Virus record (IMG/VR): IMGVR_UViG_3300043446_004571
Span: 1-42,985 of that record
From: a virus
Reading direction: 5' to 3' (one strand)
DNA: 42,985 nucleotides
In this document: piece after piece, positions 1-42,985 of the stretch
How the letters are laid out: every line of letters begins with the position of its first letter
Position numbering within the stretch: the first letter of the stretch is position 1
The notes under the pieces: generated by a model
Told to the model about the DNA's origin: nothing
Seen by the model: the letters and a program-made list of their open reading frames with translations, nothing else
Databases searched by the model: none
Made by a program: the position numbers and the translations under genes

Positions 1-756
1 ATATGCACTCCACGTAGAGCCTTGTTCACGCCAATTGTTAATTGCTAACTGCCCATCTACATACATTCTAAATCCATCATCTGTATAGCCAGCAAATTTT
101 GTTTCTGTCCAATGTGAGGGAACTGTGATAGTTCCAGTAATTTTTACTACAAAATCATAGTATCTTCCACACGTAGCAGATCCTGGCTGAAGTACATTTC
201 CATTTAAAGTTCCACTACATAGATATTGATCTGGCACCATCTGGTTTGTAAGCCATAAAAAAGAATATTGTCTTATTCCAGTATATACATCATAATGTAA
301 TCCTGTACCTCCAGCATTTTGAACTGCGGATTGTGTTGTTTGAAGATTTGTATTTGCAATAGATAAATTTATTTGTGCTACATCAAGATCATCTTTAGCA
401 GAATTTTTTTGAGTTAATGCTGTTGCAACAGTTACCGTCTGTCCATCTACTGCTGATTGAGCTAAATTCTTTTCTTCTAATGCTGTTGCTTCTTGTGTTA
501 CCGCAGTATCATATGCAGTATATGCTTCATCTCTTGATTGTTTTGCAGCAACGGCTAAATTGTATTTTTGTTCTGCAGTATCTATTAAAGATATAAATTC
601 ATCCTGATAATTTAAATCAGATACGCTATCATTTAATTTTTGTATTTCTTGAGCGGCTAAACTTAATGGATCATCACTATAAGCAGGTGTTAAAAATAGC
701 CAACCAAACCCTAAAATGGCTGCTAATGATAATCTCCATAATTTTGTCCTAGTCAA
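1..756 (-). CDS. secreted coiled-coil protein with PA14-like domain (3' end outside window)
   Basis: The reading frame stays open for 252 codons from a TTG start at 756 to the window edge, so the C-terminus is missing. An AGGAG sits 6 nt upstream of the TTG and decides the start. Residues 1-25 form a signal peptide (MTRTKLWRLSL, then a hydrophobic stretch ending near PAYSDD). About residues 30-115 are Ala/Gln/Glu-rich heptads typical of a coiled coil. After a Gly-rich linker, residues ~120-252 resemble a PA14 domain: GIRQYSFLWL, then FAGYTDDGFRMYVDG and INNWREQGSTW, the usual PA14 core. PA14 domains bind or sit beside carbohydrates in glycosidases and adhesins. By inference this is an exported or virion-surface sugar-binding protein of the phage; the missing C-terminus could carry an enzyme. 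Confidence 0.7.
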   Translation of the reverse strand, partial: MTRTKLWRLSLAAILGFGWLFLTPAYSDDPLSLAAQEIQKLNDSVSDLNYQDEFISLIDTAEQKYNLAVAAKQSRDEAYTAYDTAVTQEATALEEKNLAQSAVDGQTVTVATALTQKNSAKDDLDVAQINLSIANTNLQTTQSAVQNAGGTGLHYDVYTGIRQYSFLWLTNQMVPDQYLCSGTLNGNVLQPGSATCGRYYDFVVKITGTITVPSHWTETKFAGYTDDGFRMYVDGQLAINNWREQGSTWSAY

Positions 757-793
757 CTATAACTCCTAAACAAACAATTTGTTTACTTAGTAA

Positions 794-802
794 ATTATAT
801 CA
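794..802 (-). promoter_or_regulatory. extended -10 promoter for the PA14 protein
   Basis: The minus strand reads TGATATAAT, an extended -10 element, with its 3' end 38 nt before the TTG start at 756. No good -35 hexamer lies 16-18 nt upstream, which is acceptable for extended -10 promoters. The same nonamer precedes the genes starting at 2544 and 5186. Confidence 0.45.
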
Positions 803-807
803 TTGAA

Positions 808-996
808 CTATTTAGGATTATCTGTTTTATAAAATCCATTACCTTTAAATTGAATTCCAAAAGGACTAAAATGCCTTATCATTTCTGCCCCACATTCTTC
901 ACAAAAATATCCAGGATCTTCTTCTGATATTGAGCGGGTCACTGAAAGCAAAGCATGAGCATCATCAATCTTACATTTATACTCATATACAGGCAT
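808..996 (-). CDS. FmdB-like zinc-ribbon protein
   Basis: 62 aa, beginning MPVYEYKC and ending with FKGNGFYKTD, both signatures of the small FmdB/Zn-ribbon 8 family often carried by phages and bacteria. The usual first CxxC pair is reduced to one Cys (C8), whereas the second knuckle CEEC (residues ~32-35) is intact, so zinc binding may be incomplete or use another ligand. Function in the family is unproven (putative regulator). Its ATG overlaps the stop of the DUF2061 gene upstream (TAATG), so the two are translationally coupled. Confidence 0.75.
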   Translation of the reverse strand: MPVYEYKCKIDDAHALLSVTRSISEEDPGYFCEECGAEMIRHFSPFGIQFKGNGFYKTDNPK

Positions 997-1208
997 TATT
1001 TTCTACCCCACTGTATATAGTTCCATCCACGCTCATGTGCGTAGTAGATAAATACTTTAACTACCGTTTCCCAAAAGGCAATAGCCCCTGAAAGTGTTGC
1101 ACTTCTTGTTATAACATATGCAACAACGAATGATGAAAGGGTTCCCCATATACGATAACTTAATGCTTTAGCAAATGATCGAGCCTTTGTTACTGTCATG
1201 ATGGCCAT
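996..1208 (-). CDS. DUF2061-family small membrane protein
   Basis: 70 aa. The order KALSYRIWGT, a hydrophobic helix with a conserved polar/aromatic pattern (VVAYVITRS), a second helix containing ETVVKVFIYYAHERGWN, and the final IQWG matches the two-helix DUF2061 membrane family. That family has no established function. M4 (ATG at 1199) is an alternative start; I see no clear ribosome binding site for either. It sits between the kinase/nucleotidyltransferase gene and the FmdB-like gene and probably shares their transcript. Confidence 0.75.
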   Translation of the reverse strand: MAIMTVTKARSFAKALSYRIWGTLSSFVVAYVITRSATLSGAIAFWETVVKVFIYYAHERGWNYIQWGRK

Positions 1209-1241
1209 TCCATTTTATCATTACCAATTTTATCTAAGAAC

Positions 1242-2003
1242 CTAGATACCCATTTCTTTACGTTTTTGCGTAGCCGATATAGCATGAATCTCTGCCCCCA
1301 AATCTACTTGTTCAATTTTATATCCTACATCACGGCCATATACTATGTTTGTAATGTTAGGTAGTCTTAATACTAATGCTCCATCCATAAAATCATCTTT
1401 TGCAATATATGCTTTTACTTCATCAAATTTAAGTGGATCTTTTTCACTTGTATTATATGTATTTCGAACACCTAAAAGGACTTGCTCTGTACGTTTTCCC
1501 GCTTCTTCATATAAAGCATGATGACCTTCATGCCACGGTTGATATCGACCAAGCATAAGTGTTGTTGGTGCAGACCAATCATGCAAGCCAAATTCCTTAA
1601 TTATTACAGATGCTTTATCATTTGCATCAAGTATGTGACTTGGAAATGATATATCGTATTGAGTTGGTTCTTCAAACATCTTATTTGTATCTTCAAAACG
1701 ACTTTCTTTAATTGTTCTCATCCAAACAAGAATATCTGGTTTTCCAAATGCTGCACGAGTTAAATCTGTAGGACATACAAAATCAACAATTACTGGGGCA
1801 ACTTCTTGTTTACCAATTAACCTAGCCATTTCTCCCATACGACGTGCTTGCTCAATTCTATCTTCTGGAGTAAAACCAAGATCTGAATTTACTGTTGCAC
1901 GAACTTCATCTGCATTTAGATGAATTGCATTGATACGCTCTTTTAATGCTTTGGCTAATTCAGTTTTACCAGATCCAGGTAAACCAATTATTTGAATAAT
2001 CAT
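1242..2003 (-). CDS. P-loop (APS-kinase-like) kinase fused to NMNAT-like nucleotidyltransferase
   Basis: 253 aa in two halves. Residues 1-140 are a P-loop kinase resembling adenylylsulfate kinase: Walker A GLPGSGKT (7-14), then NADEVR (30-35) and DLGFTPEDRIEQARR (41-55). Residues 145-253 are a HIGH-superfamily nucleotidyltransferase: GRYQPWHEGH (152-161, HxGH at 158-161) and the C-terminal ISATQKR (242-248), which is the ISxTxxR motif of NMN adenylyltransferases. Related phage proteins are usually labelled adenylylsulfate kinase or cytidylyltransferase. Kinase plus NMNAT also occurs in NadR, but in the opposite order. NAD salvage is therefore one possible role and nucleotide-sugar or sulfate activation another. 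A GAGG lies 8 nt before the ATG. A promoter and structured leader of about 100 nt precede the gene. Confidence 0.75.
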   Translation of the reverse strand: MIIQIIGLPGSGKTELAKALKERINAIHLNADEVRATVNSDLGFTPEDRIEQARRMGEMARLIGKQEVAPVIVDFVCPTDLTRAAFGKPDILVWMRTIKESRFEDTNKMFEEPTQYDISFPSHILDANDKASVIIKEFGLHDWSAPTTLMLGRYQPWHEGHHALYEEAGKRTEQVLLGVRNTYNTSEKDPLKFDEVKAYIAKDDFMDGALVLRLPNITNIVYGRDVGYKIEQVDLGAEIHAISATQKRKEMGI

Positions 2004-2120
2004 TTATATCCTCAATGTTGTGGAGCAGTTTTTTACAGTCATGCTCAGGACTATACCAGTTATTTAGTGTCGCTGTCTCCCCCGACAATATTGGACATGG
2101 ATGCCCAATATCTTATTATA
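2004..2120 (-). promoter_or_regulatory. promoter and structured 5' leader of the kinase/nucleotidyltransferase gene
   Basis: A perfect -10 (TATAAT, 2115-2120) lies just after the Hsp20 stop; the -35 is weak. Around the expected start site is a 24-nt near-palindrome at 2088-2111 (arms ATATTGG / CCAATAT), an operator or a 5' hairpin. Downstream, the RNA can fold TGTCG/CGACA (about 2067-2086). Then there is a choice between ATAGTC/GACTGT and GAGCA/TGCTC, which share bases and cannot form together. A 12-codon ATG frame inside ends as TAAATG at the real start. The length and the exclusive pairings are riboswitch- or attenuator-like; I do not recognise a known class. Confidence 0.45.
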
Positions 2121-2124
2121 CTAT

Positions 2125-2544
2125 TTATTTAATTTTGATTGTCTTTGGTTTCTTTTCTTCTGGAACAATACGATTTACGCTGATATGCAACATACCATCT
2201 TCAATCTTTGCACCAGTTACTTCCATATATTCACCCAAAGCAAATGTTCTTGTAAATTTACGTGAAGCAATTCCTTTGTGTAAATATTCTCCGTCAGTAG
2301 CTTCTACTATCTCACCTTTGACAATAAGTGTACCATTATCTACTGATACGTTTACATCATCTTTTGTGAATCCCGCTACTGCAATAGATACCTGAAAAGT
2401 ATCCTCATCAAGTTTTAATACGTCGTACGGTGGATATGTCTGTCTAGATGCCGTCTGATGAACATTAGCCATTCTTTCCAAATCACGATTAAAACCAATA
2501 AAAAATGGATCTCTAAAAAGATCCATAGCAAACTGTGTTACCAT
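2125..2544 (-). CDS. Hsp20/alpha-crystallin small heat-shock chaperone
   Basis: 139 aa, the normal length for IbpA-like Hsp20 proteins. The N-terminus DLFRDPFFIGFNRDLERM matches the DPFFxGFDR motif. PPYDVLKLDEDTF begins the alpha-crystallin domain (about 40-130), and RKFTRTFALGEYMEVTGAKI followed by DGMLHI is its conserved core. The tail ends IPEEKKP-like, then KTIKIK. It prevents aggregation of unfolded proteins; small Hsp20 genes recur in large marine phages, probably to support virion assembly. A strong GGAGG precedes the ATG. It has its own promoter (2602-2630) and a 5' hairpin (2577-2595). Confidence 0.93.
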   Translation of the reverse strand: MVTQFAMDLFRDPFFIGFNRDLERMANVHQTASRQTYPPYDVLKLDEDTFQVSIAVAGFTKDDVNVSVDNGTLIVKGEIVEATDGEYLHKGIASRKFTRTFALGEYMEVTGAKIEDGMLHISVNRIVPEEKKPKTIKIK

Positions 2545-2576
2545 TTTATTCCTCCTTCAAGCGAATAATTTAATAT

Positions 2577-2595
2577 AGGTCCCTTTTGGCGACCT
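2577..2595 (-). promoter_or_regulatory. hairpin at the 5' end of the hsp20 mRNA
   Basis: The minus strand reads AGGTCGCCAAAAGGGACCT: a 7-bp stem with one bulged G and an AAAA loop. It begins where transcription should start from the promoter at 2602-2630, and leaves the GGAGG ribosome site free. It resembles a 5' stabilising stem-loop rather than a ROSE thermometer. A weak terminator for the halogenase transcript is the alternative. Confidence 0.5.
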
Positions 2596-2601
2596 TTATA
2601 T

Positions 2602-2630
2602 ATTATATCAAATTGTAAAAAAAATGTCTA
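2602..2630 (-). promoter_or_regulatory. sigma70-type promoter of hsp20
   Basis: TAGACA (2625-2630), a 17-nt spacer, then TATAAT (2602-2607), preceded by TGA to make an extended -10. The -35 overlaps the stop codon of the halogenase gene, so hsp20 can be expressed independently of the island. Confidence 0.75.
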
Positions 2631-4094
2631 CATATTACTATTTTTTAAATACTCTTCATGATCTACAAAACCTAGGGATTTTTCTTTAACTATTTTTATG
2701 TATTTTTGATATTTATCCTCATTCATAACATAATTAAAATTTCCGCCTATTTTATTTCCAGCATACACTGAAAGCCAGCTTGACAGTGGCCAGGATGGGG
2801 TAGTTGATATTTGATTATCTATCTGTCCCGTTTTCATATTTTCAATAAAATTTTTAACATCATGTATTAAAAATTTTGGAGCTGGGTGATCATTTTTAAA
2901 ATTTTTCCAAAAGCTTGTATTTTTTTTATTAGTATAATAATGTAAATATAAAAAGGATACGATGGCTTCGTTTCTTGTTTTGATTATTTTATTAAAAGAA
3001 ATTTTACTATTCATTCCATTATTTGAAATTTTTCCATTTATATAATCATCTAAATAATAATCGATGAACATAAAAAGTGTTCCTATAGAAGTTTCTATTG
3101 CAGTTGCTTCAAGTGGTTCAAAAAATTGAGAAGAAAGTCCAATTGCTAAACAGTTTTCTATCCATATATTTTCAAAATATCCTGGATCAAAAGAAAAATT
3201 ACCAAGTATTTCTAAATCATTACCAAATTTTTTTATCATTTCTGCTTCTGCTTGATCTTTGGATATGTATCTTTTATCATACACATAGCCACACCCATAT
3301 CTGTGCTGTAACGGTATTTTCCAAGACCATCCGTAATCCATCGCTATTGCTTCTGTATATGGAGGTATAATTTTACTTATTGATAATTTGCAAGCTATCG
3401 CATCGGTTGCTGGCAAATATTTTTTTACACTTACCCATTTGCTATTATAAAATTCACCAATTATTTTTCTTTTAAATCCAGTACAGTCCACAACAAAATC
3501 ACAATTTATTGTTGATCCATCTTCCATAATTAAAGATGTTATCTTATTATTTGAGTCTGATATAAAATCTTTTACAATGCCATCGATAATGTTAATCCCT
3601 CTAGCAATACATTCTTTTTCAAAAAAATTAACCATTAATCGTGAATCTATATGAAAAGAATAATTATTGTCATCAGATATTAAAACTTTGTTGGAATCAG
3701 ATATTACTGAAGAATAATTTATTTCATCTAAATTTTTATTATTAGATACACAATACTTATAGATATCAAAAAAAACATTTTTATCTTCAAAAATATTTTT
3801 TTTATCAGAAATTAAATCATAAAAACCATGAAACCAAGATTCTTCTTCAGACCATCCAGTAAATTTAATTCCATTTTTAATTGTACCCTTTGTTTCTTTA
3901 ATAAAAGTTTTGTGGTCTATTGATAAATCATTTAAAACCCTATGTATATTTGGAGTTAGGCCCTCACCTGGTCCAAGTATCCCTATGGATTTGCTGGCTA
4001 CCATAATGACATTAGCATCTTGCAGCTTATTTTTTAAAAGTAAAGAGCTTATGCATCCTGCAGTTCCGCCCCCAACTATAACAATATTTTTCAT
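2628..4094 (-). CDS. flavin-dependent (tryptophan-halogenase family) halogenase
   Basis: 488 aa, full length for the family. The FAD-binding Rossmann motif VGGGTAG is at 7-13 and GPGEGLTPNI follows at 41-50. KNGIKFTGW carries the conserved catalytic lysine (K73). GWSWKIP (255-261) is the WxWxIP signature that separates FAD-dependent halogenases from related monooxygenases. These enzymes use FADH2, O2 and halide to make hypohalous acid, which reaches the lysine through a tunnel; an external flavin reductase is needed. A phage halogenase (VirX1 of cyanophage Syn10) is known, so a phage source is credible. The substrate cannot be told from sequence. The start overlaps the membrane-protein gene as ATGA, so the two are coupled. 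Base composition is AT-rich like the rest of the island. Confidence 0.88.
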   Translation of the reverse strand: MKNIVIVGGGTAGCISSLLLKNKLQDANVIMVASKSIGILGPGEGLTPNIHRVLNDLSIDHKTFIKETKGTIKNGIKFTGWSEEESWFHGFYDLISDKKNIFEDKNVFFDIYKYCVSNNKNLDEINYSSVISDSNKVLISDDNNYSFHIDSRLMVNFFEKECIARGINIIDGIVKDFISDSNNKITSLIMEDGSTINCDFVVDCTGFKRKIIGEFYNSKWVSVKKYLPATDAIACKLSISKIIPPYTEAIAMDYGWSWKIPLQHRYGCGYVYDKRYISKDQAEAEMIKKFGNDLEILGNFSFDPGYFENIWIENCLAIGLSSQFFEPLEATAIETSIGTLFMFIDYYLDDYINGKISNNGMNSKISFNKIIKTRNEAIVSFLYLHYYTNKKNTSFWKNFKNDHPAPKFLIHDVKNFIENMKTGQIDNQISTTPSWPLSSWLSVYAGNKIGGNFNYVMNEDKYQKYIKIVKEKSLGFVDHEEYLKNSNM

Positions 4095-4396
4095 AAAATT
4101 ATCCCAAAATGTTTAAGTATATATGTGCAAGCCAAAATGCTCCAAAGAATATTAAACCATATTAAAGCTGGAAGTGTTTTAACCGTAGATGACCATATTA
4201 AAGACAAGCTAGATATTAAGGCAAAGATATATAACCACCATATGTTTGTATCAAAAAGAAGTCCTGGAATTATAATCAGTGCTTTAATCACAAAAGCAAA
4301 AAATTCTATTGTATTGGCCAAATTCCAATATTTTTTTTTAAACATTGTTTTTAAAGAAAAGTACCAACCACTATTAAATTTAATTAATAATTTCAT
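4091..4396 (-). CDS. small membrane protein next to the halogenase
   Basis: About 101 aa with an N-terminal amphipathic stretch (MKLLIKFNSGWYFSLKTMFKKKYW) and three likely membrane helices (roughly 31-48, 55-70 and 76-95). I do not recognise a family. A longer start at 4414 is possible, but the ATG at 4396 has a GGGTGA just upstream and the longer one has no ribosome site. It overlaps the flavin monooxygenase gene at its start and the halogenase gene at its end (ATGA). This makes it the middle gene of a three-gene operon, perhaps a membrane anchor or transporter partner. Confidence 0.6.
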   Translation of the reverse strand: MKLLIKFNSGWYFSLKTMFKKKYWNLANTIEFFAFVIKALIIIPGLLFDTNIWWLYIFALISSLSLIWSSTVKTLPALIWFNILWSILACTYILKHFGIIL

Positions 4397-5186
4397 TTTC
4401 ACCCGCTTCTTCATTCAAATAAATAATTTTTTTTGACATATTATGTATTCTATACCAATTTTCAATATCTCCTGCATCTCCCTGTAACATAAAATCTGTA
4501 ATTTTAGGATTATCCAGTATTATTTTATTTAATTTATTTATTACCTGATCTTCTGTTCCAAATATTGTTACATTTTCATTAAACTCTGACTGGATAACAT
4601 ATTGTTTGGCTTCTTCATAAGTATCTCTAATTACAATTGGTACACTTATAATGTTTTTATTTGATATAAATTTTGTTTGCTGTCCAATCCATGATAAATG
4701 GTAGTCAGCATATTCTTTAGCTAAATTATTTGTAATATCAGAATGACCACTCATAACAATTTCAGGAAAGCCACCGTCTATTTTAAAAGATTTAAATTTT
4801 TTAATCCATTCAGATGTATATTTTAACCTTTTTTCTGGTGTATCCATCAAATCATTTATGTATATTAAATCATTAATACTTTTTTCTTCTTTTTTTAAAT
4901 CTCCTGTTACTATATTTAACATCAATCTATTTGGTTGAATTTCATTAAAAGCACGACACATCATAGCACAATATTCTGGGGTCATTGCATAAGTTCGGAT
5001 TGCTGGCATATATTTAATTTTATGATTTTTATTAAGTATATGTGCTGCTTTAATCCAATGATCTGGCTGTGTTGAATGGTAAACCATTAATACAGAATAA
5101 TACCCGACACCATCCAATACTTCAGAAAGATTTTTTAATCCATCTATCGATGTGTCGTTTAACCTAGACATCCAATGCAACTTCAT
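4380..5186 (-). CDS. luciferase-like flavin monooxygenase (SsuD/LLM type)
   Basis: 268 aa. MKLHWMSRL, GYYSVLMVYHST, MPAIRTYAMTPEYCAMMCR, NRLMLNIVTGD (about 85-95) and the C-terminal FGTEDQVINKL follow the bacterial luciferase/alkanesulfonate monooxygenase pattern of a TIM barrel binding FMN or F420. It is shorter than free-living SsuD (about 340-380 aa): loops in the middle and the C-terminal helices are trimmed. Such enzymes oxidise small molecules with reduced flavin and O2 and need a reductase, which is not seen here. AAAGGTG precedes the ATG, and a clear promoter lies at 5211-5239. Together with the halogenase it makes two flavin-using oxidases in one short operon. Confidence 0.75.
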   Translation of the reverse strand: MKLHWMSRLNDTSIDGLKNLSEVLDGVGYYSVLMVYHSTQPDHWIKAAHILNKNHKIKYMPAIRTYAMTPEYCAMMCRAFNEIQPNRLMLNIVTGDLKKEEKSINDLIYINDLMDTPEKRLKYTSEWIKKFKSFKIDGGFPEIVMSGHSDITNNLAKEYADYHLSWIGQQTKFISNKNIISVPIVIRDTYEEAKQYVIQSEFNENVTIFGTEDQVINKLNKIILDNPKITDFMLQGDAGDIENWYRIHNMSKKIIYLNEEAGENEIIN

Positions 5187-5210
5187 AAAACACCTTTCTT
5201 AAACATAAGA

Positions 5211-5239
5211 ATTATATCAAAATAAAAAAAATATTTCAA
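5211..5239 (-). promoter_or_regulatory. promoter of the monooxygenase-halogenase operon
   Basis: TTGAAA (5234-5239), a 17-nt spacer, then TATAAT (5211-5216) within TGATATAAT. The -35 overlaps the last codons of the glycosyltransferase upstream. The expected start leaves a leader of about 18 nt with an AAAGGTG. Confidence 0.75.
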
Positions 5240-6231
5240 TCTTTTAACCAATTTGAACTATATACTTCGAGCTCTTTATAAAATTTTTTAAAATCAAATT
5301 TAATAAATTTATAATATTTTTTTAATAATTTTTTATTTGGAGCACCCCAATATCCAAACTCATTTCCTAAATAAAATCTTCTAACTCTACCTAAAGATTT
5401 AGCCATAGTAATGTCTTGAAAATTTTCGTTAGCCTCATCTCTCCAATCTATTTTTGATTTGGTTACCCCCTTATCTAGGTGGAATAGGATAAGTTTTGAT
5501 ATTGCAAATATTTTGTATCCACGAGTCCATGCCCTCATGCTAAAAATACCTTCATCTGCCGCCCAAACACATTTTGGATCATGTTGAATTTCCATAAACA
5601 TTTTTTTTCTAGCAAATACAAATGGTCCAGTCACTCCACGTATCTCTAAATATTTTTTATTTCCCCAATCAATATCATAACCATAAGTTATTGGATATCC
5701 ATGATCTAATGAATTTTTTATAGTTCCTAAGCTGACCATAGGTCCGTAAGGATTTGTTTTTGAAAAATATTCATTATTAGGCATATTATTTGGATCAAAA
5801 CTTTCATCTTCAATAGATTTTATATTTAATAAATAAATTTTATCTTTTTCTTTTTTCCAATTAAAAAGCATTCCAGATATTATTAATTTTTCATAATCTT
5901 TTTCTAAATCTTTAAATGAATCTATAATTTCTTCATCCCAATTTTTTACAAAAATCATATGTGCATCTACTTGTAAAATAAAATCTGCATCGTCAGGACA
6001 CATATTAATAGCATACATTCTACTAATACCAACTCCTGGTAAACTTTTTACATGCAAATTATTTACTATTACATTTGGCCTATGGTCTTCATAAACTGAA
6101 TCATCAAAAGTTGTATTTAAAACTCCAATGCAAATATTTTGTGGATATTTTGCATTATTAATTGCACTATCAATTGTTTGTTTTAAAAATTCTTCTTTAC
6201 AAGATATTATTGATATAAAAATTTTATCCAT
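5236..6231 (-). CDS. GT60-like glycosyltransferase (Skp1 GlcNAc-transferase family), copy 1
   Basis: 331 aa. The order of motifs matches the GT-A fold family of UDP-GlcNAc:polypeptide transferases (Pfam GlcNAc, GT60). FISIISCKEE is at the N-terminus, GVGISRMYA at 66-74, and the metal-binding LQVDAHMIFVKNWDE (DAH at 89-91) replaces the DxD. ADEGIFSMRAWTRGYKIF (225-242) and a conserved His (H251) follow. Known members attach alpha-GlcNAc to hydroxyproline of Skp1 or to mucin-type Ser/Thr. By inference it transfers a sugar to a protein or glycan in the phage-infected cell. It is a paralogue of the next gene and overlaps it by 8 nt. Sugar donor and acceptor are unknown. Confidence 0.78.
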   Translation of the reverse strand: MDKIFISIISCKEEFLKQTIDSAINNAKYPQNICIGVLNTTFDDSVYEDHRPNVIVNNLHVKSLPGVGISRMYAINMCPDDADFILQVDAHMIFVKNWDEEIIDSFKDLEKDYEKLIISGMLFNWKKEKDKIYLLNIKSIEDESFDPNNMPNNEYFSKTNPYGPMVSLGTIKNSLDHGYPITYGYDIDWGNKKYLEIRGVTGPFVFARKKMFMEIQHDPKCVWAADEGIFSMRAWTRGYKIFAISKLILFHLDKGVTKSKIDWRDEANENFQDITMAKSLGRVRRFYLGNEFGYWGAPNKKLLKKYYKFIKFDFKKFYKELEVYSSNWLKD

Positions 6232-7207
6232 TTTTTAAACCATAAAATTCTTTAAAGTTGATGGAACATGCATTTTCAAATTCATTTAATTTTTCAATGC
6301 TTGGGGATCCCCAATAACCTAAATATTGTCCCGTTAGTATGTCTTTCATTATTTTTTGACCGTCTTCATATCTTTTTAAATAAAATTTAAATAATCTTTT
6401 ATCATTATTTTTTAAATTTCTCCAATCATTTGGATCGTCTTTTCCATATGCTCCACCCATTGTTTTTTTATTATAATGAAAACATATAATTTCTTTAATT
6501 GAAAACATTCTATACCCTCTTGTCCAAGCTCTAAGCGAATATATTGGTTCATCTCCGCCCCAAGGCAATCTTGGATCATGAAGTATTTCATTGTATAGCT
6601 CTGGCCTACTAAAAGTAAATTGTGCAGATATTAAATTATGTTCTACAAAATCAACATTATTGCAATCTAACCCTTCAATTGTTGGATATCCATCTTGAAT
6701 TATTGCTTTTTTATAATCTCTAAACACAAGCCTTGATGCTTTTGCGTCTAGTGGCAGATTAAAATTTTTTATATCTTCCAATATATTATTATTAATAATT
6801 ATTTTTCCATCTAAATTATATTCCCAATGCGGGCAACGTGAACTAATTATTGGTTTTGAATATTGAGATTCTAAATTTAAATGATTATTGATCAAAATGT
6901 TATCCCAATTTTTTGTAAAAAGCATATGTGAATCTAATTGAAGTACGTAATCTGTATCTTGAAAAATAATAGAAGAAGTTATCAGTCTTGCAAGCCCTAT
7001 ACCTTGTGTGCCATTAAATTCCATTGGCATATATATAACATTATCTAAATCGGAAAAATCTGTTTTTGCAAATCCATTCATACAAAGATCAAAAATTCCA
7101 AAAGTTAATATATTTTCTCCACTGGAATTATTTATTGCACTCTCAACAGTTTGTCTCAAATCTTTTTCATTGGCACTGGTAATTGCCAAAAAAATTTTTT
7201 TATTCAA
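6224..7207 (-). CDS. GT60-like glycosyltransferase (Skp1 GlcNAc-transferase family), copy 2
   Basis: 327 aa, same architecture as its downstream neighbour: FLAITSANEKD, GIGLARLI (69-76), LQLDSHMLFTKNWD (DSH at 92-94), GGDEPIYSLRAWTRGYRMF (217-235), CFHY with H244, and the shared tail GYWGSP. All catalytic motifs appear intact in both copies, so they probably add two sugars in sequence or act on two acceptors. The start is TTG at 7207 with AAAGGA 6 nt upstream. A TATAAT at 7244-7249, immediately after the tRNA array, could be a promoter, but its -35 would lie in the tRNA(UAA) gene and is poor; read-through from the tRNA promoter is equally likely. Confidence 0.78.
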   Translation of the reverse strand: MNKKIFLAITSANEKDLRQTVESAINNSSGENILTFGIFDLCMNGFAKTDFSDLDNVIYMPMEFNGTQGIGLARLITSSIIFQDTDYVLQLDSHMLFTKNWDNILINNHLNLESQYSKPIISSRCPHWEYNLDGKIIINNNILEDIKNFNLPLDAKASRLVFRDYKKAIIQDGYPTIEGLDCNNVDFVEHNLISAQFTFSRPELYNEILHDPRLPWGGDEPIYSLRAWTRGYRMFSIKEIICFHYNKKTMGGAYGKDDPNDWRNLKNNDKRLFKFYLKRYEDGQKIMKDILTGQYLGYWGSPSIEKLNEFENACSINFKEFYGLKNG

Positions 7208-7252
7208 TATTTTTCCTTTAATTAATTTTACTACCTAGTATCTATTATACAG

Positions 7253-7325
7253 TGCCCTAAGTTGGATTCGAACCAACGCTTTCACGATTTTAAGTCGTGT
7301 GCCTCTACCGCTGGGCTATAAGGGC
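7253..7325 (-). tRNA. tRNA with UAA anticodon (Leu UUA) but short variable loop
   Basis: 73 nt. Acceptor GCCCTTA/TTAGGGC with one T-T mismatch, anticodon stem CACGA/TCGTG, loop CTTAAAA (anticodon TAA at 7290-7292), T-arm GTTGG TTCGAAT CCAAC, discriminator A. No CCA is encoded. The variable loop is only 5 nt (AAAGC), whereas tRNA-Leu is normally class II with a long arm, so the amino acid identity is less certain than the anticodon suggests. Confidence 0.85.
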
Positions 7326-7326
7326 G

Positions 7327-7399
7327 TGTCCCCAGTAGGTATCGATCCTACGACCCACAGATTAAAAGTCTGTTGCTCTACCAACTGAGCTATAGGGAC
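7327..7399 (-). tRNA. tRNA-Lys (UUU)
   Basis: 73 nt. Acceptor GTCCCTA/TGGGGAC, anticodon stem ACAGA/TCTGT, loop CTTTTAA (anticodon TTT), T-stem GTAGG/CCTAC, discriminator A, no CCA. The T-loop reads ATCGATA: position 54 is A instead of the near-universal T, so the usual T54-A58 pair cannot form. It reads AAA/AAG, abundant in this AT-rich phage. It starts 1 nt upstream of the tRNA(UAA). Confidence 0.92.
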
Positions 7400-7404
7400 T
7401 CAAG

Positions 7405-7477
7405 CTGGACCACCAGGGCTCGAACCTGGGACATCAGAGTTAACAGCTCTGCGCTCTGCCGACTGAGCTATGGTCCA
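7405..7477 (-). tRNA. tRNA-Asn (GUU)
   Basis: 73 nt. Perfect acceptor TGGACCA/TGGTCCA, anticodon stem CAGAG/CTCTG, loop CTGTTAA (anticodon GTT), T-arm CCAGG TTCGAGC CCTGG, discriminator G as expected for Asn, no CCA encoded. Canonical in all arms. Confidence 0.95.
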
Positions 7478-7480
7478 ATG

Positions 7481-7553
7481 CGCCTTTGGCAGGAATTGAA
7501 CCTGCGACCAATAGCTTAGAAGGCTACTGCTCTATCCCCTGAGCTACAAAGGC
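7481..7553 (-). tRNA. tRNA-Arg (UCU)
   Basis: 73 nt. Acceptor GCCTTTG/CAAAGGC, anticodon stem GTAGC/GCTAT, loop CTTCTAA (anticodon TCT), T-arm GCAGG TTCAATT CCTGC, discriminator G, no CCA. It reads AGA/AGG; AGA is common in this phage. First gene of the four-tRNA transcript. Confidence 0.95.
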
Positions 7554-7564
7554 TTAAAAAATAG

Positions 7565-7593
7565 AGTATACTATTGTTTTTAATTTTTGTCTA
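7565..7593 (-). promoter_or_regulatory. promoter of the four-tRNA array
   Basis: TAGACA (7588-7593), a 17-nt spacer, then TATACT (7565-7570). The expected start is about 5 nt upstream of tRNA-Arg. It overlaps the stop region of the oxygenase gene only slightly. Confidence 0.7.
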
Positions 7594-7596
7594 TAG

Positions 7597-8424
7597 TTAT
7601 AGATCTCTGTGCCTTATTCCAACAACTCCAGCATCTATTTCTGCTTGTAACTTTTCTGAAGGTTTCCATTCAAAATTAACTGGAGTAAGCCATTCACCAT
7701 TTCCAGTAAATTCTGAATTTGAATCAAACATAGTTGCCCATCTTTCTTCATTTTCTTTTGTGCCGTAAGTTGGAAATGTCCCTGGATGTTTTTCTATTGG
7801 CACAACAAAATTAGAATATGCATATCTTATTCCTGAAGTAATTTCATAAACACCGTGTGTTGTATCTGAATGTGCTCCGTGAATTATCAAATCACCTGGA
7901 TTTGGCTTTATTTTAAATTCTCCATCATATCCGTTATTTTTTTCAAATGGGTCAAAATTTCCTACAAAATTTCCATTTTTGTCTAGGTTTGGGTAATAAA
8001 CTTCTCCGCCTTCCCATTCACCAAAATAAACTATTGCTCCATAATGTATTACACAACATGTATTCCATATATCAGAAGCAATTAATTCTTCTTCCATGTT
8101 TTCTCCAGGACTATCTGCGTGATGATACATTCCACCGTCCCCTGGTTTTGTTCTTAATAATGTTAAACAAGGATGAACACAATATTCTGGTAAAAGCAAT
8201 TTATTTAAATCTTCCCAAACTTCATACAGCTCTGGTATAAAATCAGTAAATTTATCGTGATACCAATTTATTGTATGTGTTTCTACTTTTTTAGATAAAT
8301 CATTTAGATTTTCTTTTTCTTTTAAAATTTTATTAATCTGATTAAGTTTTTCTTCAGAAACAAAATTTCTATAAATATATACTTTATGGGCTACTTTTTC
8401 TACATTTGGGTTGTCGTGAAACAT
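7597..8424 (-). CDS. 2OG-Fe(II) oxygenase, prolyl-4-hydroxylase-like
   Basis: 275 aa. The double-stranded beta-helix iron site is visible: YHHADSPGE gives HxD (H102, D104), and THGVYEITSGIRYAYSNF gives the distal His (H190) and the 2-oxoglutarate-binding Arg (R200). GDLIIHGAHSD precedes it, as in the P4H-alpha/phage 2OG family. Such enzymes hydroxylate a protein, nucleic acid or small molecule using 2-oxoglutarate and O2. The AGGAGG ribosome site lies inside the last two codons of the carbamoyltransferase, and the start directly abuts its stop (TAAATG), so the two are translated together. Its neighbourhood with GT60-like transferases is the main hint that the target could be a proline later glycosylated. 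Confidence 0.82.
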   Translation of the reverse strand: MFHDNPNVEKVAHKVYIYRNFVSEEKLNQINKILKEKENLNDLSKKVETHTINWYHDKFTDFIPELYEVWEDLNKLLLPEYCVHPCLTLLRTKPGDGGMYHHADSPGENMEEELIASDIWNTCCVIHYGAIVYFGEWEGGEVYYPNLDKNGNFVGNFDPFEKNNGYDGEFKIKPNPGDLIIHGAHSDTTHGVYEITSGIRYAYSNFVVPIEKHPGTFPTYGTKENEERWATMFDSNSEFTGNGEWLTPVNFEWKPSEKLQAEIDAGVVGIRHRDL

Positions 8425-9849
8425 TTATCCTCCTATAACTTTCATGTTATTAATATTTTGCCATTTAATTATATCATTTTTATCGTTTAGTAGTGGCTGA
8501 CCTTTAATATTTAAACTAGTATTTAATAAAATAGGAACACCTGTTTTCATATAAAATCTATTTAGAACTTCCCAAAGCCCCGAATGTTCATTTTTATTAA
8601 CAGTTTGAACCCTTGATGTTCCATCTACATGTACAACAGAAGGTATGATATCTGATTTTAAACATTTTACTGTATATTGCATATATGGACTTTTAAAATT
8701 CATATCAAACCATTCCGAAGCATATTCTTCCATTACTACTGGAGCAAATGGCCTAAATAATTCTCTTTGTTTAATGCTATTGACCTTATCTTTAATGTTT
8801 GGATCTCTTGGATCTGCTAATATGCTCCTATTTCCTAATGCTCTTGGCCCATATTCCGCTCTTCCAGATGCTACTGCCACTATGCCATTGTCTAATATTC
8901 CATTAATAATATCTTCAATCGGATACTTTCCACCTAAATCATGACCAAGATACGGGCTATTCCAATTTATATGTTTGCCATATAAAGCAGCAGCTGCACC
9001 CAAAGAACTTCCAGCATCACCAGGATTTGGCATGATCCAAATATTATCAAAAATTTTCCAGAGGTGGGTATTGGCTGAAGAGTTTAAAGCACACCCTCCC
9101 ATAAAAACTAAATTGTTTTTCCCTGTTGTTGCCTTTACATTATTCATAAATTCCATTAAATGACTTTGATAAACTAATTGTACCGCAGCAGCTATATCGA
9201 ATTTATCTTTTTCAGTAATTGGCATTCCCCAATCTAATATTCCTTGATGAAAATTATATTTTTGTTTTGATGGAGAAGGAAAATATTCAAGAATTTCTTT
9301 TAAATATCTATTTGGATCACCATACGCAGCCATACCCATCATAATATATTCTTCTTGGTTTGGCATTAATCCAATTAATTGTGTAAATGCAGAATAAAAT
9401 AAACCAAAACTTACAGGATAATTTTGTTTATATTTTAATTTAATTTTTTCACCTTCACCGATCCAGACTGTTGAAGTGTTATATTCACCTACTGCATCCA
9501 GTACTACTATAGCTGCATCATTAAATTTACTTGTATAGTAACCAGCGCAGGCATGAGAATAATGATGATTAAAATATTTAACTGGAAGATCCATTGGTAT
9601 ATTTGGTTTCCAGTCAGAGGAACCACCTCTTAAAAATATTCTAGATCTTTTAAGTTGAGGATGTTCATAATATGCTATATGTGTTGGCGTTCCATAATTA
9701 AGCATATCGATGTATATTTCTTTATTGTTATACCAATCATTTTTTTTCTTACTATACCTTTCTGCATGAGCAGCAAAAAGTATTTCTCCATCTTTAATTA
9801 AAGAAATAGATGCATCGTGAGATGTTTCGTTAATACCTAAAATTATCAC
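8425..9849 (-). CDS. NodU/CmcH-family O-carbamoyltransferase
   Basis: 474 aa. MIILGINETSHDASISLIKD begins the Kae1-like ATPase half, with HHYSHA (95-100), GGCALN (251-256) and NPGDAGSSLGAA (275-286). The C-terminal half has GPRALGNRSILADPR (334-348), RELFRPFAPVV, and GVPILLNTSLNIKGQPL. All are hallmarks of the NodU/CmcH/TobZ family, which makes carbamoyl-adenylate from carbamoyl phosphate and moves the carbamoyl group to a hydroxyl of a sugar or antibiotic. It is about 80-100 residues shorter than typical members, mainly in the first half and the C-terminal tail. The start is GTG; AAGGA lies 13 nt upstream, so initiation may be weak. A 60-nt, nearly pure A/T spacer separates it from the SGNH gene. 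Confidence 0.88.
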   Translation of the reverse strand: MIILGINETSHDASISLIKDGEILFAAHAERYSKKKNDWYNNKEIYIDMLNYGTPTHIAYYEHPQLKRSRIFLRGGSSDWKPNIPMDLPVKYFNHHYSHACAGYYTSKFNDAAIVVLDAVGEYNTSTVWIGEGEKIKLKYKQNYPVSFGLFYSAFTQLIGLMPNQEEYIMMGMAAYGDPNRYLKEILEYFPSPSKQKYNFHQGILDWGMPITEKDKFDIAAAVQLVYQSHLMEFMNNVKATTGKNNLVFMGGCALNSSANTHLWKIFDNIWIMPNPGDAGSSLGAAAALYGKHINWNSPYLGHDLGGKYPIEDIINGILDNGIVAVASGRAEYGPRALGNRSILADPRDPNIKDKVNSIKQRELFRPFAPVVMEEYASEWFDMNFKSPYMQYTVKCLKSDIIPSVVHVDGTSRVQTVNKNEHSGLWEVLNRFYMKTGVPILLNTSLNIKGQPLLNDKNDIIKWQNINNMKVIGG

Positions 9850-9909
9850 TAGTATATATAATTCCTTTTTTTTATTATTTTTTTTATTTTTCTTTTTAAA
9901 ATAATTTTT

Positions 9910-10758
9910 TTAATTTTTTTTATCATTTATATACTTTTCATAAAAAATTTCTGCCCACATTGTGTGGAATGCTGTACCCAAATGTGAATGATCTTTTGCT
10001 TTTAGTTCTGATATTTTGGCATCTTTTATATATTCATCTGTATTATATATATCAAGATAACCATCAATATCATATGTTTTTGAAAAATCTTCATAACAAT
10101 TTCTATTCCAACTTGACCAGTAGAGCTTTATATTATTTATTTGACAAAAATCATTTAAAATAGTTATCATTAATTCATTATAAAATTGATTTATTTTTAT
10201 ATCTATTTCTTTTTCAGACTTAGTGTATATTTTTGATTTATCAAATAGTTTTTTTGCAACGTCCTTGTTTGCTGCTAAAAACAAATGAGTATAGTTTTCA
10301 TTTTCAATTGACCAAGATAAAAATCTATTGTGATCAGGAAATATTACAAACAATGTTTCTGGTTTTCCAAATAATTTAATATAATTAAATATATTTTTTA
10401 TAATCATTGAACAAGAAAGTCCAGCTTTTCCAATATTAAAATAGCCATCTAAATTTTCATTTAATTTAATTTTTTCATATAATTTTTTTGCCCAAACATC
10501 TTCAAATTCATTACCTATGCCTTCAGTTTCTGAACATCCTGCAAACAAAATATGTTTTTTTGTTATATCACTATTAAATTCATCAGATCTAAATCCATAT
10601 TTATTATATTTATACATATCGTGGTCATAAACAACACCCATCTTTTTTTCAAAATCTAACGAGTTTATTGATTGATTTGGAAAAAAAACACCAAAAAAAT
10701 AATTTAAATTGTCAAAATGAACATGATGTTCAATTGCTATATTCTTATCAAACTTCAT
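9910..10758 (-). CDS. SGNH-like hydrolase/acyltransferase
   Basis: 282 aa. YGFRSDEF, then HILFAGCSETEGIG (69-82; likely nucleophile S76), NIGKAGLSCS (block II Gly), FVIFPDHNR (block III region) and DHSHLG near the C-terminus (D256, H259) are the blocks of the SGNH/GDSL superfamily as seen in pelagic phages. Family members are esterases or O-acetyl transferases acting on glycans. No signal peptide, so it acts in the cytoplasm or in the virion. It overlaps the MDR gene by 11 nt. Ribosome site weak. Fits a glycan-decorating role with its neighbours, but the substrate is unknown. Confidence 0.6.
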   Translation of the reverse strand: MKFDKNIAIEHHVHFDNLNYFFGVFFPNQSINSLDFEKKMGVVYDHDMYKYNKYGFRSDEFNSDITKKHILFAGCSETEGIGNEFEDVWAKKLYEKIKLNENLDGYFNIGKAGLSCSMIIKNIFNYIKLFGKPETLFVIFPDHNRFLSWSIENENYTHLFLAANKDVAKKLFDKSKIYTKSEKEIDIKINQFYNELMITILNDFCQINNIKLYWSSWNRNCYEDFSKTYDIDGYLDIYNTDEYIKDAKISELKAKDHSHLGTAFHTMWAEIFYEKYINDKKN

Positions 10759-11692
10759 TTGTTAAAATTAATTTTCCGCAAGTTGATCTTGATCTTATTT
10801 TTTCATGCATCAGTTTAGCATCTTTTAAACTCATTTTTTCGCCTATAACAATTTTTATTTTTTTATTCTTAATTAAATCAAATAAATTTTCAACAACTAC
10901 TTTTAATTTAGCTGGATTTTGCAAGAATACTCTATTACCCCAAAATCCAGATATTGTTCTTGAATCTTTTAACAATTCTCTTAATTGAATTGCTGGGAGA
11001 CCTTCTCTTGAAGAAGCACCATATGAGCATATATGACCATTTGTTGCCAATAATCCATAATATGTCATAAAAGATCTACCTCCATACGATTCCATAATAA
11101 ATTTTGGTTTAGATCCTATTGATTTTATTAATTTATTAATTTCATCTACATTATCTAAACAAACATAGTCTAATCCTAGTGTTTTAACTACATTTAACTT
11201 TTCTTCATCTGAGGAAACACCAATTACTTTAGCGCCAGCCAATTTACATAGTTGAGCTAAAATCATGCCAGTTGTTCCAGATGCTCCATTTACTAAAACT
11301 AAATCTCCAGGCAATATGTTGCATACATCATTAACAATTCCGTATGCGGTTGATCCTTGAACCATTACACACAACGCTTCTTCTTCGGTCACCCCGTCTG
11401 GAACTTCAAACATTTTATCTTCATTAATTATAATTTTTTCTGCGTATGCTCCGCTTGAAGCATATCCTATAAAAAGTTTATTATCTAATACGAAAGATGC
11501 TTCTATTCCAGGGATTACTGGTGGCATAGTTTGAATTAGATAACTATTTTCAGTTTGATATGTATCGGCATAATTTACACCTATCATCCTAGTATTTACT
11601 AAAAACTGCCCTTTTCCTGGAATTGGTTCTTTATAATCAGTGTATTCCATAACTTCTGGACCACCAAATGATTTTACAACTATTGCTTTCAT
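10748..11692 (-). CDS. MDR-family NADPH:quinone oxidoreductase-like enzyme
   Basis: 314 aa, complete for zinc-free medium-chain reductases (QOR/zeta-crystallin group). MKAIVVKSFGGPEVMEY is the usual start, IGVNYADTY is the substrate-domain signature, and the Rossmann motif NGASGTTGMILAQL (135-148) binds NADP. No catalytic zinc Cys/His set is visible. It reduces quinones, enones or other activated double bonds with NADPH. GGAGTG precedes the ATG, which overlaps the previous stop (TAATG). In the island it could supply a reduction step or maintain redox balance. Confidence 0.85.
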   Translation of the reverse strand: MKAIVVKSFGGPEVMEYTDYKEPIPGKGQFLVNTRMIGVNYADTYQTENSYLIQTMPPVIPGIEASFVLDNKLFIGYASSGAYAEKIIINEDKMFEVPDGVTEEEALCVMVQGSTAYGIVNDVCNILPGDLVLVNGASGTTGMILAQLCKLAGAKVIGVSSDEEKLNVVKTLGLDYVCLDNVDEINKLIKSIGSKPKFIMESYGGRSFMTYYGLLATNGHICSYGASSREGLPAIQLRELLKDSRTISGFWGNRVFLQNPAKLKVVVENLFDLIKNKKIKIVIGEKMSLKDAKLMHEKIRSRSTCGKLILTNEV

Positions 11693-12090
11693 TACACTCC
11701 CATTTCTAGTCTGTACTCTATAAGTATATCAAATAATAAATCTGAATATAATTTATTAACAAGAAGGAATTGATTTGTATTTGGATTACATAATTGTATT
11801 AATTCATCATAAGCATATGTATCTATTTCAAAAAACCATTTTATATGCTCAATAAATAAATTAAATAATTCATGACCTTCTTTTGTTTTTGCAGATATTT
11901 TTAAATTTATCGCCTCATCAAATTTATCTTGAAATTCATATGCCTCTTTAAGCATAATAGAATATTCATCTTTTGAATAAGTTTTCATTTTTTCAGTAGC
12001 CTTTATTACCCAAGGATTATCTGGAAAAATTTTTGCTATTTCTTGAAATAAAAATCTTCTATTTTCAAATTTTTTATCATCAAACTGCAT
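11692..12090 (-). CDS. small all-helical protein, possibly TipAS-like
   Basis: 132 aa, predicted entirely helical, rich in Phe, Tyr and Trp. The segment EGHELFNLFIEHIKWFFEIDTYAYDEL followed by a helix pair (NQFLLVNKLYSDLLFDILIEY) faintly resembles the TipAS ligand-binding domain of MerR-type regulators (helix, WFY, helix, helix), but there is no DNA-binding domain and the likeness is by eye only. GAGGA precedes the ATG. It shares an operon with the acidic protein upstream and the MDR enzyme downstream. Confidence 0.6.
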   Translation of the reverse strand: MQFDDKKFENRRFLFQEIAKIFPDNPWVIKATEKMKTYSKDEYSIMLKEAYEFQDKFDEAINLKISAKTKEGHELFNLFIEHIKWFFEIDTYAYDELIQLCNPNTNQFLLVNKLYSDLLFDILIEYRLEMGV

Positions 12091-12091
12091 A

Positions 12092-12394
12092 CTATAAATC
12101 CTCTATTGGGATGACCCCTTTTTCTTTTGCTATTGTAAATCCTTCTTCTGAAAAATGCATCGTTACTTCTAAATTTTCGTCATATTCTACTTGCATTAAT
12201 CCTTGTTGAAAAAGATCAAGAAGGCTGTCATCGACATACTCCATGTGTGCATCCCAAAGTTCTGGAGCCAATTCTTTTGTTTTTTCTTCATTTAATTCAA
12301 AAATTGCTTCTCCATTTTCATCAAATCCTGCTAATGTGATGGCACCTATTTCAATATAATATTGAATTTTATCTAAAGCTTCTTCATCGTTCAT
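12092..12394 (-). CDS. small acidic phage protein, function unknown
   Basis: About 100 aa, strongly acidic, with a helical N-terminus (EALDKIQYYIEIGAITLAG) and a mixed C-terminal half ending EEGFTIAKEKGVIP, winged-helix-like in feel. I do not recognise the family. A longer start at 12412 would run into the tRNA; the ATG at 12394 has GGAG 6 nt upstream and is preferred. First protein gene after the tRNA(CAU), so it should be on the transcript from the strong promoter at 12490-12519. Confidence 0.7.
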   Translation of the reverse strand: MNDEEALDKIQYYIEIGAITLAGFDENGEAIFELNEEKTKELAPELWDAHMEYVDDSLLDLFQQGLMQVEYDENLEVTMHFSEEGFTIAKEKGVIPIEDL

Positions 12395-12407
12395 GATGTC
12401 TCCTATG

Positions 12408-12481
12408 TGCACCAGGTAGGACTTGAACCTACGACTACCGAATTATGAGTTCGGGGCTCTAACCAACTAAGCTACTGGTGC
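12408..12481 (-). tRNA. tRNA (CAU), elongator Met or Ile2
   Basis: 74 nt. Acceptor GCACCAG/CTGGTGC, anticodon stem CCGAA/TTCGG, loop CTCATAA (anticodon CAT), T-arm GTAGG TTCAAGT CCTAC, discriminator A, no CCA. It lacks the initiator marks (C1-A72 mismatch and three G-C pairs in the anticodon stem). AT-rich phages often carry the lysidine-modified Ile2 tRNA for AUA codons, so Met versus Ile is open. Confidence 0.93.
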
Positions 12482-12489
12482 CTAGTTGA

Positions 12490-12519
12490 ATTATATATTT
12501 TAAATATCTTTTTTGTCAA
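12490..12519 (-). promoter_or_regulatory. strong consensus sigma70 promoter of tRNA(CAU)
   Basis: TTGACA (12514-12519), an 18-nt spacer, then TATAAT (12490-12495): both hexamers are perfect. The start should fall at about 12483, two nucleotides before the tRNA 5' end. It overlaps the 3' end of the small Zn protein gene and probably also drives the island genes downstream. Confidence 0.85.
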
Positions 12520-12739
12520 TAGATTGTTCAACAATTTGTTGTACGTAATCAGAAAAATGTTTCCTTATATTTCCTGGAGGCCTTTTTCCAATTTCATTCC
12601 ATATTCTTTTATATTCTAATATATTGTCAAATGTTGTAGAACAAACTTTTATACCTTCATATTCTTTCAACCTTACTGGTAGCGGAACATGTTTTCCACA
12701 GCATTTACACTCTTTTGCTTTGTCTTGATATATACTCAT
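12500..12739 (-). CDS. small zinc-knuckle protein after terminase
   Basis: 79 aa. CKCCGKHVPLPVRLKEYEG and a further Cys (VCSTTF) make a small zinc-knuckle-like N-terminus, followed by a basic helical tail. No family recognised. It starts inside the terminase gene stop (ATGA), so it is coupled to it and could be a packaging accessory. Confidence 0.65.
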   Translation of the reverse strand: MSIYQDKAKECKCCGKHVPLPVRLKEYEGIKVCSTTFDNILEYKRIWNEIGKRPPGNIRKHFSDYVQQIVEQSIDKKDI

Positions 12740-14538
12740 AATATTTCCATTCCATCTAGGGCATCTGATAAAACTTTTGGCATTGCCGAAGGAGCTTTAA
12801 TTAAATTATGTGATTCTTGTTGCATCTCTTCCCTACGCTGCCTTCTCATTGAATCATATGTATGAATCTCTACTGCACCAAAATCAGGTCTTGTTAAACT
12901 TATAGCATTATATATTGATCCACATACTGCGTCAGCTAAATCCTTAGACCCTTTGCGTGGGTGATCAACCTTATCACGCATAATTCTTAACTCTAATAAC
13001 TCATCAATAAGCAATTTAATATTGGGTCCAGATAATCTTTCTTCTAGGACTACCATTGCCATGTCATCATAATGTTTTTTTGCAACAGATAATGTTTCAG
13101 TATTAATTCCGTATTGTTTTAATTGTTGCATCATATCATGTGAATTCCATCTATCAAAAGTACATATTCTTATATTAAATCCTCGTGACCTTAAAGATAA
13201 AATATAATCTCTTACTTCAGTAAAATCTACTGACTTGTCTGTAGTTGGAGTCCAATATCTTACAACATCAACATCAACTATTGGTGCTGTTTGAGAATAA
13301 TTATCTGTTACCTTTACATTAACCCATTTATTTATATGCGCCATAGATACTGCACAATGGTCATGTTTTTGAGCTAAATCTACATGTATAAAGTATTCTT
13401 TATTCTCTTGTGGAATAAACCACTCTTCAAATCTACCAAATTGATCAACAGCCAATGGAAACTTATTAAATGCTTTTTCTATTTTTTCACGAGATTTAAA
13501 AAATGCATCAACTGCTTCTGGTGGCATACATGCAAATCTACCTAAAGCATCGGGCATATTTTTATAAAACTCAACTTTAAAATCTTCAATTTTTTTAGTA
13601 GGATTAATTTCCCATGTTGGTCTTTTTAATGCGTAAACTTTTGGGATTTTATATGAAACAATATGATCTTCTTCCCATTCCACCATAATCTCATTTCCAT
13701 CCGTATTATCTGGTAAATCATCATCCATCTTTAATGTTTTTGATCTAACAATTGTTTCTTTTTCTGCAATTGCAGAGTCATAAAATTTTTGTATTGGATC
13801 ATTTTTAAAACGTGGAAATGACAATAAAATAATTTTACCGTAATCTGGAAAACGAGATATTACTGATCCACGATACATATCGTATATAGCGTCTGCTGTT
13901 TTTGCTTGATCGTGTCCTGTTGTATTTTCTGTTGCAAATCCAGAAATCTCATCAAGAATTACTGCAATTACGTTATAACCCTCAAAAGCTTCTCTTTCTG
14001 AGTGTCCTGAATAAACATTCACATTTTTATCAAATCTAATTTCCGCTGCCTTTGGATCATATTTTCCAATAAACCATGGGGATCTTTCAATTCTTGTTTT
14101 AAAACCTTTAAAAAAAACATTATTTGCTTGCTGTGCGTTAACAGCAATATTAATAATGTCTATGGTATCGCCTGGAGGTTTGCCGTAATAAGTTGCTGGG
14201 TCTTTAAGACATAATAATAGATAAACTATATAGGAAACTGATATTGTAGAAGTATAGTCTTTTCCAGAACCTTTACCTAATTGTGCAATAATTTCGGTGC
14301 AAGTCTGTTTGTATCTTCTTTTACCTTCTTCTTCGCCAAAAAGTTTAATTAAAGTAGATTCTTTATATATTTGAGATCCTTTTTCAATTAAAATATATTG
14401 ATAATCAGAAAGAGGTGGAAGTCCAAGATAGTCTGGGTGCGTAACAAATGTACGAAGATCTACTGGACGTTCGTCAAATTCTTCACCATCCAATAAATCA
14501 ATAAGATCATTAAAATTAAGATCCACTAACTTCCTCAA
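12736..14538 (-). CDS. terL: terminase large subunit
   Basis: 600 aa. The ATPase half has Walker A-like QLGKGSGKD (86-94) and Walker B VIAVILDE (190-197). The RNase H-like nuclease half has the expected acidic residues: YFIHVDLA (D387), RICTFDRWNS (D462) and GSKDLADAVCG (D533/D536). The enzyme cuts concatemeric DNA and pumps it into the capsid. It overlaps the putative small subunit gene by 23 nt, and both should be read from the promoter at 15061-15069. Confidence 0.93.
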   Translation of the reverse strand: MRKLVDLNFNDLIDLLDGEEFDERPVDLRTFVTHPDYLGLPPLSDYQYILIEKGSQIYKESTLIKLFGEEEGKRRYKQTCTEIIAQLGKGSGKDYTSTISVSYIVYLLLCLKDPATYYGKPPGDTIDIINIAVNAQQANNVFFKGFKTRIERSPWFIGKYDPKAAEIRFDKNVNVYSGHSEREAFEGYNVIAVILDEISGFATENTTGHDQAKTADAIYDMYRGSVISRFPDYGKIILLSFPRFKNDPIQKFYDSAIAEKETIVRSKTLKMDDDLPDNTDGNEIMVEWEEDHIVSYKIPKVYALKRPTWEINPTKKIEDFKVEFYKNMPDALGRFACMPPEAVDAFFKSREKIEKAFNKFPLAVDQFGRFEEWFIPQENKEYFIHVDLAQKHDHCAVSMAHINKWVNVKVTDNYSQTAPIVDVDVVRYWTPTTDKSVDFTEVRDYILSLRSRGFNIRICTFDRWNSHDMMQQLKQYGINTETLSVAKKHYDDMAMVVLEERLSGPNIKLLIDELLELRIMRDKVDHPRKGSKDLADAVCGSIYNAISLTRPDFGAVEIHTYDSMRRQRREEMQQESHNLIKAPSAMPKVLSDALDGMEIL

Positions 14539-15052
14539 CTATTTGAATAGGCTCAACTATACCAGTTATTTGAGATAATCTTTTTGCTACATCTAATTTA
14601 CATTTAGTACATGTGGAAGTTACTTCTTTAAGAATTTTAACAAGCACATCTTGTTTTCTTTCTGCCTCTGCTACCTGCCCCGCTAATTCTGCATTATCTA
14701 ATAATCCAACCTGCTGTAGCATACCAATTCTTTTTGTCTCAATATCTGAGATTAACTTCAAAGCATTAGCTTTTACATTAAGCTGTCCTTGCTGATCAGC
14801 ATCTTCTACTGTCTTCCAAGCTTCTTTTATAAGCATTGCATAATGTTGGTCTGCTCCAGATACGGCTTCCTTTGCCCTGTCACGAGCCGTATTATCGTTT
14901 CTAACGACCTGTTTCCACTCGTCTATATATTCCACAACCTCTGCACGTTTAAAACCCGTTATAGAGGCAATCTGGGTAGGATTATTACCCTTCAATAATT
15001 CTTCTACAACCTTATTCATACGATCAAAATGATCAGCTAATTCAATATCCAT
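14516..15052 (-). CDS. terminase small subunit (probable)
   Basis: 178 aa. An N-terminal helix-turn-helix (VVEELLKGNNPTQIASITGF, then KRAEVVEYIDEW) would bind the packaging site; a long helical middle (residues 65-150) suits oligomer formation; a CTKC pair sits near 140. Assignment rests on size, HTH and position directly before terL. The ATG lies 8 nt after a TGGTATAAT, so there is no room for a ribosome site and the message is probably leaderless. Confidence 0.7.
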   Translation of the reverse strand: MDIELADHFDRMNKVVEELLKGNNPTQIASITGFKRAEVVEYIDEWKQVVRNDNTARDRAKEAVSGADQHYAMLIKEAWKTVEDADQQGQLNVKANALKLISDIETKRIGMLQQVGLLDNAELAGQVAEAERKQDVLVKILKEVTSTCTKCKLDVAKRLSQITGIVEPIQIVEEVSGS

Positions 15053-15060
15053 ATATATAA

Positions 15061-15069
15061 ATTATACCA
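15061..15069 (-). promoter_or_regulatory. late-type extended -10 promoter, leaderless terS
   Basis: The minus strand reads TGGTATAAT, then 8 nt, then the ATG of the small terminase gene. No -35 fits. The identical nonamer sits 6 nt before the ATG of the polyproline virion gene (38163-38171). Confidence 0.6.
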
Positions 15070-15081
15070 TATTTTAGTTGA

Positions 15082-15411
15082 CTAAGATCTAGACTTAGCT
15101 ATTTTAAGCAATATTAAATAGCCAATTAAATCATCAATATCATTATCTCCTGGAAATTGTTGATCATTTTGAATTCTATTTAATTTATCATCAATACGAA
15201 CTTTTAATTGCTCTATTGAATCTGTTTTTGAAAATATACGAATTGGATCAAGTGCAGAATTTCCGTAAGATATATTTTTATTGATTAGCATATGAGCAAT
15301 TTCATGACATTCTTTCCAAATTGCAGGTCCTGCAGGAGCCCCCGTAGATTTTAAATATAAATCACTACAGCTAAAATTTTTAACGTCTGGAAATACTGGG
15401 CTAAGCTCCAT
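15082..15411 (-). CDS. MazG-like/nucleotide-modification-associated small protein
   Basis: About 109 aa. KNISYGNSALDPIRIFSK, then VRIDDKLNRIQ and DDLIGYLILLKIAK, is the helical pattern seen in phage proteins of the DUF6378/all-alpha NTP pyrophosphohydrolase type; the usual acidic metal-binding cluster is only partly visible. It may trim or protect the nucleotide pool. The ATG at 15411 is preferred because AAGGTGG lies 9 nt upstream; a start at 15420 would sit on that site. It overlaps the SGNH-like gene end. Confidence 0.6.
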   Translation of the reverse strand: MELSPVFPDVKNFSCSDLYLKSTGAPAGPAIWKECHEIAHMLINKNISYGNSALDPIRIFSKTDSIEQLKVRIDDKLNRIQNDQQFPGDNDIDDLIGYLILLKIAKSRS

Positions 15412-16003
15412 AAATTTCATCCACCTTCAAAATTACATAATCTACAATACGTTCAGAATCTTCTGGCGTATGATGTTTCCATTCATCCAATACTGGATAT
15501 TTTCTTTCTAAAACATTATACATTATTTCTATTGGTTTTGGTAAATTATTTTTTTCAGAAATATCTTTTAATAAATCTGTTATATCATGCCATATTTGAT
15601 ACACATTATCATCGTCTACTTGCCACCAAGGTGCCATAAATATTAAATTTGTTTTATATTTATTAGCAAATTTAATACACTCAGATGTATATTTTGTCAT
15701 AATTTCAGACATATTATTATGTTTTTGGTATTGCCCTAAAGCAGCATCCATGCCACCAAATTCTGAAACTATTACAGAATCTGCCCCCAGATCTTCTATA
15801 TTATTCTTAAATAAATTTTCTAAATAACTTTCATCAACCTTAAATGCAGTTCTACTATGTTGCCATAAAAAATACAACTCATAATTATTTTTTTCTCTTT
15901 TATAAGATCCATATTCTAAGGCTTTTGGCGGACCACTATGAACTGCTCCTCCAGACATATAAGCAATTTGAGATTCACCAATTATAAATATTTTTTTTAC
16001 CAT
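15401..16003 (-). CDS. second SGNH-like hydrolase
   Basis: About 200 aa from the ATG at 16003. MVKKIFIIGESQIAY gives a GES nucleophile motif (S11) right at the N-terminus; VIVSEFGGMDAALGQYQ is the block III region; WKHHTPEDSERI near the C-terminus supplies the catalytic His region. An open frame extends 20 codons upstream but overlaps the HTH gene, so the internal ATG, which itself overlaps that gene's last codons, is preferred. The role is unknown; it sits in the recombination block, away from the first SGNH-like protein at 9910. Confidence 0.6.
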   Translation of the reverse strand: MVKKIFIIGESQIAYMSGGAVHSGPPKALEYGSYKREKNNYELYFLWQHSRTAFKVDESYLENLFKNNIEDLGADSVIVSEFGGMDAALGQYQKHNNMSEIMTKYTSECIKFANKYKTNLIFMAPWWQVDDDNVYQIWHDITDLLKDISEKNNLPKPIEIMYNVLERKYPVLDEWKHHTPEDSERIVDYVILKVDEIYGA

Positions 16004-16143
16004 TTTTTTATCAACCCAAATTGTTCTAAATATCTTTGTATAGTCATAGCAGATACACCACACTCTTTAGCTATTTCCGTAACTGTTTTCTTTTGAACTA
16101 TATACCTTCTATACAACCACTCTTTACTTTGATATAATTTCAT
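15997..16143 (-). CDS. 48-aa helix-turn-helix protein
   Basis: MKLYQSKEWLYRRYIVQKKT, then VTEIAKECGVSAMTIQRYLE and QFGLIKKW: a compact trihelical homeodomain-like HTH, of the type also found as a C-terminal domain in phage HNH endonucleases. Its ATG overlaps the stop of the Zn protein (ATGA), and its stop overlaps the start of the SGNH-like gene. Conserved motif and tight overlaps on both sides support a real gene. Likely a DNA-binding regulator. Confidence 0.75.
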   Translation of the reverse strand: MKLYQSKEWLYRRYIVQKKTVTEIAKECGVSAMTIQRYLEQFGLIKKW

Positions 16144-16298
16144 ATAGACATCCAACCTTCATATTTTGCATCTGGATTTTCTTTATGCCAGGCTTCTTTT
16201 AAAATATTTTGTTTTTTCCAATCAACATTGTGAGATTCGGATCCACACAGCTGACAAATTCCTGGGCCTAAATTTTTATAAACATGTTCACACATCAT
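16140..16298 (-). CDS. 52-aa zinc-finger-like protein
   Basis: MMCEHVYKNLGPGICQLCGS and a His four residues later (ESHNVDW) give C3-H5 and CQLC ligands, a plausible single zinc site, then a basic helix (KKQNILKEAWHKENP) and the end YEGWMSI. ATGA junctions at both ends (with ruvC upstream and the HTH gene downstream) support translation. The Zn plus HTH pair looks like the two halves of a larger nuclease or regulator split into adjacent genes. Confidence 0.7.
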   Translation of the reverse strand: MMCEHVYKNLGPGICQLCGSESHNVDWKKQNILKEAWHKENPDAKYEGWMSI

Positions 16299-16861
16299 CT
16301 TTTTGTAAGAACCTCATTAGCATAATAAGCAATTCCAAATGAATCTGCTACATCAAAATCATCTATATTCAAACTATATTTTTTATTAAAGTAATCTGCT
16401 GTTCTTTGTTTTCTTGCCTCACGTATTTTATTTTTATACCAAGAATCTGCATAGCCAGGGTGCTTTATTCTTATGGCTTCTTTTTCCGCCTTTGTTGGGT
16501 TCTTATTGCCGATATGTGCCTGCCAAGCACTAGGGGATATAGTAATAACGGAAGCGCCAGTAGACATAAGTTCAGCAATAACAACACCGTAGACATATGA
16601 CAATTTTATCACAGCATCTGGTGATCTGACAAGTATTGCTCCTTCTACTGCTATATAGTCTGATTTTAACTCGTCTAACATTGCGGAAGTTTTAACCTTA
16701 GCGTTATATATTTTTTCATATATGTCGTTACCAACTAAATTAATTTTACCCCATTTTATAGGAATATTATTTTCTAATAAACAAAAAGCTATGGAGTTAG
16801 TGGAGGCATCAATACCCAAAACCCTACTAGCTTTTGTTTTAACCAATGTCGCTAACGTCAC
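16295..16861 (-). CDS. RuvC-like Holliday-junction resolvase
   Basis: 188 aa. RVLGIDASTNSIAF (D18), YIAVEGAILVRS (E73) and DDFDVADSFGIAYYA (D170, D173) give the four-acid RNase H-fold site of RuvC. It would cut four-way junctions formed during replication and recombination, before packaging. It overlaps the zinc protein upstream by 23 nt and the small Zn gene downstream as ATGA. Confidence 0.85.
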   Translation of the reverse strand: MTLATLVKTKASRVLGIDASTNSIAFCLLENNIPIKWGKINLVGNDIYEKIYNAKVKTSAMLDELKSDYIAVEGAILVRSPDAVIKLSYVYGVVIAELMSTGASVITISPSAWQAHIGNKNPTKAEKEAIRIKHPGYADSWYKNKIREARKQRTADYFNKKYSLNIDDFDVADSFGIAYYANEVLTKR

Positions 16862-17126
16862 GCAGCATCCTTAATATTTTTTCTTTATTATCAATGTGAT
16901 ATTTTTTTTCACATGATGAACAAATATCTTGCGAATTATATCTACTTAGCAAAACTTTACACTTTTTGCATTGTCTTTTAGTGCCAGATCTAATTGCTTT
17001 TTTTTCATAATACTTTTCCATAATTTTTTTATTTGTAGCAATTCGACAACACTCATCACTACAATATTTTTGATTATGGGTTTTTGGATCAAAAATTTTT
17101 TCACATGTTTTATTTGCACAAATCAT
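16839..17126 (-). CDS. double zinc-finger protein
   Basis: 95 aa. The first zinc site is MICANKTCEKIF with NQKYCSDECCR, resembling treble-clef/MYND-like fingers; the second is CKKCKV with ICSSC. A basic helix links them. No named family. It overlaps the exonuclease gene (ATGA) and ruvC, so it is part of the recombination operon and may bind DNA or the nuclease. Confidence 0.7.
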   Translation of the reverse strand: MICANKTCEKIFDPKTHNQKYCSDECCRIATNKKIMEKYYEKKAIRSGTKRQCKKCKVLLSRYNSQDICSSCEKKYHIDNKEKILRMLRDVSDIG

Positions 17127-17899
17127 AATTTAGGTGGATCAAATGGTTCTATTTGAACTGTACCAGTCTCTCCGCTCCAGCAATCTTTTTTGATTTTACA
17201 GGACTTACATGCCGCACTAGATTTAATAAATGGTCTCATTGGCAATCCGCCATCCTTAAAATTATCATAAACTTCGCACATCCAAGTAAACATTCCTTCA
17301 ATTATTTTTTTATTTCTTTCATTCATCTGTACTGGAATGATTAATATTTCTTGTGTATTTTTATTTTCGTATAAGAAAAAACCCTCTTGTACATTTCTAA
17401 TTTTCATATAAGTAAGAATTTGTAATAAATGATTTGGAGATGGTGACATTTTAGATTTATATGTATCCCAAGATTCTTGTTTTGCAGTTTTGATTTCTCC
17501 AATTATATCCTGATTATTCCAATCAATAATTACATCTAGAAATCCTCTGACTGGAGGATATTCATTTATTACTTCTAATTCTTGATGTTTTAATATGCCC
17601 ATCTTATTGATAATATTTTGAATTCTTTCATGTGCCTGTGTGCCTTGAGCCATATTGGCTACTGCAACAGAGGTATTGTTATCAATAAAAAATGCACCAC
17701 TAAATGCCATGTACCAATATCTTGGGCAATTTCCAGATCCATAACCAAGAGAACTTGGGCTAAATGAATGTTTTGTATCCTGCTTGTCTGGTCTTTTTGT
17801 AGACTGATAAGCATCTTCTAACATTTTTGCAAACGAATCTGGATCAAAATTACCAGTTATTTTTTTAAACTTTAAATTACTTACTATTTCTTTAGCCAT
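17123..17899 (-). CDS. Cas4/RecB-like PD-(D/E)XK exonuclease with Fe-S cysteines
   Basis: 258 aa. GFLDVIIDW (D122) and IIGEIKTAK (E135, K137) form the PD-(D/E)XK active site, with QILTYM as the following motif. Cysteines at 58 (GNCPRYWY) and at 231, 234 and 240 (CKSCKIKKDC) are placed as in Cas4 and AddB, where they hold a 4Fe-4S cluster. Expected role: 5' or 3' DNA end resection feeding the RecA homologue. There are no CRISPR repeats in the window, so this is a replication/recombination nuclease rather than adaptation machinery. Confidence 0.85.
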   Translation of the reverse strand: MAKEIVSNLKFKKITGNFDPDSFAKMLEDAYQSTKRPDKQDTKHSFSPSSLGYGSGNCPRYWYMAFSGAFFIDNNTSVAVANMAQGTQAHERIQNIINKMGILKHQELEVINEYPPVRGFLDVIIDWNNQDIIGEIKTAKQESWDTYKSKMSPSPNHLLQILTYMKIRNVQEGFFLYENKNTQEILIIPVQMNERNKKIIEGMFTWMCEVYDNFKDGGLPMRPFIKSSAACKSCKIKKDCWSGETGTVQIEPFDPPKL

Positions 17900-18227
17900 T
17901 ATATCTCACCACATACTTCAGAGCATCTACCAATTTATCTATTGATTCCTTAGCTGAATAATAAATATTCTTTTTATTATTATTTGTTGTACCAGCTTTA
18001 TCTTTAGCGATAGTTGAATACACCGAAGCCATCATTGAAAACTTAGTTGACATTGCCTGCAATTCAATAATAAGCATAGGAGCTTTTGCTGCTGGCACAT
18101 CTGGATTCATTAACAATTTTACCACAATTGCTAAAGCTTTATCCAATTGATCATCTTTCATGTATTCATGAAGATCATTAAACTCAGTTATTTTACTGAT
18201 AAGTTCTAGTGTATTCAACTCGCTCAT
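17892..18227 (-). CDS. helical phage protein, unknown
   Basis: 111 aa, predicted helical throughout (LHEYMKDDQLDKALAIVVKL, LMNPDVPAAKAPMLIIELQAM, SAKESIDKLVDALKYVVRY), with a basic Asn-rich linker around 80-88. I do not recognise the family. It overlaps the exonuclease gene by 8 nt and follows the XapX gene, so it belongs to the recombination operon. Confidence 0.65.
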   Translation of the reverse strand: MSELNTLELISKITEFNDLHEYMKDDQLDKALAIVVKLLMNPDVPAAKAPMLIIELQAMSTKFSMMASVYSTIAKDKAGTTNNNKKNIYYSAKESIDKLVDALKYVVRYNG

Positions 18228-18228
18228 A

Positions 18229-18390
18229 TTAACCTACAATAAACTTTGTAACAATTGCATAGCCAATCCAAAGGCCAACAATTCCCATAAGCCCAGCAAA
18301 TACTGGTGGCGCTGGTATAGGTAATTTAAATGCACTAAAAACTCCACCTACAATAACTCCCACTAGGGTAGTAAGAAAAACATCTTTCAT
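18229..18390 (-). CDS. XapX-type small membrane protein
   Basis: 53 aa. Two hydrophobic helices flank the conserved hinge FSAFKLPIPAPPVFAGLMG; glycine repeats (GVIVGGV, GIVGLWIGY) match the XapX (DUF1427) family, whose molecular function is unknown. Its ATG overlaps the stop of the SSB gene (TAATG), and its stop is 1 nt from the next ATG, strong evidence for translation. A membrane protein between SSB and exonuclease genes is unexpected. Confidence 0.8.
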   Translation of the reverse strand: MKDVFLTTLVGVIVGGVFSAFKLPIPAPPVFAGLMGIVGLWIGYAIVTKFIVG

Positions 18391-18767
18391 TAGAATGGCA
18401 CCTCTATCTCATCAAACATTCTATCCGATACCTTTTCCTTGAACATATTATATGTAGTTAATGCTACGCTATCTGCACGAACTTCATAAGAACTTTTTTC
18501 TGTTCCAGTTTTATCGACCCAGCGATCTTCATAAATAACTCCAGAAATTACTAATTCTTGCCCCTTCTTTATATTATTTCTTGTTTGATCTGCCAATCTA
18601 CCCCAAACTTTTACAGTCCACCATGAGGTTGCTGCATCTTCATATTTACCAGTTTCTTCATTTTTGCGACGATCATTTGTTACAACTCTAAGTCGTAAAC
18701 CATTATCTCCAATTGAAACTGGATCCTGACCAAGTCTTCCTATTAATACAATATTAGGATTTGGCAT
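18390..18767 (-). CDS. ssb: single-stranded DNA-binding protein (OB fold)
   Basis: 125 aa. NIVLIGRLGQDPV, RLRVVTNDRRK, SWWTVKVWGRLADQ and KKGQELVISGVIYEDRWVDK follow the bacterial SSB OB fold. The C-terminus DEIEVPF mimics the acidic tip ending in P-F that recruits host or phage partner proteins. It overlaps the nuclease gene upstream by 14 nt. Confidence 0.92.
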   Translation of the reverse strand: MPNPNIVLIGRLGQDPVSIGDNGLRLRVVTNDRRKNEETGKYEDAATSWWTVKVWGRLADQTRNNIKKGQELVISGVIYEDRWVDKTGTEKSSYEVRADSVALTTYNMFKEKVSDRMFDEIEVPF

Positions 18768-19068
18768 TATTACTCTCTTCCCAGGCCCTAACCAATTCTT
18801 CTAGAACAGCCCATTCGATAATAGCGAGTCTCACTTTTGAATCCTCGCCAATAATTACTTTTAAAGCAGGATGCATACCCCTATTTACCTTAAAAGTATC
18901 TGTACAGATTTTAGCCCATACATCTTTATTTAAATTAAATGATGCTTTAGTTTCTTTATAATCTACTACAAATTGATACCACTTTGCATCACCTTTTTGA
19001 TAATCGCCACGACCACTATTTTTTTGAGCCTTGGCGCCATCTCTTTTTACTTCTGATCTTTCAGACAC
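18754..19068 (-). CDS. probable PD-(D/E)XK nuclease (Holliday-junction-resolvase-like)
   Basis: 104 aa. Basic N-terminus RDGAKAQKNSGRGDYQKGDA, then FVVDYKETKAS (Asp, then ETK) and later HPALKVIIGED, order and spacing like small archaeal/phage Hjc-type or VRR-like nucleases. Active-site reading: D26 or D30 region, D37/E39, K41 (approximate). Placed between SSB and the RecA block, which suits a recombination endonuclease. It would be the second resolvase besides RuvC. Confidence 0.5.
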   Translation of the reverse strand: MSERSEVKRDGAKAQKNSGRGDYQKGDAKWYQFVVDYKETKASFNLNKDVWAKICTDTFKVNRGMHPALKVIIGEDSKVRLAIIEWAVLEELVRAWEESNNAKS

Positions 19069-19262
19069 TACTGCACCTGAAAAACATTTTCATGTCCCTG
19101 TGAACATTTCCACTTCATAATTAATAAAACAGGATCCCACAACCCACCATCTACATCCTCATCACATTTACCACATGGGCGAATGCCGTCGAGCTTTTCC
19201 AATGTAGAATGTACTTGCTCAACTATTTTTTTCTTATTAAGAAATTCATCAAGATTTGGCAT
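19068..19262 (-). CDS. small zinc-binding protein
   Basis: 64 aa. A helical N-terminus, then RPCGKCDEDV and WKCSQGHENVF: Cys-x2-Cys plus Cys-x3-His, one likely zinc site. Overlaps recA at its start by 14 nt and the nuclease gene at its end. Function unknown. Confidence 0.7.
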   Translation of the reverse strand: MPNLDEFLNKKKIVEQVHSTLEKLDGIRPCGKCDEDVDGGLWDPVLLIMKWKCSQGHENVFQVQ

Positions 19263-20253
19263 TTATTTCTCCTACTAAGCTGTCTACAACATCTGGATTT
19301 TCCCTTAAATATGCTACAGCCTTTGCACGTCCTTGAAAACGTTCTCCATTTACTGTATACCATGCTCCACCTTTTTCAACTATGCCACACATTTCTGCAA
19401 CATCTAGCGTTTCTCCGATTGAATCTACTCCTAAAGCATCTCCTTGATAATAAAAATCATATTGACCTGATAGGTTAGGTGGTCCTAGTTTATTATAATC
19501 AATAATCCAGTTTACTGGCCTTCCCACTTTTTGTTCAATGATTTTATCTCCGACCTTAATGCCAGCTTTAATAGCATTAGCCTCAGCCTCGCTAGACCAA
19601 AGTTTGATGACTGTAGACGAGAAAAATTTAACCGCCATGCCACCCGTTGGAATATGACTTGCATGCATACTGCCAAATTGATTGCGTTGCTGAGAAATAA
19701 GAACAAGAAGTGTGTTTTTGTTTGCGTAATTGAGCATTTTAACTGCATGTGTCATGTCCTTTGCTTCTGCGCCGATTTGCTTAGTATCTTGCAAATCTTT
19801 CATTTCATTTCCATCTTTTTCAAAATAAATAGCTGGAAGTAATGCTGATATAGAATCTACTACTATCATATCAACGCCAGCATCCATTAATTTAGTAGCA
19901 ACATCTACCATATCATTAATTGTTTTTGCTGGGGAATAAATAAGGGAAGATGAATCTACTCCAAGACTTTCTGCCCAAGATTGATCATATGATGCTTCAG
20001 AATCAATCCATGCACAAGTTTTTCCATTTTTTTGTGCTAATGCTATCATTTGAAGGCAAAATGAAGATTTTCCAGCGGATTTATTGCCCCAAACTAAAAC
20101 CTGCCTACCGTATCCAAGACCTCCACGTAATGCAAAATTCAATCCAATACTTGGAGTAAGTTGTTTTTCAACTTGAACATCCTGTGCAGATTGAACTCTT
20201 GCCCTTGTCTTTGGATCTAGCTTTGCTAATACATCATCTATTAATATGCTCAT
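19249..20253 (-). CDS. recA: RecA/UvsX-type recombinase
   Basis: 334 aa. Walker A GNKSAGKSS (56-64), Walker B VDMIVVDS (127-134), DMTHAVKMLNYANKNT and LVLISQQRNQFGSMH (L1 region), and TGGMAVKFFSSTVIKL (after L2) define a complete RecA ATPase core. The C-terminal part (GPPNLSGQYDFYY, WYTVNGERFQGRAKAVAYLREN) is like phage and bacterial RecA. It catalyses strand exchange for repair and recombination-dependent replication. AAAAGG precedes the ATG, and its own promoter is at 20274-20302. Confidence 0.95.
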   Translation of the reverse strand: MSILIDDVLAKLDPKTRARVQSAQDVQVEKQLTPSIGLNFALRGGLGYGRQVLVWGNKSAGKSSFCLQMIALAQKNGKTCAWIDSEASYDQSWAESLGVDSSSLIYSPAKTINDMVDVATKLMDAGVDMIVVDSISALLPAIYFEKDGNEMKDLQDTKQIGAEAKDMTHAVKMLNYANKNTLLVLISQQRNQFGSMHASHIPTGGMAVKFFSSTVIKLWSSEAEANAIKAGIKVGDKIIEQKVGRPVNWIIDYNKLGPPNLSGQYDFYYQGDALGVDSIGETLDVAEMCGIVEKGGAWYTVNGERFQGRAKAVAYLRENPDVVDSLVGEINAKS

Positions 20254-20273
20254 ATAAACCTTTTCTTTCTATT

Positions 20274-20302
20274 AGTATAGCATTAAAACAAATTTCCGTG
20301 AA
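20274..20302 (-). promoter_or_regulatory. promoter of recA and the recombination operon
   Basis: TTCACG (20297-20302), a 17-nt spacer, then TATACT (20274-20279) preceded by TGC (extended -10). It overlaps the end of the MazG-like gene. No LexA-type box is visible. Confidence 0.5.
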
Positions 20303-20636
20303 GTCTTTGTCGCTCTTTATTTATATTAACTTTTTTTTCTAGAATTTCATCTAAACTGTGCAATATATGTTCTTCATTTCTCATAGCAGCATAAACATCT
20401 AAAAGTCTAATAATTACATCAGCCATCTCTTCTACAATATTTTCACTACCTTTTGATTTTCTAATAGCTTCAAGCACTTCAGTTACTTCTGAGTGAACTA
20501 AAGCTAATTTATTTCCAATTTTGTCATGGGTATATTCCCCATCCCAAAATCCTTTTTCTTTTGCAATTTCATGTAAGATTGCCGAAAGTGCATCTAATCC
20601 GTAATCAGTTATCAATGATTTCACTGTTTCCTTCAT
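20283..20636 (-). CDS. MazG-like nucleotide pyrophosphohydrolase
   Basis: About 117 aa. KLALVHSEVTEVLEAIRK (E-x2-E) and ENIVEEMADVIIRLLDVYA (E-x2-E/D-x3-D) form the four-helix, acid-rich Mg site of MazG/dUTPase-like enzymes, which hydrolyse (d)NTPs to monophosphates. The ATG at 20636 has AGAGG close upstream; a GTG at 20624 with AAGGA is an alternative. Both overlap the previous gene by 20-32 nt. It may clear aberrant nucleotides or lower (p)ppGpp-type signals. Confidence 0.82.
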   Translation of the reverse strand: MKETVKSLITDYGLDALSAILHEIAKEKGFWDGEYTHDKIGNKLALVHSEVTEVLEAIRKSKGSENIVEEMADVIIRLLDVYAAMRNEEHILHSLDEILEKKVNINKERQRLHGNLF

Positions 20637-20826
20637 TTTCCTCTTCACGCAATTCAAATTGAAATGAATTTGTTTCATCATTGTATGTAACAGATAATTG
20701 TTTATCTTCATTATTTGCAGATATAAAATTATCAACTGGTATATTAATTGATCCTGAACTTAAAATTGCAACCAATATCCTGGAGGCTGTCATCGTTTTA
20801 AATATATCTTCTACTTGTTCTGTCAT
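20605..20826 (-). CDS. small phage protein next to the polymerase, unknown
   Basis: 73 aa. A helical N-terminus (EDIFKTMTASRILVAILSSG), then a beta part (KQLSVTYNDETNSFQFEL) and an acidic tail. No family name known to me. Its ATG overlaps the polymerase stop region (4 nt), and its end is embedded in the MazG-like gene, so it is a translated part of this operon. Confidence 0.65.
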   Translation of the reverse strand: MTEQVEDIFKTMTASRILVAILSSGSINIPVDNFISANNEDKQLSVTYNDETNSFQFELREEENEGNSEIIDN

Positions 20827-23800
20827 ATTATCTCCTTAATCATTAACGTTCCATCATCTAAAGTTTTTAGAGTAGGTTTACATATCATTCCCTCACGCAT
20901 TTTTGCTAATGCTATAGGGTACATGCTTGAAAATACAATTGCTCTAGTTAGTTTTTTATATTTATCAGACATAACTATATGTGCCATTGTTTTACCTGCT
21001 TTTGTTTTATACGGGCTAAAGCTTATCACATACATCTCATCTTCGTCAATATTATATTCATTTGTATATAAATACTTTACAAATGAATCTTCTGAATCCT
21101 TTGTGATATCTTCTATTTTTACATATCTTGCAATTCTATTATCTCCAACTAAAATAAAATACATTTTATTTGTTTCAATTGGAGTTTGTTCAGTATGGAA
21201 TAAACCTACTGAACCAGTTTCATCAACTAATTCTACTCTTGACCAACCAGATCCACGTTTAATATTTTTTACCATTCCAAACATTGTAAAAGATCCTAAA
21301 TCATCAAATTCACTAATTGGTCTGGCCTGAGCTTTAATCTTGGGGCTTAGGGTAGCAATATTAAAAGACGGTATGCCGAGATATTCATAATAAGATTCTA
21401 CCTCTTTACCGCTTCTTGGATTATCATCAAAAGCTGCACCACCAATTGCATTTAATGCAGAAATTGCCCTAGAGTTAATTCCACTACCTTTTTTTGAAGC
21501 TTTTGCGATAAAATCTGCATAATCTTTAAATGGTCTTTGATCAATAATTTTATTTGCAATAGTGTCCGATATAAACTTTACCTCTGCCAAACCAAATCTA
21601 ATTGAATCTTTTTGCAAAGAAAAATAAATATCAGACTCGTTAATATGTGGAAGTTTTACTTTAAGCCCAAGTCTTTTAGCTTCAATTAAATATTCTGTTC
21701 TTGCGTCTTTGTCGTTTTCGTTCTTGAGGATCGAGAATAAAAATTCAAGAGGATAACGATGCTTAAGCCAAGCGGTATAATAAGAAAGCATAGAGTAAGC
21801 AACAGCGTGAGACCTATTGAATGAGTAACCTGCGTGTGCTTCAAATGTTTTCCATAGGTGCTCTGATTCTTCTTTGCTGATATGCTTCGAAGCGCCCTGA
21901 ATAAACTTATCTTTGAATGGACTGAGTTCTTTTGCATCTTGTTTCTTTCCAATAACTTTTCTAACCTTATCAGCTTCTGACCAAGTTAGTCCGCCAAGGT
22001 ATACGCATGCTTGCATAACCTGTTCCTGATATATAATAACCCCATAAGTATTTTCAGTAAATGGTTTCATTATTGGGTGAATATATTTTACTGCTTCCTG
22101 ACCATGTTTTCTTTTAATATATGAAAGACCTACTGTATCCATAGCTCCTGGTCTTACAAGAGCGTTTGATGCTGCTAGATCTTCAAATGTAGATACCTGC
22201 ATTTTAATTAAAAGATTTGTATATGGAGTTGCTTCTGCCTGAAATACACCTTTGGTATAACCTTCACTTAAATTTTTATACACATTCATATCATCTAATG
22301 GTATTTCTGAAAGCACTATCTGATTTCCAGTTCTTTCTTTAATTGAAGCTATCGTATCTGAAATAACAGAAAGAGTTTTTAATCCAAGTGCATCTAATTT
22401 AATAAGACCAATGTCTGCAACAGTATCCATATCGTAAGCAACCACTGGTATTCTTCCAGAAACTTTATCTTGTGCATCCTCACGAGATTCTACTGGAGCA
22501 TACTTTCTAATATCATCTTTTGCTACAACAACTCCAGCAGCATGGACACCAACACTTCTGATTTTCCCACGAAGTTTTTCAGCTAACCATGTCACCTCTG
22601 GGTACTTTGCCCTAAACTCTTTTGTATTTGGTGAATCCAAATAATCTTCAAATGTATCTACTGATTTTAATGCACGATTTACATCTGAAAGTGGTACCAT
22701 AAATACACGGGCTGCATCTCTAACTACACCCTTATCTTTAAAATAAGTAAATGTAGAAATAGAAGCAACGTGTTTAAATTTTTTCTTCAAATAATTCTTA
22801 ACTTCTTTACGGCGCCTATCCTCAAAATCTGTATCAATATCTGGGAAGTCATTTCTATCTGGATTAATAAATCTAAAAAATAGTAAATCGTATTTAATTG
22901 GATCAACATCCGTAATTCCCAAAGAATAACAAACTAAAGATCCTGCTGCCGAACCACGACCTGGTCCAACCATAATAGAATTTGTTTTAGCCCAATTAAT
23001 CATATCAGCAATAACTAAAAAATATGAAGCAAACTTTTTATCTTTAATAATTTTTAATTCTTCTTCTACACGTTCAATATAATTTATATCCTCATGTAAT
23101 CCTTTTGATTTTAAACCTTCGTATGCCAATTCTTTTAGCTTTTCATCTGCATTTGTTTTGGGGACTGGTAATAAATCTAATGCTCTGTAAAAATCATAAT
23201 CCTCTATTTTGTCTGCAATTTCCATGGTATTAGAATATATATCTGTGCGTTGAATTCCTGCGTTATGAAAATCTGCTGAAATCTCATCATGTGTTTGAAT
23301 AAATAAATTATAATCTTGAAATGAAATTCTTCTATCTGGATACAAATAATTAAATCTATCTAACATATTTGTCATTTGTCTAGACATATCGAAATCTGCT
23401 TCTTTATCCATTTTTGGATTTGTAGATAAGATAAGCATTGCTTCTTCTAATACTTTATCTTCACCTTTAGCAAAATGAGCATCTCCTGTTGCTACCGCTT
23501 TAATCTTTAGCTCATCTGCTAACTCTAATAACTTTTCATTTACTTCTTTTGGATTGTGAGATTGAACCTCAACATAAAAATCTTCACCGAAATTTTTTTG
23601 AAAATCTTTGAGAGTAATTTTAGCTTCAGAAAAATCGCCCCTTTCGATAGCCTTAGAAATGAGACCATTAAGACATCCAGACAAGACAATAATACCCTGT
23701 TTGTACTCATTTAAAATCTCCCTATCAATTCGTGGCTTATGATAAAAACCTTCATTCCAAGCAAGTTCTTGTAAAGTATTAATATTCTCTAAACCCTTTT

Positions 23801-24092
23801 TATTTTTAGCAAGCAAAATAATATGGTTGTACGCTTGGATTGATTTATCTGTTTTAGATGATCTATCAAATCTATCTGTTGGAGATATGTAAGCCTCTAC
23901 TCCAAGAATTGGCTTTATGCCCTGTTCCTTACAAGCTATTTGAAAATCTCTATGTGATGATAGTGTACCATGATCTGTAATAGCAATAGCGTGTTGGCCA
24001 GCATCTTTTGCTGCTTTTACTAAATCGGCAGGAGAGTTAAGGCCATCCATTAATGAATAATAGGAATGCACATGTAGATGTACAAATGACAT
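20823..24092 (-). CDS. dnaE: DNA polymerase III alpha subunit (DnaE type)
   Basis: 1089 aa. The N-terminal PHP domain retains metal ligands: HLHVHS (5-10), TDHG (39-42), GVEAY (64-68), H90 and GDAHF (203-207), so proofreading by PHP is possible. The polymerase core has GPGRGSAAGS (376-385), catalytic PDIDTDFEDRRR (D418, D420) and IKLDALGLKT with the third Asp. The finger and HhH parts follow (NRSHAVAYSMLSYYTAWLKH), then an OB domain. Somewhat shorter than bacterial DnaE (about 1160 aa), the loss being in the C-terminal tail and clamp-binding region. It is the phage replicative polymerase; no beta-clamp gene is in the window. Confidence 0.95.
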   Translation of the reverse strand: MSFVHLHVHSYYSLMDGLNSPADLVKAAKDAGQHAIAITDHGTLSSHRDFQIACKEQGIKPILGVEAYISPTDRFDRSSKTDKSIQAYNHIILLAKNKKGLENINTLQELAWNEGFYHKPRIDREILNEYKQGIIVLSGCLNGLISKAIERGDFSEAKITLKDFQKNFGEDFYVEVQSHNPKEVNEKLLELADELKIKAVATGDAHFAKGEDKVLEEAMLILSTNPKMDKEADFDMSRQMTNMLDRFNYLYPDRRISFQDYNLFIQTHDEISADFHNAGIQRTDIYSNTMEIADKIEDYDFYRALDLLPVPKTNADEKLKELAYEGLKSKGLHEDINYIERVEEELKIIKDKKFASYFLVIADMINWAKTNSIMVGPGRGSAAGSLVCYSLGITDVDPIKYDLLFFRFINPDRNDFPDIDTDFEDRRRKEVKNYLKKKFKHVASISTFTYFKDKGVVRDAARVFMVPLSDVNRALKSVDTFEDYLDSPNTKEFRAKYPEVTWLAEKLRGKIRSVGVHAAGVVVAKDDIRKYAPVESREDAQDKVSGRIPVVAYDMDTVADIGLIKLDALGLKTLSVISDTIASIKERTGNQIVLSEIPLDDMNVYKNLSEGYTKGVFQAEATPYTNLLIKMQVSTFEDLAASNALVRPGAMDTVGLSYIKRKHGQEAVKYIHPIMKPFTENTYGVIIYQEQVMQACVYLGGLTWSEADKVRKVIGKKQDAKELSPFKDKFIQGASKHISKEESEHLWKTFEAHAGYSFNRSHAVAYSMLSYYTAWLKHRYPLEFLFSILKNENDKDARTEYLIEAKRLGLKVKLPHINESDIYFSLQKDSIRFGLAEVKFISDTIANKIIDQRPFKDYADFIAKASKKGSGINSRAISALNAIGGAAFDDNPRSGKEVESYYEYLGIPSFNIATLSPKIKAQARPISEFDDLGSFTMFGMVKNIKRGSGWSRVELVDETGSVGLFHTEQTPIETNKMYFILVGDNRIARYVKIEDITKDSEDSFVKYLYTNEYNIDEDEMYVISFSPYKTKAGKTMAHIVMSDKYKKLTRAIVFSSMYPIALAKMREGMICKPTLKTLDDGTLMIKEII

Positions 24093-24112
24093 TAACTCTC
24101 CGCCTTTTCTAA

Positions 24113-24781
24113 TTACCAGTCTACATTACTTGATGTAGCGTCTGATTCCTCTTGTCCGCCTTCACCTAGAAAGAAGGACTCTTGATTTGCATAAGGTAGG
24201 TCACGAATAGCAACCTCTTCCAACTTGTATAATTCTAAAGAAGAAGTGTCAAACTTTTCTTCATCTTTTGCAAGTGGAATAATTGTGTAACTTGTATCTG
24301 TTTTAGTTCCTGTACGCTTAATTCTCCACATAAGATTTGTAATTGAACCCATTTCTCCAGCATACTCGATTAGAGTTGGAGTAACTGTTTTACCGCTGCT
24401 TCCCTGTGAAAGAATTGCAACATACGGCTCTTCCTTGCCATCATCAACAAGCACATTGATGTAAAGTCTTGAACGACCCTTCCATCCAGCTTTATAATCT
24501 TTTCTGTGTTGTTCACAACCCCAACACTTACCCTGATCTTCCATTGTACAAAGAGCTTTGCGACGATAATCTTTTGGATTTGTGTGCTCTACAGCAATAA
24601 ATCCAAGACCTAGCTTATCATTATACTCTGGTGAATCTGGATCTAACTCTTGAAGAAAACGAATCTTTACGCTTTCCGCATCATCAAGCTTAACCCATTT
24701 TGCCTTACTTGATTCTCCGCCACCAGACTGTGGCTTGTCTAGTGCTTTATTTAAGTCCTTAAGACCTTTTACTATACCCAT
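24113..24781 (-). CDS. gp32-like single-stranded DNA-binding protein (probable)
   Basis: 222 aa. A basic N-terminus, a core with a zinc site (C78-like CTMEDQGKCWGCEQH: three Cys and one His), aromatic and basic residues (KAGWKGRSRLYINVLV), and a Ser/Asp/Glu-rich C-terminal tail ending SSNVDW, the plan of T4 gp32-like proteins. Directly upstream of the polymerase. It would coat ssDNA at the fork and coexist with the OB-fold SSB at 18390. Assignment is by pattern and context. AGGAGAT precedes the ATG. Confidence 0.55.
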   Translation of the reverse strand: MGIVKGLKDLNKALDKPQSGGGESSKAKWVKLDDAESVKIRFLQELDPDSPEYNDKLGLGFIAVEHTNPKDYRRKALCTMEDQGKCWGCEQHRKDYKAGWKGRSRLYINVLVDDGKEEPYVAILSQGSSGKTVTPTLIEYAGEMGSITNLMWRIKRTGTKTDTSYTIIPLAKDEEKFDTSSLELYKLEEVAIRDLPYANQESFFLGEGGQEESDATSSNVDW

Positions 24782-24799
24782 TTTGTATCTCCTATACTT

Positions 24800-24816
24800 G
24801 ACAGTATATATCTGTC
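24800..24816 (-). promoter_or_regulatory. palindrome overlapping a -10 element before the SSB-polymerase operon
   Basis: An inverted repeat GACAG-7nt-CTGTC contains TATACT (24803-24808) placed to start transcription about 15 nt before the gp32-like gene's ATG. No convincing -35. The layout suggests a repressor or activator site on the promoter. Confidence 0.4.
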
Positions 24817-24826
24817 TGTTAATTTA

Positions 24827-25825
24827 TTATGATGGTATCCAAGATCGATATTCAAAATCGGAAACTGCATTATCTATACATAGCTTTATTTCATCATCTG
24901 TCATATCGCCAGCATCTTTTGCATCATGTGGATATATCTTACCATATTCTGACGAAGCCCACAAGATGTTTTTTGATTTAAGCCTATTTGCTATATTTAA
25001 TCCAAGCTTTCTTCCCGCCTCGTCTGAATCTGTCATAATAATTATTTTATTAAAATATCTATTTAGAAGTATTACATTCTCAGTAGATATATGTCCTCCA
25101 AGCGTAGCAACAACATTTGGAAATCCTGCTTGATGAATTCTAATTGCATCAAAACAAGATTCTACAATTATTACATTGCTTCCAATTCTTTTAGCACGAT
25201 GAATATTAAATAACGTTTTGCTCTTAGGCAGGTTTGTACTATTTTTAAACTTTTTTTCTGTAATAGACCTTCCAACAAGGCCAACTGGTAATCCATCTGG
25301 ACTGTGTACTGGTACTGTAACCATTCCTAAATTTTCTGAATATCCTAATTTAAAATAATGCATTGAGTCTAGGTTGATGCCCCTGTTTTCAAAATATGAC
25401 TGGGCTTTTTGATTTTTACCTAAACTATTGTATAAAGAATCTAGAGTGGTCTGTGAAAATTCTACAAAATTAGGTTTATCCTCAAGTAAATCTTTTAATT
25501 CTTCTTCAAAGGCTTCTTCGGAAGTTACTTGTTTACTTGCAATAAATCTTAATGCTTGAAAATCATTTTTATTCAATATCTTCTTTACAAGATCAACTAA
25601 ACCTCCAGATACACCGCAGGATGGATTGAAACAAAGCCAAGCTCCATTAATTAAATTAATACTAAAACTATAGGTGTGTGTATTATTATGGAATGGGCAA
25701 AACATCGAAGCATTATCATTAGACTCAGATAATATATCAAGTCCTAAAGACTTTATAACACTTTTGACTTGGGAACTTGTGTACGTGGAGTTAGTTTCCC
25801 TTGTGTCATTCCTAGCGTATGCCAT
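24827..25825 (-). CDS. DnaG-type DNA primase
   Basis: About 332 aa. An N-terminal zinc finger (CPFHNNTH with WLCFNPSCGVSGG: C, H, C, C ligands) is followed by a TOPRIM catalytic core with VIIVESCFDAIR (catalytic Glu), VATLGG and MTDSDEAGRKLG (DSD metal site). It makes RNA primers for the phage fork. There is no C-terminal helicase-binding domain, so it is shorter than bacterial DnaG. The start at 25825 has AGGAAAG about 10 nt upstream; an earlier ATG at 25876 would add 17 residues. Either start overlaps the previous gene by at least 73 nt. Confidence 0.88.
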   Translation of the reverse strand: MAYARNDTRETNSTYTSSQVKSVIKSLGLDILSESNDNASMFCPFHNNTHTYSFSINLINGAWLCFNPSCGVSGGLVDLVKKILNKNDFQALRFIASKQVTSEEAFEEELKDLLEDKPNFVEFSQTTLDSLYNSLGKNQKAQSYFENRGINLDSMHYFKLGYSENLGMVTVPVHSPDGLPVGLVGRSITEKKFKNSTNLPKSKTLFNIHRAKRIGSNVIIVESCFDAIRIHQAGFPNVVATLGGHISTENVILLNRYFNKIIIMTDSDEAGRKLGLNIANRLKSKNILWASSEYGKIYPHDAKDAGDMTDDEIKLCIDNAVSDFEYRSWIPS

Positions 25826-26055
25826 GCTTTTTTCTTTCCTACATATATACCATGGATAGTCATTAAAAACTTCCATGTCTCGCCTGTAAATTCTACAGAA
25901 AAGGCTGGGTCTATGTCAAGTACTGGTACATAACCCTTATCTTTCATTTGAGATGTTAACAAGTTAATATATTGATTTTTAATTCTAATTAAATCAGAAT
26001 CATCTAAAAATTCTACGTTAACTTGAAATCTTTTTATTTTTTTGTGAGTCGTCAT
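25753..26055 (-). CDS. phage protein between helicase and primase, unknown
   Basis: 100 aa. KIKRFQVNVEFLDDSDLIRI, then ETWKFLMTIHGIYVGKKKAW and a basic tail (LTPRTQVPKSKVL). No recognised family. It overlaps the helicase gene by 38 nt and the primase gene by 73 nt or more. Its position suggests a helicase/primase accessory, but nothing in the sequence shows this. Confidence 0.6.
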   Translation of the reverse strand: MTTHKKIKRFQVNVEFLDDSDLIRIKNQYINLLTSQMKDKGYVPVLDIDPAFSVEFTGETWKFLMTIHGIYVGKKKAWHTLGMTQGKLTPRTQVPKSKVL

Positions 26056-27286
26056 TATTTAATTCTGGTAAATTTTCATAAATTGGTTTAATAATACCTC
26101 TATTAATATCCCATTCTAAAAAGAATCTAAAATCTTGACCGTGTCTATTCTTTCTAGAAACCACCTCAATCAAATCTGTATTTGGGTGTCTATGAATAGC
26201 CATAGCCATATCAGCATCATATTCAATTGCCTTTGACCAAGCCACCTGGCTCATCATTGGAGGCTCGTCTTGATCAGAAACATCGTCAGCAGTAGCAGCA
26301 GTAATATCAATAACTGGAATGTTATTTGAAACTGCAAGTAATTTAAAATCTCTAGAAATATTTCTATTTCGCTCTACCTCAGAATTACTTCTTTTATTAT
26401 CATTAAACAATTGATGATAGTCAAGAATAACTAAATCTGGTTTGTGTTGATCAATCTTTCCTTGAATTGTTGCTGGAGTGACCTCCGCTGTGCCTTCATT
26501 AGAAACAAGAATAAAGCTGTTCTTGCCTTCCGTGGTTTTCTTTCCCCATGATTTGAAGTCATCTAAATTAATATCTCCTTTTGATAAATCGCTTGCACGG
26601 AATAATCCTGAACCAAGCATAGTATAAATTCTATCTCTCATATTCTCTGGAGCCATTTCAAGAGAAACTATCATTGGCTTAAAGCCCTGTTCCCAGGCTT
26701 TACAGGCAAGATATGATGTAAACCATGTCTTACCTCTTCCTGGCCAGCCTATGGCCACTATAAGGTGTCCTGGGGCCATTCCAGTAGGGTATGCCCTGTC
26801 AATTGCATCGATTCCCGTCATGATGCCTGGACTTCCACCCATTGCTAAAGATCTATCTTTTACAGACTGATAATGTCTTTCTGCAGATTCAATATCCACA
26901 ATATCAACATCTCTAACATTATTTGTGTACCTACTTAATGTAGCAAGTTGAGATTGCATATTTGCAAGAACTCTAGATGCTGCATCTTCTTTTAAAGCAG
27001 ACCCAGCCTGTATTAAAACAGATTTAATCTTGCTTGATATAAATTCATTCTTTAATTTATCTAAGTAGTATCCAGTTTCTGCCTTTGTTGCAACAGGTTC
27101 AAAATCTTTAAATTTATCCTGTAATACACCAACCTCTGGCACAGCTTTAAATTTATAGTAATATGATTTAAGGGCATCCCAAATATCTTTATGTGAATTA
27201 AATAAATCATCTGCATTATCTGCAAGTAGTGTGCTTATATCTTTATTCTTGCATACTGCTGAAATTAATTCCGCTTCTGTATTCAC
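26018..27286 (-). CDS. DnaB-type replicative helicase
   Basis: 422 aa. The N-terminal helical domain (1-115) and linker are followed by a RecA-like ATPase: TGIDAIDRAYPTGMAPGHLI, Walker A GWPGRGKT (180-187), IVSLEMAPENMRDR (H1a-type arginine region), Walker B LVILDYHQLF (285-294), and QVAWSKAIEYDADMAMAIHR (H3/H4 with the sensor). It is the hexameric 5'-3' fork helicase. It sits immediately upstream of the primase module and overlaps the gene at 27283 as ATGA. Confidence 0.93.
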   Translation of the reverse strand: MNTEAELISAVCKNKDISTLLADNADDLFNSHKDIWDALKSYYYKFKAVPEVGVLQDKFKDFEPVATKAETGYYLDKLKNEFISSKIKSVLIQAGSALKEDAASRVLANMQSQLATLSRYTNNVRDVDIVDIESAERHYQSVKDRSLAMGGSPGIMTGIDAIDRAYPTGMAPGHLIVAIGWPGRGKTWFTSYLACKAWEQGFKPMIVSLEMAPENMRDRIYTMLGSGLFRASDLSKGDINLDDFKSWGKKTTEGKNSFILVSNEGTAEVTPATIQGKIDQHKPDLVILDYHQLFNDNKRSNSEVERNRNISRDFKLLAVSNNIPVIDITAATADDVSDQDEPPMMSQVAWSKAIEYDADMAMAIHRHPNTDLIEVVSRKNRHGQDFRFFLEWDINRGIIKPIYENLPELNNDDSQKNKKISS

Positions 27287-27594
27287 TCACTAACCAATTT
27301 TCTTGTCTGTTCAAGCAGGCGTTCCCTGTTTTCTTTATCTCTTTCAATTTGAACCATCATGTCTTCAAGCCTATCAAAATTATTATAAAAGAAAGAAAGT
27401 GGGTGACCACTTTTACCTGTTTTAAAATAATACTGTAGTATTTCTTTTGCACGATGATATCCTACACTATCAATGACATCTTGCATAGCCCATTTTTCTC
27501 TATATTTATTTATTCTAGGTTTTTTATTATATTTTTCAGCGTAAAGACCTTCATAAATAGAAAGGAGAATATATGGTTCTTTATTTGTTGCCAT
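27283..27594 (-). CDS. small protein before the helicase, possible loader
   Basis: 103 aa, helical, basic. The segment YEGLYAEKYNKKPRINKYREKWAMQDVID, then LQYYFKTGKSGHPLSFFYNNFDRLEDMM, resembles the C-terminal helical domain of phage replication initiators and helicase loaders. ATGA overlap with the helicase start favours a loader role, but no ATP-binding motif is present. Tentative. Confidence 0.6.
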   Translation of the reverse strand: MATNKEPYILLSIYEGLYAEKYNKKPRINKYREKWAMQDVIDSVGYHRAKEILQYYFKTGKSGHPLSFFYNNFDRLEDMMVQIERDKENRERLLEQTRKLVSE

Positions 27595-27790
27595 TTAGTT
27601 CTTCTTCTACTTCTTGAGTTTTAGATATAAGCTTAGCTTCTACAAATTTATAAACTCTTTCAGTAGCATCATCTACGGTTTCGCCATCTCTAACAAAATC
27701 GTCAACGCCAATACCAATCTTAATACTTTCGAAGTTACCAAGATTTCTAGTAAAAGAAAGATCTACTCTAACCTGAGTGTTCTTATTCAT
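27581..27790 (-). CDS. conserved-looking small phage protein, unknown
   Basis: 69 aa. NTQVRVDLSFTRNLGNFESI, then KIGIGVDDFVRDG and a helix ATERVYKFVEAKLISKTQEVEEEL. One beta-sheet plus helix, no named family. Overlaps neighbours at both ends (1 nt with the C2H2 gene, 14 nt with the next). Confidence 0.6.
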   Translation of the reverse strand: MNKNTQVRVDLSFTRNLGNFESIKIGIGVDDFVRDGETVDDATERVYKFVEAKLISKTQEVEEELNGNK

Positions 27791-27897
27791 TAGTGTTCCG
27801 CCTTTCTATGTCTACTCAATGTGTCGTGACCAAATATGCCCCAACGCAATTCTATTTCTTTTTTACATATCTCACAGACAACAACTCTGCTTGACAT
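27790..27897 (-). CDS. 35-aa C2H2-like zinc-finger peptide
   Basis: MSSRVVVCEICKKEIELRWG, then IFGHDTLSRHRKAEH: Cys-x2-Cys and a His trio at the C-terminal helix, a C2H2-like finger. Start overlaps the upstream stop (TAATG) and its stop overlaps the downstream start (TAATG). With AGGCGG near the ATG, this is a convincing micro-gene. Confidence 0.7.
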   Translation of the reverse strand: MSSRVVVCEICKKEIELRWGIFGHDTLSRHRKAEH

Positions 27898-28376
27898 TAA
27901 TCCGCCTTCCATACTGGCACAAAGCCAGAATCAGTCTTAGTATACAATATAATATTATTTTTGAGAAGTGCCCTTAACTCAGTTTTAGAAGGCATGTTTT
28001 TTGAATATCCAGATTCTAAAATAAATTGATGTATGTCCATAATGTCTGATTCGCTATACATAAATTTATACCAGTCACTCTCAGGATTTCCAATTGGATA
28101 TACCTTTTGAGGATATTTAATTTTCTTCTCTAATATATAATCTTCAATTGTTATTTTATGCTTATTCAATATTTGTGCAACCTGCTTAGTTGAATAAGCA
28201 TTTTCCATATTTTTAATAACTTGAGAATATGAATACAATACACGTTTTTTTTCTGGATAACACCAAGCAATTAATTCATCTTTTGCTCTTGAATAACTTA
28301 ATACTTTATGTATTTTGTTATTTAAGAAGAAATAGCTAAATCTTTTAGCTTGTTGTTTTCTACTTTTTCCAGCCAT
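27897..28376 (-). CDS. HTH (excisionase/MerR-like) DNA-binding protein
   Basis: 159 aa. The basic N-terminus (AGKSRKQQAKRFSY) is followed by a winged-HTH-like segment AYSTKQVAQILNKHKITIED, then YILEKKIKYPQKVYP and a helical C-terminus. STKQVAQIL is the typical first recognition helix of MerR/excisionase proteins. It could regulate phage promoters or bind the replication origin; I see no partner site that proves it. Confidence 0.65.
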   Translation of the reverse strand: MAGKSRKQQAKRFSYFFLNNKIHKVLSYSRAKDELIAWCYPEKKRVLYSYSQVIKNMENAYSTKQVAQILNKHKITIEDYILEKKIKYPQKVYPIGNPESDWYKFMYSESDIMDIHQFILESGYSKNMPSKTELRALLKNNIILYTKTDSGFVPVWKAD

Positions 28377-28510
28377 CGTCCCAATGCACTCGTATCTTTA
28401 TTTATCATCCAACGCTTTCCGCACAAGATACAGAATAGCTCAACATGAAGTTTTTGTGAAAATACACGATCAACAAAAACTCTTCCCTTACATCTTCCAC
28501 ATTTCATCAT
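28322..28510 (-). CDS. small zinc-ribbon protein
   Basis: 62 aa. MMKCGRCKGRVFVDR and FCILCGKRWM: two CxxC knuckles about 22 residues apart, a simple zinc ribbon, then a helical basic tail that overlaps the next gene by 55 nt. Starts at ATGATG across the metallophosphoesterase stop (ATGA). Confidence 0.7.
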   Translation of the reverse strand: MMKCGRCKGRVFVDRVFSQKLHVELFCILCGKRWMINKDTSALGRWLEKVENNKLKDLAISS

Positions 28511-29307
28511 AAAGTAAACACCTTACCATCTACAACACATGAGTAATCTGGAGCAATATGAATCATTTGAATATGAGGATAATCATTTACAATATGAGCA
28601 ATGGCAAATCCTTTTTGCCAATCATGGTGCTGCATATATTTCATACCTGGACCTTTTTCATCACACATATGACCAATTTCATAACCACGGATAGTTTCAC
28701 CCTCTCCATTATTACGTAATTCATATGTTTGTAAATGAGAAGCAATTCTATGTGAATGTCCACGAATCAATGATATCTGAAGATCATTCATATCTTTTCT
28801 AACAGCACCAGTATCTGCAATTGACAACCCATGGTGGACATGTATATCTCCAAAACGACGCTTAGGTAATTCATTATAATGAATATATTCATATCCTAAA
28901 GAATCTAAACTCCATAAAGCTTCTGGAGTAACTTCATTAATATAATCAGGAAGTTTTGCATCTACATAATTAAAAATACGAATATCATGATTTCCTAAAG
29001 CTGAAAATAGTTGTGCGTCTGGCAACATTTCTCTTGTTTTAGCATAAAAATCACGAGCACCCTTTGCTTCATGGCGCATCATTGGAACAATAAGATCTTT
29101 ACTATCTGTTTTATGAAAATTTAAAAACTCTGCAGATCTTCCTTCTGTATATTTACTATAGCATGCTTGATCATCTGTATCTCCAAGATAATCTACAACA
29201 TCTGGCTTAAACCATTTCATTACCTTAAACCACAGGGCAATTGCTTTATCATCTTGGTACGGGAATTGCTGGTCGGATGACAACATCCACCTTAAATCAT
29301 TTGTCAT
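28507..29307 (-). CDS. calcineurin-like metallophosphoesterase
   Basis: 266 aa. Motifs in order: SSDQQFP (11-17; the usual DxH is DxQ), DYLGDTDD (GD at 42-43), LGNHD (104-108), HVHHG (156-160) and RGHSHR (182-187). This is a two-metal phosphoesterase of the phage type, hydrolysing phosphomonoesters or diesters (nucleotides, RNA ends or signals). First gene after the regulated promoter at 29354-29381, so it is likely the earliest product of that transcript. Confidence 0.85.
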   Translation of the reverse strand: MTNDLRWMLSSDQQFPYQDDKAIALWFKVMKWFKPDVVDYLGDTDDQACYSKYTEGRSAEFLNFHKTDSKDLIVPMMRHEAKGARDFYAKTREMLPDAQLFSALGNHDIRIFNYVDAKLPDYINEVTPEALWSLDSLGYEYIHYNELPKRRFGDIHVHHGLSIADTGAVRKDMNDLQISLIRGHSHRIASHLQTYELRNNGEGETIRGYEIGHMCDEKGPGMKYMQHHDWQKGFAIAHIVNDYPHIQMIHIAPDYSCVVDGKVFTL

Positions 29308-29353
29308 TTATTTCCTCAATATATTACATTAACAGATAGTTAATATGAATTGT

Positions 29354-29381
29354 ATTGTAGCATATACTACAATGCTGTCAA
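29354..29381 (-). promoter_or_regulatory. strong promoter with a 20-bp palindromic operator
   Basis: TTGACA (29376-29381), a 16-nt spacer, then TACAAT (29354-29359) with TGC in front (extended -10). Between and over these lies the near-perfect palindrome ATTGTAGCATATACTACAAT (29354-29373; 18 of 20 positions symmetric), which would let a repressor block RNA polymerase. It controls the metallophosphoesterase and replication genes. Confidence 0.75.
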
Positions 29382-29384
29382 TAG

Positions 29385-29822
29385 TTACTCTTCTACTTTA
29401 TATCTTGCAGAACTTATCCAATTAATTCTAAGTAGAGATAATGCGCCTGGAGTTTTTGTGTTTCCATCCTTATAATAAACTTGAATTTTTGGTTCAAATT
29501 CCCCCTTGATTGCAAGTCTTATGTCATCAGCGCCTGGATTTTCATATTTAATTGTAGCAACAGTAACGGGATCTTCATATTTACTTGAATCCCATGTGAA
29601 TCCGCATGAGACTTCTCTTTCAGTATCACCGCTTTTAATATTTTTAATTTCTGCAACGCCAGACCTGGTATGAAATGTATAATTTTTTGTAGAACCATTT
29701 ACGGTTGTGCTAATTAAATTATAAGCATTACCCGCTGTGGCACGTACTTCGTTAATTTGTGCCTGTAAATTTCTTAATTTTTGTGGATCTACTGGTTCGC
29801 CGTCAGCAAAAACTTCTGCCAT
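29385..29822 (-). CDS. small beta-rich virion-region protein
   Basis: 145 aa. A short helical N-terminus (EPVDPQKLRNLQAQINEV) then a beta-rich body. No enzymatic motif. Located at the end of the tail-fibre operon after the coiled-coil genes, so it is probably a tail accessory or fibre-associated protein. A few bases separate its stop from the regulated promoter. Confidence 0.6.
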   Translation of the reverse strand: MAEVFADGEPVDPQKLRNLQAQINEVRATAGNAYNLISTTVNGSTKNYTFHTRSGVAEIKNIKSGDTEREVSCGFTWDSSKYEDPVTVATIKYENPGADDIRLAIKGEFEPKIQVYYKDGNTKTPGALSLLRINWISSARYKVEE

Positions 29823-29823
29823 T

Positions 29824-29997
29824 TTATACCTCTTCTAATTTAGCATCTAAAGACTTTTCATAATCTTCTTTAGCTATTTCTTTTTGTGTTAATTCTGTTA
29901 TTTCTGCTCTAAGAACTGCAATTTGTGTTTCATACCCCGAAACCAATTGACCAATTCTTTCTTGTAATGCAGCAACAACTAATTCTAATTTATCCAT
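29824..29997 (-). CDS. 57-aa coiled-coil protein
   Basis: MDKLELVVAALQERIGQLVS, then GYETQIAVLRAEITELTQKE and a charged tail: continuous heptads, almost wholly coiled coil. Its stop is one base from the next ATG. Third of three small helical genes after the fibre; typical of chaperones or spacers for fibres. Confidence 0.65.
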   Translation of the reverse strand: MDKLELVVAALQERIGQLVSGYETQIAVLRAEITELTQKEIAKEDYEKSLDAKLEEV

Positions 29998-30001
29998 ATT
30001 T

Positions 30002-30226
30002 TTATTCAGTCAATTCATTTACGGTTGAAAGTTCTGAATTTAGAACAGACAATTGATTGTTTATTTCTGCAATAGCTTCTTCTATTTTAGAAACAGACTC
30101 AGGTTCTGGAGTATTTTTTGCATTCTCCATAAGCAAATCCATTTCTAGCCCAAACTTTTTATATTCTAGGCCTCTTACACGAGATTCAACAATTTGAATT
30201 TTATCGTTTTTTGATAGTGTGGTCAT
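30002..30226 (-). CDS. 74-aa coiled-coil protein
   Basis: Heptad pattern in KIQIVESRVRGLEYKKFGLE and KIEEAIAEINNQLSVLNSEL. A strong AAGGAGGA precedes the ATG, and an independent promoter lies at 30243-30270. Unknown function, same group as its neighbours. Confidence 0.65.
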   Translation of the reverse strand: MTTLSKNDKIQIVESRVRGLEYKKFGLEMDLLMENAKNTPEPESVSKIEEAIAEINNQLSVLNSELSTVNELTE

Positions 30227-30242
30227 TTTATCCTCCTTGTAT

Positions 30243-30270
30243 ATTATAACATTTCAAGCATATTAGTCAA
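30243..30270 (-). promoter_or_regulatory. promoter inside the tail-fibre operon
   Basis: TTGACT (30265-30270), a 16-nt spacer, then TATAAT (30243-30248) with TGT in front. It would give the small coiled-coil genes separate expression. Confidence 0.65.
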
Positions 30271-30408
30271 TACCTGAATTTGATTATTTATATCTAATTC
30301 AGTAGAAGAATCTGTAAAAGACCCCTCTAAAATTAATTGCTTTTTGCCCAATAAAGACTTTATTTTTTGTTCAATTACGTAGACTTTATATTCTTTTTCT
30401 ATACTCAT
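30244..30408 (-). CDS. 54-aa helical protein after the fibre gene
   Basis: MSIEKEYKVYVIEQKIKSLL, then a short acidic loop and NNQIQVLTNMLEML. The ATG at 30408 with GGATGG upstream is preferred over an earlier frame start that lies inside the fibre gene. Related in style to the two downstream coiled-coil genes. Confidence 0.6.
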   Translation of the reverse strand: MSIEKEYKVYVIEQKIKSLLGKKQLILEGSFTDSSTELDINNQIQVLTNMLEML

Positions 30409-30409
30409 T

Positions 30410-33265
30410 TTATAACCATCCAGACCATGTTCCATAATATGTACTACCATTTGATCCTAACATAACAACTCTTGCTCTACCGTATCTTGCTGAAGAAGAA
30501 TAAGCTATATCTCCGTCTGCCGTACCCATTCTAAATGCCCATATAGTGCCTGCGGCTGAATATGGATAGCTTCCAGCACCTGGATACGCTCTTGTTCCGC
30601 TTGCAAGTAGAGTTCCTCCTCCAGCAGTTGTTCTAATTTCAAATTGCATACTTGATATAGATCCATTTCCTGATATAGAAGGATAATCACAATACCAATC
30701 TAATCTTGATGAAGATGTTGTTCTTAAAAATTGTAAAGATGGTGCTGGTGCAGATGGTGCAACAAATGCAGTTGTTGCTGGACCCACTTGTGATGATGCT
30801 GCGGTATTTGAACCAGCTGAATTACTTGCAGTTGCCCAAGCTTTAAAATAATTTGGAACATCTGATGATGTAATTGTATAAGTTCCTGTTGTTGAGTTTG
30901 ACATAGAAAGCGTTCTTGATGGATCACTTGTTAATACTGGATTTGTTCCATTATGTAATTCTAAAACGTAACCTGTTGGAGTTGGTGACCAACCAGAAGT
31001 TGAAACAGTAATAACGCTACCAACTTGGTAATTTCCAGTATTTGTACCTATTGATACTGTTCCGCCAGAAGGGGGAGTTAAATTTGCCGTCCAAATTGCT
31101 GTTGCAGTAACATTTCCAGTTGGAGTATAACTTGATCCAGCTGCGTATGTAGTTCCTCCAATATTCCATCCACCAAATGTATAGCCAGTTTGCAAAAGAG
31201 TTCCTTGAGTTGCTAAAGTGACTGCATTGCTAGATGATGAGTATCTTGCATACATTGTTATAGAAGATGGAGGCGTAAATGAACCACCTACTGCAATTGG
31301 CCCATAAGTATAACTTAATGATGATGTATCATAATATCCATTTGTTTGATAATATCCCTGAGTTGAAGAAGGTACAGTTCCTGAAGTTTGTCCCGTGCTT
31401 GAATATGAGACAACAAATGAAGTTTTTAATGCAGATGGTGCGGTATGTGCAATACCAGCTGTTTGCGTAGTTGATCCTCCACCAGATCCGCCATTTGCTG
31501 TTGCATTCCAAGTTACTGTATAAGAACCAGCTGTGGCAACTATTGCATTTGTATTTACTATTTGATTTGGTAAAATTCCATTTGACCAAGTTACTTCGGC
31601 ACGTATTGAGTACCCAACATCAGAATTTTGTATTGTGTAAGTGGTTCCATTATATTGAAGTATTGTTCCTCCAGAAAAAGAATTTCCTCCAGTTCCTCCA
31701 TCTGCTTTTCTCCAAACCCAAGATGCTGTTGGAGTAGGAGTACCAGTTGCGTCCGTTTTAGATAAAGTTAATAATGTTGTTGGAGTAGTTCCTCCAGATA
31801 TGGACGCTGATCCGCCTGATGGAGCAATTGGCTGAGAAGCTGTTAATATAGTTCTTCCATCGTCTACTCCGTCTTGATCAGAAACCCTATTCATACTTGC
31901 TGTTGATAATAAAGTAGATGATTGAGATGTGCTATTTGACCATGTATATATTATATTTGAATTATTTTGAATAGCAGTGGTACTTGGAGTTACTGATGTT
32001 AAACTATTATTTATAAAATAAACATCTGCATAGCTTGCGCCCCAATAAAATTTTATTTGATATCGTGCAACTTGAGCAGCATCTTGATAATGATTTCCAT
32101 ACCAAGTTATATAATAATTAGAAACATCAGCATAATACCAAAGTCCGCCGATGGATGTAGTAGAAGAACTTGTTGTAGAACCCTGTCTTAAGTCTGCAGA
32201 TAATGGTGCTAGTGTTATTCCAGAGTTTGAAGCGTTTGGTATAGAAATACTTCCTCCTGGATCTGCTCCTCCCCAGTTTACAAAACCATTTGTTGAAACA
32301 TAAATGGTAGTTCCAGGATTAAATGCTGATGGTAAGGTTATTCTTCTTTGATATCCAGTTAGTTGATAGCTTGGGTTTTGAACAGTAGAAGTTGTTATTG
32401 CTGTTGCAGATACTCCTGTTGTAAGTCCTAAATCATAATCTGTCCCAGAATTATATCTTGTTTCTTCAACATATATATATTTACCAACATCCGCTGGGCT
32501 AGATGGCGTATAAGATGAACCAGACCCAACATATGTACCTCCAGTTGTTGAGGAAGTTGAATTGGTATACCAATATATTGTTGTTCTTGTAGAATCTTCC
32601 TTATAAGCTTCTCCTGAGACCCATGTTGATGAATATGTAATTGGAGTTCCTACAGTTGGTGAATTTGTGCTTAATGTTGCAGTTGAATTTATTGGCCTTA
32701 ATCGTAAAATTTTTATTTTATTAGAAATAGACAAGCCATTATATTGACTACTGGTGGAACTTACCGCAGTTGCTTCAAATCCTAAATAATTATTATCTGA
32801 ATTTGTTGAATTAGTTGATGTCCATATTGTAGTTGGTAATTCATCTTGTCCAGTTGTACTTGTCCATCCAGATCCAGTGCCGCTTTTTAATACAATTCCT
32901 AAGTCAGAGCCATACTGGTCATATAATTTCCACTTATAGGTATAAGATGAGGCAGTCCAGCCATTTAAATCCCATTGAGCATTGTTACCAAAATATGAAT
33001 CCCCTATTCTGACCGTTGGATATGTTGCATTTGGCATTCTTGCAGAATATGCGTCTGATGAAAAATAACCTATATATGGAACTCTTGTTGCAAAAATACC
33101 AGATAGCGGCCAAACTTTAACCCACTGGCTTACATTTTTTATCCAAACTCCTACAGCAGATTTCCAACCAGTTGATCCAAGACCAGCAATTTTAACAAAA
33201 ATATTTGTTGCTTTTTTCCATCCAGTCGAACCAGATCCTGCAGTTTTAACAAAAATATCTGACAT
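30410..33265 (-). CDS. large repeat-containing tail adhesin with InlB-type repeats
   Basis: 951 aa, Ser/Thr/Gly-rich, almost no Cys. The N-terminus holds three short tandem units (DIFVKTAGSGSTGWKKATN, NIFVKIAGLGSTGWKSAVG, then GVWIKNVSQWVKVWP), probably the joint to the tail. Ig-like beta domains follow (patterns like ATLSTNSPTVGTPITY and SVITVSTSGWSPTPTGYVLE). Around residues 690-725, GYTFGGWNIGGTTYAAGSSY plus ATAIWT is an InlB B-repeat (Listeria-Bacteroides type), found in bacterial surface adhesins. Expected role: receptor binding on the host surface. Confidence 0.8.
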   Translation of the reverse strand: MSDIFVKTAGSGSTGWKKATNIFVKIAGLGSTGWKSAVGVWIKNVSQWVKVWPLSGIFATRVPYIGYFSSDAYSARMPNATYPTVRIGDSYFGNNAQWDLNGWTASSYTYKWKLYDQYGSDLGIVLKSGTGSGWTSTTGQDELPTTIWTSTNSTNSDNNYLGFEATAVSSTSSQYNGLSISNKIKILRLRPINSTATLSTNSPTVGTPITYSSTWVSGEAYKEDSTRTTIYWYTNSTSSTTGGTYVGSGSSYTPSSPADVGKYIYVEETRYNSGTDYDLGLTTGVSATAITTSTVQNPSYQLTGYQRRITLPSAFNPGTTIYVSTNGFVNWGGADPGGSISIPNASNSGITLAPLSADLRQGSTTSSSTTSIGGLWYYADVSNYYITWYGNHYQDAAQVARYQIKFYWGASYADVYFINNSLTSVTPSTTAIQNNSNIIYTWSNSTSQSSTLLSTASMNRVSDQDGVDDGRTILTASQPIAPSGGSASISGGTTPTTLLTLSKTDATGTPTPTASWVWRKADGGTGGNSFSGGTILQYNGTTYTIQNSDVGYSIRAEVTWSNGILPNQIVNTNAIVATAGSYTVTWNATANGGSGGGSTTQTAGIAHTAPSALKTSFVVSYSSTGQTSGTVPSSTQGYYQTNGYYDTSSLSYTYGPIAVGGSFTPPSSITMYARYSSSSNAVTLATQGTLLQTGYTFGGWNIGGTTYAAGSSYTPTGNVTATAIWTANLTPPSGGTVSIGTNTGNYQVGSVITVSTSGWSPTPTGYVLELHNGTNPVLTSDPSRTLSMSNSTTGTYTITSSDVPNYFKAWATASNSAGSNTAASSQVGPATTAFVAPSAPAPSLQFLRTTSSSRLDWYCDYPSISGNGSISSMQFEIRTTAGGGTLLASGTRAYPGAGSYPYSAAGTIWAFRMGTADGDIAYSSSARYGRARVVMLGSNGSTYYGTWSGWL

Positions 33266-33274
33266 TTTTTTATC

Positions 33275-36200
33275 CTATGCGTATTGAATCCATACATCGC
33301 CACGCAGACCGTCTGTGTCGGTTGTTGTTTTTGGACCAGTTCCCATGCCTATATTTCTTATGTAATAGTTACCAGTTCCTATTGCTCCGCCATAATTAGT
33401 TTTTACTTCCTTACCATAAAAATTAAATTCTCCAGTACTTGCAATACTTATAGTGTATCTTGAATACCCATTTCCGTCAGTATATCCTAAAGATATTGTG
33501 CTTGGATTTAATGTCATATAAGCAGAAGATGCTGGGTAATTAAATGCAGTTTTATTTCCATGCTGTAAAAGTAATTCTCCTCCATTATTAAACTGGTAAA
33601 TTGCACCTGTTACAGTATCTACATCATTTAAAAATTCTAAAGTATTATTAGAACTATTTAATCTAACTCTACCCCAACCAGTTCCATTGGTTGTTATTGT
33701 AGAACCACTGATTGTACCTCCGCTAATTTGTCCATTTGATAATACTGTTCCAGCTTCTAATGTTCCGCTAAAATATGCGTTACCTGAAGTATCAATTCTA
33801 AATTTATTGCTTGTGGTTGAAATTCCAGAAGGTCCAATTGTTATTGCTCCTCCACCTGCTGTCACGTTTCCATCAAAAGATCCTGCTGTAGCTTTAACTG
33901 TTCCCTTTACTTCAAGTGCTTGAGTATAATTTGAATATTTTACATATGCATTTGCATTTCCAACATTAAAGGCAGGATATATTACTCCAGCTTGATTTTC
34001 CCAACCAATAAAAAATCCAGGTGTGCTGTCGCTAGAATATGAGCTTTTTGCTCCCCCTGTATAAGTTGAATATATTGATCCGCCATCGTTTAATTTAATT
34101 CCTAAACTTTGAACTAAAGATCCGTCTACTCCAAATTTTGCTGCTTTTGATAATGCGGTACCAGCGTCTCCCTGAGCAGCAGCTGCAGCAGCTGCAGCAG
34201 CGGTTATGTCTGCATCCTTCATTCTATCCCATGAAGTTCCATTATATCGTTTAAAATAACTAAAATTAGTGTCAAACCATATGTCCCCAGATTTAGGGCT
34301 TACTGGGGCTGTAGTTCCATATGTAGTTTGTGCCTTAGTATCTGCAGTTGATTGTGCGGTAGCAGCTGCACTTTGTGCAGCAGTGATGTCTGAATCTTTC
34401 ATTCTTACCCATGAAGTACCGTTATATACTTTAAAGTAATTAATACCAGTGTTTGTGTCAAACCACACATCTCCTGAAATAGGATTTACTGGCTGTGTTG
34501 ATCCGTATGTAGTTTTGTTTTTTGTAATTGCAATTGATTTTGCAGCTTCTGAATCTTGAGCAACTACCCACTGACTACCACTCCAAATTTTTAAAACGTT
34601 GTTAGATGATGTATCTACCCAAGAATCTCCAACTTTAAAACCACCTGTTGGTGCTGTTGGTGTTGTTGATGAATAGTATACTTTAGATGTATCACTTAAT
34701 AATCCACCCAAAGATGATCCAGAATCTGCTGTAATAACTCCAGATATAATAGCTCCAGTAGCGTACAGTTGTCCATTTGCATTTACCTGAAAGCCAGCTT
34801 GTCCTGATGATGCACTATTGATTGCTGGACTTGCTGTATTTCCTGACCAAAGAACAATATCTGTTCCTGCAGAAACTCTAGGCTTAATGCCAACATATGA
34901 TCCGCTATTAGTTGCAACTATTGATCCTGCTGAATTTAACGTAACACCGCCTGCAGAAATTGTATTTGTATCCACAGTCCAATTTCCAATTAAAGCTTTT
35001 GTTGTTGTAAATGTTGCTGCGCCAGCAGCTGCATTTGAAATAATTTGTGTAGTTTCTGTTCCATTTGCATCATATGCAAATAAACCTGCATAACTTAATG
35101 TAACCTTATTTGCTGATCCATCTGCAGTTCTTGCAATTACAGATCCGCCACCAGTCATTGTTAGATTTCCAGTTATTTTTCCAGATCTAGCATTTATATC
35201 TCCAGTTAAATATAAATCAGTTCCATTGAAATACATAAACTGAGTATCTGTACCAACTCTTAATTGACCTGTTGTTAACCAAAAATTATTTTTATTTCCT
35301 GTTTTATTTAGTAAAATACCATGATACGTTCCAGAGGATAACGATGGTGTTGTTGTTGTACTTGTATTAATTGATTCAGATATACCAGTACCAAATTTAA
35401 ATAAATCTCCTGTTGCTCCGCCTATAGAAATATATGACTTTAATCTTGCAAGTGAACCCTCTGCTGTTGCTATCGAATCTTGTGCAACAAACGTTCCTGA
35501 AGTAGTATATGATTGTGTATTATTGAATTGATCTACTGCTGCAACTTGATAATAATATGTAACATCTGGTATTAATCCTGAAACAGTAAAAGAAACCGTA
35601 GTTCCGCTAGATGGGTGATCTACATAACCATATTCATAAATTGGATTTGTAGTTTGCGTTGTCCATCTTATTCTATATCCTCTACAATCAGCATCAGAAG
35701 ATTTTGTAAAAGAAATTGTTGCCTGCACACTAAATCCTGTTTTATTATTTAAATCTACGGATGCCGTTGCAGAAACATCTGTTGGATTTGTTGGCGGAGT
35801 TGTGTCTGTTGGATCTATTTTGTCTGGAACTACAGTTACAGTATTGCTATAGTCTGTAAACCCACCTAATTTTTTAGAAAACTTAGCTCTAACATTTCTT
35901 GATAAAGAATTTGTTGTAGCTATATATGCTGGATTTGCTGATGTAACTGCTACGTTTGTCCATGTGGAGCCGCCGTTTGTACTTTCTTCTACGTATATCT
36001 TATCAAATAAAGAATTTGCTGTGTATGAAACATTATAGGCCATGGGGGCTTTGACTGCCGATATAGTTGGCGCAGTTAAAGGATCAGAATATTTACTTAC
36101 AGAATATCCAGTTACAAAACTTGTTTGCAAATTTTTATCTCTTACATAGATTGCACCTGTATAGTCTATTTCAAATGCTGTAAATTGACCAAAAACTTTT

Positions 36201-36940
36201 TGCAATTGATTTGCAGATATAATTATTTTTTGTTCTAATGGAGGTATTTTATCTTTTTCTACGGATGTCCACCATGTTGCATCAACATCATTTGTATCAT
36301 CGAGAAGTTGAAGACCAAAAGAATCTGCTAAAGTATTATCATTTGTTGAGTCTTTAAATGTTGGATCAAATTTCCAAAATAAAGATAAGTTTCCAGAGTT
36401 GTCCCACTCATGTCTAACATCATAAACTGCTTTTGGTTGTTTTAATAATGTAACACAAAATGCTTCTGAAAATGGAGACAATAAACCAGATGTAGTTCCT
36501 TCGGCCTGTAACTTTACACAATATGTTGCTTTTTGCGTAGCATTTATTTGTAATGTTCCAGCTTTTGTAAACGATGTACCATACTGTTTAAACTCTTCTC
36601 CAAAATCTCCGCCTTTAATCCAAACATTAACTTGTTTAATTTTTCCAGAAATGTAGTCTTGCCCAAGAGCATCTTTGCCGTTCCAATTTATATACAAAAT
36701 TGAATTGATGCCATATAGATCTTCTGATGTAAAATGTGGTGCCGCAAGTTCTGGCTCTCCAATTGTTGTAAAATTAAATATATTGGATTCGCCACTGACT
36801 CCTAGTTTAGGGTCTTCATAAACCCATGCAAAAGTAAGACCATAATCTGTAGACGGAACAAAATCAGTAAATACTAAATCTATATATTTACCGTCTGTTG
36901 ACTTTGTTTGTTTAGGATTAAGGTCAAAAAAATTAGCCAT
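33275..36940 (-). CDS. long tail fibre protein with fibronectin III domain and tandem modules
   Basis: 1221 aa. A fibronectin type III domain is clear at about residues 380-485 (TNPTDVSATA, GYRIRWTT, VSGLIPDVTYYYQVAAVDQF). Three related modules occur at about 755-920 (SGDVWFDTNTG, YNGTSWVRMKDSDIT, then Ala/Gln-rich helices). The C-terminal third is Gly/Ser/Asn-rich beta, with phage fibre patterns such as VKATAGSFDGNV. It should attach to the hub and help position receptor-binding parts. Separated by only 9 nt from the adhesin gene. Confidence 0.8.
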   Translation of the reverse strand: MANFFDLNPKQTKSTDGKYIDLVFTDFVPSTDYGLTFAWVYEDPKLGVSGESNIFNFTTIGEPELAAPHFTSEDLYGINSILYINWNGKDALGQDYISGKIKQVNVWIKGGDFGEEFKQYGTSFTKAGTLQINATQKATYCVKLQAEGTTSGLLSPFSEAFCVTLLKQPKAVYDVRHEWDNSGNLSLFWKFDPTFKDSTNDNTLADSFGLQLLDDTNDVDATWWTSVEKDKIPPLEQKIIISANQLQKVFGQFTAFEIDYTGAIYVRDKNLQTSFVTGYSVSKYSDPLTAPTISAVKAPMAYNVSYTANSLFDKIYVEESTNGGSTWTNVAVTSANPAYIATTNSLSRNVRAKFSKKLGGFTDYSNTVTVVPDKIDPTDTTPPTNPTDVSATASVDLNNKTGFSVQATISFTKSSDADCRGYRIRWTTQTTNPIYEYGYVDHPSSGTTVSFTVSGLIPDVTYYYQVAAVDQFNNTQSYTTSGTFVAQDSIATAEGSLARLKSYISIGGATGDLFKFGTGISESINTSTTTTPSLSSGTYHGILLNKTGNKNNFWLTTGQLRVGTDTQFMYFNGTDLYLTGDINARSGKITGNLTMTGGGSVIARTADGSANKVTLSYAGLFAYDANGTETTQIISNAAAGAATFTTTKALIGNWTVDTNTISAGGVTLNSAGSIVATNSGSYVGIKPRVSAGTDIVLWSGNTASPAINSASSGQAGFQVNANGQLYATGAIISGVITADSGSSLGGLLSDTSKVYYSSTTPTAPTGGFKVGDSWVDTSSNNVLKIWSGSQWVVAQDSEAAKSIAITKNKTTYGSTQPVNPISGDVWFDTNTGINYFKVYNGTSWVRMKDSDITAAQSAAATAQSTADTKAQTTYGTTAPVSPKSGDIWFDTNFSYFKRYNGTSWDRMKDADITAAAAAAAAAQGDAGTALSKAAKFGVDGSLVQSLGIKLNDGGSIYSTYTGGAKSSYSSDSTPGFFIGWENQAGVIYPAFNVGNANAYVKYSNYTQALEVKGTVKATAGSFDGNVTAGGGAITIGPSGISTTSNKFRIDTSGNAYFSGTLEAGTVLSNGQISGGTISGSTITTNGTGWGRVRLNSSNNTLEFLNDVDTVTGAIYQFNNGGELLLQHGNKTAFNYPASSAYMTLNPSTISLGYTDGNGYSRYTISIASTGEFNFYGKEVKTNYGGAIGTGNYYIRNIGMGTGPKTTTDTDGLRGDVWIQYA
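34165..34690 (-). repeat. three tandem protein modules inside the fibre gene
   Basis: Three units of about 55-60 residues with the frame T-P-...-GD-WFDT-...-YNGTSW-R-KD-DIT-A. The third is the least alike (GDSWVDTSSNNVLKIWSGSQW). The alanine linkers use GCA/GCT triplets, giving a low-complexity DNA stretch (about 34165-34205). Likely gained by internal duplication, a common route to change fibre length. Confidence 0.75.
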
Positions 36941-36942
36941 TA

Positions 36943-37800
36943 TTACTCACCAAAATTTAAATCTAACTTATATTCTATTGTTAACTCTCTACCAGCAACT
37001 TTTTCAACTTCATCTATATTAGATCTGGCTATCATGCCATATGCGGGATCAAAAGTATCCTCATCGTTTATTCTTAATCCATCTACTGTAATTGATGTAG
37101 ATGATCCTACTGGCACAACCATTACTCCAACTTTACTAATCAAAGATGGATCTGGATTACCATTAGATATCATGTCTGCTATTTGAATATCTTTTATATT
37201 CCACCCAACTATATGATTTACAAAATTAAATTCATAATAATCAACTACAGAGCTATAAAGTCTAATTTTAACTTCCGCTAAATTTGAATCATTTACTTTA
37301 TAAGAAAATGACAATGTATCAAAATTACTATACCCAGACATGTCAAAATTTGGTATTGTTGCAATATATTCTTTTTCTGATACCCCATCTGATGATAAAT
37401 CTAATGAGCTATTTCCAACCCTATAATCAGTTTGATTCAATACAGGAGAAGGCATCCATTCAAATGCTGATTCAAATGTAGTTATAAATTGATTTCCATA
37501 TGTATTGGATGAGGATCTTCTTCCAGGGTATATTGCTATTTCATTTATCTTACCAGCTAAATTTGTAGGAAGTTTTGTACTATATATCGCAGTATATGTG
37601 TATGGAACTACGGATGTATCTATGTCTATGCCACCAAATAAAACTGGAACACTATAAAATTCAAAACCCAATCTGCTATTAGTATCTACTAATTCATATT
37701 CTGAATTTTTTGCAATTCCAACAGCTAACACTTTATCAAAAAATGTTCTATTTCCAGCTATGAAGTCAATTAAAAATCTTTTACCAAATTTGGTTATCAT
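36943..37800 (-). CDS. minor tail protein
   Basis: 285 aa. N-terminus KFGKRFLIDFIAGNRTFFDKVLAVGIA and INEIAIYPGRRSS resemble phage tail proteins placed between hub and fibre; the middle (about 115-250) is beta-rich with a jelly-roll look (FDTLSFSYKVNDSNLAEVKI, VVDYYEFNFVNHIVGWNIKD), possibly carbohydrate-binding. No enzyme motif. Two bases separate it from the fibre start. Confidence 0.7.
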   Translation of the reverse strand: MITKFGKRFLIDFIAGNRTFFDKVLAVGIAKNSEYELVDTNSRLGFEFYSVPVLFGGIDIDTSVVPYTYTAIYSTKLPTNLAGKINEIAIYPGRRSSSNTYGNQFITTFESAFEWMPSPVLNQTDYRVGNSSLDLSSDGVSEKEYIATIPNFDMSGYSNFDTLSFSYKVNDSNLAEVKIRLYSSVVDYYEFNFVNHIVGWNIKDIQIADMISNGNPDPSLISKVGVMVVPVGSSTSITVDGLRINDEDTFDPAYGMIARSNIDEVEKVAGRELTIEYKLDLNFGE

Positions 37801-38156
37801 ACCTTACCTCCTTGAGAAACTGGCTTAGTGCTTTTTACTTCAAACTTTTTAACTTCATCTTCTGATGAGATATATACCCTCATAGAAACCTTTACTTTGG
37901 CTACGTTATTTTCATAATATATTTCTTGCGAAATTGGTTTTTGTATATCATCTAACTGTGGCCTATTTGTTCCTGGTGGTGGAGGTGGTGGAGGAGGCGG
38001 GTTGTCTCCACCTGCTTGACTTCCAAAAGGTGTCAGTAAGCTTGATGTTGATTTGTCTTTTTGATCTGATAGCCATAGCTTATTTAAATAATACTTATCT
38101 GTCTCGTCACCTATAATTGGTGTAGAGACTCCAGCTGTATTATTTTTTTCTGTCAT
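37797..38156 (-). CDS. virion-region protein with a nine-proline tract
   Basis: 119 aa. An N-terminal region with STPIIGDETDKYYLNKLWLS, then a low-complexity stretch GGDNPPPPPPPPPGTN at about 50-64, then a beta-like C-terminus (EIYYENNVAKVKVSMRVYIS). The tract is a rigid polyproline II spacer. Its ATG lies 6 nt after a TGGTATAAT, so the message is probably leaderless. Overlaps the next gene as ATGA. Position between hub and minor tail protein suggests a virion component. Confidence 0.7.
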   Translation of the reverse strand: MTEKNNTAGVSTPIIGDETDKYYLNKLWLSDQKDKSTSSLLTPFGSQAGGDNPPPPPPPPPGTNRPQLDDIQKPISQEIYYENNVAKVKVSMRVYISSEDEVKKFEVKSTKPVSQGGKV

Positions 38157-38162
38157 TTATTC

Positions 38163-38171
38163 ATTATACCA
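38163..38171 (-). promoter_or_regulatory. late-type extended -10 promoter, leaderless tail operon
   Basis: TGGTATAAT, then GAATAA, then ATG. No recognisable -35, and no room for a ribosome site. Identical to the nonamer before the terminase small subunit. Confidence 0.6.
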
Positions 38172-38184
38172 TTTATAGACTATA

Positions 38185-41100
38185 TTAAATAGCTCTACAG
38201 ACTATATTGGTATTCACCCCCTGAGAAAATCCTAGTCTAACTGAAGTAACAATATAAGTTTTATTTGAAACAGATAAATCTTGTAATGGATAATTTATTC
38301 CAATAATATCTCCAGGATTTATGAGTGGGTTTCCAAAAACTTCCATTTCTACGCTTTGTCCTTTATTTAATTGAGTTGAGGTAATCCAGTCGGCAAGAGA
38401 CTTTGCATCTGTAGCAGATTGAATCCAAGTCGAATCAAATTGTACTGGATATTTTTTTGCCCTGCTGTCTGGACTGTCTGTTGAATATTCAACTACACCG
38501 CCATCTACAATTGGAGTTCCAACTACTTGAAAAGTATTATACTGCCCATCTGCAAGATTTACAAATCCAGAGGTGTTGTTCATTACAAGCATTTCCGCTG
38601 TAAATGGTTGTAATTTGCTTGACATTATATTAACATTTTTATTGACACCAGATGAAAGATAGAGCGGTATCGCTGGATTTGCAGAATCATATCTAACTTT
38701 AATTCTTTTTATTTGTCTAACCACAGAACCAAATTCTTTTAAAGATCCATTTCTTGAATCTCTAGTTTCACCTGAACTATATACTAGGTCTCCAAAAAGC
38801 ATAGATATCGTATCATCTGAATAAACTCCATTGTATTTATAAGAACCTTTTGAGTTTAAGCTTGTATAATCGATATCAGTTAAATTAGATTTTTCTGGAA
38901 TATTTAAACCATATACGTAATCATAATATACAATTCCTTGTCCACATAATAAACCAACCTTATTTGATGGAGACAATGGAGATGCTGTATCTTCTGCATC
39001 AATTCTAAATCCATTAATAAAAATAGTAAGTGTATTTTTAACCAAGGACCCGCCCGTTCCATATGTGGATTTAACTAATACATCTACATTATAAGACTGT
39101 GCAGCGTATACCCCTGCAAATGTGCTTATAGCATTTGTTTGAGAATCTTTTAATACTGTTGTTAAACCATTAGCTGTTGTTTTTAAAATTCTAATGTCTT
39201 TAGATGATCTGGAGCCTGCAGTGGTACTTACTATTACATGGTAACCCTTTTTGCCATTATCTCCTGCAAATACAGTAAATCCACCTACTTGATCTGTTGA
39301 ATAGGAATCTTTCAGTCCCGTATCAAATTGATTATCAAAAAACATTCTTGTTCCTATTGAATAAAAACCTGGTTTAGAAGATGTTGTTATTGAATCAAAA
39401 GCAATTACTCCAGATGTGTAATGACTTTTACTTTTATCAAAATTAGTTACTGGATAAAATGATTTACCAATTTTTGAAGATTTTGCATTCCAAGCATCTT
39501 TTGCTGAAGAATAAATTTGATTTAAATCTCCCTTAAATGCAACATCGCCTGGAGCGGTTAAATCTATTGGTCCATATACGGATACAGTAGCATTACCATT
39601 TCCATTATGTGATTTTGCAGATGTGCCTAAAGCTGCTCTTTTTTTAATTTTATATCTTCCACTGGCTTTAAAAGTGTTAATGTTTTGTGCATCTGTTTTT
39701 GCTAAAGAATAATGTTTCCAAAAATCAGAAGCGTTTGTTATTAAAACTGTTTGTTTTGTACTATCTGAGGCCTTGTAATATTCAAATTCTAAACCTTCGT
39801 ATTCAATAACTTCTGTGTCTATCAACAAAAATCCAGAAAAATCTGGAATAATTAAATCTGAATCAATTAATTGATCTACGCTTTGAAGATTTATATTTAT
39901 ATATCCCGTTTCTGTTTCATTTAAGTTTGTTGCTAAAGTTCCTGCTGCCAATCCGTCTTCTGAAGAAATCCAAACAGGTGCAGCATTGTTTGCAACATAT
40001 CCACTTACTCCTGGAGCTGACCATAAAACTTTAACGGAATTTCCAGCTACTTTTTCTTTTTTATTTAAACTAATTATATTTGGTATATATGAAACTGAAC
40101 CGTTTGAAGAAATTTCTTCATTTGTAAAAATCCAATCTTTTGTTCTTTGAGAATCATATATTGCATCTCTGCTATAGATTTGCATAATATCATTATTATC
40201 AACAAACATATTTATTTGCATATCTCTACATAAATCTTGTAAACATTCCCACACCGTTTGCCCATCTTTTGTCCAAAAATATCTAACTACTGGAATAGAT
40301 TTATCATTTTGTGCAATATTAATATTATAATTTGAATAACCTATTGAATCTAATACTCTTCTAATTATTGCAGTTGCTGGCATATCTTGAACTAAAATTA
40401 ATGGCGCAATTGTATCTTGCAATATTTTACTTGAATCTAATGCTCTTATGGAAGATGAGCCAAATTCTGATAAAGACCACTCGACCATGTAATATTTTCC
40501 TTGTTGTATTTTTACGTCAGATGATCCATCATTTACAACAATATATGGAGAAATAATTGCATTTTTATCTAGGTACATGACTGATGAATCTATCTCTGAA
40601 TCTCTATTGTATTCTTGTAAAATATTATTTGATTCATCAAATTTAGCAATATTTAAAGATAACAAATTTGACGATAAGGTTCCAACGGGTAAAATTGAAT
40701 CATCATTTATAGTAGTTTCTTTTGATATTTCAAAATCCTGTATGTCATCGCTTATATCGATAACCCATCTTGGACTTAATTCTAATACTGCTAAAAATTT
40801 TCCAGTATTTGAATTAACAGCAGACAATGATATTTTTTTAAATGATTGAGTTGATGTATACTTAGATGGTTCTGTGGTGGACCATTCTGTTCCATTGTAA
40901 TATGCTATTGCTTCTCCATTTGAATTTATTGAAGAACCAGTTGCCAGGGTTACCTCTGTATTATCAGATTTTGTTCCCTTAATTGTCCAAGATGTTGGTG
41001 TGTCATGAGAAGTTTCAAACCTTGCAATTATTTTATTACATGGAGTTAATTTAACACCTGGAGTTGTTTCATTATTAAAATATTCTAAAGAAATATTAAT

Positions 41101-41481
41101 ATCTGCATTTTTTGGACCCAACCAATATTTATATGTTGTATCTGGTCCTGGATAATATAACCTAGGTTTTGTTGGTGTTCCAATTGATCTTGGTGCTTCA
41201 AATGAATTTGGAGGAGTATCAGTTTGAATTCCAGGGGAGGTTTCAGATGTATAAATATAATATTTAATTCCTGGCTTTAGTGGTCGATATGATGAATATA
41301 TACTATCTATAGGAAATAAATTTTTAAAAGCATTAGATAATGAGTGATCTGCTCCAGAAGAAGTAGCTGTTATTTTATCTACCATATTATTTAAATTATA
41401 TTCTATCGTTCCGCCAGTAGAAACTACAACTGAATATTCTTTTTTAAATATATTTTTTACAGCATCAGAAACAGTTATCAT
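38185..41481 (-). CDS. tail hub / tail-associated protein with LamG-like domain
   Basis: 1098 aa. The middle contains VVRYFWTKDGQTVWECLQDL followed by CRDMQINMFVDNNDIMQIYS (about 400-440), the pattern of minor tail hub proteins that cap the tube. Residues about 705-860 look like a concanavalin A/LamG sandwich (RMFFDNQFDTG, GGFTVFAGDNGKKGYHVIV, VLVKSTYGTGG, LTIFINGFRIDAED). The C-terminus (FVNLADGQYNTFQVV, GDIIGINYPLQDLSV) is also hub-like. Combines tail-tip scaffold with possible glycan binding. Confidence 0.7.
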   Translation of the reverse strand: MITVSDAVKNIFKKEYSVVVSTGGTIEYNLNNMVDKITATSSGADHSLSNAFKNLFPIDSIYSSYRPLKPGIKYYIYTSETSPGIQTDTPPNSFEAPRSIGTPTKPRLYYPGPDTTYKYWLGPKNADINISLEYFNNETTPGVKLTPCNKIIARFETSHDTPTSWTIKGTKSDNTEVTLATGSSINSNGEAIAYYNGTEWSTTEPSKYTSTQSFKKISLSAVNSNTGKFLAVLELSPRWVIDISDDIQDFEISKETTINDDSILPVGTLSSNLLSLNIAKFDESNNILQEYNRDSEIDSSVMYLDKNAIISPYIVVNDGSSDVKIQQGKYYMVEWSLSEFGSSSIRALDSSKILQDTIAPLILVQDMPATAIIRRVLDSIGYSNYNINIAQNDKSIPVVRYFWTKDGQTVWECLQDLCRDMQINMFVDNNDIMQIYSRDAIYDSQRTKDWIFTNEEISSNGSVSYIPNIISLNKKEKVAGNSVKVLWSAPGVSGYVANNAAPVWISSEDGLAAGTLATNLNETETGYININLQSVDQLIDSDLIIPDFSGFLLIDTEVIEYEGLEFEYYKASDSTKQTVLITNASDFWKHYSLAKTDAQNINTFKASGRYKIKKRAALGTSAKSHNGNGNATVSVYGPIDLTAPGDVAFKGDLNQIYSSAKDAWNAKSSKIGKSFYPVTNFDKSKSHYTSGVIAFDSITTSSKPGFYSIGTRMFFDNQFDTGLKDSYSTDQVGGFTVFAGDNGKKGYHVIVSTTAGSRSSKDIRILKTTANGLTTVLKDSQTNAISTFAGVYAAQSYNVDVLVKSTYGTGGSLVKNTLTIFINGFRIDAEDTASPLSPSNKVGLLCGQGIVYYDYVYGLNIPEKSNLTDIDYTSLNSKGSYKYNGVYSDDTISMLFGDLVYSSGETRDSRNGSLKEFGSVVRQIKRIKVRYDSANPAIPLYLSSGVNKNVNIMSSKLQPFTAEMLVMNNTSGFVNLADGQYNTFQVVGTPIVDGGVVEYSTDSPDSRAKKYPVQFDSTWIQSATDAKSLADWITSTQLNKGQSVEMEVFGNPLINPGDIIGINYPLQDLSVSNKTYIVTSVRLGFSQGVNTNIVCRAI

Positions 41482-42062
41482 ACCTGCTCCAATGAAAAAT
41501 TAACACTCCAATAGGGCTGTACACCTCTTTTAGATAAAGTACAGCTGAAATCAGTAAAAACAACTGTATAAATATTATCAGTAGAAGCTTCGGCAGCAGT
41601 AGATAATTTAGATGTATTAATTTTTATTCTAAATGATTTTTTGCCTGCAAGGCTTTCATAAAAAGTTTTTAAATCTTCTGCCCCCCAAGCTCCGTCCACA
41701 GTTTCATTTCTAAATGATGGTAGCATTGACCAAGATACTGAAAATGTTTTTTTATCTGCAACAATAAATTCTCTAAGTGTTCCATTTGCCATTCTAGCAG
41801 ATTGTTTTAATCTATTATTTCCAATTGAAAATTCAGATCTATTGTGTTCTGAAACTCTTCTAAATTTTAAAACATCTTTATCTGCTGGCAGCAATATATT
41901 TCTAGTTGCTACTATAGAGTTATAATCTTGTCCGCCTGCGGTTGATGAATTTGCGTCAGCTCCAGGATATGCAAATTTGGCAGGAGAGTATGTGGTAATA
42001 CATAATGGGTCTTTTGCCTCTATGTATAAAACTGAACCTTTTGGTAAATTTTCAAAACTCAT
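41478..42062 (-). CDS. Dit-like distal tail protein
   Basis: 194 aa, beta-rich, between the tape measure and the hub, where siphophages encode the distal tail protein. FSVSWSMLPSFRNETVDGAW, then KTFYESLAGKKSFRIKINTS and TVVFTDFSCTL, resembles the phage tail N-terminal galectin-like domain. ATGA overlap with the hub and a 1-nt junction with the tape measure. Confidence 0.6.
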   Translation of the reverse strand: MSFENLPKGSVLYIEAKDPLCITTYSPAKFAYPGADANSSTAGGQDYNSIVATRNILLPADKDVLKFRRVSEHNRSEFSIGNNRLKQSARMANGTLREFIVADKKTFSVSWSMLPSFRNETVDGAWGAEDLKTFYESLAGKKSFRIKINTSKLSTAAEASTDNIYTVVFTDFSCTLSKRGVQPYWSVNFSLEQV

Positions 42063-42985
42063 TATCTTATCCTACCTACTATTTTTGATTGTCCCATTTG
42101 TAATTGCTTGTCAGACATTACTGCAAACACTTCTCTTGCTGCAGCTTTAGCCAAAGCTTTTTCATCCATTCCAGGGGCAGCATAAACATTTATATCACCT
42201 ATTGTAACATTACTTGCAGTGCCACCAGTATGCATCATTAGTCGCTGTGATTTTGCAAGTAGGCCTCCTACATTATATCTTGGAAGAGTAGCGTTACCGA
42301 CAATTCCACCAAAAGCCATTCTGTTTAAAGTATGAAGATTATCATAACCAATATTTTGTGCAGATTTAGCATTTATAACAAATTCTCCATTTGATAGCAT
42401 TGCTGGTATTGAATCAGAAGTTCCAGTACCTGGTCCAAAAACCACGCCTCCAGGGGCAAGCTTAATTGGTTGCACTGTATTTAAATTAACGCCTAATTGT
42501 GAGGCAATATATCTTCCAGCAGTTGAAGATGTGTCGAAAGGAATTCCATCATTACTGTAGATATAAGTTTTTCCACTTTGAGTAACAACGGTTCCACCTT
42601 TAGGAGCATTTGGATCCATCATTCCCGTATTGTTGTATCCAGCGGTTGCGTACTTGCCTGGGTTCATTTTGCCGCTAGACGAGCCCGATTTACCATTTCC
42701 TAATTCTTTAACAAGCAAATCACCTAATTGTTTCAAAGTCATTCCACCTGTAATTAAAGTTGCTTGTTGTTTTACAATTGATAAGTCTTTATTTAAAACA
42801 TCACCCATTGTTCCCTTTGTAGTTACAGTAGTTAATTGTAATCCTGTTGTACCGTATGTTGGAACTTGCTTTGATGAATCAAATGTTAATGCTTTACCTG
42901 CAGAATCAAAGAATTGACTAAATGCTTTTTTAATATCTCCAGCTATATCGTAACCAGGATTACCCTTGGTAATTGTAGCTGCTTT
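42062..42985 (-). CDS. tape-measure protein, C-terminal part (5' end outside window)
   Basis: The frame is open to the window edge without a stop, giving 307 codons; an internal ATG at 42808 is not a real start. The sequence GPGTGTSDSIPAMLSNGEFV and INAKSAQNIGYDNLH is the typical C-terminal signature of siphophage tape measures. The visible part is not long-helical, as expected for the tail-tip end. It sets tail length and is ejected during infection. Confidence 0.82.
   Translation of the reverse strand, partial: KAATITKGNPGYDIAGDIKKAFSQFFDSAGKALTFDSSKQVPTYGTTGLQLTTVTTKGTMGDVLNKDLSIVKQQATLITGGMTLKQLGDLLVKELGNGKSGSSSGKMNPGKYATAGYNNTGMMDPNAPKGGTVVTQSGKTYIYSNDGIPFDTSSTAGRYIASQLGVNLNTVQPIKLAPGGVVFGPGTGTSDSIPAMLSNGEFVINAKSAQNIGYDNLHTLNRMAFGGIVGNATLPRYNVGGLLAKSQRLMMHTGGTASNVTIGDINVYAAPGMDEKALAKAAAREVFAVMSDKQLQMGQSKIVGRIR

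Follow-up and report, generated by a model that had tools for sequence, protein, structure and literature searches.

To our knowledge, halogenases, 2OG oxygenases and carbamoyltransferases have long been annotated in aquatic phages without a known role. In Dictyostelium, the PhyA-Gnt1 system of Skp1 combines a prolyl hydroxylase with a GT60 enzyme.

Among phage enzymes of these families, VirX1 has been characterised as an iodinating enzyme (PMC8407142), and a NodU-type enzyme from sewage phage, identified by MetaGPA, carbamoylates 5hmC in DNA (PMC8670742). The crocagin cluster pairs an SGNH protein, CgnD, with a carbamoyltransferase, CgnI; it also has a 2OG dioxygenase, and in related clusters a glycosyltransferase replaces the carbamoyltransferase (PMC10070186). 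The gvg cluster, for 4-formylaminooxyvinylglycine (FVG), has gvgA and gvgF among its core genes (PMC8064604, PMC8067088), and pnp1B and pnp1D are required for Pantoea PNP-1 (PMC4010436).

A variable cargo site between TerL and hsp20

The DNA analysed here (the window) is a 43-kb fragment (42,985 nucleotides) of a virus genome, IMGVR_UViG_3300043446_004571. Assembly of window positions 7896-20692 is supported by a second contig, IMGVR_UViG_3300043395_004001, which is 99.4% identical there. Since the DnaE of this phage shares 56% identity with that of Streptomyces phage BillNye and a WhiB gene was found in one relative, its predicted hosts are freshwater actinobacteria. The terminase large subunit (TerL) has at least 589 relatives in IMG/VR. 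The gap between TerL and hsp20 measures 10.2 kb in the window versus a median of 1.36 kb (0.67-8.5) in 50 relatives, and its gene content differs from relative to relative, with KatG, Dps, AhpC-like, IMPDH-like, nucleotidyltransferase and GT61 genes as other cargo. The island is the variable-cargo region of a large uncultivated freshwater actinophage lineage. Beyond hsp20, many relatives encode a secreted PA14 protein. The features are as follows.

2125..2544, minus strand: hsp20 (phrog_432, E 4e-39), one boundary of the cargo site
2628..4094, minus strand: putative flavin-dependent halogenase, HAL (PF04820, E 3.8e-93, 313 bits versus a cut-off of 21)
4091..4414, minus strand: smTM, small membrane protein with three predicted hydrophobic helices, overlapping HAL by 4 nt
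4380..5186, minus strand: compact luciferase-like (SsuD-type) flavin monooxygenase (PF00296, E 8.6e-10)
5236..6231, minus strand: predicted GT60-type glycosyltransferase GTa (PF11397, E 1.1e-19, 72 bits versus a cut-off of 21; D-x-H motif QVDAHM)
6224..7207, minus strand: predicted GT60-type glycosyltransferase GTb (PF11397, E 5.3e-24, 86 bits versus a cut-off of 21; D-x-H motif QLDSHM)
7252..7553, minus strand: four tRNA genes, Leu-UAA, Lys-UUU, Asn-GUU and Arg-UCU (ARAGORN)
7597..8424, minus strand: candidate 2OG-Fe(II) oxygenase (motifs; weak phrog_61 match, E 5e-4)
8425..9849, minus strand: NodU/CmcH-type O-carbamoyltransferase, CARB (PF02543, E 5e-38; PF16861, E 3e-54)
9910..10758, minus strand: predicted SGNH-hydrolase-fold protein (predicted structure; GCSxTxG, DxxHxG)
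10748..11692, minus strand: MDR reductase of the NAD(P)H:quinone oxidoreductase (PIG3/Qor) type (ADH_zinc_N, PF00107, E 2.6e-18)
11692..12090, minus strand: g11692, small ORF directly before MDR (weak TipAS-like match, PF07739, E 1.8e-4, just under the cut-off)
12736..14538, minus strand: TerL (phrog_9, E 3e-14), the other boundary

The sequence-only reading had described one block of eight tailoring-type enzymes at 2628-11692. All eight are there on the minus strand with their catalytic motifs intact, in the SGNH protein those of blocks I and V, as established by profiles, motifs and, for the SGNH protein, a predicted structure; family matches and motifs bear out their tailoring type, and the coupling proposed for some gene pairs agrees with the overlapping pairs present. 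The block is discontinuous, however: the tRNA genes divide it in two, and within each part the genes overlap or follow one another closely. Two conserved genes, smTM (4091-4414) and g11692 (11692-12090), had been missed and are added here. Because comparable tRNA arrays precede GT60 in relatives (L098, L124 and L157), a chimeric join at the array is unlikely. The shared AT-richness held only in part, as island genes have a GC content of 0.23-0.32 versus 0.31-0.37 in the replication and tail genes tested, but their GC3 overlaps that of core genes; composition is therefore weak evidence of common origin and was rejected as a sign of it.

Recurring gene sets around the carbamoyltransferase and the halogenase

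A first recurring set, module A, comprises g11692, MDR, SGNH and CARB, then a 2OG or sulfotransferase gene, tRNAs and GT60, and was syntenic in 12/14 MDR orthologues. In the MDR scan (n=16), g11692 stood directly before MDR in 14 loci, with SGNH after it in 13 and the carbamoyltransferase next in 12, at the same site after TerL; sulfotransferase-like genes stand in for 2OG in four loci. The MDR protein matched a PIG3-family NCBIfam model at E 6e-36, below that model's cut-off, and has Qor among its PDB relatives. In the TerL sample an SGNH gene accompanied the carbamoyltransferase in 4/4 carriers versus 0/46 non-carriers, and one was present in 39/47 non-redundant carbamoyltransferase clusters, although raw counts such as these, and p-values, overstate independence since the loci compared are kin to each other. 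CARB carries HHxxH and GRxEYGPRALGNRSI, and its PDB relatives belong to the GdmN/TobZ family; a genome-collection scan with short patterns from the carbamoyltransferase alignment, which reaches close relatives only, gave no confirmed bacterial relative.

The SGNH ORF had no match among Pfam, PHROG and NCBIfam profiles. Its AF2 model (pLDDT 83), compared with CgnD, TesA and carbohydrate esterases, was most similar to CgnD (8a2n, Z 17.1 versus 13.9 for the next match) and confirms an SGNH fold with the block I Ser and the block V Asp/His. GCSxTxG and DxxHxG are conserved in 21 to 32 homologues, and the region of the block III Asn (GxND) reads PD..R in most homologues. Relatives' loci hold several divergent SGNH copies each, and these proteins could be peptidases, as CgnD is, instead of acyl-esterases.

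GTa and GTb, paralogues sharing 35% identity, are by profile and motif members of GT60 and are predicted to transfer sugars. The assignment of the 2OG gene rests on motifs, H102-x-D104, H190 and R200 being invariant with two orthologues (n=3); one orthologue matches PF13640 at E 0.014. The HxD...H triad and distal Arg agree with the P4H-like enzyme proposed earlier, but for the prolyl 4-hydroxylase subfamily there are only weak general 2OG profile matches. GTb, 2OG and SGNH of the window gave no GenBank phage match by tblastn, which reflects the sampling of cultured phages, since IMG/VR loci carry all three. GT60 was found near the carbamoyltransferase in 13/79 versus 0/74, and among its neighbours elsewhere are genes for a GDP-mannose dehydratase, an epimerase, a GT2 enzyme and a sugar cupin.

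Module B consists of the luciferase-like gene, smTM and HAL. HAL is a putative flavin halogenase by its profile, FAD GxGxxG, catalytic Lys, WxWxIP and EPLE; alignment and comparison with PrnA showed that it keeps GGGTAG, Lys73 (at the position of PrnA Lys79), W256xWKIP and EPLE. Its closest PDB matches were PrnA (E 3e-55) and VirX1 (E 2e-38), and its nearest GenBank phage relative, in HTVC008M, is 37% identical. Among the window ORFs that were profiled, none was recognised as a dedicated flavin reductase. The luciferase-like protein has PDB matches of the SsuD type; its genes are scattered among relatives' loci, as are those for 2OG.

The membrane protein smTM is a conserved, previously undescribed partner of the halogenase. 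It has 418 relatives in IMG/VR, 0 matches in GenBank phages and no confirmed relative in a prokaryote genome scan by short patterns, which reach close relatives only. The gene adjoins HAL on the same strand in 64 pairs; the 38 that are non-redundant all overlap, 22 in the order HAL-smTM and 16 in the order smTM-HAL, and the pairs span at least five genomic settings (e.g., replication, TerL-hsp20, tail-fibre and kinase/DUF). At least 12 changes of the smTM label are required on the halogenase tree, and in the clade of the window HAL most members have the smTM gene ahead of HAL. The pairing is not obligate, as 32/72 smTM genes have no neighbouring HAL and 56/78 HAL genes have no smTM. The predicted structure of smTM is of modest confidence (pLDDT 70, pTM 0.49).

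Contrary to the earlier claim that halogenases and NodU/CmcH carbamoyltransferases are individually rare in phages, both are frequent in marine phages, and hundreds of relatives of each occur in IMG/VR. Halogenase matches were found in 82/50,697 GenBank phage records and 328 IMG/VR stretches (an alignment with three relatives gave these 328, the single window halogenase 0), and carbamoyltransferase matches in 144/50,697 records and at least 534 stretches; P-SSM2, HTVC008M and S-SSM7 are among several GenBank phages with both. A carbamoyltransferase lay within six genes of a halogenase relative at 3/78 loci, versus 6/80 TerL-scan loci carrying one, so the link between the two is not above background; modules A and B likewise meet in few other phages, not above the base rate. 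The single joint pathway that had been proposed thus stands in part: several genes recur together, but in relatives they form separable modules, and the full eight-gene set was found nowhere else in the loci examined. Occurrence of the genes singly in unrelated places, which would have spoken against such a pathway, was seen for the halogenase, luciferase-like and 2OG genes, whereas MDR, SGNH and the carbamoyltransferase are kept together. Rather than one fixed pathway, the block appears to combine two or three gene sets that recur.

Possible functions of the island

The explanation that we favour, with about even confidence, is a cargo site holding two modules, divided by the tRNA array and swapped separately between phages, in which module A tailors a glycan or peptide-linked acceptor and module B halogenates a membrane-associated substrate. 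Module A would most likely build and trim a decorated glycan or glycoconjugate: GT60 would add sugar, 2OG hydroxylate, the carbamoyltransferase carbamoylate a hydroxyl, and SGNH remove or transfer an acyl group. Module B could be a unit for flavin-dependent halogenation at the membrane, with smTM probably setting the halogenase there or bringing a membrane-bound substrate to it. The analysis shows the gene identities, the motifs, the conservation of the modules, the pairing of smTM with HAL and the cargo site; the membrane role of smTM, the substrates, the reaction order and a connection of A with B, if there is one, are what we infer.

Decoration of the virion, with the enzymes modifying tail fibres or adhesins by hydroxylation, glycosylation and halogenation of protein residues, is possible but unlikely. 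HAL, with smTM, 2OG or the carbamoyltransferase, does lie among tail-fibre, collar, collagen-like and LamG genes in L158, L200 and L253, the P-SSM2 halogenase adjoins tail-fibre assembly genes, that of DSL-LC01 comes after collagen-like genes and ahead of a glycosyltransferase, and the PA14 protein encoded beyond hsp20 in many relatives is secreted. However, smTM-HAL lies between primase and SSB, apart from virion genes, in 12 non-redundant loci, the tail genes of the window have no long Gly-X-Y stretch, and one would not expect an enzyme that modifies virion proteins to have a membrane partner. A literature search found nothing on hydroxyproline glycosylation of phage tail fibres. Even less room is left for 5-carbamoyloxymethylcytosine in phage DNA as the carbamoyltransferase product. 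A phage NodU-type enzyme does act in this way on 5hmC DNA (PMC8670742), but that system has a thymidylate-synthase homologue as partner and no PF00303 match was found in the window or in 14 related records (up to 120 kb, carbamoyltransferase carriers included, none with a completeness estimate); CARB, moreover, is 26% identical to the characterised enzyme versus 32-39% to cyanophage or pelagiphage types. Cytosine carbamoylation is disfavoured on both counts and appears extremely improbable.

Sequential action of all the enzymes on a single small molecule or ribosomal peptide, to give a carbamoylated, perhaps halogenated compound in the infected cell, is quite unlikely. In its favour, the best structural match of the SGNH model is CgnD, which is the leader peptidase of crocagin, SGNH/esterase and NodU-type carbamoyltransferase pairs occur in the crocagin, gvg and Pantoea PNP-1 clusters, and crocagin likewise has a 2OG dioxygenase, with a glycosyltransferase for the carbamoyltransferase in related clusters. 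On the other hand, the island has no space for a precursor-peptide gene (largest non-tRNA gap about 60 nt), no unassigned ORF fits CgnB/CgnE, each locus in relatives has several divergent copies of SGNH, and the gene set falls apart into modules; neither a crocagin-like precursor peptide nor CgnB/CgnE-type proteins were found in the ORFs and gaps of the island. The DUF6065 and phrog_7084 proteins, recurrent near halogenases and GT60, gave no CgnB/CgnE-like match in a PDB sequence search. The more specific proposal, that lake-phage cassettes are a virus-encoded natural-product pathway of crocagin/FVG logic, with a carbamoylated and in some phages halogenated product and HAL held at the membrane by smTM, seems distinctly improbable. 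Mixed cargo with no common function, gathered as separate auxiliary genes at a recombination hotspot, is very unlikely: other phages carry KatG, GT61 and the further cargo genes named above at this site and the luciferase-like and 2OG genes are scattered, but synteny of g11692-MDR-SGNH-carbamoyltransferase and overlapping HAL-smTM pairs across contexts speak against it.

Comparison with known systems

The recurring modules narrow the question of what these phage enzymes do to two pairings: SGNH with the carbamoyltransferase, and the halogenase with a membrane protein of three helices. Should smTM prove to be a genuine partner of the halogenase, it would represent a new kind of flavin-halogenase accessory protein and suggest that the substrate is membrane-bound, while the likeness of the SGNH-carbamoyltransferase pair to antibiotic clusters gives concrete form to the hypothesis that phages make natural products.

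VirX1 and the halogenase-like proteins of cyanophages and pelagiphages (PF04820, phrog_2928) share with HAL their family, phage origin and FAD/Lys/WxWxIP motifs, but the annotated cyanophage and pelagiphage loci examined have no smTM neighbour, whereas the window HAL has one. Similarly, the Nol-like carbamoyltransferases of marine phages (phrog_1601) belong to the same two-domain NodU/CmcH family as CARB and have the same motifs, with 32-39% identity between CARB and the three types, from cyanophages or pelagiphages, used in the comparison; the freshwater actinophage clade of CARB is paired with SGNH, whereas the annotated marine loci examined showed no named SGNH partner. In HTVC008M, the neighbours of the carbamoyltransferase gene are glycosyltransferase, methyltransferase and UDP-glucose dehydrogenase genes. 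The MetaGPA 5hmC carbamoyltransferase, also a phage NodU-type enzyme, differs from CARB in sequence (26% identity) and in having a thymidylate-synthase partner.

Both Dictyostelium PhyA-Gnt1 and the island combine a 2OG oxygenase with the GT60 family, a likeness at family level only; the island genes stand side by side, and 2OG, unlike PhyA, is at most a candidate prolyl hydroxylase. The crocagin-type SGNH and carbamoyltransferase pair is present in the island, the likeness to CgnD being one of fold that does not imply orthology. Crocagin, FVG (gvg) and PNP-1 thus share with the phage cassette a core pair of SGNH/esterase and NodU-type carbamoyltransferase; the precursor peptide, CgnB/CgnE, GvgC and aminotransferase of those clusters are absent from the island, and the phage loci instead carry GT60, MDR and sulfotransferase-like genes.

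The island and the phage that carries it

The window spans a complete IMG/VR record, a linear, incomplete piece of a tailed-phage genome that is 42,985 bases long and has almost all of its genes on the minus strand. An actinobacterium is the most likely host, since the DnaE-type polymerase has 56% identity to that of Streptomyces phage BillNye and one member of the phage's terminase lineage encodes a WhiB protein (PF02467). Scanning IMG/VR with the terminase returned at least 589 relatives, and some of the best 80 loci lie on contigs of 105-120 kb; the IMG sample types and a likeness to DSL-LC01, an actinophage from Dishui Lake, suggest a freshwater lineage. The related loci compared here (L numbers) were gathered by pattern scans, which are biased toward close relatives and gave at most the best 80 loci each; ORF calling was mechanical, and families represent iterated profiles over the fetched loci only.

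All eight enzymes that the sequence-only reading had placed between TerL (terminase large subunit) and hsp20 were found at those positions. These are a flavin-dependent halogenase (HAL), a luciferase-like flavin monooxygenase (LUX), two GT60-type glycosyltransferases (GTa and GTb), a 2OG-Fe(II) oxygenase (2OG), a NodU/CmcH-type carbamoyltransferase (CARB), an SGNH-hydrolase-fold protein (SGNH) and a quinone-reductase-type MDR reductase (MDR). Six of the eight have strong family matches, while 2OG is assigned on the basis of an HxD...H...R motif invariant across three orthologues together with weak profile matches. Motifs are intact in HAL and CARB. SGNH shows conservation of the GCSxTxG Ser and the DxxHxG Asp/His, and its identity is settled through a predicted structure (pLDDT 83, pTM 0.85). 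Among solved structures, CgnD from the crocagin pathway matches this model best (Z 17.1 over 220 residues), clearly ahead of TesA in second place (13.9). Two genes of importance were absent from the earlier reading:

4091-4414, smTM, a 107-aa membrane protein
11692-12090, g11692, a 132-aa ORF

The block is interrupted by four tRNA genes, and its overlapping or abutting junctions fall into four short groups. Two of these, g11692-MDR-SGNH and CARB-2OG, precede the tRNAs, and the other two, GTb-GTa and LUX-smTM-HAL, come downstream.

The island represents one filling of a variable site. The TerL-hsp20 distance is 10.2 kb in the window, compared to 0.67-8.5 kb (median 1.36 kb) in 50 relatives spanning the site, where the cargo comprises SGNH and CARB; GT61, nucleotidyltransferase and phosphodiesterase-like genes; KatG, Dps and IMPDH-like genes; or AhpC/AhpD-like genes (names without a Pfam match were assigned by sequence inspection). 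KatG-like and Dps-like proteins and an IMPDH/GMPR-like enzyme, also named by inspection, occupy the site in L054, L063 and L066. A 99.4%-identical contig, L184, stops within 2OG at window 7896, a possible sign that the downstream cargo varies between strains.

Several other genes recur in the lineage. A secreted protein with a signal-like N-terminus and a PA14 domain, found at the window edge (1-756) and in about 80 loci, is frequent just past hsp20; it is possibly an adhesin or glycosylation target, and the L155 version has a PT-rich disordered stretch. The kinase-nucleotidyltransferase gene at 1242-2003 (phrog_10255) has relatives that are 80-89% identical, yet located at several differing sites. 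Ntn-hydrolase/HslV-like proteins with an MTCIVA.. start, judged by eye (L006 19858-20478, L119 2965-3498), are common across the lineage; a Pfam search of one member gave no match.

Two gene modules

The sequence-only reading had proposed a single joint pathway. HAL does lie beside SGNH-CARB in L155/L156, L160 and L158, and within reach of it in L250/L258, L332/L335 and L336, but CARB was found within six genes of HAL in just 3 of the 78 loci listed in the HAL scan, which is not above its lineage frequency (6/80, among the best 80 of at least 589 terminase loci). Module A (g11692-MDR-SGNH-CARB and followers) and module B (LUX-smTM-HAL) thus appear to be independent, with common landing sites. 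The claim that HAL and CARB are individually rare in phages did not hold, as neither is rare among aquatic phages. HAL matches 82 GenBank phage records, mainly cyanophages and pelagiphages, and 328 IMG/VR relatives, and CARB matches 144 GenBank phage records and at least 534 IMG/VR relatives (alignment-based scans); P-SSM2, HTVC008M and S-SSM7 are in both GenBank match lists. One viral halogenase with described biochemistry and structure is VirX1, from cyanophage Syn10 (PMC8407142). In cultured phages, PF11397 glycosyltransferases occur only sparsely, but they are present in 32 loci of this set.

The MDR scan yielded 16 loci, two of which are distant alcohol-dehydrogenase-like genes (L185, L186). 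In the remaining 14, g11692 is directly before MDR in all, SGNH directly after in 13 and CARB next in 12, at the same position after TerL. In the terminase sample, selected independently of SGNH and CARB, 4 loci carry both, 46 neither and none one alone (p = 4e-6, which is too small given the kinship of the loci), and SGNH is a neighbour in 39 of 47 non-redundant clusters of the CARB scan. The genes 3' of CARB vary, with 2OG in the window, L175 and L178-L180, a sulfotransferase-like gene in L176, L177, L181 and L182, and GT60 farther along. GT60 is near CARB in 13 of 79 listed loci (8 clusters), compared to 0 of 74 CARB-free terminase loci. On another backbone, L119, L093 and relatives carry a GT60-like gene, 2OG genes and (in L119) CARB in a row, together with a 240-aa family that resembles phrog_7084 and has an IPxWYK-like motif by eye. 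The CARB of L059 (15952-17373) has an internal stop or frameshift and may be a decaying gene or an assembly error.

The halogenase and its membrane partner

HAL adjoins smTM in 40 of 72 loci listed in the smTM scan, which was chosen without regard to HAL, and smTM adjoins HAL in 22 of 78 loci listed in the HAL scan, chosen without regard to smTM. All 64 adjacent pairs across the loci are same-strand and overlapping, although overlaps of 47 to 70 nt may partly stem from the ORF caller's start-codon choice. Among 38 pairs at 90% non-redundancy, 22 are ordered HAL-smTM and 16 smTM-HAL; this reversal of order with the overlap retained is strong evidence that HAL and smTM share a function. A quick HAL tree needed 14 changes of a three-state label (smTM before, after or none), strongly supported branches alone forced at least 12 changes in smTM presence/absence, and the window HAL was placed in a clade of mostly smTM-before members. 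The predicted topology of smTM would place HAL at the membrane. No match to smTM was found in Pfam (above cut-off), PHROG or GenBank phages, and a prokaryote genome scan, by patterns biased toward close relatives, gave no confirmed relative. Only a few loci have LUX close to HAL.

The pair is found between primase and SSB-DnaE, at the TerL-hsp20 site, next to kinase/DUF or sulfotransferase-like genes, and among tail-fibre genes. Virion decoration is a possible role for HAL, given its position inside tail-fibre clusters in L158, L200 and L253 and a halogenase adjoining collagen-like genes in DSL-LC01; its position in the replication block of many other phages, however, argues against this being the sole role. 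The cluster in L158, L200 and L253, which is made up of tail-fibre/collar/collagen-like/LamG genes and precedes the head genes, encloses HAL and smTM along with phrog_7084 or DUF6065 proteins. Three to four tandem sulfotransferase-like genes lie upstream of the pair in L282 (4124-7229) and L283 (6158-7992), flanked by 2OG genes.

Possible functions of module A

The best-supported reading is that module A would tailor a glycan or glycoconjugate; in other settings, GT60 genes are found near genes for GDP-mannose dehydratase, an epimerase, GT2 and a cupin, which favours a glycan fed by nucleotide sugars. Carbamoylation of DNA by CARB, for which a carbamoyltransferase provides a precedent (PMC8670742), is disfavoured, since no thymidylate-synthase homologue was found in 15 records (the window and relatives) and CARB has just 26% identity to the DNA-acting enzyme.

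The main rival to glycan tailoring is action on a small molecule or peptide, as a pair of an SGNH/esterase and a NodU-type carbamoyltransferase is among the core parts of crocagin (PMC10070186), gvg (PMC8064604, PMC8067088) and PNP-1 (PMC4010436) biosynthesis. Unlike the crocagin cluster, however, the phage island has neither a precursor gene nor CgnB/CgnE, and it is therefore not classed with crocagin-type clusters, although it may work in a manner like them.
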